The notes under the pieces were generated by a model, which had not been told where the DNA came from, did not search any database, and saw nothing but the letters and a program-made list of their open reading frames with translations. A DNA stretch of 64,000 nt from Isoetes taiwanensis (Eukaryota > Streptophyta > Lycopodiopsida > Isoetales > Isoetaceae). Each line of letters opens with the position of its first letter. Position 1 is the first letter of the stretch. The stretch lies in assembly GCA_021234155.1 (NCBI GenBank), contig JAJEKV010000011.1, forward strand, positions 19,732,677 through 19,796,676, given 5' to 3'. A program made the translations under genes and the position numbers. Below are positions 1-64,000 of this stretch, piece after piece.

Positions 1-110
1 GCAACTATGGCTCTCCGTTTCTTGGTAGAGATGTGTGCCTTCAAATATTGGTGTGGGCCATGTTCTAGCGACGGATTAACCTGCCTAGTGGCAAACCGTT
101 GTTAGAAGAA
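1..110 (-). pseudogene. LINE-B C-terminal fragment, cut by the window edge
   Basis: The reverse strand translates to a stretch containing RQVNPSLEHGPHQYL and KKRR. It lines up with QQVNPRLTRGPHQYL and MKKRR of the better LINE-B copy at 3.9-4.5 kb. This is the region between the reverse transcriptase and the terminal cysteine motif of a non-LTR retrotransposon. The rest of the element would lie to the left, outside the window. There are stops and no start, so it is a dead fragment. Confidence 0.6.
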
Positions 111-130
111 ATAATATCCAAATCACTAAA

Positions 131-157
131 GAATAGAATAGAATAGAATAGAATAGA
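131..157. repeat. (GAATA)n microsatellite
   Basis: Five tandem GAATA units. The same pentamer occurs at 3498-3524, and at 3841-3856 it forms the 3' tail of a LINE-B insertion. The isolated copies may therefore be old LINE tails; at 3498 no LINE body is visible next to it. Confidence 0.8.
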
Positions 158-1429
158 TAACTTGCAAAATACGCAACAGGAGGCTTGGGCAGTTTTAGAT
201 TTGGATTTAGCTTCTCATCCCGTGGACGTAAAAATTTCTTATCTTATCTTATTATAAAAGCATGTATGAGACAAACTATTAGCTAAACGAATGTTGAAAA
301 TAGGTAATTGTATATTAAAACAACTTAATTGCATTAGGCTAGCCATTAAATTAAAAAGCTAGATTTAAACCACAATTAAATATTAAGACTAGATTAAAAC
401 CATGATTAAATAAAACATGCATTTGTAGTGGTGCTTTGGGATGTTGGATTATAAGTTCTTTAATTTTTACTATTGTTAGATTTTGTTTCTTCCTTTTAAT
501 ATGCCACTATTTTTTTGTTGGAAGACGAAAAGAAACAAGGTAAGGGAGGCAATCAAACAAAAACCAATCTAAACTGCATGGGCTTACTTTTTGTAAGACA
601 TAGTACATATTGGCATTTGAATTTTTTGGTTGGTTTAAGGTTTATATTTTTTTGTTGTTTAAGGCTTGAGTAAGTGGAGTTTTGCATGGGATTAGTTTTT
701 CGTGTGCAAGATTTGTAATTGGAAGTATTCTTGGAATGATAGGCATTTGTGATGCTCTAAGTGAGCCTTGATGTTGTTGTTTGACCTATGTATATTTGGT
801 CAAGAAATTCATGATGTGGAATGGCAAATATGATGACTTGATGACGATGAGTTGTCATGCAAACATAGTATTAGTGCTTTTTATGTGCTAATATATTACT
901 TCATGACAAAAAATTCGCGTGATCATTGAATCTCAAGAAGGCATATTGAATTGAAGACTTTTCATGAACATAGCTATAGACATAGTTCGAGTCAAAAAGT
1001 CCAACAATAATTTAGGCCCAGACTCCACTTTTGGAAGTTGCAGTTACCTCAGTGGCATCAAATGCCTTGAAGATATATCTACCGTAACTGGATGTATGAT
1101 TCCACTACGGCAAAGGTAGTTCTTCCACAACAAGATCTACTTCGTTGTTCTGATTCGTGTCAAGATCCAGAAAGTGGCAACTGTTGCTGCTGCAAAATGA
1201 CGAGAGGAATCCCCTGATAGTTAAGTGGCTATTTATAGCATCTACATCCTTATCCGAAGCAAAATCCGATACTCAAATACCTCCGTTAGTGGAATCACAG
1301 AAACGAAAATACATTTTGGATGCTCGAACCAGATTGGCTGATATTCAACTTCCAGACATCAATTGACGCCAGCGGGGTACTTGGCACTAGAATGCCAAGT
1401 AACATTTAAGTACTGCACACCAGAAGGTT

Positions 1430-1572
1430 ATAGCCATTTCATGTGATTTGTTTGATAAATTTGGAAGTGGATTTTCTTTGACTACAAGAGAAAATTGATA
1501 TAGCCATTTTATGTCATTTTGTTTGCTAAATTTGGAAGTGGAACTTCTTTGACCACAAGGAAAATTTGATTT
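1430..1572. repeat. 70-bp tandem duplication
   Basis: Two adjacent units begin ATAGCCATTT at 1430 and 1500 and share the phrases AAATTTGGAAGTGGA and CTTTGAC. They differ at scattered positions. No coding frame is seen. From here to about 2.6 kb there is only AT-rich sequence with no gene I can support. Confidence 0.75.
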
Positions 1573-2690
1573 TGAGCATATGCACTGGTGTTTTAGGCAA
1601 TTTTCTTTAGTACAAAATCAAAGTTTAGTTGCAACGGCACAAATAATAGAACGTTTATTATATGCTCTATATATTTATGATGGTTTGCAACTCCAATAAC
1701 ATTTTTTCGTTGAGAGAACAGATATGTGAGTTTCTCTACATTTTTTAAAAGAATGATATTTTTTAGATTCATTATCTTGATCAAGTTTGTTACTTGGAAG
1801 ATGACAGACCTTTTGATGTTGCAATTTCATGCAAAATTAAAGAGATGTTTATGAAAAGAAATGGCCAGTATGTCAGCAAATGGAGCTCCTTTAACATACT
1901 CTCTGCTCTTCAATATCACTAGCACATTTTTGGCTCCATCTGAATAGGCACTGGTAAATATCCCGTGTTGAGGAGCTACAAAGATATTAACACATTGGTA
2001 ATATTAGTGCCTTGACCGCACTTAAATTATTTATGATTGTTGAACGGGTTTGGATGAGATGCACAATAGTTTCTATAAAGCAAGCATCCATCTGTTATTC
2101 TTTGGAATGAACATCTTCCAGAATAAATTACTACCATAGCCACGCAAGAAAGCCATTGCACTGGCCAAGTTGATCTAGAACAACATTACCAGATTGTGAG
2201 GCAAGACTGTGACCTTCTTAGATCATTCAATTTCAAGGCCCTTATCAATAGAAGAAAAAGACACTTCCTGAAGCACGTATCATGTGATCTTTTGTTGTAT
2301 CATGTGATCTTTTGCTATGTACACTCCCATAGTTCTTTTTCATTCTCCCTGCGCAACATTGTAATGCAAAATTTTGTCCGTAAATGAAGCTGTCAAAAGT
2401 CAAATCATTTGCACAAGTTTATAACGCAAACTAAAATAAAGCATGGTTGAGAAAGCAATTATCCATGCATAGGCAGTGGCCCCCATGGCCCTATAGCAAA
2501 GAACTGCTATATATCCAGTTTCTTGCATGCTTTGAATTGCAGAAGGTGACAAGCAAAGAAACAATTTTGGACATAACTAACTTTAAGGCATACTAGCAAT
2601 GGATGCCTGGCATTGCCGGGCTTTAGTAACGGCATAGAAGAGCATGCCGTTACCTCATTGATGAAAATAAGAAATGTGTCCTCGTTTAGT

Positions 2691-2845
2691 GCAATTTGTG
2701 TCGAAATGTAGATGGCACTTGGAGACGCATTGGTAAGATGTAATTCTATCGTCCACAAAATTATGATGCAATTTGTATCAAAATATAGGTGGCACTTAGG
2801 GACCCATTGATAAGATAGAAAATTGTTGTCCATACAATTATGAGT
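2691..2845. repeat. 77-bp tandem duplication
   Basis: Two units start GCAATTTGT at 2691 and 2768 and share the phrases TGGCACTT and GATAAGAT or GTAAGAT. They are diverged, so the duplication is not recent. Sequence from 2850 to 3600 shows nothing beyond the GAATA microsatellite at 3498-3524. Confidence 0.7.
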
Positions 2846-3842
2846 TTGGAGCTTAGTGATATGAGAGGACTTCATAGACTCCAAAGAAGTTGATTAGTGC
2901 ATTGTCTTTGTTTATCAGATTTGCCTTTGTTGATTTGTCTTTCCGTTTTCTAGACGATTATTAACATCTACTTGTCAAATTATGAATGATGTTTTCATCA
3001 CATTGATACTTTTATCTAAAGAATTAATGGTAACATTGGTGTTCTGCAAGCAAGGTTCATTTCAACATCATTAGTTAATAACGCTAATGTGAGGTAGAGG
3101 GATAGAACAATTTGTTTCGGATTGTGGATAGTAAAACAACTAAAGCGTGCGCAATAGATATGAATAGAGGTTTTCTTTAGATGCTACATGTAGATTGTAG
3201 TTTACATGTTAAAGCTATTTTTGGCACCAAGATTCATTCCATTAACATGCAAACAATTGACATCTAGCAAATTGAAAGCCTTAGGAGCCCTGGTTTGATA
3301 TTGCACGATATTTTTTGTTCTTGACCTTATTTTAAAAGATGAAATTGAGATAGTAAGATGCTTGATGAAATGAGTTAAAGTTGCATTAAGGTTATATGTG
3401 TTACATTTATACTTTTATGGTCCAATTTAGCTTTTATTAATGCTGGTTAAAGTAAGATACTCTATCTAAAAAGTTCAAAGAGGTCTGAAGGGTGCATAAT
3501 AGAATAGAATAGAATAGAATAGAAGTGACGTGACAAAGCATATATTAAGAAATTATGCATGTCACTAAGACCTAAATAGATGCATTGCACGATTTTGCAA
3601 GATGAAGGTCATATAGAATAGAAAACTCTCGACCATTATCCAAATATAGAATGGAAAACTCTGACCATTACCTAAATCTACAAATCTATTCTTGCTCTCA
3701 ATTTGCTTCCCATTTGTCATCTCATCACTTTGCATTCTTCAGCCTTATCTACACCTCTATTTTTGCTCTATTTTAAAAGTTGCAGGACTACTTATGGGAC
3801 ATATCTTTCCTTTATTTCACCAAGGAGTTGCAAGCAAAAAGA

Positions 3843-4477
3843 ATAGAATAGAATAGGTTTTTTAGCGTCCACGGAGACCAATTGGCCTATGGGATCCAAA
3901 CAAAAAGAGAGCAGCAAGCGTATTACTGATAGGATTAAAAAACCCTCGCCCCGAGGGTTTTCGAGGGAAAAACCTTAGCAGTAATAAGCATGCTGGCACA
4001 CTGTACAATTGCATAGGACAGTTCAATACCGTCCCGTAGGACACAAACGAGTCCGTGCATCATAACCTCCTGGAGGTATGACCCCAACAATCCCACTGAT
4101 GCTGTAGTCAATAACTGATGCAACGGCTGGCCAGGCACTAGTAATCGAACATATCGCTCTCGAATATGGGCAAATGCTGGGCAGATCTGGAGGGTATGAC
4201 ATTCATCCTCAATCACGCCCTGGTGGCAACACTGGCAAAGCCTTTGTTCTTGTGGTTCCCGAGCCCAACGCCCTGTTTCAATGCGGAGGCGATGTGCACC
4301 CGTGCGAATGGAAGCTATAAGTCTGCGCTTCTTCATGGGCAGCTGGGTGTACAAGTACTGGTGTGGGCCTCTTGTGAGCCTAGGATTGACTTGTTGCTGA
4401 TAGTGTGCCAGCTTAACATGCGTCAGAGCCTCTGCATCCCAGAGCTTGTGAAGGAAAGTAGCTTCTAGGTACAGTTT
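3843..4477 (-). mobile_element. LINE-B insertion, 3' part only
   Basis: A non-LTR retrotransposon 3' fragment, strongly 5'-truncated, on the minus strand. It ends in a TTCTA-repeat tail (GAATA on the plus strand, 3841-3856). The uninterrupted copy of the surrounding duplication at 4634-4989 shows where foreign sequence starts and stops. No clear target-site duplication is left. Confidence 0.8.
3935..4475 (-). pseudogene. LINE-B reverse transcriptase C-terminal domain
   Basis: An open reverse-strand frame that pairs almost residue for residue with the frame at 59.8-60.4 kb. Shared landmarks are a K-L-W-D-A motif near the start, M-K-K-R-R-L-I-A-S-I-R-T-G-A-H in the middle, and a cysteine/histidine cluster reading R-L-C-Q-C-C, then I-E-D-E-x-H-T-L-Q, then C-P-A. 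That cluster resembles the zinc-binding motif at the C-terminus of many LINE ORF2 proteins. The frame ends just after a short GC-rich hairpin. Upstream RT and endonuclease domains are missing, so it cannot encode an active element. Confidence 0.75.
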
Positions 4478-5286
4478 AGTGTGTACCACTGCTAAGCCCA
4501 AGCTAGTCAATGAATCTAGAATAAAAGGCAACAGGAACTTTTTATTCAACCTATTTTTTTAAAGCTGGCTCCTAGCAAGTAATCATCAAGTAATCATCAA
4601 GACGGTAGCTTCCTTTGTGAACAATAATGGGAAAAGGTCATATAGAATGGAAAACTCTCGACCATTATCCAAATATAGAATGGGAAACTCTTGACCATTA
4701 CCCAAATCTACGAATCTATTCTTGCTCTCAATTTGCTTTCCATTTGTCATCTCATCACTTTGCATTCTTCAGCCTTATCTACAGCTCTATTTTTGCTCTC
4801 TATTTTAAAAGTTGCAGGACTACTTACGGGACATATCTTTCCTTTGTTTCACCAAGGAATTGCAAGCAAAAAGGCAAGTGTGTACCATTGCTAAGCCCAA
4901 GCTAGTCAAAGACTTTTTATTCAACCTATTGCCGGCTCCTAGCAAGTAATCATCAAGACGGTAGCTTTCTTTGTGAACAATAATGGGAACTCCAACCATT
5001 TTGTGCCGTCCTCTTTTGTCAACGATTGGTCTCCAAGGTTATGTGTGTCATCTTTTGTCAGTGATTGGTCTGTAAGGTTCACGCTAAGATTGCTGTCCTA
5101 AACTGTAGCATCAAGTATTACATTAGTCATCGCTACCAGACTTCCCTGAACTTGTGCAAGCTGCCTAATCATCACTAACACCCTCCTGAACTTACACAAT
5201 CTGCCTAATCATTACTACCAGACTTCCCTGAACTTGTCTATGCACCAAGTGGTTTGATCCATTTTCCAATGTTTCAGCTAGCCTGG

Positions 5287-5300
5287 TATTACCAAAAGTT
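5287..5300. repeat. Target-site duplication, left copy (LINE-A1)
   Basis: TATTACCAAAAGTT, identical to 6599-6612. The two copies bracket a minus-strand LINE whose poly(A) tail, read as poly(T), starts at 5301. Confidence 0.9.
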
Positions 5301-6598
5301 TTTTTTATTTTTGAAGAACGTGTTTTACTTCATATTATACACTCAAAATATTACAAAATACTTCCAGAAGTAAGAAATGTCCCTGAAGCATCAATCACTT
5401 TTAGATGATCACTCCATATTGGAATTTTAATACGATCAGGCCAATTGGAAATCTGAAAGCAATTCTTCTTACGAATTTCTTGAAGCACCACCTGAGAAGA
5501 AATACGCTTATCATAAAAGACCTTTCTTCGCCTTCGCTTCCATACACTCCATATTAGCCAAGACTTTGCCATGTGAAATGCAATCCTTTTAGAAGCAGTC
5601 CACTGATTTGGATAAATACCCAAAAGAAAGTGCTGACTATCCAAAGATACTCCAAAAAGAGAATGCAGCCAGGACCTAAGACTACTCAGCTCTGCACACA
5701 AATATAAACAGTGCTCCAATGTTTCAATGCACCGCTCACACATTGGGCAAAGTGGGCTTACTCCCGGCTTAAAGCGATGAACCATCTGATTAACTCTCAA
5801 AGAGCAATGAATCACCTGCCAAAGTAAAACATTTACCTTTGGAGGATTATATTTAGACCAAACAAGGTTCCAGATGGATTGCCATTGAGAAGGCAAAGTC
5901 TGTAAGTGCCATTTTCGAGAAGGTGATGAAATACTTGAGGAGGTAAGCAATCTTAGCATGAACTTACTAGCTTCTTGCCTTCTTTAATACCTTGAACAAA
6001 GTTCCAGCATCTCTTGTTACCCACCTTCTTAATTAGAGGAAGAGCACTTGCTACATAAGCCCATATAGTGATATCTTTATCCAACAACCCATATGTCTCC
6101 CGAAACCATTGCCTAGGAGCAATGTCCATACCAAAATACCACTGTTCAATAGAAATAATACCTGCTCTCCTCCACCTCGCTTGGGAATGCACATGCATAA
6201 ATTCTACAACTGGGTGTAGTTGTCCATGAGTATACAAAGGCAACCACAGAAAGGGGGAAGATGCCTGGAGACAAGCTTCCCAATCAAATGTAATCACCTG
6301 CTGGACTACCTTCCAGGCCCGAAGCAAGCCTTTCAATACTGGAGAGGCATGTGAGTAAGCTTTCAATGGATATAACAATGCCCAAGGGAGCTCAATTCTC
6401 ACACCTCGCTTATGAAAAACCATACACTTCTTTACTGATTGTTTAAGTAACTTCATACCTGGTGATGCACAATCATTTTTCAACAAACTGAACAATAGCT
6501 TAGAAGCTAAGACCTTACCCTGTAAAGAAAGATCCAATATACCAAGTCCTCCTTGTTGTTTAAACAACATACATTTCTTCCACGCCACCTTCACAGAC
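5301..6598 (-). mobile_element. LINE-A1, 5'-truncated L1-type retrotransposon
   Basis: The reverse strand runs from a truncated 5' end at 6598 to a poly(A) tail at about 5301-5316. It carries the C-terminal part of ORF2 only. The bases before the tail, read on the minus strand, resemble the 3' end of LINE-A2 (ACAGAGTTCTTC or ACACGTTCTTC, then A-run). A perfect 14-bp target-site duplication flanks it, which argues that the insertion is fairly young and that truncation happened during insertion. Confidence 0.9.
5351..6594 (-). pseudogene. LINE-A1 ORF2 C-terminus with zf-RVT domain
   Basis: Two overlapping reverse-strand frames (6594-5953 and 5959-5351) make up the distal part of an L1 ORF2 protein. 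A one-step frameshift near 5955 separates them. The first has the plant L1 connecting-region landmark G-G-L-G-I-L-D-L near its start. The second has W-x-L-V-W-S-K-Y-N-P-P-K-V-N-V-L-L-W and the cysteine motif C-P-M-C-E-R-C-I-E-T-L-E-H-C, the usual zf-RVT zinc-binding signature. Endonuclease and RT catalytic parts are absent because of 5' truncation. Confidence 0.88.
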
Positions 6599-6612
6599 TA
6601 TTACCAAAAGTT
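6599..6612. repeat. Target-site duplication, right copy (LINE-A1)
   Basis: TATTACCAAAAGTT, matching 5287-5300 exactly. Confidence 0.9.
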
Positions 6613-9590
6613 GCCTTGATTAGCAGACTATTACGTACATGCAAACATACAATAATGCCAATACTATCTGGGGTTTGCAGTCTGCCCGTCTCATCTCCTT
6701 GCTCATGGAGTCAAAGTGCAGTAAGACCAAGAATGCCATCCAACTTAGTACCTAACTTAGTACCTGATACTTGCAGTAAGATCAAGACTGAAAGTCAACT
6801 TGATACCTAATACCTGTTTAAGTGAAGTAAGACCAAGAATAAAGTTAAATGCATTCTTCTCTTCTTCAGTTTGTTTGCCAAACAAAGCAGTAGGCAGATA
6901 GGCATACATGCTACTCATCAGCTATTGAATTCAACTTATGTTGTTTAAACCCATGGGATGCATAAATCACTCACTGAATATTTCTCCTTCAATAGGCTGG
7001 ATGCCTATTGATTTCAACTTATGCTGTTTAAATCCAATTAGATGCATTTATTTTTCAATTGTCTATAATAAACTTGCTATGACTTGCATTTGCTATTCTG
7101 CAACAATCATAACTGAGATATACACCATCATGAGGAAGTTAGCGCTCATAGAAATTTGCAAATGAAAACATTGCAAAACATACCTTGTGAGACTCCACAC
7201 TGTCTTCAATTAAACCATGCCCCATATAGCCACATTCACTGCCAGTCATCAGCAAGGATAGAAAGCATATAATAGACTCAATAATTCTGGCAATGTCAAT
7301 TTATTCTAACAAAAACTTTAAGCAAAAGACATGGATATGTTCCTACTGGAAAAGAATACAAACATACAAAAAAATAGAAAAAAAAACACAAAGGAATCAG
7401 CAATACATTACCATCAACAAATAACTATTTTAAGTACTTCACTACCCGGACAATTTTTCTATGTTAATTCCTACAAATACTGTTATTAGTACCATTGTGG
7501 CCAACATTAGCACATCATAATTCCCGTTCCTGCAAAACAGTCATACATACAAAGGTTGTAATAATGGACAATAATTCAATGAAGGATTCTAATTATCTTA
7601 CTTTCCATCTCAGCCTTTTCCTCCTTCCATATCATAGCACCTGCACCACTTCCAGTGCTCTTCAAGGAATAAAATGATATTTTTCCCAAATCACGCTGCA
7701 AAAACATGGACAATCATTCGTAAAAGGGAAGAGAGTTAAGAATGAAATGGTCGAACTTACAAAATGTATTAGAGGGTGTTGAGATCTAAAGCTTGGATGT
7801 TTGATCAAGCTTGATCTAAACAGACGGTCGATTGGAAGAAAGTGCAAGTTGTTCTGACCTAAGCCGGAACTGTCTGCCTGTATTTGCTCAACACATTTTG
7901 TAATGTCCGGAGATGGTTAAAATCAGCCGCTTAAGATCCCTAAGCCAAGCCAATGGCCGGAATTGCAACCTAAAGGCAGATGTATCATTTGCATACCCAT
8001 CTGTTGCTGGTGCACAGAAAGGGCAAGTTTCGTGGCATGCATGCCCACTCGCAAATAAAGAAGGGAAAAATTTTTGAACTTACGAAAAAGCCATACCCAA
8101 AAAAAAATCTTTCCTAATTTTTGGCATATCGGAAATGTTTTTTTACTGCAAAAACCTTCAAAACCTTAGGGAAATAATCTAAAAAGAAATACAAAAGCAT
8201 TTTCCACCTTGCCGAAAAATCCCAAATTAACAAGATTGATTCTTATTCAATAAAATGATGGCACCTAGCACAATCAGATGTTTTGAATGACATAAGATAC
8301 GCCTGCAATACAGAGACCAGTGAAGTTGTCAAATGCTATATCATATGCACAAGTTTATAAAGCAAATTAAAATTAGGCATGGTTGAGAAATGACCAATAA
8401 ACAGTTGGACTGAGAAGTGAATATTCATGCACAATTAAATTTATGATGCTAAGTTGCTTCTCATATGATGCTGATCATTTGCAAACAGAATATTTCCTGA
8501 AATATTTGATGATATCAATTCTTTGGCATGTCTAACCATGATGTGCGTGTTCACGAAAGCTTCTCATAGTTTTATGCGATTCGTCTAAAACATCCCTCAC
8601 GTCTAAAGCATGCTAATCTTTTTTTTTTTGAAAGTCCAATAGACATTCCACCTGGTTTTAGCCTATCCGATTAAACAAGTGTCTTCAATCCTAACCTAAA
8701 ATCCAAAATTAGTTGCAAGCGTCCATATATGACCAATCTATTCTACAAATAAGACAATTAGAATAGAAATTGATGTCTTATAGTTAGGAACTAATTTAAA
8801 TAGTTCAAATCTACTAAAAATCCATCATCGAAAGAACATTAAAAAAAGCAATGAAATGTAGAGGCAGTTACAAGGCCTGCAATCCTAGGACCATATATAA
8901 CTGAAGCTGAATTCAATATCATTTTAAGAGAGCCCAATATGTTCTGCCATTGTGGGAAAAGTCTGAAGCAGTCACATTAGTAAATAACAATGTGGATAGT
9001 GGATCAAATAATGTCTATCTATATATACAGGATGCAAACCCCTATCTAAAGTTTCCTTGTGAAGCATCATGGCAGGCCTGCCACAACATTTAAATCTTCC
9101 ATTTTCTTGTTCTTATGCTTGTGTCCATCCCGAGATACAAGCACAAGAAAATGGGTTCTATGTCATTTTTTGCATGTAATGGTATTTGGAAACATATTTT
9201 TGATAGAATCGGAGACCCTTGACTCATAGAAAAAAAAGTCTATCTATTATATAATTGCTGGGAGTTTTGCTAGTTTCTGCTAGTCATATAATTGTAATTC
9301 ATAGATTTTAGGTAACTATTTGGTCATTGTCGACTTGTTTATTTGAAGGATACTAGTGGATCTTGTATACTAAGTATGAGACTTAAAGTATGTTTTAGCC
9401 TTACAGAACCTGCCATGACATTTCTTTACTGAGTATGACTTCATCCTCCTAAAAAATAAAAATTTAGAAAAAATATAAGTTGAACTTAAAAACATCTTTA
9501 AATATCTCCATAAAAACGTTTTTTTTTTTAACAACCTTGATTCAGTGCTTAACACGTCTCTATGATCCTCTGAGAATGCCACCTAATGTA
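6613..9590. other. Intergenic stretch with no supported gene
   Basis: AT-rich sequence with short, unconvincing frames. Two features stand out. An imperfect duplication of about 84 bp begins at 6926 and again near 7010 (both contain CAACTTATG and GTTTAAA). About 90 bp at 8321-8410 resemble 2390-2455 (CACAAGTTTATAA, GCATGGTTGAGAAA). Nothing else could be named. Confidence 0.5.
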
Positions 9591-9599
9591 CCAAGGTAA

Positions 9600-10560
9600 A
9601 TAAGATCTACCTTGACTGTCAGAGCGGAAGATGACGTTCGGGATTTGAGCCTCCTCGCTAATGGCAAAGCTATAGATCTGCAAGGCCTACAAGAAGAGCT
9701 GTTGAAATGGGTTGGACTATTAATTGTTCCAATTTTAACTGCTATGTTCAATAGGTCTCTTAAAGAAGGATTTCCTGCACAATGAACAATAAGTAGAGTG
9801 GTTCCTATTTACAACGCTGGTGACAAACATTGCCTGCTAATTATCGCGCATCTACGGTTAATCCAATATTTATGAAGTTCCTTCCAGGAATGTAAATAAG
9901 CGGTTGATGGCTTGGGCTGAGGAATCAGGGGTTTTTGTTATTGGCCAGGTGAGGCCCAGATCTCAACACTCAACTTCTAATCACATTTTACATTGCATAG
10001 TTTATTAGAGAACGATCCATTATTGCTCAGTGGACTTTCAAAAGCTTTTGAACAGTCCCTGGAGATGAGCTATTGAGGAAATTGTCATAGTTGGGTGTTC
10101 ATTAGGACTTGCAAAATGTTATTTATAGGTCGTATGAAATAGTGTCAGCTCAAATGCCACCATCAAGCTAGTCTATTAATAGCAATGTGGGCACACATTA
10201 GGGTTGTCTATTTTCTCCAACACTTTCTGGGTTATACATTGATACAGCTTGAGGATTGGGTTGCCCAACATGGAGTGGAGGGGCAAGACTTGCTCATCAT
10301 ATCAACATGTATTGTTGAATATAGATGATATGGATCTTTTAGTTCATATCCCCTCCCCTCCCTCCCCCAATACGCAATAACATCTGGAGGCCCTTGACAG
10401 TTTTTGCCAAAGTACTGGGATGTTGGTCAACTTAGACAAAACCAAGTTTTGGTCGTATCCTCTTCGAAACAGTCAAGAGCACCTCATTTTATATATCAGG
10501 GTCAAATAGTGGAGGTGGTTCAAATGTACAAATATCTTGGTATCGAGTATGTAGCAAAAT
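9600..10560 (+). pseudogene. LINE-B reverse transcriptase relic
   Basis: Broken plus-strand frames carry RT landmarks in the right order. A-N-G-K-A-I-D-L-Q-G-L-Q-E-E-L-L (fingers) is followed by V-V-P-I-Y-N-A-G-D-K, then a piece like N-S-N-V-G-T-H (the usual Q-G-C-P region) and L-Y-I-D, then a degraded D-D-M-D-L-L-V-type stretch and Y-K-Y-L-G-I-E-like end. The copy at 15.1-17.9 kb has the same landmarks (N-G-K-A-A-N-L-D-G, L-Y-I-D-Q-L-E-D-W, Y-K-Y-L-G-I-E). Many stops and frameshifts show an old insertion. Confidence 0.7.
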
Positions 10561-11470
10561 AATAGGGGGTTCTAGGGGGATTTGATATGAATGTAAAAAT
10601 AACAATTTCTAAAACCATAGACCATATATCCCTGAAATAATCGAATAAGTTGTTATAAAAAAATATATAAATTCAAGATTTTAAATAATCGTATTAGCTC
10701 ACTAGGTATATTGGTTAAAGTAGTCTTAGTTAAAACATTGAATTATTTTGGTAGAGGTTCGAGCGTCCATATTTTATATTCTAAAATCTTAGGCAAAGTC
10801 GTATAGAGGTTCGATATTCCCTCAAAACCTCAGGCAAAATTGTATTTCATATTTAGCAAAATAACAGGGGGTTCTAAGGGGATTTGATATGGATGTAAAA
10901 ATAACAATTCCTGAAACCATAGACCATATATCCCTAAAACAATTGACTAAGTTGTTAAAAAAAAAAACATAAATTCAAGATTAAAAATAATTGCATTAGC
11001 TCACTGGGTATATTGGTTAAAGTAGTTTTAGTTAGGACATTGAATTATTTTGGTAGATGTTCGAGCTCCCGTATTTCATATTCTAAAATCTTAGGCAAAG
11101 TCGTATAGAGGTTCGATATTCCCTCAAAACCTTAGGCAAAATCGTATTTTATATTTAGCAAAATAACAGGGGGTTCTAAGGGGATTTGATATGGATGTAA
11201 AATTAACAATTCCTGAAACCATAGACCATATATCCTTAAAACAATCGAATAAGTTGTTATAAGAAAAAAAACATAGATTCAAGATAAAAAATAATCGCAT
11301 TAGCTTACTGGGTATATTGCTTAAAGTAGTTTTAGTTAAGACATTGAACTATTTTGGTAGAGGTTCGAGCTCTCGTATTTTATATTCTAAAATCTTAGGC
11401 AAAGTCGTATAGAGCTTCGATATTCCCTCAAAACCTTAGGCGAAATCGTATTTCATATTTCAAAATCATA
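10549..11470 (+). repeat. Three tandem ~300-bp units with tRNA-like promoter boxes
   Basis: Units begin at about 10549, 10854 and 11155, each with TAGCAAAATAA(C/T)AGGGGGTTCT. Inside each, a box-A-like TAGCTCACTGGG (TAGCTTACTGGG in unit 3) is followed about 60 bp later by a box-B-like GAGGTTCGAGC. That is the layout of an RNA polymerase III internal promoter as in tRNA genes and tRNA-derived SINEs. I see no clean cloverleaf, so I do not call a tRNA gene. A fourth unit lies at 14105-14410. Confidence 0.6.
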
Positions 11471-11590
11471 GGCGCCCCCAATCACAAATGACTATAAGCG
11501 AAACGATAGGTGCCCAGGGGACCCAACATATGATCTAAGTCACAAGATTGATGAATCCGACAACTGTGGTAGTCTAGGGTGCACTTCGTT
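11455..11590 (+). repeat. ~130-bp repeat, left copy, flanking a gene-fragment cluster
   Basis: The sequence from CATATTTCAAAATCATAGGC, through AATCACAAATGACTA and AAGCGAAACGA, to TGTGGTAGTC recurs at 14395-14525 in the same orientation. With the preceding tRNA-like unit, a direct repeat of about 430 bp flanks 11.6-14.1 kb on both sides. Confidence 0.75.
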
Positions 11591-11814
11591 TGGAAATATC
11601 TAGCATTATAACAGGGGTTTTTTTCTGTTTTTTTATTGTTTTCTCTAAGGTTTTCATATGATTTGGTGGCCCTATTCATCCAGGTGTACTAAATAGTATT
11701 TCTAGAATGCACCCTTTTGTTAGCCGTTGATTGTAGAAAAGGGGGCAAATCCTGTGGTGGAAAATTCTTTTGGGTGGGTGTGAATATCCTCCTTTTTTTT
11801 AGGGTTGTGTGGAT

Positions 11815-12499
11815 TAGGGCCATAATCGAGGTGAATTGCTGTAATTCCCCCTGTGCGCTCACTTACACTTCCCGCAATCCAATCTGCTGGGGTGACACCG
11901 GAGGCGGAGACAAAGATACACCCCAAGTCCTGGCAATTCCAGCCAAATATCCCCCATGAAGGCATTGGCTGCAGGAGATGGATTCACCTATGGATTGAAG
12001 CTGCAAGATGGTACGTCTTACATCTGGGGAAGCAACTGGAAAGGTTATGCCAAAATTTGGGCAAATGATCCCCGCCTCGATTACTACGCCATATTTGCGG
12101 TGCCGTTACCATGTCCAGTAGCATAGAACCCGATCACAAATAAATCCTTGTGCTTTGGGGTATGAATGATGCCCATCGCTGTGATGTTCCCGCCAATTAT
12201 ACCTTCTCCTCGCTAGCACCACGACCATGAAGTCGATGCGCTAGGGAGATAACACCTATGGCCAGTGCAACCCTGCCAGTGGAGTTCCTTTTGCTTTGAT
12301 CACTGCAGCAGACTCCTACACTTGTGGTGTCAGGAAAGATCAACAAAGTATCCTATGCTGGGGTAATTATGCTGGTGATGCTAACCATTTAGTTTGTAGT
12401 GCAGGCATATGTCAAGGATCTTGCAAGCATGATCAATATTACTTAGCAGGTAAGTGCCCTAAAGAAACTGAGAAAAATTGCTTGGACTGCTCATCCTAG
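11815..12499 (+). pseudogene. CRINKLY4-like receptor ectodomain fragment
   Basis: Consecutive plus-strand pieces read like the RCC1-like repeats of the CRINKLY4 receptor-kinase family, each ending in a C/I-W-G motif: N-P-I-C-W-G-D-T, then A-A-G-D-G-F-T-Y-G-L with S-Y-I-W-G-S-N, then Y-G-Q-C-N-P-A-S-G-V-P, then I-T-A-A-D-S-Y-T-C-G-V with I-L-C-W-G-N-Y. The last repeat runs into a cysteine-rich stretch (C-x4-C-x3-C-K-H-D, Y-Y-L-A-G-K-C-P, N-C-L-D-C) like the family's TNFR-type motif. No membrane segment or kinase follows. Frameshifts separate the repeats. Known members are plasma-membrane receptors in epidermal patterning; this piece is non-functional. Confidence 0.72.
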
Positions 12500-12785
12500 A
12501 GAATCTGAAAAAATTTGCTTGGACTTCTCAGTTGTAATTACCAACAGGGGGAATTCTCGATTTGTTTCTTTGAAAATCACGGTCCAAGATATGCAAAAAA
12601 AACATATTCATTGGTTTCTCTTTCTCAACACAATAATATACATCACACCTGGTAACCTACATGTGGATGTGCTTCATCGATGCAGCATTTGCCATAGTAA
12701 GTGTTTGCCATGGGACTAAATAGAGAACTTCAAATTTTAGTGCTGGATATTTCAAGAACTACTGGATAATGGCAAAAAAGTTATT

Positions 12786-12992
12786 GTCTTTACTTATACT
12801 GTAATGATTATAGGGTATTGCAAGGCGAGGCAATTTGGCAAAGCTGACCAGCTGCTTGAAGACATGGCAGCAGTTGGTTGTGTTCCTAATGTAGCGACTT
12901 ACACTTCTTACTTGAGTGGCCTTTGTGCTGCAAATCAAATTGACAAAGCTATTGAGATGATAAAAGTAATGGCCAGGCATGGTTGTTTGCTA
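12786..12992 (+). pseudogene. PPR protein fragment, two P-type repeats
   Basis: One open stretch holds two adjacent 35-residue pentatricopeptide repeats. The first has Y-T-V-M-I-I-G-Y-C-K and A-D-Q-L-L-E-D-M. The second starts V-P-N-V-A-T-Y-T and has L-S-G-L-C and A-I-E-M-I-K-V-M. PPR proteins bind organellar RNA. No start codon, targeting peptide or further repeats are attached, and a stop follows directly. It lies between a CRINKLY4-like piece and an NAD(P)-binding piece, so it looks like a transported fragment rather than a gene. Confidence 0.75.
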
Positions 12993-13037
12993 TAGCCATG
13001 TATGTGAACGATCAAATAGTAGGTATGCAATTTATGG

Positions 13038-13439
13038 TCTGCTGCCTCAATTTAAGCTACTATATTGTGAGGCCTGGTGGATTGAACAATAAGGAAGGTG
13101 GCCAGTACAAAATCATTGCTGAAAAAGGTTAGTTTTCTATGATCAGTTTTGCACTTACTAGATAACTAAGATCCATTTTATTTTTTGTCAGGGGATAAAG
13201 GGACGGGATCCATAAGTCGTCGCGATGTCGCCGCTGTTGTTGTTGCCTGTGTGGATGGACTTTGTACTCTGAATGTGACATTTGAAATTTATTGTGATAT
13301 CCAGCAACCACCTTTAAATTGCCTAAAAGATATTTTGTCATTAGACCCTGACAACAATTAGCATGAAATGGTGAAATCTATGGAAAAGGCGATCCTTAAC
13401 ATTGATAAGCTTCTACAACGACCTGACCTTTTACCATAG
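13038..13439 (+). pseudogene. NAD(P)-binding (atypical SDR/NmrA-like) gene fragment with an intron
   Basis: The first exon piece ends in Y-Y-I-V-R-P-G-G-L-N-N-K-E-G-G. The R-P-G-G-L motif and what follows match plant NmrA-like or atypical SDR proteins. A 64-bp GT-AG intron (13128-13191) separates it from an exon reading S-I-S-R-R-D-V-A-A-V-V-V-A-C and T-L-N-V-T-F-E-I, the usual C-terminal half of these folds. Joining across the intron keeps the frame. An in-frame TAG stands at 13359 with family-like sequence continuing to about 13435. The Rossmann N-terminus is missing. Which subfamily it came from is uncertain. Confidence 0.6.
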
Positions 13440-13761
13440 AGCCAGTGTGCCACCACAACACACACAGTTGTTTATTGTTGCGTGGAAATGCTGTTCTGCA
13501 TCATTATTATTTACCTTGGTTTCTTCAAAGTCCTACTACAGCAAAGATTTCTATGAGATATGTTTTTTCACATTCTATTGCTTGTTGAACAAGAATTTAT
13601 ATATATGGTGTTTGAACTTGTAATAGTGTTGAATGGATGTTTCTTCATTTCTCAATGTTAGGTGGAAGATTTTCCCATTTTCTTTCTACTTTTCGGGCCC
13701 AAAATTTTTTTAATATAACAATCAACACACAACTACCATTAACATTATTAACATAAACCAT

Positions 13762-14108
13762 TGCATTTGACACATGTAAATTAAAATCCCCCTTAATTTG
13801 GTTTGGGTGCATATTCACACGGGGGGTTATGTAGGGCAGCGAGAGCCTCTAAAACATGTACAAAATTAACACCATTAAGTACATTCTCTCAAACCTTATA
13901 GTATTTTGCAAATCCCGATATACAGTATACAAAAACTTGTACATGCATACTCCACAAACGAGGATCGCTATGTACGGTCCAGATCAAGGAATAAAGGGCA
14001 AATATGCCCATCCGACAGCTCTCGTTGCCCGGAGTAACCCCCCGTGTGAATATGCACCCAAACCAAAGGGGGTTTAAGGGGGATTTTAATTTAAATGTGT
14101 CAAATGCA
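13762..14108. mobile_element. 347-bp foldback (MITE-like) element
   Basis: TGCATTTGACACATGTAAAT at the left end is matched by its reverse complement (ATTTAAATGTGTCAAATGCA, imperfect) at the right end. The inverted arms extend about 65-70 bp inward to the CACACGGGGGGTTA / TAACCCCCCGTGTG pair. The unpaired centre of about 210 bp has no coding frame I believe. No target-site duplication is obvious. The arms also hold the longest palindromic capacity in this part of the window. Confidence 0.65.
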
Positions 14109-14410
14109 GTAAAATAACAGGGGGGCTCTATGGGAATTTGATATGGATGTAAAAATAACAATTCCTGAAATCATAAACCATATATCCCTAAAACAATTGA
14201 ATAAGGTGTTATAAAAAAAAACATAGATTCAAAATAAAAAATAATTGCATTAGTCACTGGGTATATTGGTTAAAATAGTCTTATTTAAGACATTAAATTG
14301 TTTTGGTAGAGATTCGAGCTCCCGTATTTCATATTCTAAAATCTTAGGCAAAGTCGTATAGAGGTTGATATTCCCTCAAAACCTTAGGCGTAATCGTATT
14401 TCATATTTCA
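14105..14410 (+). repeat. Dispersed tRNA-like unit (fourth copy)
   Basis: Same sequence as the tandem units at 10549-11470, beginning AAAATAACAGGGGGGCTCT. It has a box-A-like TAGTCACTGGG near 14250 and box-B-like GATTCGAGCTCC near 14312. It is followed by the ~130-bp repeat at 14395-14525. Confidence 0.6.
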
Positions 14411-14525
14411 AAATCATAGGCGCCTCTAATCACAAATGACTAGAAGCGAAACGAGAGGTGCGCAGGGCAACATAAGATCTGGGTCGTAGGATCGACGAAT
14501 TCGACGATTGTGGTAGTCGAGAGAT
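14395..14525 (+). repeat. ~130-bp repeat, right copy
   Basis: Matches 11455-11590 with scattered substitutions. Together they bracket the gene-fragment cluster. Confidence 0.75.
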
Positions 14526-14579
14526 ACATATATCCAAAAAGGGGTCACTGCTTGTTGGAAAGCTTGTAGGGAGGCAAGA

Positions 14580-15000
14580 TGAAGAGACAAGCAAATATTA
14601 CAACTGTAACAAACTTGGACACATAACCAAAGACGGCACTAAGTCTGAGAGGGAAAAAAAAAATAGGCACTAGAATAGAAACACTTGATCTCCATTCTGG
14701 AAGTGTCCATCTGCATGACACGCTCTATATACCTGACCTTGAGGAAATTTTTTTATCAATTTGAAAACTAGATGATGCCTATCTTATGCTTTGGTGACAA
14801 AAAATGTTTGATAAAGGATAGAAATAACATGCTTATGGCTAAAGACATTAGAGCAGGGCTTTTATATAAGTTAAGTTAGTGCAGCAAGCAGTCAATTGAC
14901 TTGAATGTCGACAGTATGGATGGCAGTCAGATGTGGCATGAACGTCTTGTTCATGCTAACTTTCCATTGATAAAGAAGATGCATAAAGGTAATTATGCTG
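14580..15000 (+). pseudogene. Ty1/copia gag-pol relic
   Basis: The plus strand shows a damaged zinc knuckle (Y-Y-N-C-N-K-L-G-H-I-T-K-D). It is followed by a protease/pre-integrase stretch with L-H-D-T-L-Y-I-P-D-L and then M-W-H-E-R-L-V-H-A-N-F, the familiar GAG-pre-integrase motif of copia elements. Spacing is as expected for the gag to integrase junction. Stops and frameshifts occur throughout, and no LTR can be linked to it. Confidence 0.7.
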
Positions 15001-15104
15001 CAGCCCTGTCAAAAATTTGCACACCTAAAGGAGTTTGTGAAGGTTTGTGAGGGAGCCACGTGGGTGCTGCTAGATTCTTCCCATGCAGCTCCTTTCTATA
15101 TACT

Positions 15105-15602
15105 TTAATATAGATCTATGTTTTTTGGACACATGACTAACACTCTCCCCACTAAACAATGCTCGAAGTTTCTGGCAGAGAAAAAGGCAGGCACAACTTG
15201 GGGAGGAGGAAAGCCTTCAATTCGAGAAGCATCATATGTACGGCTATGAGGCTGGGCAGCATTGTCGTAAGCCTGAAGCAATTCATTTATGGTAGCTAGA
15301 GCAGCAAGAGTGGAGAGTCCTAAGGATGGAGTAGCATTAATACAAATACTAATGTTGACTATTTCTTCAAACGCTTGACGGACCAAAGCTGGAACATATG
15401 AACATTCCAGGAGAAGTGTGATATTCAGAAGTGTGATATCCAGGCATAATAGACTCACGTTGGCATTGGGATTACAGTGGCCAATAGATCGTTTGCATTC
15501 TCGTGAACTATGGAGGAGACACCTGAGGGCAGTACAGAAACCAGTTTGCCTATGGACAGATGGATCCGGAGGAGTGGCAGCTCTGTTGATGAACTGAGTC
15601 AA
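15105..15602 (-). pseudogene. LINE-B RT connecting region, open 165 codons
   Basis: An open frame downstream of the RT palm in the element's direction. It has L-S-L-L-C-L-D-I-type hydrophobic segments and A-Y-D-N-A-A-Q-P but no motif I can name. It lies where LINE ORF2 proteins have a poorly conserved connector. I assign it by position only. Confidence 0.45.
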
Positions 15603-15974
15603 CCCAAAGATAGCATGTATGGGAGATTTCTGCCTTGGTCATTTAGAATATAGATCCAACTCCTTGAATTGTCCAGAGTTTCACCTGCTTGGCATGCGTA
15701 TCTTTGAACAAATCGAGGATCTCAATGGTGATCAGTACTGATGGATATTAAAGTCCAATCAACATGGACTATCATAGTGACTGTCCAAGAATGAGATCTC
15801 CAATTGTCATTTCGAGCCATTTCTCATGGCTCCGGTTGACATCTACGGCTCGACCAAAAGCTCTGAATAGGTGCAACTAGTGACCCCAGGCATACAACTC
15901 TGCCTTGTGGCTATTGCTTTGCATGGCATATAGTGCTTTCCAGCCTGCTGTGACATGCAATTGATGGAAACATC

Positions 15975-16386
15975 CTAGTGTGTGGTACTGGAAAACTCGA
16001 TCCCCAAATACTTATAAAACGGAGCTACCTCCACATCTTGTCCCTGGTAAGTGAATGAGGGAAATCTTGGCTGACAGAATGATGGAACTAGCAGAACTCT
16101 AGTTCTGGCCAAGTTAACCCTCATGCCAGTGAACCGGCAGAAAGTGTCTAGAGCATCCAGGTGTTGCATGTCTTTTGGGGTATAGACTAGAAGGTCAATG
16201 TCGTCAGCATATATGAGTTGCCGAATTCTGTGATGCATAAGCTGAGTGCCCCCCGTGCTTAGCAAGCCAATCTTCTAACTGATCAATGTATAGGCCAAAG
16301 AGTGTCAGGGAGAGAAGGAAACCCTGGCATACTCCAATACTACTGAGACGACAAGCTGCCCTGACAGTGTGAGATGGCCTGAGCAT
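15975..16386 (-). pseudogene. LINE-B reverse transcriptase palm
   Basis: Two overlapping reverse-strand frames. The upstream one has L-T-L-F-G-L-Y-I-D-Q-L-E-D-W-L. The other carries the catalytic box L-I-Y-A-D-D-I-D-L-L-V-Y, then F-C-R-F-T-G-M-R-V-N and Y-K-Y-L-G-I-E-F. A frameshift near 16230 separates the boxes. The Y-A-D-D catalytic pair is intact, but the frame around it is not. Confidence 0.85.
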
Positions 16387-16859
16387 GCCTCATATAGCAT
16401 GTAGATTGCATTTTGAGGGGATCCCCTGTTGCCTCAATCTGTCCCACAACTTGTCCCGAGGTACTATGTCAAAAGTGTTTGCAAAATCCATGAAACAACA
16501 GTACAAGTTTTGCCGGTGATTTTGGATATCCTCAATTAGCGTTTGGAGTGAAGATATGTTCAATGGTGGAATGCCTAGGTCAGAAGCCTACCTGCATCAG
16601 AGCACGCACCTCTGCGTCCTCTGCCCATATCGTTAGCCGCTGCTCAAGGATGCCAGCCAGCAATTTTGCAAAGAGAGAGCTGACCATAATGGTGCGATAG
16701 TTGGCTGGGTTGTGAGGGTCACCCGCCTTGTATATGGGCACAACTCTCCTAGTAGTCTACTGTGGGGAGAAGCCTTCTTGCAATGCCTTATTGAATAGCG
16801 CCGTGAGGACATGCATCATTGGGGCCCAACCCACCTGAGAAGTTCTGCTTGCATGCCAT

Positions 16860-17562
16860 CCAGATTTGCTGCCTTCCCATTAGCGAGGCATTGCAGGCCC
16901 ATTATGACATCTCCCTCTATAATGACCAGTGCTAGGTCCATCTACAGAGGGACTGCTGCCCGATCCCCCAGTGGATCATAAAGCTGTTGTACGTATTGTA
17001 CCCATTGCTCCGAGATGATGTTTCCTGTGGGATGTGCTGGATTGCTCAATACCTTTCTCTAGAATGTCCTGGGGTGACGATCCAGGAGACCGAACATTCC
17101 TGGTGCTCCGCTATGTATCTGGCTTTCTTGGTCTTGAGGAAGGAGCGATATTGCCTGATGGCCTGTGTGCGGATGGTGGGGTCAATAACTTGTCAGAGCC
17201 AGCATTTCATCTCTCTAACTTCGTCAACAAACCAAGGTTACAGGGGAAAGTGGTAGCTCCCTAGGGCCTCTGTGAGCAGCCTCTCCCGAAGCATCTGTCA
17301 CTGGTCGTCAGAAGGAGCCGAGTCAGCTGGGCAGTCTATTGTTGAAGTGTGGGAAGCTGCAGCTGCTCAAGCATCCGTGCATATGTCTCTGCATGGTCGC
17401 ATGGGGTTCTGAGGCAATGGTCGCGCGGGTGGCCTGCCAGCCTATATGCAAGAATAGGGGCTGGAGGTCTGAGTCTACTTCCTCGTCCTGACTGTTTGTT
17501 CCAATGCTGAAATGGGTAATCAGGTGCAGATCTTGCTCCTCTGCCAGTACATAATCCACCAT
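16860..17562 (-). pseudogene. LINE-B endonuclease C-terminus and RT fingers
   Basis: The reverse strand from 17562 reads M-V-D-Y-V-L and, further on, E-V-D-S-D-L-Q-P-L-F-L. This resembles the end of an APE-type endonuclease, where S-D-H-x-P is expected; the histidine is leucine here. It is followed at about 16950-16850 by L-A-N-G-K-A-A-N-L-D-G-M-Q-A-E-L-L, the RT finger motif. The N-terminal endonuclease half appears deleted. Confidence 0.7.
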
Positions 17563-17586
17563 ACTAGTGTTGCCCTCCTGGTTCTC

Positions 17587-17946
17587 CTATTTGCAAGTGC
17601 AGCGCCTAGAAGACGACCACTGTGCTATCCCATTGCAAATGACCAAGTCAAAGATACTGCTGGAAGACCTGCATCCTTTCCTGGACAAGTCCCGCTGCTC
17701 CTCCCTGTTTGTGGAAGTTCCTGACTTTTTCCAACTCGCGCCTGTGGGCTTCCTGCTGCAGGGGTCAAGATCCTGGTCAACATACAGGGCAGCCCCCTTC
17801 AACTGCCTGCCCTGACGCAGGATTGCTGCTCGCTCTTGCACGTCCTTGACTGTGAAGGCGACCACCCGAGGGCAGCCAGGGCACTGAGCTCCATAGTGGC
17901 TTGCCCTAGTAATTTGTATGAGCACCTGGAACGTCATCCGGGCCAA
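17587..17946 (-). pseudogene. LINE-B ORF1-like fragment
   Basis: An open reverse-strand stretch of 119 codons contains V-K-D-V-Q-E-R-A-A-I-L-R-Q-G-R-Q-L-K-G, then L-Y-V-D-Q-D-L-D-P. That pattern (a helix with R/K, then I/V-x-x-D-L-x-P) is typical of the nucleic-acid-binding ORF1 or N-terminal region of LINE elements. The sequence runs on without a clean end into the endonuclease piece. Confidence 0.5.
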
Positions 17947-18023
17947 GATCTATGTCTGGAGCTGGGTAATGAGGTGCTCTCCTGTCTCTTCTGTCCGGCC
18001 ATGCGCCACCACATTGTGACTCC

Positions 18024-19633
18024 TGTGACGTTCCACATATTTATACGCCTATTTAAGTATAAATACATGACACGTCACTATGAGCTAAGGAGAAAGGCTT
18101 TCATTCAATGGAGTTGACCTATTTCTTAAGATAATATTTCAAAATGGTGTATGTACTAGCATACTATAAGTAGAGCTTAGCATAGCCAAAATCATCAAGA
18201 TTGCCTAAGTTCCTCTGAGCAGCATCAAAGGCTTCTGTAGTCCAGAGGAGAAGATGTTTTAGAAGTTTAGGCATGTACCGATTCTTGAATGTTCCAACCC
18301 AATCAGAGTACTTGAGATAAGGATTATCAACTTGAAGGAGCAATGATGCTCTGGAGTGGCAATGCCAGTGGCGAAAGCATCTTCAAGGAAGGCTTGTGCA
18401 GATTGAGAAATGTAATAAGCATGCATAACATAAGCCGTGGTTTGCACCGTGTGAATGACAAAAGGAGTTGTGTTTTCAAATTGGAGATGCTTAAAATTAA
18501 CCAAAGCACAAAGAAGACATTTATCTACAATAGGCAAGTCTAGCCAAATGGCTAAGAGGTCATCAATCTTTAAAGGTCCATCCACTGAGCCATTGGAGGC
18601 CAACCATGTGAGGAGAAATGTGTGCCTTCTGGATCTGCCATATGTGGGATAACCTAAAGATGGAGGAAAATCAGATGCTACATAGAATGCAACAGCCTAG
18701 TAGGCCTCAATGAGCATATGCATAGCATCTGCAGACTTCACGACTTGATCAACTTGAGTTTGTAAATCCTTGATTTTATTTTTTTGTTGTGCGATGGTAC
18801 AATTGAGTTTGTTGATAGAGCGTGAGGCTGGATTGGCGTGTGATGGCAAGACACCAAAAGAAGCTGCCTACAGCTTCAGCGTGGCCAATTTCGCATCCAC
18901 ATTGATCTTCTGGGACACAGCGTCCTGAAGCTGGCCCTCAAGCACCGTGATATGGTGGTGAGATGTCTCCCTAACTTGTACGATGCTCCTATCGTATAAG
19001 CCTTGGAGATCCCCTCCTATCGACCCTGCAGATCAACAAGAGGCCATTCATGCGGCATCAGCTTTTGGTGGTGCTCCAAAGTTGATGCAAAAGAACATGG
19101 CGATCTCCTCGAAATACGAAGGCGTTGGGACGTGTTCTGAGACTAAGTTATGCCCTCAAAAGCCCAGAATGACCTCCGGAAGGGCCCGAAGTCGCTGCTG
19201 GCCCAAAACCTAAAAGGCTTTAGGGTTCAAGCTCCCTCCTTTATATATACCTCAAAATTATGGCCTTGGTCTACATTGAGCCACTTGGTCCAATGATGCC
19301 TTGCCAAATGGCAAGTGAGGCCACTAGCATCTTTATGGCAAATACTTATTAATAGGTATTTGGGATGGGGTGCTCTTCTTTTGGACACATGCAAATAGAC
19401 ATGTGCCACACATGTGGGCTTTAATGGCTCACACTTAACATGTTATGTTAGAATATAATGTTGAGTTTTTGTTCCTACGGGATATATTATGTGACCAATA
19501 TAATATATCCAAGGTTCATTGGCAGTATTATACCATTAGTATAATATACCAATTCTCCTCATAGTACATGTCACCTTGGTGACATACTATGACGTGGTAG
19601 TATAATATATGTATATTATACTGAAATGTCACG
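18024..19633. mobile_element. LTR debris of the G1/G2 family with inverted LTR starts
   Basis: TGTGACGTTCCACATATTTA at 18024 resembles the LTR start at 44268 and that of G2 (G2 read on its own strand). At the right end, minus-strand TTTC-rich LTR-start sequence at 19633 is preceded, in minus orientation, by a polypurine tract (plus TTCTCCCCACCTT, 19634-19646), exactly as in G2. The two starts point toward each other, so this is a rearranged remnant rather than one LTR. A TATA-like TATATATAAA on the minus strand lies at about 19240-19249. Confidence 0.5.
18259..19105 (-). pseudogene. Broken long frame, possibly a retroelement accessory gene
   Basis: One reverse-strand frame can be followed from about 19105 to 18259 with about five stops. 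It first has a coiled-coil-like stretch (L-N-C-T-I-A-Q-Q-K-N-K-I-K-D-L-Q-T-Q) and ends in an open 114-codon segment with L-C-A-L-V-N-F, T-P-F-V-I-H-T-V and I-A-T-P-E. The end segment has a faint resemblance to the C-terminus of ORF-A in G2 (L-R-A-L-S-T-L, L-P-Y-R-T-F-T-Y-V, A-Y-P-P-E). That resemblance is by eye and weak. I do not assign a function. Confidence 0.35.
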
Positions 19634-19775
19634 TTCTCCCCACCTTGACTTGATGTTGTCCTCAGCATCACGCGTGTCCCCACCTTGGAATCCTCAATCA
19701 GCTTTACAACATTTTTTATCTAAATCTATCTATCTTATTAATTTGGAATTTTCTAGTCTAGTGGAAGACATTTTT

Positions 19776-19782
19776 GGAATTG
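19776..19782. repeat. Target-site duplication, left copy (LINE-A2)
   Basis: GGAATTG followed by a T-run; the same GGAATTGTTTTT stands at 22402-22413. Because the element tail is also a T-run on this strand, the exact duplication length is 7-12 bp. Confidence 0.8.
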
Positions 19783-22401
19783 TTTTTTTTTTTTTTGAAG
19801 AACTCTGTCGTCAATATATTAAAAGAATGGTAATGTTACAAAGCAAGTGAGGAGGAAGGAGAACTGCCCCAAAGAGACAGCGATACCTCGACACTCCACA
19901 ACAAACTCACAGAAATACTGCAACTCTACTGTTGTACAAACTGACCATCACCATCTACAACACCCAAGAAGTCCCGCCAAATGGCAAACTTTCGCTCTAC
20001 TAATTCCGGGAACACCAGAAAGCTTTGAAATAGCTTGTACTTGAGTCGAGGAATCAGAGAGGCTGCAGGCTGCTGAATCCCCTGAAAGATCCACAACTGC
20101 CGCCGCTTCCAAATCAGCCACACCAACCAAGCCACGCCGGATGCAGGTTTTTGCCGCAAAAGAGCGGCCAAGCACCGATACACATGAAGCGAAGCTGGCG
20201 GCTAGTCAATCTCACTTGAAACAGAGCCCTAACCCAATCCCGGGCAGCCACGCAAGTGAGGGCATAAAACCGATAATGCTCCACGGTCTCACGATGAAGG
20301 CCACAACAAAGGGCGTAGAGGGCTCACACCGCCTAAATCCGACTCACAAGGGCATTCACCACCCATACAGGCCGGTGCACCACTTGCCACGAAGCACCCT
20401 AACCTTCGATTGGGGAAGTGAGCTCCATGTCCACGTCCAAACCGAAGCCATCGAGAACCCTAAGCTGCAGAGACCACTTGCACGAAGGGGCGGTTGTCAT
20501 GAATAGCCATAGACACCCGGTAACAAGACCGCACAAAACAAGAAGACACAACATCCGGATGAACCTTCCAAACCTGCACCACCACATCATCCCGAGGGAC
20601 TATAGGTATGTGTAGCGAATACTCCCCCGCCACTTGTTCCCGAGATAGCCCTGTCCACTTGCCCCCTCGGTAAAGCGAGCTCGAAAGAACTCCCACGAAG
20701 CTAGCTGACCACCCCAATACCAATCCTCCAAGGTGAGCACAAAGAACTTCGCCTCCAACGGGCTCGCGTCAGAGCATGCACGTGGCGACCAAGGGCAAGT
20801 CTTGTGGGGGTAGAGGAACCCACAAGAAAGGAGAAGAGTGATGATAAACTGAGGCATAATCTTGCTGGAAGAGCACATGCACATGATCCCAAGCCCGCAA
20901 CACCCCGTGAGAAAAGGGGATGCATGTGGGAAAGGCCGGAGACCATACAACAGTGCCCAGGGCAACTCCACACGCATGAGGCGGCTTCCCAAAACCACAC
21001 AATGGCGAAGAGATCGCGCAACAACAAATGTAGCACCGGAGAAGATGCTCCATCCTGCAGAATGCTCCAAACAAACTTGGAGACCAACACCTTACTATGC
21101 AGTGCCAAATCCAGAATGGCCAAGCCCCCATCCTCCCGGGGGCGTAGACACTTCCACCGAGCCACTTTAACAACCGCCCCTTCATCATCCCCGCCCCACA
21201 CAAAATTTCGAACAATCTTATCCAAAGCCTGTATCTTACCCTCGGGGAGCTAACATCGCAGATCTTTGTATACACATGAGTGCTACAAAGTCTTGACTTG
21301 GCAATAGTGATCCTACCTGCCATGGACAACTTGCTACCCTTCCACCAATTGAGGTGTTTCTGCAACCCCTGCAAAATCTCATCCCACACCCTCCCCATAG
21401 AAACATCCCCTCCAAAGGGAATACCCAACAGCTCACTACACACATTACCTGAAAGCACCTTCCAAGGGAATAGAGCCAAACAAGGGGAGGCGTCAGTTTG
21501 CCCCATAATGCGAGGCACTTACCCCAATTCGAAGAATGCCCGAGGCCAATGAGAAAGTATCCAAAGAAACCCACATTCCGCAAATTCCTCTCTTACGCCA
21601 CCAAAAGAGGAAAGTGTCATCGACAAAGCCGGTTAATAATCTGGCTGGCTACCATCTTGCATCCGGCCCATCCACCACCCCTCCTCCATTGCGACCAAAA
21701 CAAGCGAGACAAAGGTGCCTCGCCACAATCGTAAACAAAAACGGCGCCAAAGGGCACCCCTAACGCACCCCTCTGCCTAAGGAGAAAAAGGCGGAGGGTT
21801 CACCCTGGCACACCACCATAGCCCGTGCTGACCTATGCAGCTTCATGACTATTTCTGTAAAGCGTGGACCACAGCCCAACGCTAACATCATGGCAGGCAA
21901 GAACTCCCAACGGACACTATTGTAAGCTTTGGCAAAGTCAAGCTTAAGATAGGCAATGCCTTGACCTGTTCTCCTGGCCCAATAAAGGCCCTCATAAGCT
22001 GCAGCAACATTCGTCAAAATGTTCCTCCCAGGGACAAACCCAGACTGCACCTTACTAATGGAAGAAGTCAACACCGGCTTCAACTTCTCTGCCAGGGCTT
22101 TCGCAATAATCTTATACACAGAGGACAACAAGGAGATAGGCTTCCAATCATTAATAGTAGAAGGCTGCTTAACTTAGGAATCAAGGAAATGCATGCGGCA
22201 TTCAAGATCCTATCCATTTGAGAAGACTGCAGCAACTCAAGATACACCTGGTACACAGACTCACCAGCCCACTCCCAATAAGTCTGAAAGAACTCCACAG
22301 GGATGCCATCCAGCCCAGGACATTTATCCTTGGCCATGCACATACATGCCTCCGCTAAATCCTCTCTGGAGAGCTCCTGCTCCAAGCTCTCACGCTGGTG
22401 A
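19783..22401 (-). mobile_element. LINE-A2, L1-type retrotransposon, 5'-truncated
   Basis: On the minus strand it runs from about 22401 to a poly(A) tail (plus-strand T-run 19783-19796). It carries RT and C-terminal ORF2 sequence but no endonuclease, so it is 5'-truncated. The 3' end before the A-run resembles LINE-A1. Flanking GGAATTG copies define the insertion into debris of an LTR element. Confidence 0.88.
19926..22385 (-). pseudogene. LINE-A2 ORF2 (reverse transcriptase, zf-RVT region)
   Basis: Reverse-strand pieces in order: K-D-K-C-P-G-L-D-G-I-P-V-E-F-F (RT fingers), Q-S-G-F-V-P-G-R-N-I-L and Y-L-K-L-D-F-A-K-A-Y-N-S-V (first catalytic aspartate), G-C-P-L-A-P (about 21760), F-V-D-D-T-F-L-F (catalytic pair, about 21620), then S-M-A-G-R-I-T-I-A-K, F-V-W-G-G and connector sequence to about 20700. 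The distal part near 20100-19950 has W-L-V-W-L-I-W-K-R-R, common near L1 ORF2 C-termini. Several frameshifts (near 22130, 21760, 21230, 20700) kill the gene. Confidence 0.85.
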
Positions 22402-25040
22402 GGAATTGTTTTTAGATTATTTTCCTAAGCTTGTTGCGATTCTGGGCATTGGAAAAAATCTCCGATTTTCTAACAATCGGAGCAGTTTTTTCCTCTGTGA
22501 TTTTGGGTTCCCTATCTTTTCGATTTGATTCCTTTGAGAGATTGTAGCTGGCGAGGAGAATCCATGCCACGATTTTTCAAACTACGTTCTGCTTATTATC
22601 CTTTATATTTTTGTACTTGGGGACTTCTTTGATGTGAAGAAAATTGGGATGTTTTTGCTTCATATGGTTCGACATGGCTTATCCGATCCCAATTTACTTT
22701 TGGAAACACCGTATCATGCAGGTGGCTTATGGATCTATAGACTCAAAGCTCCAATTTGTAAGCTCGGGTTTGTTCTATAATCCGGTGCTTATGATTTTTT
22801 GGCTTGTGGTCTCTGCAAAATAATTTTGATAGTAATATGGTCCATGGGATCTAATTGAAGAAACAAGACATATCGATATGGACTCCCAGCCCTGCTATCT
22901 TAAGATTTATCAATGTTATTGCTCTCTTCGGTCAGAACAACTCCATGCTTCAAAGCTCCATGTGACAAAGACTTGCAACGACTTCTTAGGGTGGCATATG
23001 GCCACCGAATTCTAAAAATTAGGTTGCAAGGAGCTACGTTGAGATATGGATATGTGAATTTTCTTTGTTATTTTCTCTATGCTGAAGTTGTTTCCCATAT
23101 CTTATTTTCTTGCCTTGTACGTTCCTCCAAGTTTTGAATTTTCCAAAAAATGGATGAATTGTGTCTCTACTCCATAAGTGCTGAAAATGATTTCCAACAG
23201 AGAACTATGCATCTTTGTTCCTCCAGGCTATATTTTTACAGAGGCAACTTGATTCTTGGCTTTCGCAGAGAACCTGTCTCTGGCAATTGGTTGGTATAGT
23301 AAAGATAAGCTATAGCATCTTCAATTTCTATTAAGCAGCAGCATATTGCCTTAATGGATCTGATAGATCTGGCATGATTCTTGGCATCCATCCTGTGGAA
23401 TTGTCCCCACTTTAGGTAAACCAATCCTTTCTTTTTCTGTTTGATTCTGCCACAGCAAGTTCCCATCTCAAATGGAGTTTTTTGTAAAGAAAAGGGATAA
23501 ATCCTTGCGAGATTCGAGATTGGAAGTCTTTGCACAGTTATATTACATCACCTTCACTTTGGGGATTTTGTGCAACTGAACACAAAATAGGAGATTGCTG
23601 ATAGAGTTGGAACATGCAATCTAAGGAGTTGATTTGGTTGAATGGGCATTTGCACCCTGTGATTTACTCTTTCTGCATAGGTCCTAAAATAGAGATTGTC
23701 ACAGCTACAACTACAATGTATGAGCTATAAAACAAATCCATTGAGTTTTAAATTGTTAAATAGCTTGGACTAAGTTGGAATAGTTGTATATTACGCTCCT
23801 CAATTACTAGGTGTTGAAATGCATATCAATGCTAAATAGCTTGGGCTAAATTGGAATAATGGTATATTGAGCTCCTCAGTTACTAGGTGTTGAAGCACGG
23901 GTAAAAAGAGGATTTGGAGGATAGGTACAATCACTTGCAGAGGATTGTGAAAGCGGGCTGCTAGAAAGGCAATCTGTGAGTTGTATACATGCTCTCTCCC
24001 CCATACATATGGTGTGATTTAAAAATGAGATTGGGCCACTATGTGTCTGGCATGGTTATAAAGAATTAAAATAGAGTGGGATGAGGCATTTTTCTGCACT
24101 TCCTCAACCGACGTGTTTTTTCCTAGTAGATACAATTCCTTTATGATTTGCTGGAAGAGGACATCAATAAAGCATCAGTAATTCCTGCAGCAGAGCTCAT
24201 TGACAAATTGATATTGTCTCTGTGATACGCGTTAAGGATTCTTTTGGGATGAGCATCCATGACAGTCCATTTAGTAGAGGTGCAGGGTGATCGAAAAACC
24301 CACACTCAATTTTCTGCCCCTTCATATTGTTACATTTGAAACCCTGCATTCAATTTTAAAATATGTATCCATTGATGGAAAGATGGGGCCAACATTACCT
24401 CTTAGAGTAAAGTGTCTAAACCCAAGATGGCGATCAAAGGCACAAGTGTGAAAGAAGTTTACTGCATCAGAATGGACTAGGAGGTACTGCAAAGGTACTA
24501 TTAGCTGCCTTTCTGTGTTGCTATTTTATCTATAAGGCCAGACTTCCATAATAACAATCACTATTGCTTATCGTTGTAATGATGCCATTTGTAACACATA
24601 TTCTGTTACTCAATTTTGGTTATATATTAGGCAGTGCAGTTTATATGACAATATTATGATGGGATACGCATAAGTTATTCCATGCCTGTTCGACTCTCAA
24701 ATGCCCAAATGAGATAAATGTAGCTTATTAGGTTTAATATTTTTTAACTGTTGGAAATCCCTCAACCAATCTGAGATGTCATTTTCTTATGATGTTAAGT
24801 TGCATTTTTGGCAAACAATTCCTTGGACTACGCTAGATCTTGCTATAAATTCAGAAATATAACCATAAAATTTGAAAAACCAAGAGCACAGTCTTGAATT
24901 CTCGATGTCCTGAATAATATAACGGAATGGCATTCACCTTATTAATTGGTATGACGTGAAATCAGCAGAGCTGCGTGCTGATTGTTTTTTGCGGATGAAA
25001 AACGTTTCTCCCTGGTTTCCATTATTTGAAAAAGTATTTG
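22402..25040. other. Intergenic stretch with no supported gene
   Basis: Only short frames occur. A diverged tandem pair of about 78 bp begins near 23756 and 23834 (shared AAATAGCTTGG and TTACTAGGTGTTGAA). The distal part leads into the LINE 3' tail that starts the 667-bp duplication at 25.04 kb, so some of it may be degraded LINE body. I could not recognise domains. Confidence 0.45.
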
Positions 25041-25156
25041 ACAGAAAGCTAATACTCCTTTGTGTTATGCAGAACTTTTGCAGTGTGTGGATCAATGTCT
25101 GACTATGTTCCCATGTACTCTTTGTATTCTTTTGAGTAATAAAGATCCACGTTCAT

Positions 25157-25193
<37 letters not shown>

Positions 25194-26378
25194 GGGAACA
25201 GCTAGCCTAGGCAAACAACCATACTAGCAGTCCAAGTTATCTCGGTCAATCCCTTGATAACCTTATCATCCTGTACATTAGCCGAGCTAACTAAAGACAG
25301 TACACCCAACAATGGTCCCAAGTCAAAACGACTTAAATAAGTTACTGTTATCTTTCCTATATAAGCATGCATAGTATCCTTCATGTAGTACAGGACTAGA
25401 TAGTCAAGAAGGATTCATTGCATTCTTATATCCTCATATGATTCTCGTTCCTAAGATCTTTTCATGTACTGTTAAATCAGTGCTTAACATGCACAGTTAC
25501 CATTTTATAACTCAACTACAATCATATATTCTTTATCTTTTATCAAGATTATACATCTACCATAGTTGCTGCACTGTTGAAATTATACCACTTATACAAT
25601 AAGTAAGCATAAAAAATTATGCTATTATATATTTGTGCTTTCATTACCATAATGTATAAAGTATATCCTGTCTTTTTGTATTACAAAATCAGTGAAGCAC
25701 TAGTCATTATGACAGAAGGCTAATACTCCTTTGTGTTATGCAGAACTTTTGCAGTGTGTGGATCAATGTCTGACTATGTTCCCATGTACTCTTTGTATTC
25801 TTTTGAGTAATAAAGATCCACGTTCATAAAAATAAAAAAATAAAAAAATAAAACCCAGGAACAGCTAGCCTAGGCAACAACCATACTAGCAGTCCAAGTT
25901 ATCTCGGTCAATCCCTTGATAACCTTGTCATCCTGTACATTAGCCGAGCTAACTAAAGACAGTACACCCAACAATGGTCCCAAGTCAAAACGACTTAAAT
26001 AAGTTACTGTTATCTTTCCTATATAAGCATGCATAGTATTCCTTCATGTAGTATAGGACTAGATAGTCAAGAAGGATTCATTGCATTCTTATATCCTCAT
26101 ATGATTCTCGTTCCTAAGATCTTTTCATGTACTGTTAAATCAGTGCTTAACATGCACAATTACCATTTTATAACTATATTGTCAACTGCAGTCATATATT
26201 CTTTATCTTTTATCAAGATTATACATCTACCATAGTTGTTGCACTGTTGAAATTATACCACTTATACAATAAGTAAGCATAAAAAATTATGCTATTATAT
26301 ATATCTGTGCTTTCATTACCATAATGTATAAAGTATATCCTGTCTTTTTGTATTACAAAATCAGTGAAGCACTAGTCA
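25041..26378 (+). repeat. 667-bp tandem duplication carrying a LINE 3' tail
   Basis: Unit 1 (25041-25707) and unit 2 (25708-26378) both start GACAGAA(A/G)GCTAATACTCC and end ACTAGTCATTATGACA. They are nearly identical except in the A-rich stretch: about 32 uninterrupted A at 25159-25190 in unit 1, interrupted A/T in unit 2. The 120 bp before the A-run (CTTTGTATTCTTTTGAGTAA, then TAAAGATCCACGTTCATC) look like a plant L1 3' end with polyadenylation signal AATAAA. High identity suggests a recent duplication. Confidence 0.85.
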
Positions 26379-26743
26379 TTATGACATCTTTTTCAGCTTA
26401 TTTTCCTGTCTTCCAAAACTTGACCTTTATAGTGGGTCTTAGCTTGTATGTGACGGATAAACTAAAGATCTAAACTTGAAAAACTTGCTGATATATTTTA
26501 GCATAAAAAACATTTAAGTAATCTGAAAAAACCAGTTCTTGATAACACGTTTTGTCTCCTTTTCCTTGTTGTGGTCGGTAACCAGCTTGCATAAGCTTTC
26601 CATTCTTCAACATTCTGTGTATGATCCTTTACCTTCCTTTGAGCTACAACCTAGCATAACAGCAAAATAGTACAAAGGGAAAAGAAATGCCCAGTACCTG
26701 CAGCCAATCAAGTAAACGTTAGCAATAGGCTTGGTAACGATAC

Positions 26744-26811
26744 AAGGGCCAAAAGGTACAATGGGCATTTCTTGGCTCTTTGCCCTTTGCCCTTTGTACC
26801 TTTTGCCCTTG
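26744..26811. repeat. Imperfect hairpin
   Basis: CAAGGGCCAAAAGGTACAAT at the left is matched by TTTGTACCTTTTGCCCTTG at the right, with about 20 bp between the arms. Two mismatches or bulges interrupt roughly 24 paired bases. Confidence 0.65.
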
Positions 26812-27016
26812 ATCAGTATAAGCTTACTCAGAAAATATAAGATCATATACACATGATAATAAAACAGACCTGTTTGTGCTATTATTCATACTTACTAGCA
26901 GCCGTACCTATTTTATGTTTATATTTCTATAATACTATTAACTATCCAGTACCAATATCATATGGCAATGGCTTATTCCTGCTTTATGTTGCAAGATTAT
27001 TCTACTGTTATCTTAT

Positions 27017-27265
27017 ACCTGATTTTCGTCCTCTTCTAATTCCCCCTCTTGCTCATATTGAGTCTCAGGAACAAAGTGCTCAGTATTTCCACCACTTCTG
27101 TAATAATTTGAAGGTCTTCTATTTGCATATCCTCCTCTTTTAGTGGCATATCCGGAGTTTCCTTCACCAAAGTTACGTTTAGTATCGTAACCTCTGCCTC
27201 TGCCTTTACTCCACCGTGCAAACCAGGAAACAGTTCTTGCGCAAATCCAAGACCAGTCGACCAAG
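27017..27265 (-). pseudogene. Exon-like piece rich in G, R, Y and S
   Basis: On the reverse strand an open stretch has S-K-G-R-G-R-G-Y, G-Y-A-T-K-R-G-G-Y and Y-Y-R-S-G-G, then an acidic end (E-G-E-L-E-E-D-E-N-Q) that meets a good 5' splice site CAG|GTATAAG at 27016. Such composition is common at the C-terminus of plant RNA-binding proteins. A competing frame of similar length exists, and I find no folded domain. It could be an orphan exon or chance. Confidence 0.3.
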
Positions 27266-27399
27266 GTAACTTTTCCATTCTTCTTCTTTTACAACTAATT
27301 TTATTTCGGCTCATTTATTTCTGTATTGCTTCTGAAGATCTGACTGCCATAAGTGATAAATAGAAGCAGGAAGTGACCCAAAACCGTTCCAAAGCAGGA

Positions 27400-27992
27400 A
27401 GTAACCTATCAAATCGTTGGGTTTCGGGAAGGAGAAATGCAACCCTTCCTACCTCTTCGAACTGGGAAAATGCAATCTCGAGTAGACTCATTGAGTGAGA
27501 CCAAGGGGTTACGTCTCCGGCAGGTTATAGTCATGATAGAGCATGATTTAGCCTTATCTGCAAAGTATGCACAGAAGGGGCGGATGGAGTGGTCAACCCT
27601 AGCCATTGTCTATTGCCAGCCCAAATCATTGTCATAACTCGGTCTGTTATCTTGAGACCCCTGCCGTCAGTCTACTCTCCCCATGAGTCTGAGCTTGGGT
27701 AAGAGCTCATATGATGGATGATGTCTATGATGAATCTATTGATGGATGGATGGTACTACCCTTTGAGGTAGCTGATTGTATTGTTAGTGCTAGTGCTGAT
27801 ATATATGTTTATGCTTCCGCTATATAGAAGCCCATAGGAGACGGGCGCACAAGACATTTTTCGTGTCTCCTTCCCGTGTCCGGGCATCCCAAGATGGGAT
27901 AGACAGAGGGCCCATCTGGCAGACCTTGTCGGATGGGGAATTTCCTGTGAGGTATACGACGAGGCGTCATATATTTTATGGGAAACGCCACA
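27400..27992 (+). mobile_element. G1 5' LTR, 5'-truncated
   Basis: It shares GAGTAGACTC, GTCTCCGG, CTGCAAAGTATGCACAGAAG and GCGGATGGAGTGG with the LTRs at 50.9-52.5 kb, and with G2's LTRs read on G2's strand. It ends GAAACGCCACA just before the primer-binding site. The family's usual TGTGACG start is not found to the left, so the LTR has lost roughly its first kilobase. Confidence 0.75.
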
Positions 27993-27993
27993 A

Positions 27994-28005
27994 TGGTATC
28001 AGAGC
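27994..28005 (+). promoter_or_regulatory. Primer-binding site of G1 (initiator-tRNA-Met type)
   Basis: TGGTATCAGAGC is the standard plant LTR-retrotransposon primer-binding site complementary to the 3' end of initiator methionine tRNA. It starts one base after the LTR end. Confidence 0.9.
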
Positions 28006-28158
28006 AATGACCTTGGTTGACCAAGATCCAGCATTGATCATGACCCTAGATAGGTAGATTAATTGGCAATGAGAATTCCAATTTTGAACCTTGATAGTGG
28101 GAGAAATGTTTTCTCCCATTCGCAAGGTCATAAGGTAGGCTGTTATAGACTTTTGTTG

Positions 28159-28188
28159 TGGGGGGGGGAGGGGGGGGGGGGGGGGGGG
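28159..28188 (+). repeat. Poly(G) tract in the G1 leader
   Basis: About 29 bases of G with a single A. It could form a G-quadruplex in RNA or the plus strand. Homopolymers of this length are also error-prone in assemblies. Confidence 0.85.
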
Positions 28189-28803
28189 ATAGTGAGTCAA
28201 ATGAACACTAGAGAATTTGGAGTGGAAATTATGCATTCACACCAGGTCGAAGAATCATTCCATTCAGAGATCCCAGCGGAAAATTCGTAACTAGCCACCT
28301 AAGAACTATTGGGGAAAAAAAAATTGGAAGGGGGGATCACCATTAATAAGGGTGGCTCATTCAAAATAGTAATAATGACCAGGGAATATTCTCTCACATG
28401 TATGGACATCTTTCCTTTTTAAATGCCGTTTTAAACCCCTTCTCCTAATTTCACCCTAAATCACCTTATTAGGCCCTAAGGAGATCTCTGACTTAATGAA
28501 ATCTGTTTGATAATCCAAAAGATATGGCACAAATCAAATGCACGACGAGGAAGGTTAGGAGCCCAAGACCAAGGATAAGCATGGCGGAGATTGCAGTGGG
28601 AAGCGGCAAGAAAATTTCGGAGCATCTATGACCAAGACCGAGCAAGGAGCGGAGCAGCTCTGACTCCTCAGACGAGTCTTCCACACCATGGACGATCAGG
28701 CACCAAGCAGCTCGTCATAATTGGCACAGCGAACGGGCGAGACAGTGGATCTAAGGACACTCTCTAAGGGGGTGACAAGCAGTAGCAGCAGCATGAAGAA
28801 CAG

Positions 28804-28990
28804 GTGGCACTTAAAAAGAGGAAGGGCAACGAAAAAGTAGCGAAATGGGAAGAGGAAAGACAAGAGCAGGAGAGAAGGGAGAAAAGATGGGAGGAACAAC
28901 ACCAAGAGAAACGAAGTAAATGGAACCGTGACAGGCCGAGAGGAAAACATGGTTATTCAGGAGTCACGAAGAACCCAAGTCGACTCTGAG
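28804..28990 (+). pseudogene. Charged N-terminal part of the G1 leader protein
   Basis: An open frame of lysine, arginine and glutamate in helix-like spacing (W-E-E-E-R-Q-E-Q-E-R-R-E-K-R-W-E-E). A frameshift near 28950 would connect it to the acidic stretch that continues, in one frame, into the H3-like region at 29096-29635. I infer that the three parts once made one protein, but this region alone is only low-complexity sequence. Confidence 0.4.
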
Positions 28991-29635
28991 TCGGAGGAGG
29001 AGGAGGAAGAAATGGAAGAGCCAATAGAGGAGAAGGAGGAAGTAGAGGAGGAAGTTGGGGAGCCATTGGACCACAACGCTTGACCGCCGTACCCCATGTG
29101 GCTGAAGCCATCAAAGAAGGCAACGAAAAAACAAAAGATGAGAGAGAAAGTCTTCAAGCTGAAGCATGATATAGAATTCGAGAAGAAGAAGTTGGCCTTT
29201 AAAGTATACTTCAGGCGATGGACTAGGTATACCGACTAGTATTGCAAATAGAATATACCAAAGTTCATGAAGGGTGGCAGACTACGGAACAGTTCTAAGC
29301 CCCCTCCATCTCGACCAAGGATGCCAAAGAGTGTCCGTCACGGATCTAACTCCAAGTATAGTCGATCTGTTCGGGAGATCCGGCACTTCCAGCAGTGCAC
29401 AAATCTATTGAATTGAAAAGCACTTTTCGAGCGTCTTCTTCGAGAGGTGATGCAAAAATTCACGACCGACTATCGGGTGACCCCGATGATGGTACAAGCT
29501 TGCCAAAAAGCAGCTAAAGCAAAGCTCACATAGCTTTTTGAAGAGGCGAACCTCTGCGCCATTCATGCCAAACGGGTAACTGTCATGCCCACGGACATGA
29601 ATTTGGCCAGAAGGATCCGAAAAGATAAGATTTAG
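28982..29635 (+). pseudogene. Histone-H3-fold protein in the G1 leader
   Basis: A single frame, without indels, starts with an acidic run (D-S-E-S then eleven mostly Glu residues) and continues from an ATG at 29096 through a basic module (D-I-E-F-E-K-K-K-L-A-F-K-V-Y-F) into an H3 fold. Landmarks are V-R-E-I-R and T-N-L-L (alphaN), F-E-R-L-L-R-E-V (alpha1), F-T-T-D-Y-R (loop 1), Q-K-A-A-K-A-K-L (alpha2), [19 protein letters not shown] (loop 2) and L-A-R-R-I-R (C-terminus). Length through loop 1 equals canonical H3, without the insertion typical of centromeric H3. The tail is not H3-like. Five in-frame stops are TAG or TGA. It sits 1.1 kb downstream of the G1 primer-binding site. Confidence 0.85.
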
Positions 29636-30373
29636 GAAACTTTTTGTGTAATTTTTGAACTATCTATGTATAAATCCCTTGAATTAATATTAGACTTGCT
29701 AAAATTTTGGGACAAAATGGAAAAATAGGTCAAGTTCTAGTGACCCGGATCACTCTGCACCAAACGACATCCCGAAAGAAATTTTTGCTTAAACATTAGA
29801 TTGATGTGGTATAAGTTGGTAGATCATCTAAAAATAACCAAATTTTGCAATCTAGCATCTTATATCAACCAAATAGATCAAATTTCGACCAAAACAGACC
29901 CACCCGGGTCATTCCGCGCCAAACGGCTTCCTGAGAGTCTTGAAAACCCCATCCGCACGGAGTAATCCAATTTGATCCAATTAGGCCAAATTAGACAAAA
30001 AATTACCCAACAAGTTACTCTAACATGTTTCTTGCCTTGTTTTAGTTAGGTTAACTCTTCCAATCAGTTAAATTGGTCTATTATACCTTCAAGAACCTAG
30101 AATTCTCCAAGTGGCAGCCCTGGCACGAAAATCCCTTTGCTTAGGCAATTTTCCAATCCTCTTGCCATCTCCTTGAACCAATTTCTACTCCGCTCTCTTC
30201 TCCAATGGCACATACAAGCTTTATCAAATGGTACAACGACACCAATCACATCAGAAAAATACTAGTGAAACAGCCTTCCAAATGTTCGATCATCTCTTTG
30301 ATCTTCATGCAATACTGTCTAGGACACCCTTCTCTATCGACATCATGTCCGATATGACCAACAAGTTCTACCT
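29636..30373 (+). other. G1 internal sequence without recognised domains
   Basis: AT-rich non-coding-looking sequence. Two copies of a phrase like GACCCGGATCACTCTGCACC (29748) and CACCCGGGTCATTCCGCGCC (29907) resemble a phrase in the G2 LTRs (GCCACCCGGGTCATGCC, 32074 and 43530), which fits membership of one element family. Confidence 0.4.
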
Positions 30374-30692
30374 TTGGAAGTAACCATCCCTCCAAGGGGA
30401 GGAAAACGGGACTCTTTGGAAGCGCTCAGTCAAGTGCTGGGTAAGAGTGCAAGGGTCAAGAACCAGATTTGGATAGGATCGGGAATATGCCAGATTATAT
30501 GGGCTTCTAAACATTCAGCACTTTCGCACGATTACTTACGTATTAATGGGATATTTAATGTTCCGCTTAGCCATCAACCCTTGGAGAAACTCTGCCTAGT
30601 TCAGCTTGCTATGCGTATGTCGTATTACAATTGCCATATACCAAGTTCCGCCTCACCATATCTATATGTAAACTGTTTGTGCTTCTCAATAC
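30374..30692 (+). pseudogene. G1 internal coding relic, possibly ORF-A-like
   Basis: One of the plus-strand frames has F-R-T-I-T-Y-V-L-M followed about 12 residues later by N-P-W. G2's ORF-A has Y-R-T-F-T-Y-V-L-V followed about 16 residues later by A-P-W. It lies downstream of the H3-like region, as ORF-A does in G2. The match is short. Another frame here is open for 107 codons without any known motif. G2 inserted at 30692/30693 and cuts this region off. Confidence 0.35.
30688..30692. repeat. G2 target-site duplication, left copy
   Basis: AATAC, repeated at 43741-43745 directly after the right LTR. Five bases is the normal size for Ty3/gypsy integration. Confidence 0.9.
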
Positions 30693-32282
30693 TGTGACGC
30701 TCCCAGAATATATACGACCCCCGGCCGTATACATACGAGGACTTTCCCCTCCCATGGCGACCATCGCGCCACGAGCAGGGCCCTCCATCTAACCCGGGCC
30801 GTCTACGTAGAGACGCTCAGGTGAAGGACACGGAGGGGTCATTCGGCCCACGCCTTCGATGGGCGCCTACGTCGCGGAAGCATGAATACAAGGGTTAGCA
30901 CACAACATAAATCATATATAAGTGGCCACCACGAAGGGTGGCGCATCCATCCAAATATTAACAACACAGAATATGCATCTAACTAAGAAAACACCCAAAA
31001 GCCCAGGTTCTACCCCGGCTCAGACACTAGTGGGGAGCGACTGACGGCTGGGTCTCAGGAGATCAGCAGACCGAATCTTGGCATGGCGTTGGCTGGCATA
31101 GAACATCGGCTAGGGTTGTCCACTCCATCCGCCCCTCATGTGCACACTTTGCAGATGGGTCGATTCACGCTATGGCTTCGCTATAGCCTTCCGGAGACGC
31201 AGACTCCAGGGATCACCCTTTGAGTCTACTCCAGGTTCATGACACCTGGTCCGATGAGGCAGGTCGGGGAGGCGTCCCCTTCCAGGATCACAGCGGTGTT
31301 GTGGGTGAGCTAGAGAATACGTGCCGCATCATCGACCCCCGCATCCGTACCCGACTTACTCACCCTAATTCTACTCAAAGTGCATGGTGTCCCATACGGG
31401 TCACACCACTACACCCAGGGAGTGTCAGACCCATACCCGGCCCTCCACGTGACCGGCTATCAGGCCTAGCCCACTGTAGAAGTCTCAGGAGCCTTTTATG
31501 CTCGTGCAAGACCCCACCCCCTACTTCACCACTGTGTCCCTTGTCTGGTGCTAAGCCAGACCATAGTGTCTATGACCCGGTGGGCTCTTGCGCACAGGCC
31601 GAAACTAGTAGGGTGTTAAAGGACTACTAGGAGCATTCTATACTCAAGCTCAGAGGCCTCTACCCCCTCAAGTAATCCCCATTTTTACGAGAAACTACTA
31701 AACTAACTCATAGAGACATCGACCATTCCATCTGAGCATCATTCATAATTGAAAAGTGTTCCTAATTACCAAAGAAGGGTTAATCTCACCCAAAACCAAC
31801 CGAGAAAAGGATACTAGAGTATTATTCTACAATTTGCAAGTTAACTACCACTAACCGAGTTTCGGCTGGACCCGTTGTCAAGGGTGCTTCCATGGTGTCT
31901 TTATCTTGGGGTAGCAAATGACAGTAGAGGGTATCTTGGCGATCCGGGGACTAACAAAGAATCGCTTCTTCTGAAAGCCACCGCTACTCCGGGCGCTTTC
32001 TTTGGGTCGAAATTGGGCTGATATGAGGATGGCGCTTCCCTTTGGTGGCCTAGTTTAGCAATCCTCATGCTAGCCACCCGGGTCATGCCAAATGGCGCCT
32101 TCCTACTATGGATTGACTTAATCACATGTCTTTAGATAATTATCCTTTATAATCCGGTTAACATAGCTAATTAAATCCATTGTGGCCAACCCCCTAGGTT
32201 ATCATACCCCAGGTGGCGTACCTATACCGAATGACGGGTTCAATATTTATACGTACACTATATAAATACTTGGAACGTCACA
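30693..32282 (-). repeat. G2 left LTR (3' LTR of the element)
   Basis: Begins TGTGACGCTCCCAGAATATA and ends GGAACGTCACA. It aligns over its full length with 42184-43740. The two differ by many substitutions and small indels, so the insertion is not recent, or the right copy is poorly assembled. Confidence 0.93.
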
Positions 32283-32295
32283 TTCTCCCCTCCTT
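32283..32295 (-). promoter_or_regulatory. G2 polypurine tract
   Basis: AAGGAGGGGAGAA on the minus strand, abutting the 3' LTR. It is the expected plus-strand primer for reverse transcription. A nearly identical tract, AAGGTGGGGAGAA, abuts the G1 3' LTR at 44255-44267. Confidence 0.9.
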
Positions 32296-32853
32296 AGAAT
32301 TTATGCTGTCCTCAGCATTGGGGTTAGTTCGAAATGTACAAAGAAATACATTACGAAGGAAAGTAATCCGTTATATTTTTTTTTTTTTCCGAAAAGTAAT
32401 GCATATCTTCCAACTTTAAGGTTTGCAAAACATTTCAAGCACCGTGGTGCATTCAACATGATTATCATAATCAAACAGTTTAAGGATCGAAATCCAATAC
32501 CAACATCAGTGGAATGATAACAAAACATGAAAGCAAAACAAAACTGAAGAGGTCGGTTCATCAGTAACCCTCTAGCATGGGCGTGGCACGTCATCGCTTC
32601 TTGGCCCGCACATGTCGGCGTAGACGAGACATATGATGAAGTTGTGGTTGAAGGGACCACCCCCTTATAATAATTAAAGAACATACTATCTATTAGGGAA
32701 CCTATCATGTCTACGGTTTGCGGTTCCTTGTGGCATAGGCATTGGTCAAGTTCCCATTGCAGCCAAGAGGAAAGCGGTCTATCAACTATATGCTTTTGAC
32801 AGTACACCACGTCCTAGAGAACAGAAGGTGATCTCATCATCGGTTACTTGTTA

Positions 32854-33372
32854 TTACTTACTATGCATCTTGCCCTCTGAGGCGCTATCCCTAAGACTCA
32901 AGCTTCTAAGCTTACCGCCGACTGCGGGGTTGATAGCATCGTTGATGGTGCGGCCTTGAGATTCGCGCATGAAATCCGGATAATGTTTGTCAAGGTCTAT
33001 CTTCATTACCCACGTAGCATCTTCAACTGGTAAGTGTTTCCACTTAACTAAGTATTGCAACATTTGAGTCCTTCTGGTTTGTTTGTAAGCTCGGTCAAGA
33101 AGAGCTTCAGGCACTATTTCGAGTTGCTCTTCTGTCATTTCTAGGAGGGTTGGGGTCTCCAAAACCTCCTCCGGATCAGGGGTGTGTTGCTTCAGAAGAC
33201 TCACGTGAAAGACCTTGTGGATCTTCAAGCGGGGTGGCAATTCTAAGCGATATGCCTGTTCTCCAACGCGCTCAATAATCTTGAATGGTCCAGCCCATCT
33301 GGGGGCTAACTTTTTGCAGTTGCCAATCTTAAGCTTGGCTTGCTTCACTTTAATTTTAAGCCAAACACCCAC
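32854..33372 (-). pseudogene. G2 integrase C-terminus and chromodomain
   Basis: The frame opens with L-A-P-R-W-A-G-P-F-K-I-I-E-R-V-G and Y-R-L-E-L-P, then I-H-K-V-F-H-V-S-L-L-K, the standard end of gypsy integrase. The chromodomain follows: E-A-L-L-D-R-A-Y-K, Y-L-V-K-W-K-H-L-P-V-E-D-A-T-W and K-H-Y-P-D-F. This places the element among the chromoviruses, whose chromodomain is thought to guide integration to marked chromatin. This segment itself is open for 172 codons. Confidence 0.93.
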
Positions 33373-33404
33373 CTGAAAAACGCGTGGGGTTCTGTGCTTA
33401 TCGG

Positions 33405-34730
33405 CTATGCTCTTCGACGATCGCTAAATAAGTAGCCCGAACTTCTTCGACCGAGGCACGCATCTCCGGGGAGGAGTTTTTGAGAAACTTCGACCTTAGA
33501 GACAGGATTATGCCACGTGTCTGGAGTAAGACATTGGTAACCATAGTTTATCATAAAGGGAGACATTCTGGAAGACTCCTGTTTCATGCTGTTATAGGCA
33601 AACTCGACCAGATAAATATAGTCGCCCCATTGTGATTGCTTACTCCACACATAACTTCTTAACATATCCTCTATAATACGATTTGGTAATGCGTTACCCG
33701 ACCATCCGTTTGAGGATGATATGCTGTACTCATAGCAAGCTTGGTCTGAATGGTGGCAAAGAAATCTTTCCAGAATGCACTCACAAATTTGGGGTCCCTA
33801 TCTGATACAATTACCCGTGGCATTCCGTGCAATCAAGATCTCCTTGGCAAATAGGAGAGCAATATCAAAGGTCTGTATCCGGGTAATGCACGGCCGGGGC
33901 AAGAAATGGGCCATCTTCGACAATTTGTCGACCACAACCATTAAGGCATCATACCCCCGGAGAGTTCGTGGAAGGCCGACAATGAAATCCATGGTTATCA
34001 CCTCCCATTTGGCGTTAGGCACATCCAAAGGTTGGAGCTCGCCTGGAATCCTTAATCGCCAAATTTTGGTTTGTCGACACACCGACAATCGCTTAATGTA
34101 CCGGCAATGTCCTTTTTATGGAAGGCCGAAATAGCCGGATCGGATCTTAAAGTAGGTCTTCATAAACCCGGCGTGTCCAGCTATAGGGCTATTGTGTGTG
34201 TCATGAAGAATAAGCTTCCGTACTCCTGAAGTCTGCGGCACACACAACTTATCCTTGTGATATAACAAGTTGCCCTCTTTCTTATAGGCACGAAAAGCGT
34301 CGCTTCTGCATCGGACGGTGGGCTTCCTTAGCCAAACTATTCCAAATGTCGAGAATTCGGATCCGTGGCCAAGGTCTGCGCTTATCTGTTTCCCAAACTC
34401 ACTAGTGAGCGTAGAAATAGCATTACAATGGGTTCGGGTTACTAAAGGATGGCATGACAATGCATCCGCAACCACATTGTGCTTGCCCCGCCTATACATA
34501 ATCTCGAAATCATACTCCTCCAAGAATTCCATCCATCTTCTTTGACGGAGATTGAGATTTGGTTGGGTGGATAAATAACGGAGACTTTGATGATCCAGTA
34601 TCCAATTGGAATCTTCTACCAAGAAGATAGTGTCTCCATATCCGTGAACACGGACAACGGCTAACAATTCCCCGATCATGAGTAGGATATCGCTGCCTGT
34701 CTCATTCATCTTCTTTGAATCGTGAGGCAA
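33405..34730 (-). pseudogene. G2 RNase H and integrase, frameshifted
   Basis: 34730-34116 covers the RNase H end (D-H-Q-S-L-R-Y-L-S-T-Q, then Y-R-R-G-K-H-N-V-V-A-D-A-L-S) and the integrase zinc-binding start (H-D-T-H, G-H-A-G-F-M-K-T). 34088-33798 is the integrase core (W-E-V-I-T-M-D-F-I-V-G-L-P, then D-A-L-M-V-V-V-D-K-L-S-K-M-A-H-F). 33665-33405 is the core's end (F-A-Y-N-S-M-K-Q-E-S-S-R-M-S-P-F). Each junction is a frameshift or stop. The element cannot make integrase as it stands. Confidence 0.9.
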
Positions 34731-34837
34731 TTACCCTCCCTCCTGCATTAGGACTCCACCGGGTGGCAATTTTACGGCATCTGTCGCCACTAGCTTATCC
34801 CCGCTCGGATCGGGTAATGTGAGAACTGGTGCTGATG

Positions 34838-36125
34838 TTAGGGCATCCTTAAGCTGCTGGAAACTCTGGCTGAACTTTCGCCTTCCAAAGGGTCCATCCA
34901 ATCTTTCACCTTCTCATGCTTTGTGAGATTTGTAAGAGGAGCTGCAACCTTCGCAAATCCTTTACAAATTTTTGATAGTAGCCCCGCTAATCCCAAGAAA
35001 CTCCGACTTGAAACATTCCCCGGAATAGGCCATTCCCTTACGGCCTCTATCTTTGCGGTGGTCTGTAGCAATTCCTCTGCGGAAATGATATGGCCTAAAT
35101 AATCAACCTTCGGAGTGGCGAACTTGCACTTAGAGAACTTGGCATAGAGTTGATGACGTCTCAGCTTTTGTAGGGCCAATCTAAGATGTTTCTCATGTTC
35201 CTCAAGGGTTTTACTATAGATGAGAATGTCGTCGAAGAAGATGACAACAAAATCATCCAAGTACTGTAGGAAGACATCATTCATTAGTCGCATGAACGTT
35301 GCTGGGGCATTAGTTAATCCAAATGGCATAACTGTAAATTCATAATGCCCATACCGAAAAGTCTTGAAAAGCGGATTTATGGATGTCCTCCTCCTTGATC
35401 CTTATCTGATGGTATCCGGAGCGTAGATCAATCTTTGAGAAATACTTAGCCCCTTGTAACTGATCCATTAGGTCATCTGGCCTAGGCAAAGCATAGCGAT
35501 TCTTGATGGTATGCTTGTTAAGTTGCCGGTAATCAATACACATCCTCAGCGAGCCGTCCTTTTTCTTAACGAAGAGAATAGGAGCGCCAAAAGGCGAAAC
35601 ACTAGGTCGGATGAAACCTAGGTTTAGTAGCTCTTGAAGTTGCTTCTTAAGTTCTGCCAATTCGGGAGGACTCATACGGTACGGGGCCTTGCTAGTAGGC
35701 TTGGTACCCGGCTCTAAAGCTATTTCACATTCCACCCCTCTAAAAGGAGGAAGCTTCTGAATCTCATCTGGGAAAAGGTCACCAAATTCCCGGAGAAGGC
35801 GAGCAATCCCTTCTGGCAAGGTATCGATTACTTGCTTTGGTTTAGCACCTGACTCTATGGACGCAAGGGAAATGATGCAGAGGAGCTTTTCCTTGCGTAT
35901 AGCTTTATCCAACTGTCTAATGGACATAGACTGCATGATAGGGTTGAAGGGTTCACCTTTAATAGTCACGCGGGCTCCATTGGCTGCGTCGAAGGTAACT
36001 TCCCTCTTCTCGCAGTCTATGTTGGCTTTTGCGGATGCCAAGAATTCCATACCAACAATGAGGTCATATTTACCAATGTCCATCAACTCGGCACCCAAAG
36101 CCACTGGTGCACCTGGCAACTGCAT
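34838..36125 (-). pseudogene. G2 reverse transcriptase
   Basis: 36125-35340 holds the end of the protease region ([13 protein letters not shown]) and RT fingers and palm: [23 protein letters not shown], then [14 protein letters not shown]. 35329-34838 continues after a frameshift with [12 protein letters not shown] and the catalytic box F-F-D-D-I-L-I-Y-S, the plant gypsy form of Y-x-D-D. Then comes F-L-G-L-A-G and the RNase H approach. One frameshift near 35335 separates the two halves. Confidence 0.93.
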
Positions 36126-36213
36126 CTTAAGATTGATGCGTCGGCCATGAGTATGCCGGACCTTACCATCGGCTAGAGTGACAGGGCCTTGGTCGAGACC
36201 TTAATGTTTCAAG

Positions 36214-36525
36214 TCAGAAGACCTGAGCCATTCTAGGGGAAGCAAAATTATGGGTACTTCCCGTATCCATAAGAATTACAAAAGGCTTACTGTCTACTTG
36301 ACCTATGGTGGAAATGACAGCAGGCTGACTTTCGGCATTGCCGGTTTCTATAGCTGCAAGAATATGAGACGCACCATGAATATACTCAGGAGCCTCGTCG
36401 GCCGCCGGTAGGGTTGTCTCCAGCTCGTCCCAATCGAGGTCAGCCATGGCCAGCTGGGCAGTCTGCGTAACATAAGGACAAGTTGTGCATAAAGTGCCCC
36501 TGGCCGATACATACATCAGTAACAT
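36214..36525 (-). pseudogene. G2 aspartic protease
   Basis: Contains F-V-I-L-M-D-T-G-S-T-H-N-F, the D-T-G/S active-site motif of retroviral-type proteases in plant gypsy elements. The start of this frame overlaps the end of gag in another frame, near damaged cysteines that may be the gag zinc knuckle. A stop separates it from the RT frame, which carries the protease's distal half. Confidence 0.88.
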
Positions 36526-37658
36526 GCCTTATCCCTGAGCTGTTCTCGGGCCTCCTTAGGAATAGACTGTAAGAGGTTTCGTACTTCCTTGCCGACATTG
36601 CTCTGTTTGTCAGCTGTGCTGAAAGTAACTTTCTTTTCCGGCCGGCTATACGAGTTCTGTTGAGAAGGGCCCGGACTTGGCGAACGGGGTTTGTATGGTG
36701 TGGCTGGCCGGGGCTGCGAATAAGGAGTAGGACGCGGATACTGATTTCTTGGTGTGTCCTCCTCGAGGCTCAATGCCTTAGCCTCGGCCTCCGCAACTGA
36801 TTTTGGGTCTATGGCTTTAACCATCCGTTTGATTGATGGGGCCAACCCTTCAATATAACCCTCTACGGCTCTCTTTTCATTCATTCCTGGAACATACAGC
36901 CTCAAACGCATAAACTCATCAGTGTAAGCCTGTACCGACATACCCTTCTGCTCCAACCTATAGAAGGTCTGAATCTGCTGGCATTTGTGCGCACGAGGCA
37001 CATAATGCGACTTGAACGCCTTTGGCTTAACTTCCCCGGTTGCATCTCGCTCCCCGCCCGGATGCTTGGCCCCTCGCATAGCCCTTCCCACCAAATACGG
37101 GCAGCTCCCCGTAAGGTTGGTGGTGGCAACCTTTTCTGTATCCTTCTCTGTCATTCCATAAGACTTCCCAAACTCCTTCATCTCATCCAACCAGGATTCG
37201 GCATTTAAGCCGCCTCTGGATTTTCCATCAAACTGGGCCAATTTCCTATTCTTCCATATACTAGTTATAGTCAGATCAACCGCCTTACGGTACTCTTTGT
37301 CTCGACGCTTTGCATGGTCACCGCCGATACCGATGAACCCAAGACACCGGGTGGTTGATCGTGAGGAAGTGGCACTATCCTTAGAGGAACTTCTGTGACG
37401 CTTTTAGCATGAGGCCTCCTGGGTGCGCACAGACTAGCTCCGTGGGGAGATGGTCACAGTGCGTGTGGACTTCGGTGGTAGCGGAGGTAACTCCGGTCCA
37501 TCTTCCTGGGTTTGTTGCGGTGGGTTGGCATGCAATACGTAGGCCTGCTATTCGCCTAGCTGCCTTTTCATTAACATCAGTTCCTGTTCAGGAGTCAGCC
37601 TACTGGCGTTGGAGGGTGTGTGCCAAGCGGCGTTACGGGCACCGTCTAAATCGAGCAT
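36516..37658 (-). pseudogene. G2 gag
   Basis: An ATG at 37658 (M-L-D-L-D-G-A-R-N-A-A-W) opens a frame that runs to 36516 with two in-frame TAG codons near 37545 and 37435. The capsid-like part has W-L-D-E-M-K-E-F and L-E-Q-K-G-M-S-V-Q-A-Y-T-D-E-F-M-R-L, then Y-I-E-G-L, the retrotrans_gag pattern. A proline-rich stretch follows, and the frame ends near K-A-C-Y, where a zinc knuckle should begin. The protein would package element RNA. Both TAG codons could be C-to-T changes of CAG. Confidence 0.85.
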
Positions 37659-37895
37659 GAGAAAGGTATAAGCATATTTATAACAGATAAATTCTTACAA
37701 ATGGTAGCATGTTGAGCAAAAAGGGTAGAGAGAGAACACAAAGGGAATTTATTATAAAAGGAAAAACTTTGCTATTACAGTTTCACACCAAGAGTCGGTA
37801 CAAGAGTATTATACAAAGACAACATGATACAACTAGAACATAGAGTGAGCTCACAACAGCATGGAAACAAAAAAACGAAACTCGAAAAGTCCGGC

Positions 37896-38360
37896 CTAGG
37901 GGTTTGCAAAGGGGTACAGAATTGAATAGCGAACACTTTCACGCACAGCCCTAACGAGCTTGTAGCATGCCCAGGCTTGGACAATCACTGGTTGGTATTC
38001 CCATGTTGGGCTAACAATGAGAAGATTGAAAAGCCTTCGCAGAGCATAGAAGAGTTGCCACAGGTGGTCATTGGCGTCCTCGAAAGCCTCGTGCCTGCTC
38101 ATACTCCAATAGTCCCAGGTACGGCACAGGGTCAGCTTCAGGTCCTCAAAAGCTCTGTCCCTAAGAATATTAACTATCTCCAACCCCTTTTCAGCATCAT
38201 AGGGTTCTCCTGGTGGCGGGGGTTCCATCTCATAGCCTTCATCCCATTCGGGATATTCGCCATACCTCTGGCCATAGTCCTGCTCTGGCGGCCCAGGGTC
38301 ATCCCTCCTTATCATGTCTGTAATCCTCTCCTCATATTCCCAGAGGGTTTCTTCTGCAAG
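37896..38360 (-). CDS. G2 ORF-B, 139-codon frame upstream of gag
   Basis: An open frame begins with an ATG at 38315. It has an acidic, proline-rich start (D-D-P-G-P-P-E-Q-D-Y-G, E-W-D-E-G-Y, P-P-P-P-G-E-P-Y) and a helical C-terminal half rich in W, L and R (T-W-D-Y-W-S-M-S-R-H-E-A-F, H-L-W-Q-L-F-Y-A-L-R-R-L-F). The frame stays open upstream to a good 3' splice site, TTGTCTTGCAG, at about 38358. It may therefore be a downstream exon. I know no family for it. It lies between ORF-A and gag on the same strand and shows codon-like composition, which suggests it is a real element gene. Confidence 0.5.
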   Translation of the reverse strand, partial: LAEETLWEYEERITDMIRRDDPGPPEQDYGQRYGEYPEWDEGYEMEPPPPGEPYDAEKGLEIVNILRDRAFEDLKLTLCRTWDYWSMSRHEAFEDANDHLWQLFYALRRLFNLLIVSPTWEYQPVIVQAWACYKLVRAVRESVRYSILYPFANP

Positions 38361-38575
38361 ACAATTGAAATGAATATAGAGGGGTGGATAATTTTGTTAT
38401 AGACCAACTCGAATAACCAGCAAAACCCATGATAGAAGGAATAATTTTCAATTGTATTCATAAAGATAGTAATTACAATCGATGGAAAGAAAGATATATC
38501 ATATTATAAAGTGGCTAAAGAATTTGCCAAAATTCCACAATCATACGCAATACAGAAATGCGTAGTACAATTAAT

Positions 38576-39976
38576 TTAAGAGCTAGGTCCTCCCTCTTCA
38601 TCCGTAGGCCTAGGAGGTGGTGGAGGCGGCCGGTGTTGCAGCAGAGTCACCCCGGGGTCTACTGTGGCAGCCGCAAGAGATGCAACCTCTGGTGGATAGG
38701 CAACGGCCAATGGGGCTGCCGTGAGAAGCTTCATGCTCATCCAGGGTGCAATATCCTGACCCAAGGCCGTCAGGGCAAGATCTCGTCGCACGAGTACATA
38801 AGTAAACGTACGATAGGGGAGCTTCTTGTGGCCGGCCAGTGTAGAGAGAGCACGGAGGGCCCACCACGAAGCTTCAGCCTCCGGCCCTAAATCCCGGGCT
38901 ATAAAAAGGACTTGCCCCTGTCGAAAGGCTGACAAAAAGAAACGGGTAAGGTGGTTGCCCGATACCTTCCCTTGCGGGGTCTCTAATGTGGCCACCTCCT
39001 TATCCAAATCCATGGAAACCTCCTCTTCCTTAAGTTCTTGCTGCTCCTCCTTCACATGAGCAGGGTTATGATATAAATCCTCTCCCTCGTCATCTGAACC
39101 CGAGGGAACCTCAACCATATTAATATTTGGGACGTGAGGTCCCATAGCCGTGAAGGCATCTGGTGAGGGCTGAGAGGTTGGCTCCTGCATCACGAAGTCC
39201 CGAAGCCGTAGCAATGTCTCGGCGGGTTCGATAGTCTCCTGGCGGAACTGGAGCAGCTGCTGCACCTCCGAAGGTAGCTCAATAGAAGTGAAGTCGATGA
39301 AGTCATCCATACAATACTCTGCAAGCTCATATAACACGTGGTCTTTACGCTTGCGCCTAAATCCAGCCACCATGTGATAAGTCCAGATAATGTCATCCAA
39401 GAGAAGATATTCTTGCCCTTGGTGATAAATAACTGGAAGGCCATCCAGCCCTGACAAGCCTATAGCTTGCTCACGGCGTGGTGGCAGCTCTTCCGCCAAC
39501 TGCTTCCAACGGGCAAAGTCGCCCATCCCTATGTGTTCGTCTTCCCCCTCCTCGGAAGACTCAGGCAATTTGCCTTTCTCTACATGCAAGGTTTCATCCT
39601 CGACGTATTGGTCCATGAGGATGGCTAGGGCGAAGGCAACCTCAAGGTATTGCCGCCCCTGATGCTGCACCACGGGCAGGTGCTTGCCCCACCGGAGCTT
39701 TCCCTTTAGGACATCATATGCATGAGTATCTCCCCCGAGCATCTCCCGGACTACCTCCCGCTCCAGATACAGTTGGGGAGGATCCCCAAGAGGAATACAC
39801 AGAGGGAGCATCTCCTCCCTGTAGAAATCCAAAAATCCGGCGTAATCTGGGTGCCTCTGCATGTTGGCAAGGAGATCTAGGCGCTGGCATAGCAAAGGCC
39901 GCAGCAGGTCGAAAGGGACCTGCGGATCCCATTGCTCTCCGTCATGGTACCAGGCGACAAGGTCAGCGGCGGCCAT
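38576..39976 (-). CDS. G2 ORF-A, intact 466-residue protein of unknown function
   Basis: The only long undamaged frame in G2. The ATG at 39976 has a strong context (GCGCCATGGCC). No signal peptide or membrane segment is seen. Residues about 100-122 and 180-202 repeat one motif, L-P-V-(V/I)-x-H-Q-G-x-x-Y-L, suggesting two copies of a small domain. Acidic linkers follow residues 132-148 and 293-325. The C-terminal part has W-W-A-L-R-A-L-S-T-L and Y-R-T-F-T-Y-V-L-V-R-R-D-L-A-L-T-A-L-G, and the end is a proline run. I know no matching family. It lies upstream of ORF-B and gag on the coding strand. Its openness beside broken gag-pol is notable. Short similar stretches occur at 30.4-30.7 kb and perhaps 18.3-18.6 kb. 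Confidence 0.7.
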   Translation of the reverse strand: MAAADLVAWYHDGEQWDPQVPFDLLRPLLCQRLDLLANMQRHPDYAGFLDFYREEMLPLCIPLGDPPQLYLEREVVREMLGGDTHAYDVLKGKLRWGKHLPVVQHQGRQYLEVAFALAILMDQYVEDETLHVEKGKLPESSEEGEDEHIGMGDFARWKQLAEELPPRREQAIGLSGLDGLPVIYHQGQEYLLLDDIIWTYHMVAGFRRKRKDHVLYELAEYCMDDFIDFTSIELPSEVQQLLQFRQETIEPAETLLRLRDFVMQEPTSQPSPDAFTAMGPHVPNINMVEVPSGSDDEGEDLYHNPAHVKEEQQELKEEEVSMDLDKEVATLETPQGKVSGNHLTRFFLSAFRQGQVLFIARDLGPEAEASWWALRALSTLAGHKKLPYRTFTYVLVRRDLALTALGQDIAPWMSMKLLTAAPLAVAYPPEVASLAAATVDPGVTLLQHRPPPPPPRPTDEEGGPSS

Positions 39977-40159
39977 GGCGCTAGAAGGGAGGAGAGAGGA
40001 AGAGAAACAATTGAAATGAACTTTAAAAGTCCTTTTAACTCCTTTTTATTTAGGCTGACGTCAGCATTAACACAAAATAAATAAGTTTTTAAATACAAAA
40101 TAAAAAGTTTTTATTAAATACCCAAAAAAATATTTACAATGCGAGCCCTCACAAATATG

Positions 40160-40662
40160 CTAAGGATGCTCCCCCCGAATCCTGCGGGTGAGGGCTAAAT
40201 CCTTAGGCATTATGGTTACCCTCTTTGCGTGGATCGCGCAAAGATTGGCGTCACCGAAAAGTGCCACCAAGTAGGCTTCAGCAGCCTCTTGGAGTGCCAA
40301 AATTGCAAAGGTCTGGAAACGGAGGTCGGTCTTGAATCAAGGCTGCGATCTCGTGCCACCCTCTCACGGAAGGGTAGCTTCCGTGATCGGCCGCTGTGTA
40401 GACTTCGGAACTTGGCGGATTTCCCTTAGAAGGCCACGCGCACCGGTCGGGGCACCGGCGAGGTTTCCTTTGTGGGGCGGGTTTTGCGGTGCCCCTTCGG
40501 TCTTGGCACCGTCTTAGCCCCAACAAAATCGGGAGCTATCCACCCGCTGCTTGTCTCTCCACCGAGCTGGTATTCTTGCCAAAAGCCCCGCATCTTTAGT
40601 TTCTCCTTGTATTGATCACGGTCTTTTCGGGCTAAACCCTTCCTCCGGTGCTTAATGGTCAC
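40160..40662 (-). pseudogene. Histone-H3-fold protein in the G2 leader
   Basis: On the element's coding strand, an ATG at 40662 opens a basic N-terminal part (A-R-K-D-R-D-Q-Y-K-E-K-L-K-M-R-G-F-W-Q-E-Y), then a K/R/P-rich tail ending P-V-P-R-P-V-R-V-A. After a frame change near 40427 come R-E-I-R and K-S-T (alphaN). After more disruption comes [38 protein letters not shown] and R-R-I-R-G-E, then a stop at 40160. This last part is very close to canonical H3. Two or three frame breaks and TGA codons stop it as written. It lies about 1.5 kb after the primer-binding site, before ORF-A. Confidence 0.85.
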
Positions 40663-42169
40663 ATGTTACGTTGGGGTTGGGCCGACCCACCCCCCCCAGC
40701 CCCTCCGTCCTGCGGGTTCAGCCGGGTCCCGCCGATCCCTCTCCTCCCTGTTCAAGCTTCTCCCGTTCCTCCCGGACTCTCCTCGAGATCTTCCCGAATC
40801 TGAGCAAAATGTTGGGTTTGCGCTTGGCGAAGCTCACCGGCCTGGTACCGAGGCCGCAAACCCATATCGACTGTATGGTCGCCGATAATCTATCTTTGAT
40901 CGGGATTTCACCCCAAATAAAACGTGGTTATCCTCGTCCCCAATCCGGTATGGGGAACCTCAATTGCCCTCGCCATCGATGACCGCAGCCGCCGCCCCCC
41001 GAGGTACTGTACTCTCTTCCCCTAGCCGCCGATTCGCGCCTCAATCTCCGATGGTCGCCTTCCTTGGCCAAGCCTCGATACGACGGGCCGCCTGATGTCC
41101 TCCTCCTGTGATGCCCTTCCCCGTTCGAGGATAGAATTTAATGAGCATCATGACCATGTCGCTGCTCGACAATGGTGTAGGAGAGTCGGGCGAAGATTCA
41201 AATTCTGATCGGGAAGGGCTCTAAGAAATGATAGATAGGATAGGGGATCCTATCGTTATTCTCAAACCCGCTTTACTAGCTCATCTAGGAGCATGTCAAT
41301 GAAGGCCGGTCTCAGAGCCATGTACCGGGGCGATCATGGCATAAATCTCCACTATGCTCAAAGTAGAAGGGTCCGGGCGCTTGGTATTCGCCATAGCTGT
41401 GGCAATAAGGTCTAGGAAGGCGACAAAGGAGGCGCCGTGACGACGAGAAGGCGGCAAGGGAGGCGCTTAGTGTTCCCAAGACACAAGGGCGGGCAAAGCA
41501 AGGTCAAGTCCGATGTGGCGGCGGGCGGCGCTCTCAAGGCCGGAGGTGCCAAGGCAAGGCAGAACAAATAACAAGAAGAAATTTTAAACGGCCAGTTAAC
41601 TTTTGAAATTTTAAAATTTTCCTATTAACTTTTTAATTTTATTATTAAAAAAATAATTATACGGCAGAAATACGCGAGGCATACGGTCGGGCGCCGGCTG
41701 CATTATACGTGCTCCCGCCTCGGCCGGGTTCGCCGAAAAGCAAGCGGCGCCTCGAAGTTGACTGGCGGCCCGCGTTGACTCCGTCGACGGTCGGGCGCCG
41801 ACGCATTTTCGGCTCTTCTACCGCGGATCGCAAGACGACAAAAAGCAAGCGGCGCCCGAGTTGGTTTTCGGGCCTGCCCTTGACCATTTTTCGCCTGGAG
41901 ACGACCGTTCTAGGGTAATTCGAGTATGTCCGATCCAATGGACGCAACTTCTCCGTCATTTGAGCTACCCACTGACATTTACAATTCTTCCAATTCTTGG
42001 GCCCTCCAAATAAGCCTATCCTTCTTAAAGCTACAATTTCCTAATTTAACCTAACACCTAACCAAACAACAAAGAGGACTAACAACACATTAACTTAGCC
42101 TCCTCCTAACTACCGCGTGCTACGAAGTTAGTGTTTGGCGGTGCTATGATTTCGAGCAACCGAAATCAC
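40663..42169 (-). other. G2 leader, GC-rich, no further gene recognised
   Basis: On the minus strand, frame-continuous sequence rich in R, E, G and P precedes the H3-like ATG (for example E-E-R-D-R-R-D-P-A-E-P-A-G). It may be an N-terminal extension of that protein. The rest, to 42169, has only short frames on either strand. Base composition is much more GC-rich than the flanks. Confidence 0.4.
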
Positions 42170-42181
42170 GGCTCGATACCA
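42170..42181 (-). promoter_or_regulatory. G2 primer-binding site, one base deleted
   Basis: The minus strand reads TGGTATCGAGCC. The initiator-tRNA-Met site is TGGTATCAGAGCC, so one A seems lost. It lies about two bases from the inner edge of the 5' LTR. Confidence 0.8.
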
Positions 42182-42183
42182 CC

Positions 42184-43740
42184 GCGGACGCCCGAGTATA
42201 TATATCCCCCCGTACCGTACATATACGGGACTTTCCCTCCCATGGCGACCATCGCCGCCCGAGGCGGGGCCCTCCATCTAACCCGGCCGCCTACGAGAGA
42301 GACGCCAGTGAAGGACACGGAGGGGTCATTCGCCCACGCCGATGGGCCGTCGCCGCGAAGCATGAATACAAGGGTTAGCACACAAAGATAAATCATATAT
42401 AAGTGGCCACCACGAAGGGTGGCGCATCCATCCAAATATTAACAACACAGAATATGCATCTAACTAAGAAAACACCCAAAAGCCCAGGTTCTACCCCGGC
42501 TCAGACTCTAGTGGGGAGCGACTGAGGCTGGGTCTTAGGAGATCAGCAGACCGAATCTTGGCATGGCGTTGGCTGGCATAGAACATCGGCTAGGGTTGTC
42601 CACTCCATCCGCCCCCCTGTGCACACTTTGCGATGGGTCGATTCACGCTATGGCTTCGCTTATAGCCTTCCGGAGACGCACTCCGTGGATCACCCTTGAG
42701 TCTACTCCGTGTTCATGACACCGGTCCGATGAGGCGGCCTGGGAGGCGCCCCTTCCGGGATCACAGGCCGGTGTTGTGGGTGAGCTAGAGAATACAATGC
42801 CGCATCAGCGACCCCCGCATCCGTACCCGACTTACTCACCCTAATTCTACTCAAAGTGCATGGTGCCCCATACGGGTCACACCACTACACCCGTGGAGTG
42901 TCGGACCCATACCCGCCCTCCACGTGACCGCTATCGCCTAGCCCATTGTAGGAGTCTCGGGAGCCTTTATGCTCGTGGCAAGACCCCACCCCCCTACTTC
43001 ACCACCATTGTGTCCCTTGTCTAGGTGCTAAGCCGCACCATAGCGTCTATGACCCGGTGGGCTCTTGCCACGTGCCGAAACTAGTAGGGTGTTAAAGGAC
43101 TACTAGGAGCATTCTATACTCAAGCTCGAGGCCTCTACCCCCACAAGTTAATCCCCAAGCTTTTGCGAGAAACTACTAAATTAACTCATAGAGACATCGA
43201 CCATTCCATACAGAGCATCATTCATAATTGAAAAGTGTTCCTAATTACCAAAGAAGGGTTAATCTCACCCAAAACCAACCAGAAAAGGATACTAGAGTAT
43301 TATTCTACAATTTGCAAGTTAACTACCACTAACCGTAGTTTTTTGGCCGGACCCGTTGTCAAGGGTGTGCTTCCATGGTCTTTATCTTGGGGTAGCAAAA
43401 TGTGTAGAGGGTATCTTGGCGATCCGGGGACGAACAACAATCGCTTCCCCGAAAGGCCACCGCTGCTCCCGGGCGCTTTTTGGGTCGAAATTGGGCTGAT
43501 ATGAGGATGGCGCTTCCCTTTGGCATGCTAGCCACCCGGGTCATGCCAAATGGCGCCTTCCTACTATGGATTGACTTAATCACATGTCTTTAGATAATTA
43601 TCCTTTATAATCCGGTTAACATAGCTAATTAAATCCATTGTGGCCAACCCCCTAGGTTATCATACCCCAGGTGGCGTACCTATACCGAGTGACGGGTTCA
43701 ATATTTATACGTACACTGTATAAATACTTGGAACGTCACA
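42184..43740 (-). repeat. G2 right LTR (5' LTR of the element)
   Basis: Aligns with 30693-32282. Its inner end has decayed (GCGGACGCCCGAG in place of TGTGACGCTCCCAGA), while its outer end is intact (GGAACGTCACA). Many one- to three-base gaps relative to the left LTR cluster in GC-rich parts and often fall at CAG or CTG. Confidence 0.9.
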
Positions 43741-43745
43741 AATAC
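43741..43745. repeat. G2 target-site duplication, right copy
   Basis: AATAC, as at 30688-30692. Confidence 0.9.
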
Positions 43746-44267
43746 GAGTAGATGTATGATTGCTACCATGTCACTTAATCATTTACTTTTCCTTAGGCCA
43801 TGTTTAGCTCAAAATAGCTTAAACCACCAAGGTGTTATTGTTTTACATAATCTACCTTGTTTCCTGCCATTTGGTAACTCAACCACTGAAATTAATCTCG
43901 CACTTTTGTATGAGTATCAGAGAGTCAATTGTCATTACGCAACCCTTGTCACCTTCAAAGTATCCGTACACCAGATATATGGCCTCATGCCTTAAATGCT
44001 CCGTTCCATATTCATCTCACCATGAGATATGCATTTCCTATTCGAATATTTCTATGAATCCGTATGTCGCATTCTGCATGACATGATTTCTCACACATTA
44101 TAAGTCATTTCAAAATTAATCACTTTGAACATGACAACTTCTGTGCGATTTATAATCTTACGTTACCTCTTTAAGGAGGGGAGTTTTGCTTCCAGCATGT
44201 GATGTGTTGCCCATGGACAAGAGTAGTTTTGATGATGGGGACAGTATCCTTTTTAAGGTGGGGAGAA
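43746..44267 (+). mobile_element. G1 internal region, 3' remnant with polypurine tract
   Basis: Sequence resuming after G2. It ends in AAGGTGGGGAGAA (44255-44267) directly before an LTR start, so it is the 3' end of a plus-strand LTR element. A frame of 79 codons at 43756-43995 has no motif I know. The gag-pol part one expects between 30.7 kb and here is missing: G1 either lost it or never had it. Confidence 0.65.
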
Positions 44268-45127
44268 TGTGACGTTCTACGTACTTATATGCTAAACATA
44301 CAAAATACATGACACGTCACCACAGGTATATAATGGTACATTGGCCATTATTGAATAAGCCAAAAGGATTAAACTTAGCTATGTTGATTTGCCATTTAAT
44401 TGAATAAGCTAAATACCCAAGATTAATTAATTAATAACTATTTATATTAACTAATTAGTAATTAAATGCCACTTGGGTCAAATCGATTGACCCAAGAGAA
44501 CTTGCTAATTCTTGCCTAATCAAATTGGGGCTTTATCCCCAATTCGCCCCAATTCGATTTGGGGGAAATTGGAGAAGGAGGAGGAGCCTATTCAACCAGC
44601 AGAGCATGGAGAACCTGAGAGATGGGAGATCTAGCTCAGGTACCAGTTAGTAGACTTAGTTGGCTTGAGATTCTAGATAGAGATTAATCCTTGGTTGTTT
44701 AGATGGAGGATTAATCTCTTATTGATGTTCAATTTGAAGTTATGAATAAATTTATGAATTATTATGGTAGTTCTTCTCCTGCACCTCTTCTGTTCGTGGG
44801 ATTACGGAGGGTAGAGACCTAAAGGCTATGCAGAAGTAGAGATGCTCCTAGCTAGAATCCCATAAATGCCAATAAATGCGTCATGTGCACAAGAGCCCAC
44901 CTGGCTGGGGATGGTATGTTGTGGTTTAGCACCATATAACAGACACGATGATGAAGTAGAAATGGAACCTTGCCTAGCATGGCTACAAGGATTCCTACAG
45001 TGTGTTAGGCTTATAGTCGGTCACTGTACTTATAGGGACGTCTCGGACTTGATGAGCGTGGCTGGGGCTGGCTTGTGGATTTTGTGGAGTTAAGTCAGGT
45101 ACGGATGCGGGGTACCAGTGGGGTTAC
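44268..45127 (+). repeat. G1 3' LTR, first part
   Basis: Starts TGTGACGTTCTACGTACTTA after a polypurine tract. Its later part (about 44800-45127) matches 51640-51935, including GTTAGGCTTATAGTC followed by GGTCACTG or AGTCACTG. It is cut at 45127/45128 by the CACTA element and resumes at 50887. Confidence 0.8.
45125..45127. repeat. CACTA target-site duplication, left copy
   Basis: TAC, repeated at 50887-50889. Three-base duplications are characteristic of CACTA elements. Confidence 0.85.
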
Positions 45128-45138
45128 CACTACAAGAG

Positions 45139-45610
45139 GATAGCCATTTTTCATCACTTTAATATCACCTAAAATTTCAAAAAGTATTAAGTGATATAAA
45201 TAATGATATACAAGGAACAGTGGCACTATCAATGACAAGATTCTATCATCTATAGCATCATCAACATTGTCATAAATATGGTCAACAATTATATCAGTAC
45301 AAATTAATGACAATATATGTGTTACTAATAGCGTCATGAATAATATCATATATTGCATCAGCTTTACCATCATTTATTACTCCAATGGTATTAATGACAA
45401 TATAAGTGCTATAGCTTATATCACCCTTAGCTCCATCTATAGTATCACAATTTGACATTATTATATCAATGCTAGCATATGATGCTATATGTGTCGATAA
45501 TAGCATCATGGATAATATCAAGACTTACATCACTCTTACTATCAATCTTGTTGTAATTTTGATAATGATAATATAAGTGTTAATGCTTATATCATTTGTG
45601 ATGGCACTAC
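45139..45610. repeat. Left subterminal repeat region of the CACTA element
   Basis: Many short copies of phrases such as ATGATAATATAAGTG, TATAGCATCATC and AATGACAATATA in both orientations. Arrays like this are the transposase-binding zones of CACTA elements. Confidence 0.7.
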
Positions 45611-46018
45611 CTTCTTCAAACTCCCACAGACAAAGTACACAAAATGATATTATTAGAACAAGAAAGAAAAAGATTCTACAAACTCCCATAGACATTACGC
45701 CCAACAAAAAGGATGTGGCCAGTCCTCTTGGCCCTCTTCAGATTTTTTTCATATTTTTAGTATGAATATGTAGCATTATAACAGGGGGTTCCTTTTGTAT
45801 TTTTGTACGCTTTCGCATATGGTTTTGCTATGATTTCATCGCGTATGCAATTGGATGTACTAATGCGTACATCTAGAGTGCGCATACGAGTGCACTAATT
45901 TTGGACTAGTTTTATTGATCTTTTCCAATGGTTTAAGACCCTTTTTATTTTTAAGCTTCAAATCCTGGCATGCAAGACCTCGAGAGTTCTACTTTAGGGT
46001 TCGATTTCGAGCTCTACT

Positions 46019-46261
46019 TTAGGGTTCTATTCTGGTTGATCTGGAAGTTATGGCTATGGCTTCGAGGAGTTCCATGGCAGTGGAGTGAGGTTTTAGGGCT
46101 CCCGGATTGTAGTTCACGTTTTTGGGATTGTAGCCCTTTTGCTTAGCGATGGCTTGCAGGAGCTCTATGGTAGTTTCGCAATGGAAGGGTCCTCTGGCAT
46201 ACCAATCTTCACTTGGGTTTTTGTAGAAATCGCCCTGTCTTGAGCTCCGGATCAGCTCCAT
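46019..46261 (-). other. Open 80-codon stretch of unknown origin
   Basis: Reverse-strand sequence with two related phrases, T-I-E-L-L-Q-A-I-A and A-M-E-L-L-E-A-I-A, about 30 residues apart. I do not recognise it. It may be an exon picked up by the element, since the surroundings are otherwise non-coding. Confidence 0.3.
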
Positions 46262-46953
46262 TTTTTGCCAGACTGCTTTGCCTCAAAAGCCCTTTTCACG
46301 CTTAAAGCCGATCTCGATGTCCCCGCTCATGTTCTCATCGACTCATCATGTTTTGTCTCTTGAATGATATGCAGGCATTTAGATTGTTGACAATTGTTGT
46401 CCAGCTTGCATCTATTCAGTCTGATTGCCTGATTGATCTTATATGACCACCCGAACTTTCTACACATAATTTTTCTAAGTTATCTGCTCTTCCTTTTCAA
46501 CATTCCAACAAATTGAAGCCGCGGAAGTGGGCAGCTAGTTTTATACTTTATAAGTTTAAACTTTTGCAGCCAACAAAAACTTATGCTAGAAGTCGATGAA
46601 TGGTCTTGGGTACTATATATAGAATCCTTGCTGCCCGTTGAAGCCCCGCAATTGATGCCTAATAGTTGAAATGCTTGTTTGTTCTCTATAGGTTTATCAT
46701 ATTCGAGGCGTAGTCTCATCATCTCGACCCGTTTGCGGCTTCTGATTCAATTATTTCCCTGATCTAATTTTTTCTTAAGCTTATTAAGATGCCATACTGC
46801 AAGTCATCAGTGCCCAAATCTGTATAGATTCTTCCTGCATACAGGTTTTTGTGGAAAGATTCCGTGAATTGAAGGCGGGCTTTTCCGATCCTGACGCTCT
46901 CTTTCCACAACCACTTGAAACCCATTTGACAATGTCCTATCACCGCCAGCAAA

Positions 46954-47283
46954 GTGAATAGGCTTTGTGAACAGGAGCATGCAGAAGGGGCCGTTCCGAT
47001 TTTAGCACAAAGAGGTATTCCATTATCAAGAAATAATGCATACTATCTGTTAAGAGGTTGCTTAGAGAAGGAGGACCTCGGCCATGGCAGACAGCTACAA
47101 TCCCTTATGTTGCGGAATGACCTCAGTTCTTTTTCTGTTTTGTATGACCTCTTTATTCGCTTGTTTTCTTCTTGTGGAGACCTAGTGGAAACAAACAGAG
47201 TGTTCCATCTTGCTGGGATATTCATGGATTCCAGGCGGTTTTCTGCTGTTGCAGCATATGATGGAATTTTTGTGACCCTATAG
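46954..47283 (+). pseudogene. PPR protein N-terminal region fragment
   Basis: An open stretch of 109 codons has L-C-E-Q-E-H-A-E-G-A-V, A-Y-Y-L-L-R-G-C-L-E-K-E-D-L-G-H-G-R-Q-L-Q-S-L, then L-I/Y-D-L-F-I-R-L-F-S-S-C-G-D-L-V-E-T-N-R-V-F. This is the pattern of the first L/S-type repeats of plant PLS-class PPR proteins (L-L-x-x-C-x-x-x-x-D-L-x-x-G-R-x-x-H and I-x-x-x-x-x-x-C-G-x-x-x-x-A-x-x-V-F). The remaining repeats do not follow. It lies within the CACTA, so it is a captured fragment. Confidence 0.7.
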
Positions 47284-48589
47284 TCTCATATTGCAAAACC
47301 CGCCATCAGAAGCCGAAGGAGGCGGCCCGCGGGATGTGACCCAAATGCACATGCATGCCGGGCATCATGCCGATTCATAGCTAGAAGCTCTTTTGTCTCG
47401 AAGGCTTTGATTCCTAAGCTATGGCAGCTCAAATTTTGCAGGCTTCTTAGAACTGACAGCATATGTTCTATGCCCCAGGGGACTGCACAGTAGCTTAACT
47501 GCATATTACTTCCAGGCCCCTATCGTGAAAATAATTGCACCAGCTACCACTTCATTGATTCAACGCTTCAAACTAGTCTGTTGTGGAAAAATGTGGCATG
47601 GTAGAACAATGATACCTTTGATGATGTAGCAGGCACACTTGGGACGAGAAGCAGTGACTGAGAAGCTACTTCGGGGCAAAATAAGGCACAACTTAGATAT
47701 GGCCAAGTAAAAAGACGCTTCTGCTATCATGTTGAGTCATGCAGATATGGTACTGTCTGATTCCTTGGAAGCATTTCCATATGCTGTTTTAGATGGAAAT
47801 GTAAAACATTCATAGAAACATTCATAGATGAGGTAATGCATAAATTTCTAGAATGTTGTTATGTATTTCAAATTGATTATATTTTAAACCAAACAATTGT
47901 TGTATCCATTTGCAGTTTCAAATGCACACGAAGCACCTATTCTCTTCATCCAGTCAGTCCTAGAGTGTAATTGAGGGATGCTGTAAAATAAAAAGGTTTT
48001 ATGCATAAACATTTTCATGAATAGATGTTAAATGCTCTAGGTATTTTGTGCATAGAGATTTTCATGAACACTATGCTAAAATTTGTTTCGTGATATTGGC
48101 TTTGGCATCCTGTGCTATATTGAAAACTAATTATGACTTTGGCTTCTTGTGTTGCATTAGAATCCTGTACATATTTTATGAATGTGGTCATATAAATTAT
48201 GCTTAAGCTACCAACGAAACATTAAAACTTCTCACCATGTGTTCTTATGCCATTCCTTAGTCAAGTTACAACTAAATCAAAGTTTTGTTTCAACTGTCCA
48301 ATTGCAATACTGAAGCTTCTTAGTAAGTATCTATCTATTTATTTAGGCCCTTAAACTTTACTTATGTTTGTTTTAGTGAGGGCTCGAAGGGTGCCAAATT
48401 TTATTTTTTAATATAATAACAATGTAATTAACATTAACATTAATTAACATAAACCATTACATCAAACTATTTTAAATTAAAATCCGCTAATCTGGTAGAA
48501 CCATGCTAATATACTTAGAATGCAATTTTTGAGGCTCATAACAAGCATGGCAATGAGAATTTGAGTCTGCAACTCTCAATAGGGACACC

Positions 48590-49067
48590 ATGCAAAACTA
48601 TTTCACATTATCAGTCATCATGAAAGCAACGAGATGTTTAAACGAGATGTTATATCTTGGGCGTCAATGGTAGAGGCTATGCAGGGCATGGCAAAGGTGC
48701 ACTTGCATTAAACTGTTTCAAGGAGATGTGCATGGCAAAGGTGCACTTGCATTAAACTCTCAAGGAGATGCATCCTGAGAATGTGAAACCAAACAATGTC
48801 ACATTCAGTTGTGTCCTCGCATGTAAGCACAATATCACATTCCTTTGTGTCCTCCTCGCATGTAAGCACGTTGACTTAGTGAATCAAGGTTCGTGGTATT
48901 TCGAGCAAATCAAGTGGCATGGTTTTGGTCCATCCATGGATCAGAATAACTGCATGATTGATCCTCTAGGTCATGCCTGTTATTTCAAAGAGACAGAGAA
49001 TATATTACAGGCCTCCAACAAAATGTATGGGATTATGGAACTAGAGAGAAGATGCACCGATTTATAA
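48590..49067 (+). pseudogene. PPR protein (PLS class) fragment
   Basis: Reading with frame changes: R-D-V-I-S-W-A-S-M-V, then G-Y-A-G-H-G-K-G-A-L-type sequence, then an open stretch with V-K-P-N-N-V-T-F-S-C-V-L, A-C-K-H-V-D-L-V-N-Q-G and F-G-P-S-M-D, followed by a degraded E-type region. These are classical PLS repeat landmarks. Small internal duplications (GGCATGGCAAAGGTGCACTT at about 48688 and 48730; a repeated T-F-x-C-V-L phrase) disturb it. It is inside the CACTA and separate from the piece at 46954. Confidence 0.72.
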
Positions 49068-49197
49068 GCACCGAAGGCATATTGATATGGCAACATTTAT
49101 GGTGTCTTTTACATATGGAGAGGACCATAGGGGACCATAAGATGGCCAAAAATATTTGCATCTGTAGTATCCTCCATGATTTGTATCTCCATGATTT

Positions 49198-49735
49198 GTG
49201 TCTCATTTGACTATCCTTGACTTGAGCTGCGATAATCCTTTTGATCTTATTTATTTTAGGGCTGATTACAGTGGCAACGGCGGAGGCAAAAGCCTGTGGC
49301 CTTTCGGCCATGCTCCGGAAGAGACGTGCAGCCCAACCGTCCAGCATAACGGAAGTTTTGACGGAAGGAGGCAGCCATGGCGGAAGGTATACCGGGATGG
49401 AGCATTTTCATCTTCTCTTCTTAATCTTTGCAGGTTCGGCATAGGGATGCAAAAACAGATTTCTTCTGATTTTCTGCGGATGAATGTGGCGGAATGGAGC
49501 CGGCTACTTCATCTTTCTAGTGGTTTTTTTGCAGATGATGAAGGCACAACGGATATGGCAGATAGATAAACCACTTCTTCTTTTCTTTCTCCCTTGATGG
49601 CATTGAACAAAGTTTTGTTTTACTCATTCTTCCTTCTTGTGTAGGTCGAGCAACAAGGTTATGGCACGAAAAACAAGCGGAAGGTATTGTCGAAGTCGGC
49701 TCCGGCTTTTTAGCAAAAGGCATGCTTCGTTTTTA
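49198..49735 (+). other. Open stretches of unknown origin in the CACTA interior
   Basis: Two overlapping plus-strand frames (67 and 123 codons) with no known motif. Several short AG/GT boundaries resemble splice sites. It could be another captured gene piece, but I cannot say which. Confidence 0.25.
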
Positions 49736-50189
49736 GCAAAAGGTATAATGCTTTTTTTTTCCAAATCGGGTTGAGTAGAGATTTGGTTATGGCGTAATGA
49801 TAGGGCAACGGATTTTCATATGCAAGGTAGCAACAGAAAACAAGGCGTAGTATGAAGCATCGAGCTCTCTTCTTTCCCTTTCATCCGTTCTTGATCTTAC
49901 CGTCTTTCTTCTTTGATCCGGAAGCGCGTGCAATGAGTAGAAGTAGGGCACATGAATTGGAGGGCTAGCCTTGCTAGCTCTCCCGAAAAAATATCCAAGA
50001 AGTATTGATATTCTGCGACACCAAGATCAAGCATAAGCTGAAAAAATATATTTTGCAACACCAGGATCAAGCCTGAAAATCTAAAAAAGATGCAGGACTT
50101 AGGACCTCACAACAGCTTCTTTGTTAATCTTTCTTCTTTTCTAAAATTAATAGCATAATCCTCTTTTGCTTCTAGGTTATTGGATGAAA

Positions 50190-50870
50190 TCTTAAGTGAT
50201 TTATGATACTACCATTGACATTATAACCTTACATTATAAGCTTAGGGATAAAATAAAATTGGCCTTTATAGATAGTGATATAGGTGGTGGAAAACATGAA
50301 ATTATCTTTGATACAACTAAGGTCTAATTTGTAACTATATATGATATTATACTTGACGTTGATGATGATACAATCATACCCTCTATGTGATATTATATGT
50401 GGCATTGCCAATGATGCCACATCATGTTAGAAAGGATGATACAAGAGACGACACTCGTGGTGACATTATGAATGGCTTAATTATAGCAATACATGTGACT
50501 CTATACCTAACACTATTATAGCACCACAAGGATAAAATGCATGATATTATAACTGCGGCTATAGATGATGCTACAAATGATACTATTATACCACTACAAT
50601 GCTATAAAATATGATACTACAACTGTTGTTATTTGCAGCTATAGATGATGCTACAAATGATACTATAGATGATGCTACAAATGATACTATTATACCACTA
50701 CAATGCTATAAAATATGATGCTACAACTGTTGTTATTGATGATGCTACAAGTGACGATATAGATGACGTGATTTCATCAACAGCTACCGTCACTTATTTT
50801 ATCAAAATCTAAAAAATCTGAAAATGGGATTTTAAGCCAATAAATGATGAAACTAGTGGCTTAGATCGCT
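50190..50870. repeat. Right subterminal repeat region of the CACTA element
   Basis: Many copies of GATGATGCTACAAATGATAC and ATACCACTACAATGCTATAA with variants. The phrase TGATGCTACAAATGATACTA occurs at least three times between 50560 and 50700. The same words occur inverted near the left end. Confidence 0.75.
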
Positions 50871-50886
50871 TATTCTCTTGTAGTGT

Positions 50887-51300
50887 ACGGTCCTCTAGCC
50901 ACCTATGGAACCATCGTGCCTGCAAGGGGACTCACCTCTTTTTTGCCTCATCGGACCAAGGAGATGTAACCTGGAGTATCCTCATAGGGTGATTCCATGA
51001 GATTATGTCTCCGGAAGGCTATAACCATGACATAACATGTTCTAGCCTATCTGCAAAGTATGCACAGAAGGAGCGGATGGAGTGGACTACCTAACCATTA
51101 TTCTATGCCAGCCAACGCTATTGTCATGATTCCGTCTGTTGTTATCTGAAGGCCTTGACTGTCAGTTGATCACCCCGAAGTCTGAGCCTCGGGAAGAATC
51201 TTCATTCTTGATGCATTTTGTACGTGCATTGTTATTATGTGATGTTGCCTTGATGATGGATGGACCGCCCTTCGTGGTGGTATATTATTATTGGTTAGAG
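50887..51300 (+). repeat. G1 3' LTR, second part
   Basis: Continues the LTR interrupted at 45127. It shares GATTATGTCTCCGGAAGGCT, CTGCAAAGTATGCACAGAAG and GCCAGCCAACGC with the other LTRs of the family. Similarity fades near 51300, before the family's usual end. Confidence 0.7.
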
Positions 51301-51639
51301 GGGGTGGACCTTAAAAACCACAACTTACTTAAACTAACATGATGTACACCTGCAGGGCAATAGAAGAGAACTGCATGGATCAGGAAGGAGCGCATGACGT
51401 GAAGAACAAGAGTTCCATAAAACTACGTCAATTATGCGACTCTTAATAATCTGATGTATGAACTTGTTGATGCTATATAATTTTGTAGTATGTGAATATA
51501 GCCTTCATGGTTATAGATATATTAGGAATTCATCACGATAATAAACAATAAAAAGTTCACGATTGCAAACCTTTCTCTTTTCAAGCTAAATTCTAGGTAA
51601 ATCTCTGGAAAAATTACGATATCAGTTGCATGGGTAGAG

Positions 51640-52518
51640 ACTTTGTTACCATTAGTAGATGATGCTTCTAGTTAGACCCAAGAATTCCCAATTATTAGTC
51701 GACATAGGCCTAAAACTCACATGGCTATGGAAACCATGTTGCGATTGAGCACCAGACAATGGGGACAATAGAGATGTGGAGGGAGGACCCTACTTAGCAG
51801 GGCTACTGGGATCCTTATAGCAGGTTAGGCTTATAGTCAGTCACTGAGTGTGTGCTGGATATGGGTCTGATAACCCATGTATTAAGGTGTCGCCCTGACT
51901 CATTGCCGTTTGGGGGGGTTAAGTCGAGTATGGACAGTCACCACGATACCCTAGCCGCCCATGGATCCCTTATGCCCCAGAAGGGACTTGTCTCTTTCGT
52001 GCCTCATTGGATTGTGACATGTTCCACACGGTGATTTCGTGAGATTACTCTCCAGAAGGCTACAATCACACCAGAGCCTGTCTCAGCCTATCTGCAAAGT
52101 ATGCACAGAAGGGGCAAATGGAATGGTCAACCCTAGTCGTTGTCTATATCAGCCAATGCTTGTCTGCAGTTATCTAAAGCCCCTAGCCGTTAGGTGAACT
52201 CCCCATTGAGTCCAAGCCCAGGATAGGATCTATGATATGTGTAGTTAGCATGTATTCGATGTTATGTTGATGTGATGGGTGGATTAGTGCCACCCTTTGT
52301 GGTGGCATCTTTATTTGTTATGATATGTTAGTAAATATAGTTTGCTTCCGCTGATCTAGGAGCCTATAGAGGAGGGGCTGAGATGACGTCTCCGTGTCCT
52401 CTAATCATCTATTTGGCCTTTCCAGGTACAAGCCAGATGGAGGGCCTATACCATTGCATTACTGTTGAATAGGGAAAGTCCTATGGCATATATGGGGGGC
52501 TGCCATATACGACGGAGG
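51640..52518 (+). repeat. Further LTR copy of the same family, ends CGTCACA
   Basis: It repeats the middle and end of the LTR: GTTAGGCTTATAGTC near 51824, CTGCAAAGTATGCACAGAAG near 52092, CTTCCGCT then GTCTCCGTGTCC near 52350-52400, and GGAACGTCACA ending at 52518. No primer-binding site follows, so it is a solo LTR or the true end of the G1 3' LTR after an internal duplication. 51300-51640 between the copies is unassigned. Confidence 0.7.
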
Positions 52519-52874
52519 AACGTCACACATGTTTGTTATCCTTTGGCAGTACAGTAAAGTATTTTGCATTGGTAGAATCCTGCCTTCATGCAGGAGGATG
52601 TGATATAGAACATTAGTCTTCAATCCTATAGAACAAATTAGAATTTCTCAAGGCTTATAATAAGCTATCTATCTATCTAATAAGCTATGCAAAAAAAAAA
52701 AAAAATAGAACTTTAAAAGTGTCAAACATCGACCTCACTTAAAGGCTAAGGAACTATAAGGTACACATAGTTTACAAGTAAAATTACCACAAATGGAGGT
52801 TGAGAATAAAGCTCTTACTTCACGCATCCCAAGAGTAAGAGACATGATTAAAAAAATGACAAAAACTGGTATTT

Positions 52875-53100
52875 CTATGAAGCTTTTGTAATAGGGCAGA
52901 CTTAACATTACTGTTTTTTGACAAATGATGGTGTGGCACTACAAGAATGATACATATTGCAAAGCGTAGTTATAACAACTTGTGAATCTATGAAGCTTTT
53001 GTAATAGGGCAGACTTAACATTATTGTCTTTTGACAAATGATGAAGTGGCACTACAAGAATGATACATATTGCAAAGCGTAGTCATAACAACTTGTGAAT
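52875..53100 (+). repeat. 113-bp tandem duplication
   Basis: Units 52875-52987 and 52988-53100 both start CTATGAAGCTTTTGTAATAG and end CAACTTGTGAAT, with few differences. Each contains CACTACAAGAATGATACATA, which looks like a CACTA terminus, but no matching inverted end is in the window. Confidence 0.9.
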
Positions 53101-53159
53101 TAGAATGATTGACGTCAATTCTAGAACATAGTAGATTTGATCTTGGATTCATTCTCAAG

Positions 53160-54510
53160 CAAAACCGCAACAACCCAAGATAAAATCCTAAATTATTGAA
53201 CACATGAAAACACAAAATATAGAATGTACTAAATGGAACTGGTCAATATTGCATCACGCAAGGAATGAATGTCTGGTTGTCTTATATAGAAAAAGGTAAC
53301 CTCCATCATGAAAAAAGCTTAATGCAAAAAGAGACGCTGCATGGATTGATGTGACACTCTTATGGTGGCTGTGAAAACTCCAGCTAACCATCTCACTTTT
53401 AGTAATCCAAATTGCTTATGCATTTCCTCTTTAAAAGAACATTAGCTCATTGAGTATCACTAGTAAAGACTTTGTGGGCCAAATCATTGATCGCTTTTTG
53501 CAACACAAGATCTTATAAATCTTCATCTTTGAGATACTTAAAGGCCATCAATTTCATGAAGTTAAAGAATGAGATAAATGCGTTGAATCCAACAAAAACA
53601 CATATATAAGCCCCAACATTTAACCGACAAAAGCTTTGCACATGTGGGGTACGATTTTCTTTCTTGAGATGAATGGGCAATGGTAGCCCACTAAGAATAG
53701 GCAGTGAAACGAGGTGTTGATGTATTAGGATAAAGGTGGTCCACGGACCTAGAAACATTTGGATCTAGACATTTTAGCTTCTCCATTTCTGCGTGGATTG
53801 TTGACAGCATGGGAGGCAGTCAAACACCTCTTTTGGCCATGCCCTTCCATCCACATCCTATTGGAGACTCCATGGATTTGATATTGGATTCATTAGCAAG
53901 CAAAACAAAACACCTCAAGATAAAATTCTAAATCATTGAACATATATAAACACAAAATATACAATGCACTAAATGGAACATATTGGCATCACGCAAGGAA
54001 GGAATGGCTGGTTGTCTTACATCGAAAAAGGTAACCTCCGTCATATGGGGAACTTAATGAGGAAAAAAGGCATTGTATTGTGGATTGATGTTACACTCTC
54101 ATGGTTGTTTCGAAAACTCCAGCTACCTTATCTCACTTTTAGTACTCCAATTTGCTCTTTAAAAGCACATTCTCTCTCTGGAAGAACATTAGCTCATTGA
54201 ATATCACTAGTAAATTCTCTGTGGGGCAAATCATTGATCACTTTTTGCAACACAAGATCCGATGATTCTTCCTGTTTGAGATACTTAAAGGCCATCAATG
54301 TCATGAAGTTAAAGAATGAGCCAAATGCATTGAATCCAACAGAAACACATATAAGACCTAAGATTCGACCGACAAAACATCTGCACAAGGGGTGGTTTTC
54401 TTTCTTGAGATGGACCACAATGGTAGCCAACTAAGAATGGTTAGTGAAATGGGGTGTTGAGTTAGTAGGGTAAAGCTGGTCTATGGACCTAGAAACATTT
54501 GGATCTAGAC
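53160..54510. repeat. Two ~650-700-bp diverged direct repeats
   Basis: 53160-53770 and 53895-54510 share CAAGATAAAATCCTAAAT-like, GCATCACGCAAGGAA, CTGGTTGTCTTA and CATCAATTTCATGAAGTTAA-like phrases in the same order. A third, more distant copy lies at about 56020-56400. On the minus strand each has a hydrophobic phrase (V-G-F-N-A-F-x-S-F-F-N-F-M-x-L-M-A-F-K-Y-L-K). That conservation hints at a former coding sequence of a membrane protein or transposon, but I know no such family. Confidence 0.6.
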
Positions 54511-54984
54511 ATTCTAGTGTCCATTCAATGTCAATTAGAGTATTAATTTTTTCTAATCTCAAAAGCAGTCTACTTAGGAATTGTATTTTTGAGGGTTGAG
54601 GAGGATTAAAAGGACATAATGCACCACATGTTTGGATTGAGTGGCTGGGGATGATGAACTAGGATATTGAAATTGATATTGTTATCATACATGTCCATAT
54701 GATACGTGGAAACGAATTGGAAGTAAAGCTTTTGGCAATTCATATTAGTTATTGTATATGCCAAATTATTACGTGTCAAATGAGGTAGATAAGCCATGAT
54801 TGAGAAAATGACACATGATGTGAATGATACTTCTGTAGAGCTTCTAAAATATAAGACTCTTGATCTTATCTATTTATTGAAGAAGTGCTATGACAACAAC
54901 GACCCCATGTTGCAAAGGAGGAGTTTTAACCTCTAGTAGAGATCAATAGCATACCATCATTGTCTTATGGCCCATGCTCCCATT

Positions 54985-55128
54985 CACCTTTGGTCTAGTG
55001 GTAACACACTAGTCATAGAATAACTATGTCTCGATTTTGAGGCAGCCTAGAGTCGCACTAGATATAGTTTCATCCCATGGCCTTGTGTGCTCTCTATGGT
55101 CGCTAAAATGATATCCATCTATCTGTCT
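54985..55128 (+). repeat. SINE-like element, copy 1
   Basis: Starts TTGGTCTAGTGGTAACACAC, which resembles a tRNA-gene box A (TGGTCTAGTGGTA). It continues with TATGTCTCGATTTTGAGGC and ends in a TATC-type simple repeat (ATCCATCTATCTGTCTAT). The head and order match the inverted copy at 55184-55398. Confidence 0.55.
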
Positions 55129-55183
55129 ATTTTATATTGATGTACGGACCACCAACATTGCTTTATAGATCAATGCCGCCAAA

Positions 55184-55398
55184 GATAGATAGATAGTGTT
55201 TTGACGTTGCGCCACTAGGCATCATCCAACTAGACATGTGACTACACACCACACTACATTGCTCTATTGGGCCCTGCCCGCACCACTTTACATTGCATCT
55301 GTGGGACGCCCAATAGTTCAGAGTGCGATTCTGGACGATCTCAAACTCGAGATCTATGGTCGCTAGAACTAGTGTGTTACCACTAGACCAAACACCCA
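55184..55398 (-). repeat. SINE-like element, copy 2, inverted
   Basis: On the minus strand: TTGGTCTAGTGGTAACACAC, then ATAGATCTCGAGTTTGAGAT, then a long body and a CTATCTATCTATC tail. Head, box spacing and tail match copy 1. The body is longer. Two such elements face each other within 400 bp. Confidence 0.55.
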
Positions 55399-55399
55399 G

Positions 55400-56430
55400 A
55401 CGCAAACCAAATTGTAATGAAACCAATTAACACTCAACTAGGCAGAAGATGGTAAGAGGAGTCAATAATTCAAATTAAAAACAAAGTAGCCTAAAGTTAT
55501 GTATTTATGAAGAAAACAATAACGCTGCTTTATAGACCAATGCGGCCATAAAAAACCTAACTCTAATGAAATCAATTAACCCTCAATTGGGCAGAAGATG
55601 GCAAAGGATTAAAAATAAAGTAGCCTAAAGTTATGTATTTTATCATGAGAAAAAGGATGAACATGCTACATAACAATGGCTATGGCGACCAACATTTAAG
55701 ATATAATCCTAAATCATTAAACCCATTTAAAAATATGGTTCGGTTGGTCAAAACCACCATGCAAAAAAAAAGTAATGTGCACGTAAAGTTGTAACTTCAC
55801 GATGAAGAGAGTTTAAGGAGAAGAAAGGCAAGGTGGATTAAATCAACACTCTTATGTTATGTGAAAACAATTACTGAAGTGCTACATAAAATGGTTTATA
55901 GCAACCAACCTTTAGAAAATAGAATGCTAATTGAGCACGTGGTCAAATATCTCCCATGCAATATATCGTACGTAAATCTTAATTTTCATCATGAACAAAT
56001 TTTGGGAGTAGGAAGGAACTAGGCATATTGATTTTACACTCCTGTGGTTATTTTTTTGGAAGTCCAACATATCTCATCCTCACTTTTAGTAATATGGCCT
56101 ACTGTGTGAGATTGTTTCTCTTTCTAATGAGATAAGAAACTCATTGCATGTCATTGGAAAGGATATTGTAGGCCAAAACTTTAATCACTTTTCACAAAAA
56201 CAGGATTCGATTCTCCTTCGTTGTCATCAGACACTTAAAAGCCATCAGCATCCTGAAGTTAAAAGAATGAGCCAGAGGCCCTAATCCCAATAAAAACAAA
56301 CATTCGACTGACAAAAAATCTGCAAATGGGCTGGATTTCTTTTTAGGGATAGGTAGAGAATGGAAGATAGGTATTATGTATCACAAGGATCTAGAGTTAA
56401 GCTTTTTTTCAGTGGTGATATTTGTTCCCT
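55400..56430. other. Intergenic stretch with repeat debris
   Basis: No gene. 55490-55660 contains two diverged copies of a phrase with TAGCCTAAAGTTATGTATTT. 56020-56400 is the third copy of the repeat at 53.2-54.5 kb. Confidence 0.5.
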
Positions 56431-56448
56431 CGTTTTAACCATAGAACG

Positions 56449-56830
56449 GTGTGATTAGCTTGAGCGGATGACAGTGATTAGCTCGAGCCAATCTCATGAT
56501 TAGCTCGATATAATAACGAGATGATAATCATGAACCACATCGTGAAGCATGTGGTATCAGGCAACTAGCTCAGGTGTGCAGGGCATAAACGCAAACGAGT
56601 TCAGGGGGAAAAAATGGATTGGAAACAGGTAGGTAAGTGGCACGTCATTGTGATTAGCTCGAGCTAATCATAAACCACATCATGAAGCGTGCGACGTCAG
56701 GGGACCGGCTCAGGTTTGCAGGCCACGAGTTCAGGGGAGGGAAAACAGATCAAAAGCATGCCATGTAGGCACCACGTCATTGTAATTAGGTCGAGCGAAT
56801 CATTTCGAAGATTCGCTTGAGCGAATCACA
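56449..56830 (+). promoter_or_regulatory. Tandem block with palindromic motifs upstream of the bHLH gene
   Basis: The palindrome GATTAGCTCGAGCTAATC (56651-56668) has relatives at about 56455, 56482, 56503, 56775 and 56801 (GATTCGCTTGAGCGAATC). ACGTCATTGT precedes two of them, and AACCACATC(A/G)TGAAGC follows two. The arrangement is two diverged tandem units of roughly 130 bp. ACGTCA is the core bound by TGA-type bZIP factors. Function is inferred only from position, 0.9-1.3 kb before the start codon. Confidence 0.5.
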
Positions 56831-57713
56831 TTGGAGCCCAGCTAAAACTAGGGGAGCCAATAAAATGCATGGTTTTTATAAGGTCAGTAGACCTAGAAGT
56901 AGGGATCTCGAGCTAGGGGTAGTCTTTGGGGGTTAGCAGATGTGGGTACGAGCAGATGTAGAAAAATTTCGAGTGTGAATCCAGATGTTCGAGAAAGCTA
57001 AGGAGATTTTGTGTTGAATACATGGGCAGTTGCAAAGGGATTTTATGTGGAGGGGATGCAATATAAGGGAATTGTTCCCACATGTTTGGATTGAGTGGTT
57101 GGGGTATAGACTATTAGATGTGGCTGTGGATAAGAGAAAAGATTTTAGAGTGGACAAATGGGGTCGTTAAGGTCTATCAAATTCTAACGACTAAAATATT
57201 TGTGGCCCATTTTGTGGCCGCGTGGCATATATCAAATCCGATCTTCGCAAAGCGAAGCAACTTACTTTATCAGTTTATGGAAAGACATTTTACTTATTCA
57301 GGTTCTCTGCATACAATTGCTCCTCAGATTCTATGAATTCAGAAAACGCGCTCCCGATTTCATCCGGTTTTCAAGGCGCATCAGATTCATTTTGCAGTTT
57401 CATGGACTGTTTCATTGATCTATTATGCGTACTCCAAAATCTTTGAAATCAGTGCTATTTCCAGGCTTTTCTCTTCATTTTTGAAAAAAAATAATTTATC
57501 ATCCTTCTCTCAGAGTTTTAGGCATGGCGGCAACCGGAGTATGAGAGTTTTCGGCATAGCTGCAAGCTGAGTAAGAGGCTTTTGTTGTTTCCATGACATT
57601 TGAGGTGACTTGTGTAAAGCCAAAATCAATTTGCTGGATTTTTGGATTTTTCTTAGATGAAGGAGATCATAAGAGGCTGTAAATCTTGCAGCGAAACAGA
57701 AAATAGATTTGTC

Positions 57714-59226
57714 ATGAGTAGCCTCAGTCGTTATCATTCTGCGCCAAGCACGTTATTCGATAATTTTTTGGATCCACAGCAGCACAAAGAACCTGATCGG
57801 GCTTCAGAAATAATCAATCTTTTGTTTTCTGATGATTTTGCACCACCGGAAGCCTCAGTTCTAACAAGGCAGAGAGTAGAAGCAAGCCACGAATATCAAG
57901 GAATGATTCCGCATCTTGCAAGTGTGGACGAGCATCAAATTTTAGCTGTTCAAGAAGAAACTTTTAGTCGGGATTCTCAAGATTTTCAAGATTTTCAAGA
58001 AAATAGCTATGGCCATGGCGGCCATAGCCATAGCCATAGCCATGGTAGTCATGCCCGTGTGAAATCAGAGCAAATCGAATTATCGCAGTCAGAGCATGTA
58101 TTTCCAGAGTTTTCAATCCCAAATTCAGGATTAAACAGTTGTTGGATGAAAAAAGAACATGAACAATATGAACAATTTGGGATAGAGAAAGGGATTTCTA
58201 CTCTGGAGATTCAATCTCATGTGAAAATGGAGAATAAACCTGCGAGATTAGGAGGTCTGTTAAGGCAAACAAGTTCTCCCGCAGATATTTTCGCTTCTTA
58301 CATTCCTGAAAATAGAAATACACAGGACTCTGTAACAAGGCTTGGAATTCCTCAGTTTTCTGTGGATCCAAGCTCAGCGGATAGCGATGGCATGCAGAGC
58401 TATGCGACACGGAAACGTTTCAGAATACCTGAACTACCACTTCCGCCTTCTCCGGTCAGCGGTTTCTCATTTTGCCCTTTGTTTATTCTGTCCAAATTTT
58501 ATGTTTTGCTTCGTAGCTAAATCCTGTGAAAATCTTATGTTTATAGCATCAGCAGCAGGATCACGGATTATGGCTGCCTCCTCAGGCATCTTCACCAACA
58601 GATCAGTTCAATTGCTCATCTCAATTTCGAGCAAAACGTGGATTTGCAACACATCCCCGCAGTGTTGCAGAGAGGGTAAATTCTTTAATACAGTTTAACC
58701 CAATTCAGTTTAGTTAATCTTGAACTAGTATAATCCAATTCAATCTAGTTCTTCAAATTGTTACAAAGTGAACCCTTAATCAGTCTTCTCAGATTGTTAC
58801 AGAGTGAACCCTTAATCAGTCTTATTTTATTCAGCTCAGTTCTTAATCTAATGCTCAACACCTATTAATGTGGATCAGATTCGGAGGAGCCGGATTAGTG
58901 AGAGGATTAAAAAACTCCAAGAAGTGGTTCCCAATTTGGACAAGGTAAGCAACCGATGAATAACTGTATTCTGTTCTAATCTTCGAATCAACTCAAGAAA
59001 TGCTGAATTTTGATTAAACTTTGCAGCAAACTAACACTGCTGAAATGCTTGAAGAGGCAGTGGAGTATGTAAAATTCTTGCAGAAGCAAGTAGAGGTTTG
59101 TTTTTTGCATGTGTGTATGGAAGGTTTTTGGTTAACAGTGGTATTAATTTAACTGTTACCCGTTTTTCGATTTGGATGCAGTTGCTTTCAAATCGAGGTC
59201 GAGGTCGAGCAACTTCACTATATTAA
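57714..59226 (+). CDS. bHLH transcription factor, FBH type (group IX), five exons
   Basis: Exons: 57714-58454, 58547-58675, 58879-58944, 59027-59095, 59182-59226, all GT-AG and in phase 0, giving 349 residues. N-terminal L-S-R-Y-H-S-A-P-S-T-L-F and later L-L-R-Q-T-S-S-P-A-D-I-F are family signatures of the FLOWERING BHLH (FBH)/bHLH122 group. The basic region reads R-A-K-R-G-F-A-T-H-P-R-S-V-A-E-R with R-R-S-R-I-S-E-R from the next exon. Helix-loop-helix: I-K-K-L-Q-E-V-V-P-N-L-D-K and T-A-E-M-L-E-E-A-V-E-Y-V-K-F-L. It should act in the nucleus as an E-box-binding dimer. A Gly/His/Ser run lies at about residues 100-118. The C-terminus after the second helix is short. An upstream in-frame ATG at 57657 would add 19 residues. 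Confidence 0.88.
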
Positions 59227-59483
59227 TGAAATAGAAATAACAGAGGTCGGAACCAACTGCTGGAGCCAAAAACAAAAACTACAGAAGAAGTGTGTAGTGT
59301 TACACAAATGTAAAGTTTTCCAAAAAAGTAAAATCACATGTAGTGCTACTGCAATTTAGCCTTTGTCCAAAATTTTGATTCAGCTACATTGGAGATATGG
59401 TTACTTAAATGTAGAAGGATTGAATTGAAATGAATGATTTTTATTATTGGCAATGCTGAGCACTCATTTATACTCATTCTATA

Positions 59484-59625
59484 CAAGAAATTTATCGCGG
59501 GCGACCGCGAATATCTTGTTGGTTCCAAACTTGCAAGATTGGACCCACGATTACCAAGAAATTTATCGCGGGCGACCGCGAACATCTTGTTGGTTCCAAA
59601 CTTGCAAGATTGGACCCACAATTAC
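59484..59625. repeat. 71-bp tandem duplication with a GC hairpin
   Basis: Units 59484-59554 and 59555-59625 differ at about two positions. Each contains TCGCGGGCGACCGCGA, whose arms TCGCGG and CCGCGA pair around a GCGA loop. It lies about 260 bp after the bHLH stop codon. Confidence 0.9.
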
Positions 59626-59839
59626 CATCTGTCATTTATTAATGCAATGCCTTGGATTTACAATGGTGTGAGACACACTTGGTGTTATACCGTTGTCTAC
59701 CCCAGGACTGCGCGGGAGGAGATTGCGTGGTCACTTCCAAGTTTTTCCATGACATGAATGATTGAATTAAATTTAGTGTTCGACATCCAAACAACCCACT
59801 ACTTGCTTTGTGTTTTACGTAATTCTATGTTTTTGTGGA

Positions 59840-60412
59840 GCACAGGTGCATACATGTGCATCAGAGGCAGATCGCCATAGCTTGAGGCAATATCTTGACG
59901 CTTGCTTCCTTAGCAAGCTTTGGGATGCCAATGCCCTTGAACAGGTCAAGACAGCACACTACCAGCGCCACATAAATCCCACATTGGAACGAGGCTCGCA
60001 ATGCTACCTGCGTACCCACTTGCCCATGAAAAAGCGCAGACTCATTGCCTCCATTCGCACAGGGGCACATCATCTTCGAATTGAGACGGACAGATGGATT
60101 GGTGAGCCACGCCAGGACAGGCTCTGTCAATGCTGCCAAATGGGAGTCATTGAGGATGAATCTCATACCCTTCAAAGTTGCCCAGCATATGATCAAATTC
60201 GGACACGATATGCTGAGTTGGTCAGGCCTGGCCAGCCGTTACATGTGACATTGAGCACAACATCCGTACGGGTGTTGGGATCATATCTTCAGGAGGTTAT
60301 GGACATGCGAAACATGTATATATACATTGATGTATACTTGTACAGTTTGACAGCATTCTTATTACTGCCACGGTTTTTGCCTCGAAAACCCTTCGGGGCG
60401 GGGGTTTTTTAA
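59840..60412 (+). pseudogene. LINE-B C-terminal domain, frame open
   Basis: An unbroken frame with the same landmarks as the 3.9-4.5 kb copy: S-K-L-W-D-A-N-A, M-K-K-R-R-L-I-A-S-I-R-T-G-A-H-H-L-R-I-E-T, then R-L-C-Q-C-C, I-E-D-E-S-H-T-L-Q-S-C-P-A-Y. It ends at a stop in the 3' hairpin. Upstream LINE domains are absent, so it is a truncated insertion, though this part is undamaged. Confidence 0.75.
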
Positions 60413-60505
60413 CCCAGACAGTAATAAGTTTGTTGCGCTCCTTATGGGTCCCATAGGCCGATTGGCCTCAGTGGACGATAAAAAATTATTCTCATTCTCA
60501 TTCTT
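59840..60505 (+). mobile_element. LINE-B 3' fragment, plus strand
   Basis: Homologous to the minus-strand copy at 3843-4477 through the coding end, the GC-rich hairpin (60385-60410), the CCCATAGGCC(A/G)ATTGGCCTC phrase and GTGGACG(C/A)TAAAAAA. The tail here is ATTCTCATTCTC rather than a TTCTA repeat. The exact 5' limit is unclear. Confidence 0.8.
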
Positions 60506-62540
60506 GAAGATAGCACATCTTGGGTTTAGATGAACACCCTAAAAAGCCAATGTATCGCACCAATATATATAATGTTTTAGGTACTACAACGACCTTCACA
60601 ACATAATACAAAATTTTAGCTCAATGGGAATGGAGTTTGTCAGTGGCCACGAGCAATAGTTGGGCCTTCGCCTTGAATAGTTATGCACAACGTCCGCAAC
60701 CTTATGAAACACCTTTGTTTCATAGAGCAAATGAATTCAATTCATCTAACAAAAAGATTCTATCTAGATGAATTTATACCCCTTCTGTGTTTTCGAGATG
60801 AATTAAAAACATCAAAGACATGCCAATCAAACTGAACAATTATCAAATGGGGTGTGGCAAATGCAATGAGGATCCAACAATATACAAAATGAAAATGTTA
60901 TTATATTTCCATGGAATACTCCATGTACATATCTCAAAAGAAGTATGGCAAAAAAAGCTTAGATATGGCAAAAAAATGAAGCATAACTACATTCATCACC
61001 TAGTATATTGGCTTATTTAGTTGAAGTATTATGTACACAGTGGTGGGTTTGAACCAAAATTTTCAAAAGTTTGATCTAGCTGCATTTTGGTTTGTGAATC
61101 CACATTGCAATACCGACACGGAACATGGAAGATGGCAGCAGAAGCATGGTGTTCATCTAAAACCATCTAAGCGGTTCTGGAAGATCTATCCACTGATTCA
61201 AAACTGGATTTACTGATACTATCGTGGATTAAGCAGATCTCGAAAGAGAACTAAACCGCCAGAAGATTCGATGGGCTGATAGGAATTAGGGTTAATGTCA
61301 CGTGGAGCTAGGGATCTAGAAAGGCGAATCCAGACATCTTCAAAAACATTCTTCAGGAAGTAAAACACAGAAATCTGCGGCATAAACGCATTTTGTTCTA
61401 TGCTTGATTCTAGTCATTTGGTCCAGAACTTCATTTTTCTTCAAAAATCTCTGCCCAACGCAAAAAGTTCTTGATTCATTGATCATCAGGCATCATCATC
61501 ATCGAAATGGCCCTGCCGAATTTGCCAAAAGGAAGCAAAGTAATCGATGCTTAATTAGCTCTGCTGAACTTCCGAAATAGAAGATGCCATGTTAAGGATT
61601 TATGGAAATTCGTCCAAGCTTCTTTTTCTTTACAAAACGCTGCTTTAGAATTTAAGCTGCCATAATAATGTTTTCCAACTGTTTCAGATGGTTACGTTGT
61701 TGCTATAAATATGTCGTGGAGGCCATCGGCGCATCTTCTAGCCACGTGAATCCACTGCATCGCCCTGGGATGTAACCCTTGTTTTTGTTCATCTATTCAA
61801 AGATGCATATGTCATATGAAAAATTGGGAAGCTTAATCGTGCAGGTAAGCGAAGGGTCTGCCCCAATCCAGAAACATTAAAGAAGTCTTTAGCCACAACC
61901 GAAAATCCACAGTCTGTCATAAATTAGAGCTTACAGTTACAGCGATGGTACATGGCAGCGGCTAGACATGGGCAAGATGTCCGGACAAAAGATATAGGCA
62001 TATATCTTTCTGTTATTCTCAAATGCGCTGTTATCCAGAGTTTTTTACGAAGCCTGAAGTTTTTCGAATATAAGGCCGTGATTATGCCCCATCCATTGTT
62101 TCTAACAGACAAAATTTCTTGAACATATTGCATATAATCAGGCCTCTGAATCGCCCCACAATCTTCCATATCCACATATAGAAATCAATTTGTTTCTATA
62201 TCTTCCATATGACCATCTTCTATATGCGCAGAGCTTGTGACATCTCCAAATACGGAAGCCCAACAGCCTTTACAAACGCAAGGCCTTCACAGATCTGCCG
62301 GAATAATTTTGATGCAAGAAAAATTCACCTGAAAATCATGCCAAAATTTGTACCCAGGAAAAAGACGGTGTACGTGTCACTTACATATTAAGGCGCAAAA
62401 GAATCGAATCTAAGGAGAAAGAATTATATATCTTCTGTAGATAATAAAGAAATAGGCCTGTCCGTCACGCTCTATGGACGACCAAGAAAGTGCCGCGTGG
62501 CATGTTTTGGACCCTCAAATGGCGAAAACTTGCAAGCTTT
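60506..62540. other. Intergenic stretch with no supported gene
   Basis: Short frames only, no repeats or motifs that I can support. Confidence 0.5.
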
Positions 62541-62541
62541 G

Positions 62542-62632
62542 GAATTTTTAGGAAGCATCGAGAAGCTTCCATTCATTCTATGCAGAAGCTTGCTTACAAG
62601 TTCTGGAAGCTTCTTTAAATTCGTATAAAAGG
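62542..62632 (+). promoter_or_regulatory. Heat-shock-type promoter: HSE array and TATA box
   Basis: TTCTGGAAGCTTC (62601-62613) is a perfect three-unit heat shock element (TTC, GAA, TTC spaced by two bases). Upstream, 62552-62574 reads GAA-gc-ATC-ga-GAA-gc-TTC-ca-TTC, five pentamers in register with one mismatch. A TATA box TATAAAAGG starts at 62624, 10 bp after the proximal element. This is the usual layout of a heat-inducible plant promoter directed to the right. No protein I recognise follows before the window ends. An intron or a promoter relic are both possible. Confidence 0.6.
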
Positions 62633-62639
62633 CGGCAGG

Positions 62640-64000
62640 GCTGCAGTGCAAGCTTGCAAGGTTGCAAAGGAGTGGACCAGATGGTTTAAAGAAGTCGGAG
62701 TAGAGGTTGGAGTACAACTGGTTCGCTTCAAAGCAAGGCATCGGGCGATTCCGGAATCAGGTTATAAATGGCGGTGCTCCTTTGAAAACCAAATTTTTTC
62801 CCTATTTTTTCCGCCACGAGCAGAGAAGAAGAGTCAACGAGCAAAAGAGAGGATTGATTAGGGTTACATGCATAGGAAGCCGGGAATGCAGCTTCTAAAT
62901 TGTATGCATGTATTTTGATTTCGTCGATCAGAGCTGTGCATTCCGTCGATCAAAAAAAGCAGAGAAGCTGTAGAAAACTGTGGATGGCAGCAGTATTACA
63001 TAGATTTCTATAGCAAACAGAAGATACTGAGGAAATATCCCCAATTCTGTAGGTAATCTCTCTGCCCTCATTAAACTCGCTCCTCTGTTCAGTCAAGGTA
63101 GTGTAGTATGACTGAAAAATACGGTGCTCTGCTTGGTTGAGATATAGACCTTTTAGAATCGGAAGCACAAATTTATGCAGCATCCGATTTCTGTGTTAAG
63201 AACTGGCAGGAGGCAGACAAAAAGAGTATACTGTAAGTTTTGATTCCAAAATCTCTGATGTTGGTGGACAAAATTGAAGGAGACAAATAAGAAGATTGAA
63301 GGTGAATTTGACCATTTTGGAGGATCCATGTATGTATGCAGTTAGCTGTGTCTGCCCAGTTCCTATTAGTTTGCCGCATTTGATCCAATGATAAATACGT
63401 GTAAAAAAAAGTGATAGGCTTCTGGAAATTTCTTGAAACTTTGTGCTCGAGAATCCAGAAGCTTCAAGATAATGCTTGACCATACATATGCAGTGTGCCA
63501 ACAACATTTTTGTAATTCTCATACTTGATAGTATGTTGAATATAGAGGACGTCATGATCTGGGCCAAGCTTTGGTAGTGGGATGCAGATGAAAATCAATT
63601 TGAATTCTCAAAGTAATGGCAGTTTTGAAGTATAGTTATGATGATGAGACAATCTGTTGGCAGATTTTAGGCATGACATTCAATGTTGCCTCGCTATAAA
63701 CAAAAGCTTCAGTGGCTATTCTTAGATTCAATCAATATAATTGGCTTTTTCCATATGTTTACCATTGTATTCTTTCTAGAAAGTAGGAAGCAATGATTGA
63801 TGATTTGTTAGTGCATGTACAATGGATTGTATAACTGGTTCTAGGTTTTTGCAATACTTAACTTATAGTGTTAATATTGCTCATTGTTGGTTATAATGTT
63901 TAAATATAAAGCAAGTTTGATATAAGGTTGTCAAATTGACAAACATCGATGCAAAGAAGCCTTACCCCGAGAAACACAAACATTCCATGTAAAAAATATA
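62640..64000 (+). other. Sequence downstream of the heat-shock-type promoter, no gene recognised
   Basis: Frames without ATG or of fewer than about 70 codons. Reverse-strand frames at 62950-63567 of up to 123 codons have no motif. If the promoter is live, its coding part lies beyond the window or the transcript is non-coding. Confidence 0.35.

Follow-up and report, generated by a model that had tools for sequence, protein, structure and literature searches.

Pyrenophora tritici-repentis harbors a hAT DNA transposon with an H3-like gene, H3L, which is described as distinct from both H3 and CENH3, occurs in 26 very similar copies and is considered as possibly subject to drift (PMC3538342). DNMT genes are borne by dinoflagellate and charophyte retrotransposons (PMC5890265). 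The literature searched yielded no retrotransposon-borne histone, the fungal hAT H3L being the closest precedent found. Mobile elements are generally assumed to rely on host core histones.

The elements of the quillwort Isoetes taiwanensis described here resemble the fungal transposon in combining an H3-like gene with another ORF of unassigned function on a mobile element, and in the presence of insertions in the histone tail; however, they are LTR retrotransposons and not DNA transposons with terminal inverted repeats, they form two diverged families, their histone fold appears to be under purifying selection, and H3 is the first element gene (PMC3538342). As in the DNMT retrotransposons, a host gene acting on the epigenome has been taken in, but it encodes a core histone and not an enzyme (PMC5890265). 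Like plant chromoviruses, they are chromodomain-bearing Gypsy LTR retrotransposons, a group found in plants including lycophytes, but they carry three genes (ORF1-H3, ORF2 and ORF3) upstream of gag, and the accessible sections of the chromovirus study do not mention a histone gene (PMC3350952). The role proposed below for ORF1 would also liken it to the VANCs, element-coded anti-silencing proteins of plant transposons, which are described through their target DNA and not as histones (PMC12859917).

The window (the whole 64-kb stretch of DNA analyzed) was searched by tblastn with a plant H3 sequence. Two above-chance matches were obtained, the third-best reaching only E 1.9: 29258-29629 on the + strand (44% over 124 residues, E 3e-26), within an element designated G1, and 40429-40169 on the - strand (66% over 88 residues, E 1e-27), within element G2. 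The H3-fold regions of the initial annotation are therefore real, and chance resemblance to H3 was rejected both by these E-values and by the existence of a family. Each lies downstream of a primer-binding site, on the coding strand of its element. The identified features are as follows.

30696..43740, - strand: LTR element G2, approximately 13 kb long, both ends present (LTR pair, TG..CA ends, 5-bp duplication)
30691-30695 and 43741-43745: target-site duplication AATAC, flanking G2
42187..43740, - strand: G2 5′ LTR, 91% identical to the 3′ LTR
42171..42181, - strand: G2 primer-binding site TGGTATCGAGC, directly inside the 5′ LTR
40160..41394, - strand: G2 ORF1 remnant (start MANTK..., tail insert, H3 fold, the part matched being 40169-40429), from tblastn and relatives L028 and L035
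38576..40045, - strand: G2 ORF2, open frame of 489 aa with related frames, family without recognised function
37896..38396, - strand: G2 ORF3, open frame of 166 aa with related sequences
36440..37403, - strand: G2 gag, broken; the homologous L013 frame matches Ty3_capsid and Retrotrans_gag
34838..36528, - strand: G2 protease and reverse transcriptase, in pieces; L013 homologue matches RVP_2 and RVT_1
32854..34730, - strand: G2 RNase H, integrase and C-terminal chromodomain, in pieces (Chromo E 1.7e-8)
30696..32282, - strand: G2 3′ LTR, 91% identical to the 5′ LTR
27994..28005, + strand: G1 primer-binding site TGGTATCAGAGC
28524..29635, + strand: G1 ORF1 remnant (start MAQIKCTTRK, tail insert, H3 fold), broken, from L050 matches
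30272..30405, + strand: G1 homologue of the sequence directly upstream of L047 ORF2 (75% over 135 bases)

The genes begin upstream of the coordinates originally assigned to the H3 regions (29096-29635 and 40160-40662), at ATG 28524 in G1 and ATG 41394 in G2. The latter start is matched by L028. The former is matched by the open copy L050, although weakly when this segment is taken alone: L050 aligns in three frames with G1, at 28524-28637 (E 0.011), 28786-28941 (E 0.036) and 29069-29629 (E 8e-71), and the stop codon of G1 ORF1 lies at 29633-29635 (+). In G2 the gene does not adjoin gag, since ORF2 and ORF3 lie between them. Both window copies are broken, G1 by a pair of in-frame stops within the fold as well as earlier frame changes, and G2 by stops and at least two frame changes (the latter read by eye). 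G2 lies shortly after the G1 stretch 30272..30405 and sits at the truncated end of G1, for which neither gag nor pol was found in the window with G2 proteins and the ORF2, gag and protease-RT pieces of L047 as queries.

G2 has the LTR pair, primer-binding site and target-site duplication of an LTR retrotransposon, and in 15 of the 20 relatives the primer-binding-site motif TGGTATC(A/G) precedes ORF1. The L013 frames match the Pfam families Ty3_capsid, RVP_2, RVT_1, RT_RNaseH, rve (E 8.7e-7, below its curated cut-off), integrase zinc-binding and Chromo. Gag, protease, reverse transcriptase (RT), RNase H and integrase follow each other in Ty3/gypsy order, together with a chromodomain whose end falls inside the fetched stretch in 3/20 regions. 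This gene content and order mark the elements as chromovirus-type Ty3/gypsy LTR retrotransposons, possessing LTRs and Ty3/gypsy-type gag and pol instead of the features of hAT transposons.

The distribution of the H3 gene was examined in the I. taiwanensis genome. Among the best 150 of 8705 histone-profile candidates (this number and the 8043 given below being first-look candidate numbers, not copy counts), about 15 matches were host-like H3 and 135 were not. Host CENH3 was not seen among 150 scored matches. In 20 of the 135 non-canonical matches, hand-picked partly for long frames, the surrounding regions were fetched, and all 20 contain element genes downstream on the same strand, including RT in 19. 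An ORF2-related frame is present in 18 of these regions (and in P0121) and an ORF3-related sequence in 16. A control set selected by RT alone (every third match from rank 3 to rank 30 of 141 RT matches; each of the 141 shares 93% identity or more with a single RT, which restricts the sample to close relatives of that element) revealed H3 upstream, on the same strand, in 8 of 10 elements; it was not seen in the other two within the stretch read. In the copies examined ORF1 occupies a fixed place, as the first gene past the primer-binding site, and its frame is open in many of them. These results support the proposal of the initial annotation that H3 is an inherited element gene and not the product of two chance captures; the opposite picture, with H3 missing from most family members, was not encountered. 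Two recent captures of host pseudogenes were likewise rejected, since H3 occupies the same place in the eight RT-chosen elements.

ORF2 gave no significant match in Pfam, NCBIfam (searched with relative L023) or PDB sequences, and its protein search produced one relative (42% over 89%). For ORF3, Pfam and NCBIfam contained nothing significant.

In the ORF1 protein (approximately 340-460 aa), a brief H3-like start is followed by an insert of some 230-340 residues and then by a histone fold. The Pfam Histone family is matched by ORF1 of L023 (E 3.2e-42, 144.1 bits) and L050 (E 3.6e-28, 98.7 bits), well above the cut-off of 26.4 bits, and the best PDB sequence match is 7ux9_E, a plant Histone H3.3. 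In an alignment of 40 rows, the residues that contact DNA, H4 and the second H3 are mostly kept: R49, R63 and R83 are invariant wherever present, and the H3-H3′ positions differ systematically only at 106 and 107, with a single R116W. The fold-core positions 65, 82, 84, 88 and 89 are changed in G1-type copies.

A canonical tail with K4, K9, K27 and K36 was not found by eye in ORF1, the K27 stretch being missing; therefore, ORF1 is an H3 variant and not a canonical H3. Compared by eye with host H3, the A and B copies lack A-R-K27-S and carry R in place of K36. The first ten or so H3 residues are kept in the G1-type copies L048-L053 and in L040 (the start of L050 is identical to H3 over ten letters), and less so in A, B and G2-type copies. 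Since L048-L053 retain K4 and R8-K9, and L035 retains K36, loss of the marked lysines is not general, and loss of H3K9 as a rule was rejected. No significant match to the tail insert was detected in Pfam or NCBIfam. The ORF1 protein search returned 4029 proteins; none of the best 120 aligns with more than 39% of the query, and the G1-type insert found no relative among 36 candidates.

As the initial annotation had suggested examining, selection on the frame was estimated from dN/dS. The fold gave values of 0.014-0.086 in A/B pairs (unsaturated dS at least 0.3) and 0-0.085 in G1-type pairs (unsaturated dS at least 0.2), although low amino-acid change is partly built into these sets because top-scoring copies, and in the case of L048-L053 equal-scoring ones, were chosen; for the same reason the identical folds of L048-L053 carry no weight as evidence. 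The 12 G1-type copies came from the best 150 of 8043 candidates. Among the RT-chosen copies, 10 of the 28 pairs reached an unsaturated dS of 0.15 or more, and their fold values were 0.026-0.149. The inserts are constrained too (0.07-0.25, A/B copies, unsaturated dS at least 0.3). The H3 gene thus shows signs, at the level of codon substitution, of being kept working by natural selection. It is highly improbable that a captured host H3 was simply amplified with the element as a passenger without a role: the broken window copies would fit, as would the fungal H3L, which its authors treat as possibly drifting (PMC3538342), but purifying selection extends to the RT-chosen copies, and H3 has persisted in two families with 34-54% identity between their gag, protease and RT pieces.

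These two families differ markedly in their histones, the G2-type fold being 80-90% identical to host H3 and the G1-type fold 62-69%. An 18-residue charged module said to precede both folds had been put forward as a sign of common origin; this argument was rejected, as profile comparison of the non-H3 parts gave probabilities of only 0.5% and 2%, and L035, A and B differ at the aspartates of the module. Its place is taken by ORF2, common to both types (hhalign E 1.7e-12), and by the gene order, which in G1-type L047 is the same as in the G2-type. The best fold tree, constructed without the L037 row and the two window copies, leaves the types apart, and a single G1/G2 clade is neither shown nor rejected (p-AU 0.336). 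Two independent captures by related elements, one G2-type and one G1-type, are thus a real possibility, slightly short of an even chance: the unrelated inserts and the best tree are in their favor, while the shared ORF2, the order of genes in L047 and the p-AU value speak against them. This history would be compatible with any role proposed for ORF1. Since the inserts are unrelated, no tail activity is common to both families.

The same tree, also called for at the outset, groups the G1-type folds with Arabidopsis CENH3 (support 78/84). At least the G1-type might accordingly be a CENH3-like histone directing the element to centromeres, and both share an E-I-R-H-F-Q..T-N-L-L stretch. Such targeting is nevertheless improbable: the grouping is weakly supported and joins two long branches, six G1-type copies have a canonical-H3-like start, and the comparison was made with Arabidopsis CENH3, that of the host being missing from the scored matches.

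It is fairly probable that ORF1 is the H3 variant of a chromovirus-type element, with a very long N-terminal tail, which pairs with host H4 and enters nucleosomes, so that an element-made tail would be placed into chromatin. The constancy of position and lineage of H3 across the 20 H3-chosen and eight RT-chosen regions argues for this reading. Nucleosomes containing ORF1 could form on element DNA, either on fresh cDNA or after insertion. Their likeliest effect, suggested with rather less than even confidence, would be to escape being turned into silent chromatin and so leave the element open to transcription, since most of the tail on which the host writes and reads its marks has been replaced. 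The elements may thereby build part of their own chromatin. More tentatively still, an old and successful retrotransposon lineage would write its own chromatin by means of a tail-replaced H3 that forms nucleosomes, its DNA being wrapped at least partly in histones that the host could not mark or read in the usual way.

Two further roles were considered. In the first, which is rather unlikely, ORF1 in nucleosomes would act as a chromatin tether: its tail would bind Gag, ORF2 or integrase, and the integration complex would in this way be guided to the chromatin of the host. A constant histone fold with an insert that varies between families is consistent with this, as is the constraint on the A/B inserts, but the elements already possess an integrase chromodomain. 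In the second, which is quite improbable, ORF1 and host H4 would coat reverse-transcribed DNA before integration; a core histone supplied by the element, its DNA-contact residues conserved, would suit this function, but ORF1 alone among the frames given to Pfam matched a histone family, and host H4 would therefore be needed at the particle.

The leaders contain upstream ATGs: 3-7 in each of nine A/B copies, in which ORF1 starts 570-721 nt past the primer-binding site, and 12 in G1. These ATGs, the G1-type fold-core changes and the two RT-chosen elements in which H3 was not seen were counted against the reading of ORF1 as a nucleosomal H3 variant.

If the H3 gene is kept under selection, it would represent a new weapon in the contest of mobile elements with chromatin silencing, and whether the element H3 enters nucleosomes, and on whose DNA, is a direct question now open to test. 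The copies would also supply a natural collection of H3 variants whose tails hold inserts of about 230-340 residues and which still look capable of nucleosome formation. For annotation it is of importance that many histone-profile matches in the quillwort genome are not host-like, and that the 20 read are element genes.

A search of the window with a plant H3 sequence identified two above-chance matches, one on the minus strand (40429-40169, E = 1e-27) and one on the plus strand (29258-29629, E = 3e-26). They lie within the LTR retrotransposon copies G2 and G1, respectively, and bear out the initial annotation, which had placed an H3 fold in both; the H3 gene is broken in each copy. The features are as follows:

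30696-43740, minus strand, LTR element G2 (LTRs 91% identical, TG..CA ends, duplication AATAC on each side)
38576-40045, minus strand, G2 ORF2 (489 aa, open)
37896-38396, minus strand, G2 ORF3 (166 aa, open)
27994-28005, plus strand, G1 primer-binding site
28524 (ATG) to 29635, plus strand, G1 remnant of ORF1 (the element's H3 gene), containing the 29258-29629 match

On its minus strand, G2 is composed of a 5′ LTR, primer-binding site, ORF1 remnant with the H3 fold, ORF2, ORF3, gag, protease, RT, RNase H, integrase and chromodomain, all parts from gag onwards being in broken pieces. The element is otherwise decayed, yet the two frames that separate the H3 gene from gag, ORF2 and ORF3, are still open. 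The similarity of G1 to a relative, L047, ends at 30405, the expected start of ORF2, and G2 begins at 30696; the ORF2, gag and protease-RT pieces of L047 match the window significantly only within G2. The G1 leader holds a long G-rich run (28160-28190), and a tandem direct repeat of approximately 690 bases (95% identical; 25033-26386) is located upstream of G1. Two LTR-like fragments (50944-51280 and 52030-52160, plus strand; approximately 72-81% against the G1/G2 LTRs) are possibly solo or broken LTRs, and a broken frame at 48756-49064 (plus strand) presumably resembles, by eye, a plant PPR protein.

The distribution of such genes was analyzed in the whole assembly (1,658,258,908 bases, 1110 contigs). 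Among the best 150 scored of 8705 first-look candidates for the Pfam Histone profile, the first 15 are host-like H3 (all eight of those read are canonical); 130 of the remaining 135, which are top scorers and not a fair sample, have a stop-free match. In 20 of these 135 regions, fetched at approximately 10 kb each, the following were matched downstream of H3 on the same strand: ORF2 in 18 (exceptions L013 and L019), ORF3 in 16, gag in 18 and RT in 19. One region (L012) has ORF2 and ORF3 alone within the fetched stretch, and another (L010) is without ORF3 and gag. A primer-binding-site motif precedes ORF1 in 15 of the 20. L013 and L019 appear as shorter elements, with the H3 gene followed by gag and no ORF2 or ORF3 match between them.

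The reverse search, with RT, is the fairer test; it gave 141 scored of 27279 first-look candidates, none of which falls below 93% identity to the query RT, and ranks 3 to 30 were sampled in steps of 3. H3 is present on the same strand, within the stretch 5.2 to 1.6 kb upstream of RT, in 8/10 of these elements; no H3 was found in this stretch of L034 (ORF3 only) or L036 (nothing recognised). The matched fold is stop-free in seven of the eight H3-bearing copies and split by a frame change in L037. The H3-bearing elements thus form a family, of which the two window copies are not accidents. The proposal of an inherited element gene instead of two chance captures is upheld by both samples, and most RT-chosen members carry H3 at this place.

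In subfamilies A and B, which have their tail insert in common with the G2-type, ORF1 spans 434-459 aa counted from the chosen methionine, and its C-terminal 97 residues form the H3 fold (eleven open copies). It starts 570-721 nt past the primer-binding site, with 3-7 upstream ATGs per leader (nine A/B copies). Its start is mostly M-P-R-F-K-L-T in A and mostly M-E-x-x-K-Q-V-Y in B, and M-A-N-T-K in the G2-type (window G2 and L028); judging from these few letters, they are probably altered H3 starts. A T-G-G-K-like piece precedes the fold in most A copies.

When the G1 fold was used as the query, 149 of the best 150 scored of 8043 candidates were located outside the window's own copy (70-78% identity), with a stop inside 10 of the 149. 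The G1-type ORF1 is 368 residues long in L050 and 338 residues long in L040. Six of the 12 G1-type copies read (L048-L053) start with M-A-R-T-K-Q-T-(A/Y)-R-K, which in L050 is identical to the start of host H3 at all ten letters; L040 starts with M-A-R-T-K-S-T-A-R-K. K-Q-T-Y-R-K is in frame without a preceding M-A-R-T in L041 and L044, and was not seen in frame in L042, L043 or L045. A simple account by loss of K9 fails for the G1-type and is not general, because L048-L053 keep R8-K9.

Selection was assessed by our own Nei-Gojobori counts. In 12 A/B copies, pairs with unsaturated dS of at least 0.3 gave dN/dS of 0.014-0.086 for the fold and approximately 0.07-0.25 for the tail insert. Synonymous sites are saturated both between A and B (dN 0.11-0.14) and between A/B and host H3 (dN 0.10-0.16). 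G1-type folds (12 copies, unsaturated dS of at least 0.2) gave 0-0.085, the zero ratios coming from L048-L053, chosen for equal scores. Since all these copies are good scorers, the eight RT-chosen ones weigh most: of their 28 pairs, 17 are saturated, ten with dS of at least 0.15 gave 0.026-0.149, and one close pair gave 0.20. L035 differs from its nearest copy by dN 0.034 at dS 1.46. The nearest pairs (dS <0.2) have higher ratios (0.15-0.24) than wider pairs, as expected if dead copies drift. These counts support the view that the H3 variant encoded by ORF1 is subject to purifying selection.

The fold shares 80-90% of its residues with host H3 in the A, B and G2-type (28 rows), and 62-69% in the G1-type (12 rows). 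At the positions we take to be nucleosome and H3-H3′ contacts, R49, R63 and R83 (where present) and 108, 110, 113, 122, 123, 126, 129 and 130 are invariant in the 40 rows; R69, R72, K115, R116 and T118 vary in one to three rows each, and H3-H3′ position 107 is altered in all 40 (A, G or S for T). In the G1-type, position 106 is always E, K56 and K79 are lost, and fold-core positions 65, 82, 84, 88 and 89 are changed. The closest PDB sequence is H3.3 (7ux9_E), and the element fold looks built for nucleosomes.

The tail insert is common to A, B and the G2-type (hhalign E = 1.6e-35 and 2.8e-43), and profile comparison found no relationship with the G1-type insert (probability 0.5% and 2%). Of two G1-type downstream regions read, L047 contains an ORF2-related frame of 440 aa (E = 1.7e-12 and probability 97.7% by hhalign), followed by gag (34-50% identical to G2), protease (47%) and RT (51%); no ORF2, gag, protease or RT was found within 5.9 kb downstream in L046. 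The gene order is therefore the same in one of the two stretches, which comes from a family whose pol is distant from that of G2. In the fold tree, G1-type folds form one clade (support 99/96), sister to an Arabidopsis CENH3 sequence at 78/84; placing all element folds in a single clade carries a cost of 1.27 log units (p-AU 0.336), so that the tree appears compatible with either one or two H3 captures.

The ORF1 variant would assemble with host H4. Since the fold is constant across both families and the insert variable, the protein most likely has to be part of nucleosomes to be active. We rank first, tentatively, chromatin altered by the element so that it may escape silencing. A tether for the integration complex comes second and is rather unlikely; below it, centromere targeting seems improbable and cDNA packaging slightly more so.

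In full-text searches of freely accessible published papers, no retrotransposon-borne histone was found among the matches listed. The nearest precedent found is H3L of a fungus (PMC3538342), likewise a captured H3 in a mobile element, but in a hAT DNA transposon and not a retrotransposon; nearest in spirit are retrotransposons with DNA methyltransferases (PMC5890265). None of the best 120 of 4029 protein-database matches of ORF1 spans more than 39% of the query, and no relative of the G1-type insert was found among 36 candidates in that database. Captured H3 in a mobile element was hence known before; what is new is the element class, the diversity and the evidence for function. No named family was matched by ORF2 or ORF3. 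ORF2 has one protein-database relative, ENA protein P0121 (472 aa, 42% identical over 89%), encoded on an ENA contig of 3374 bases, which hints that the lineage may exist outside the Isoetes taiwanensis assembly.
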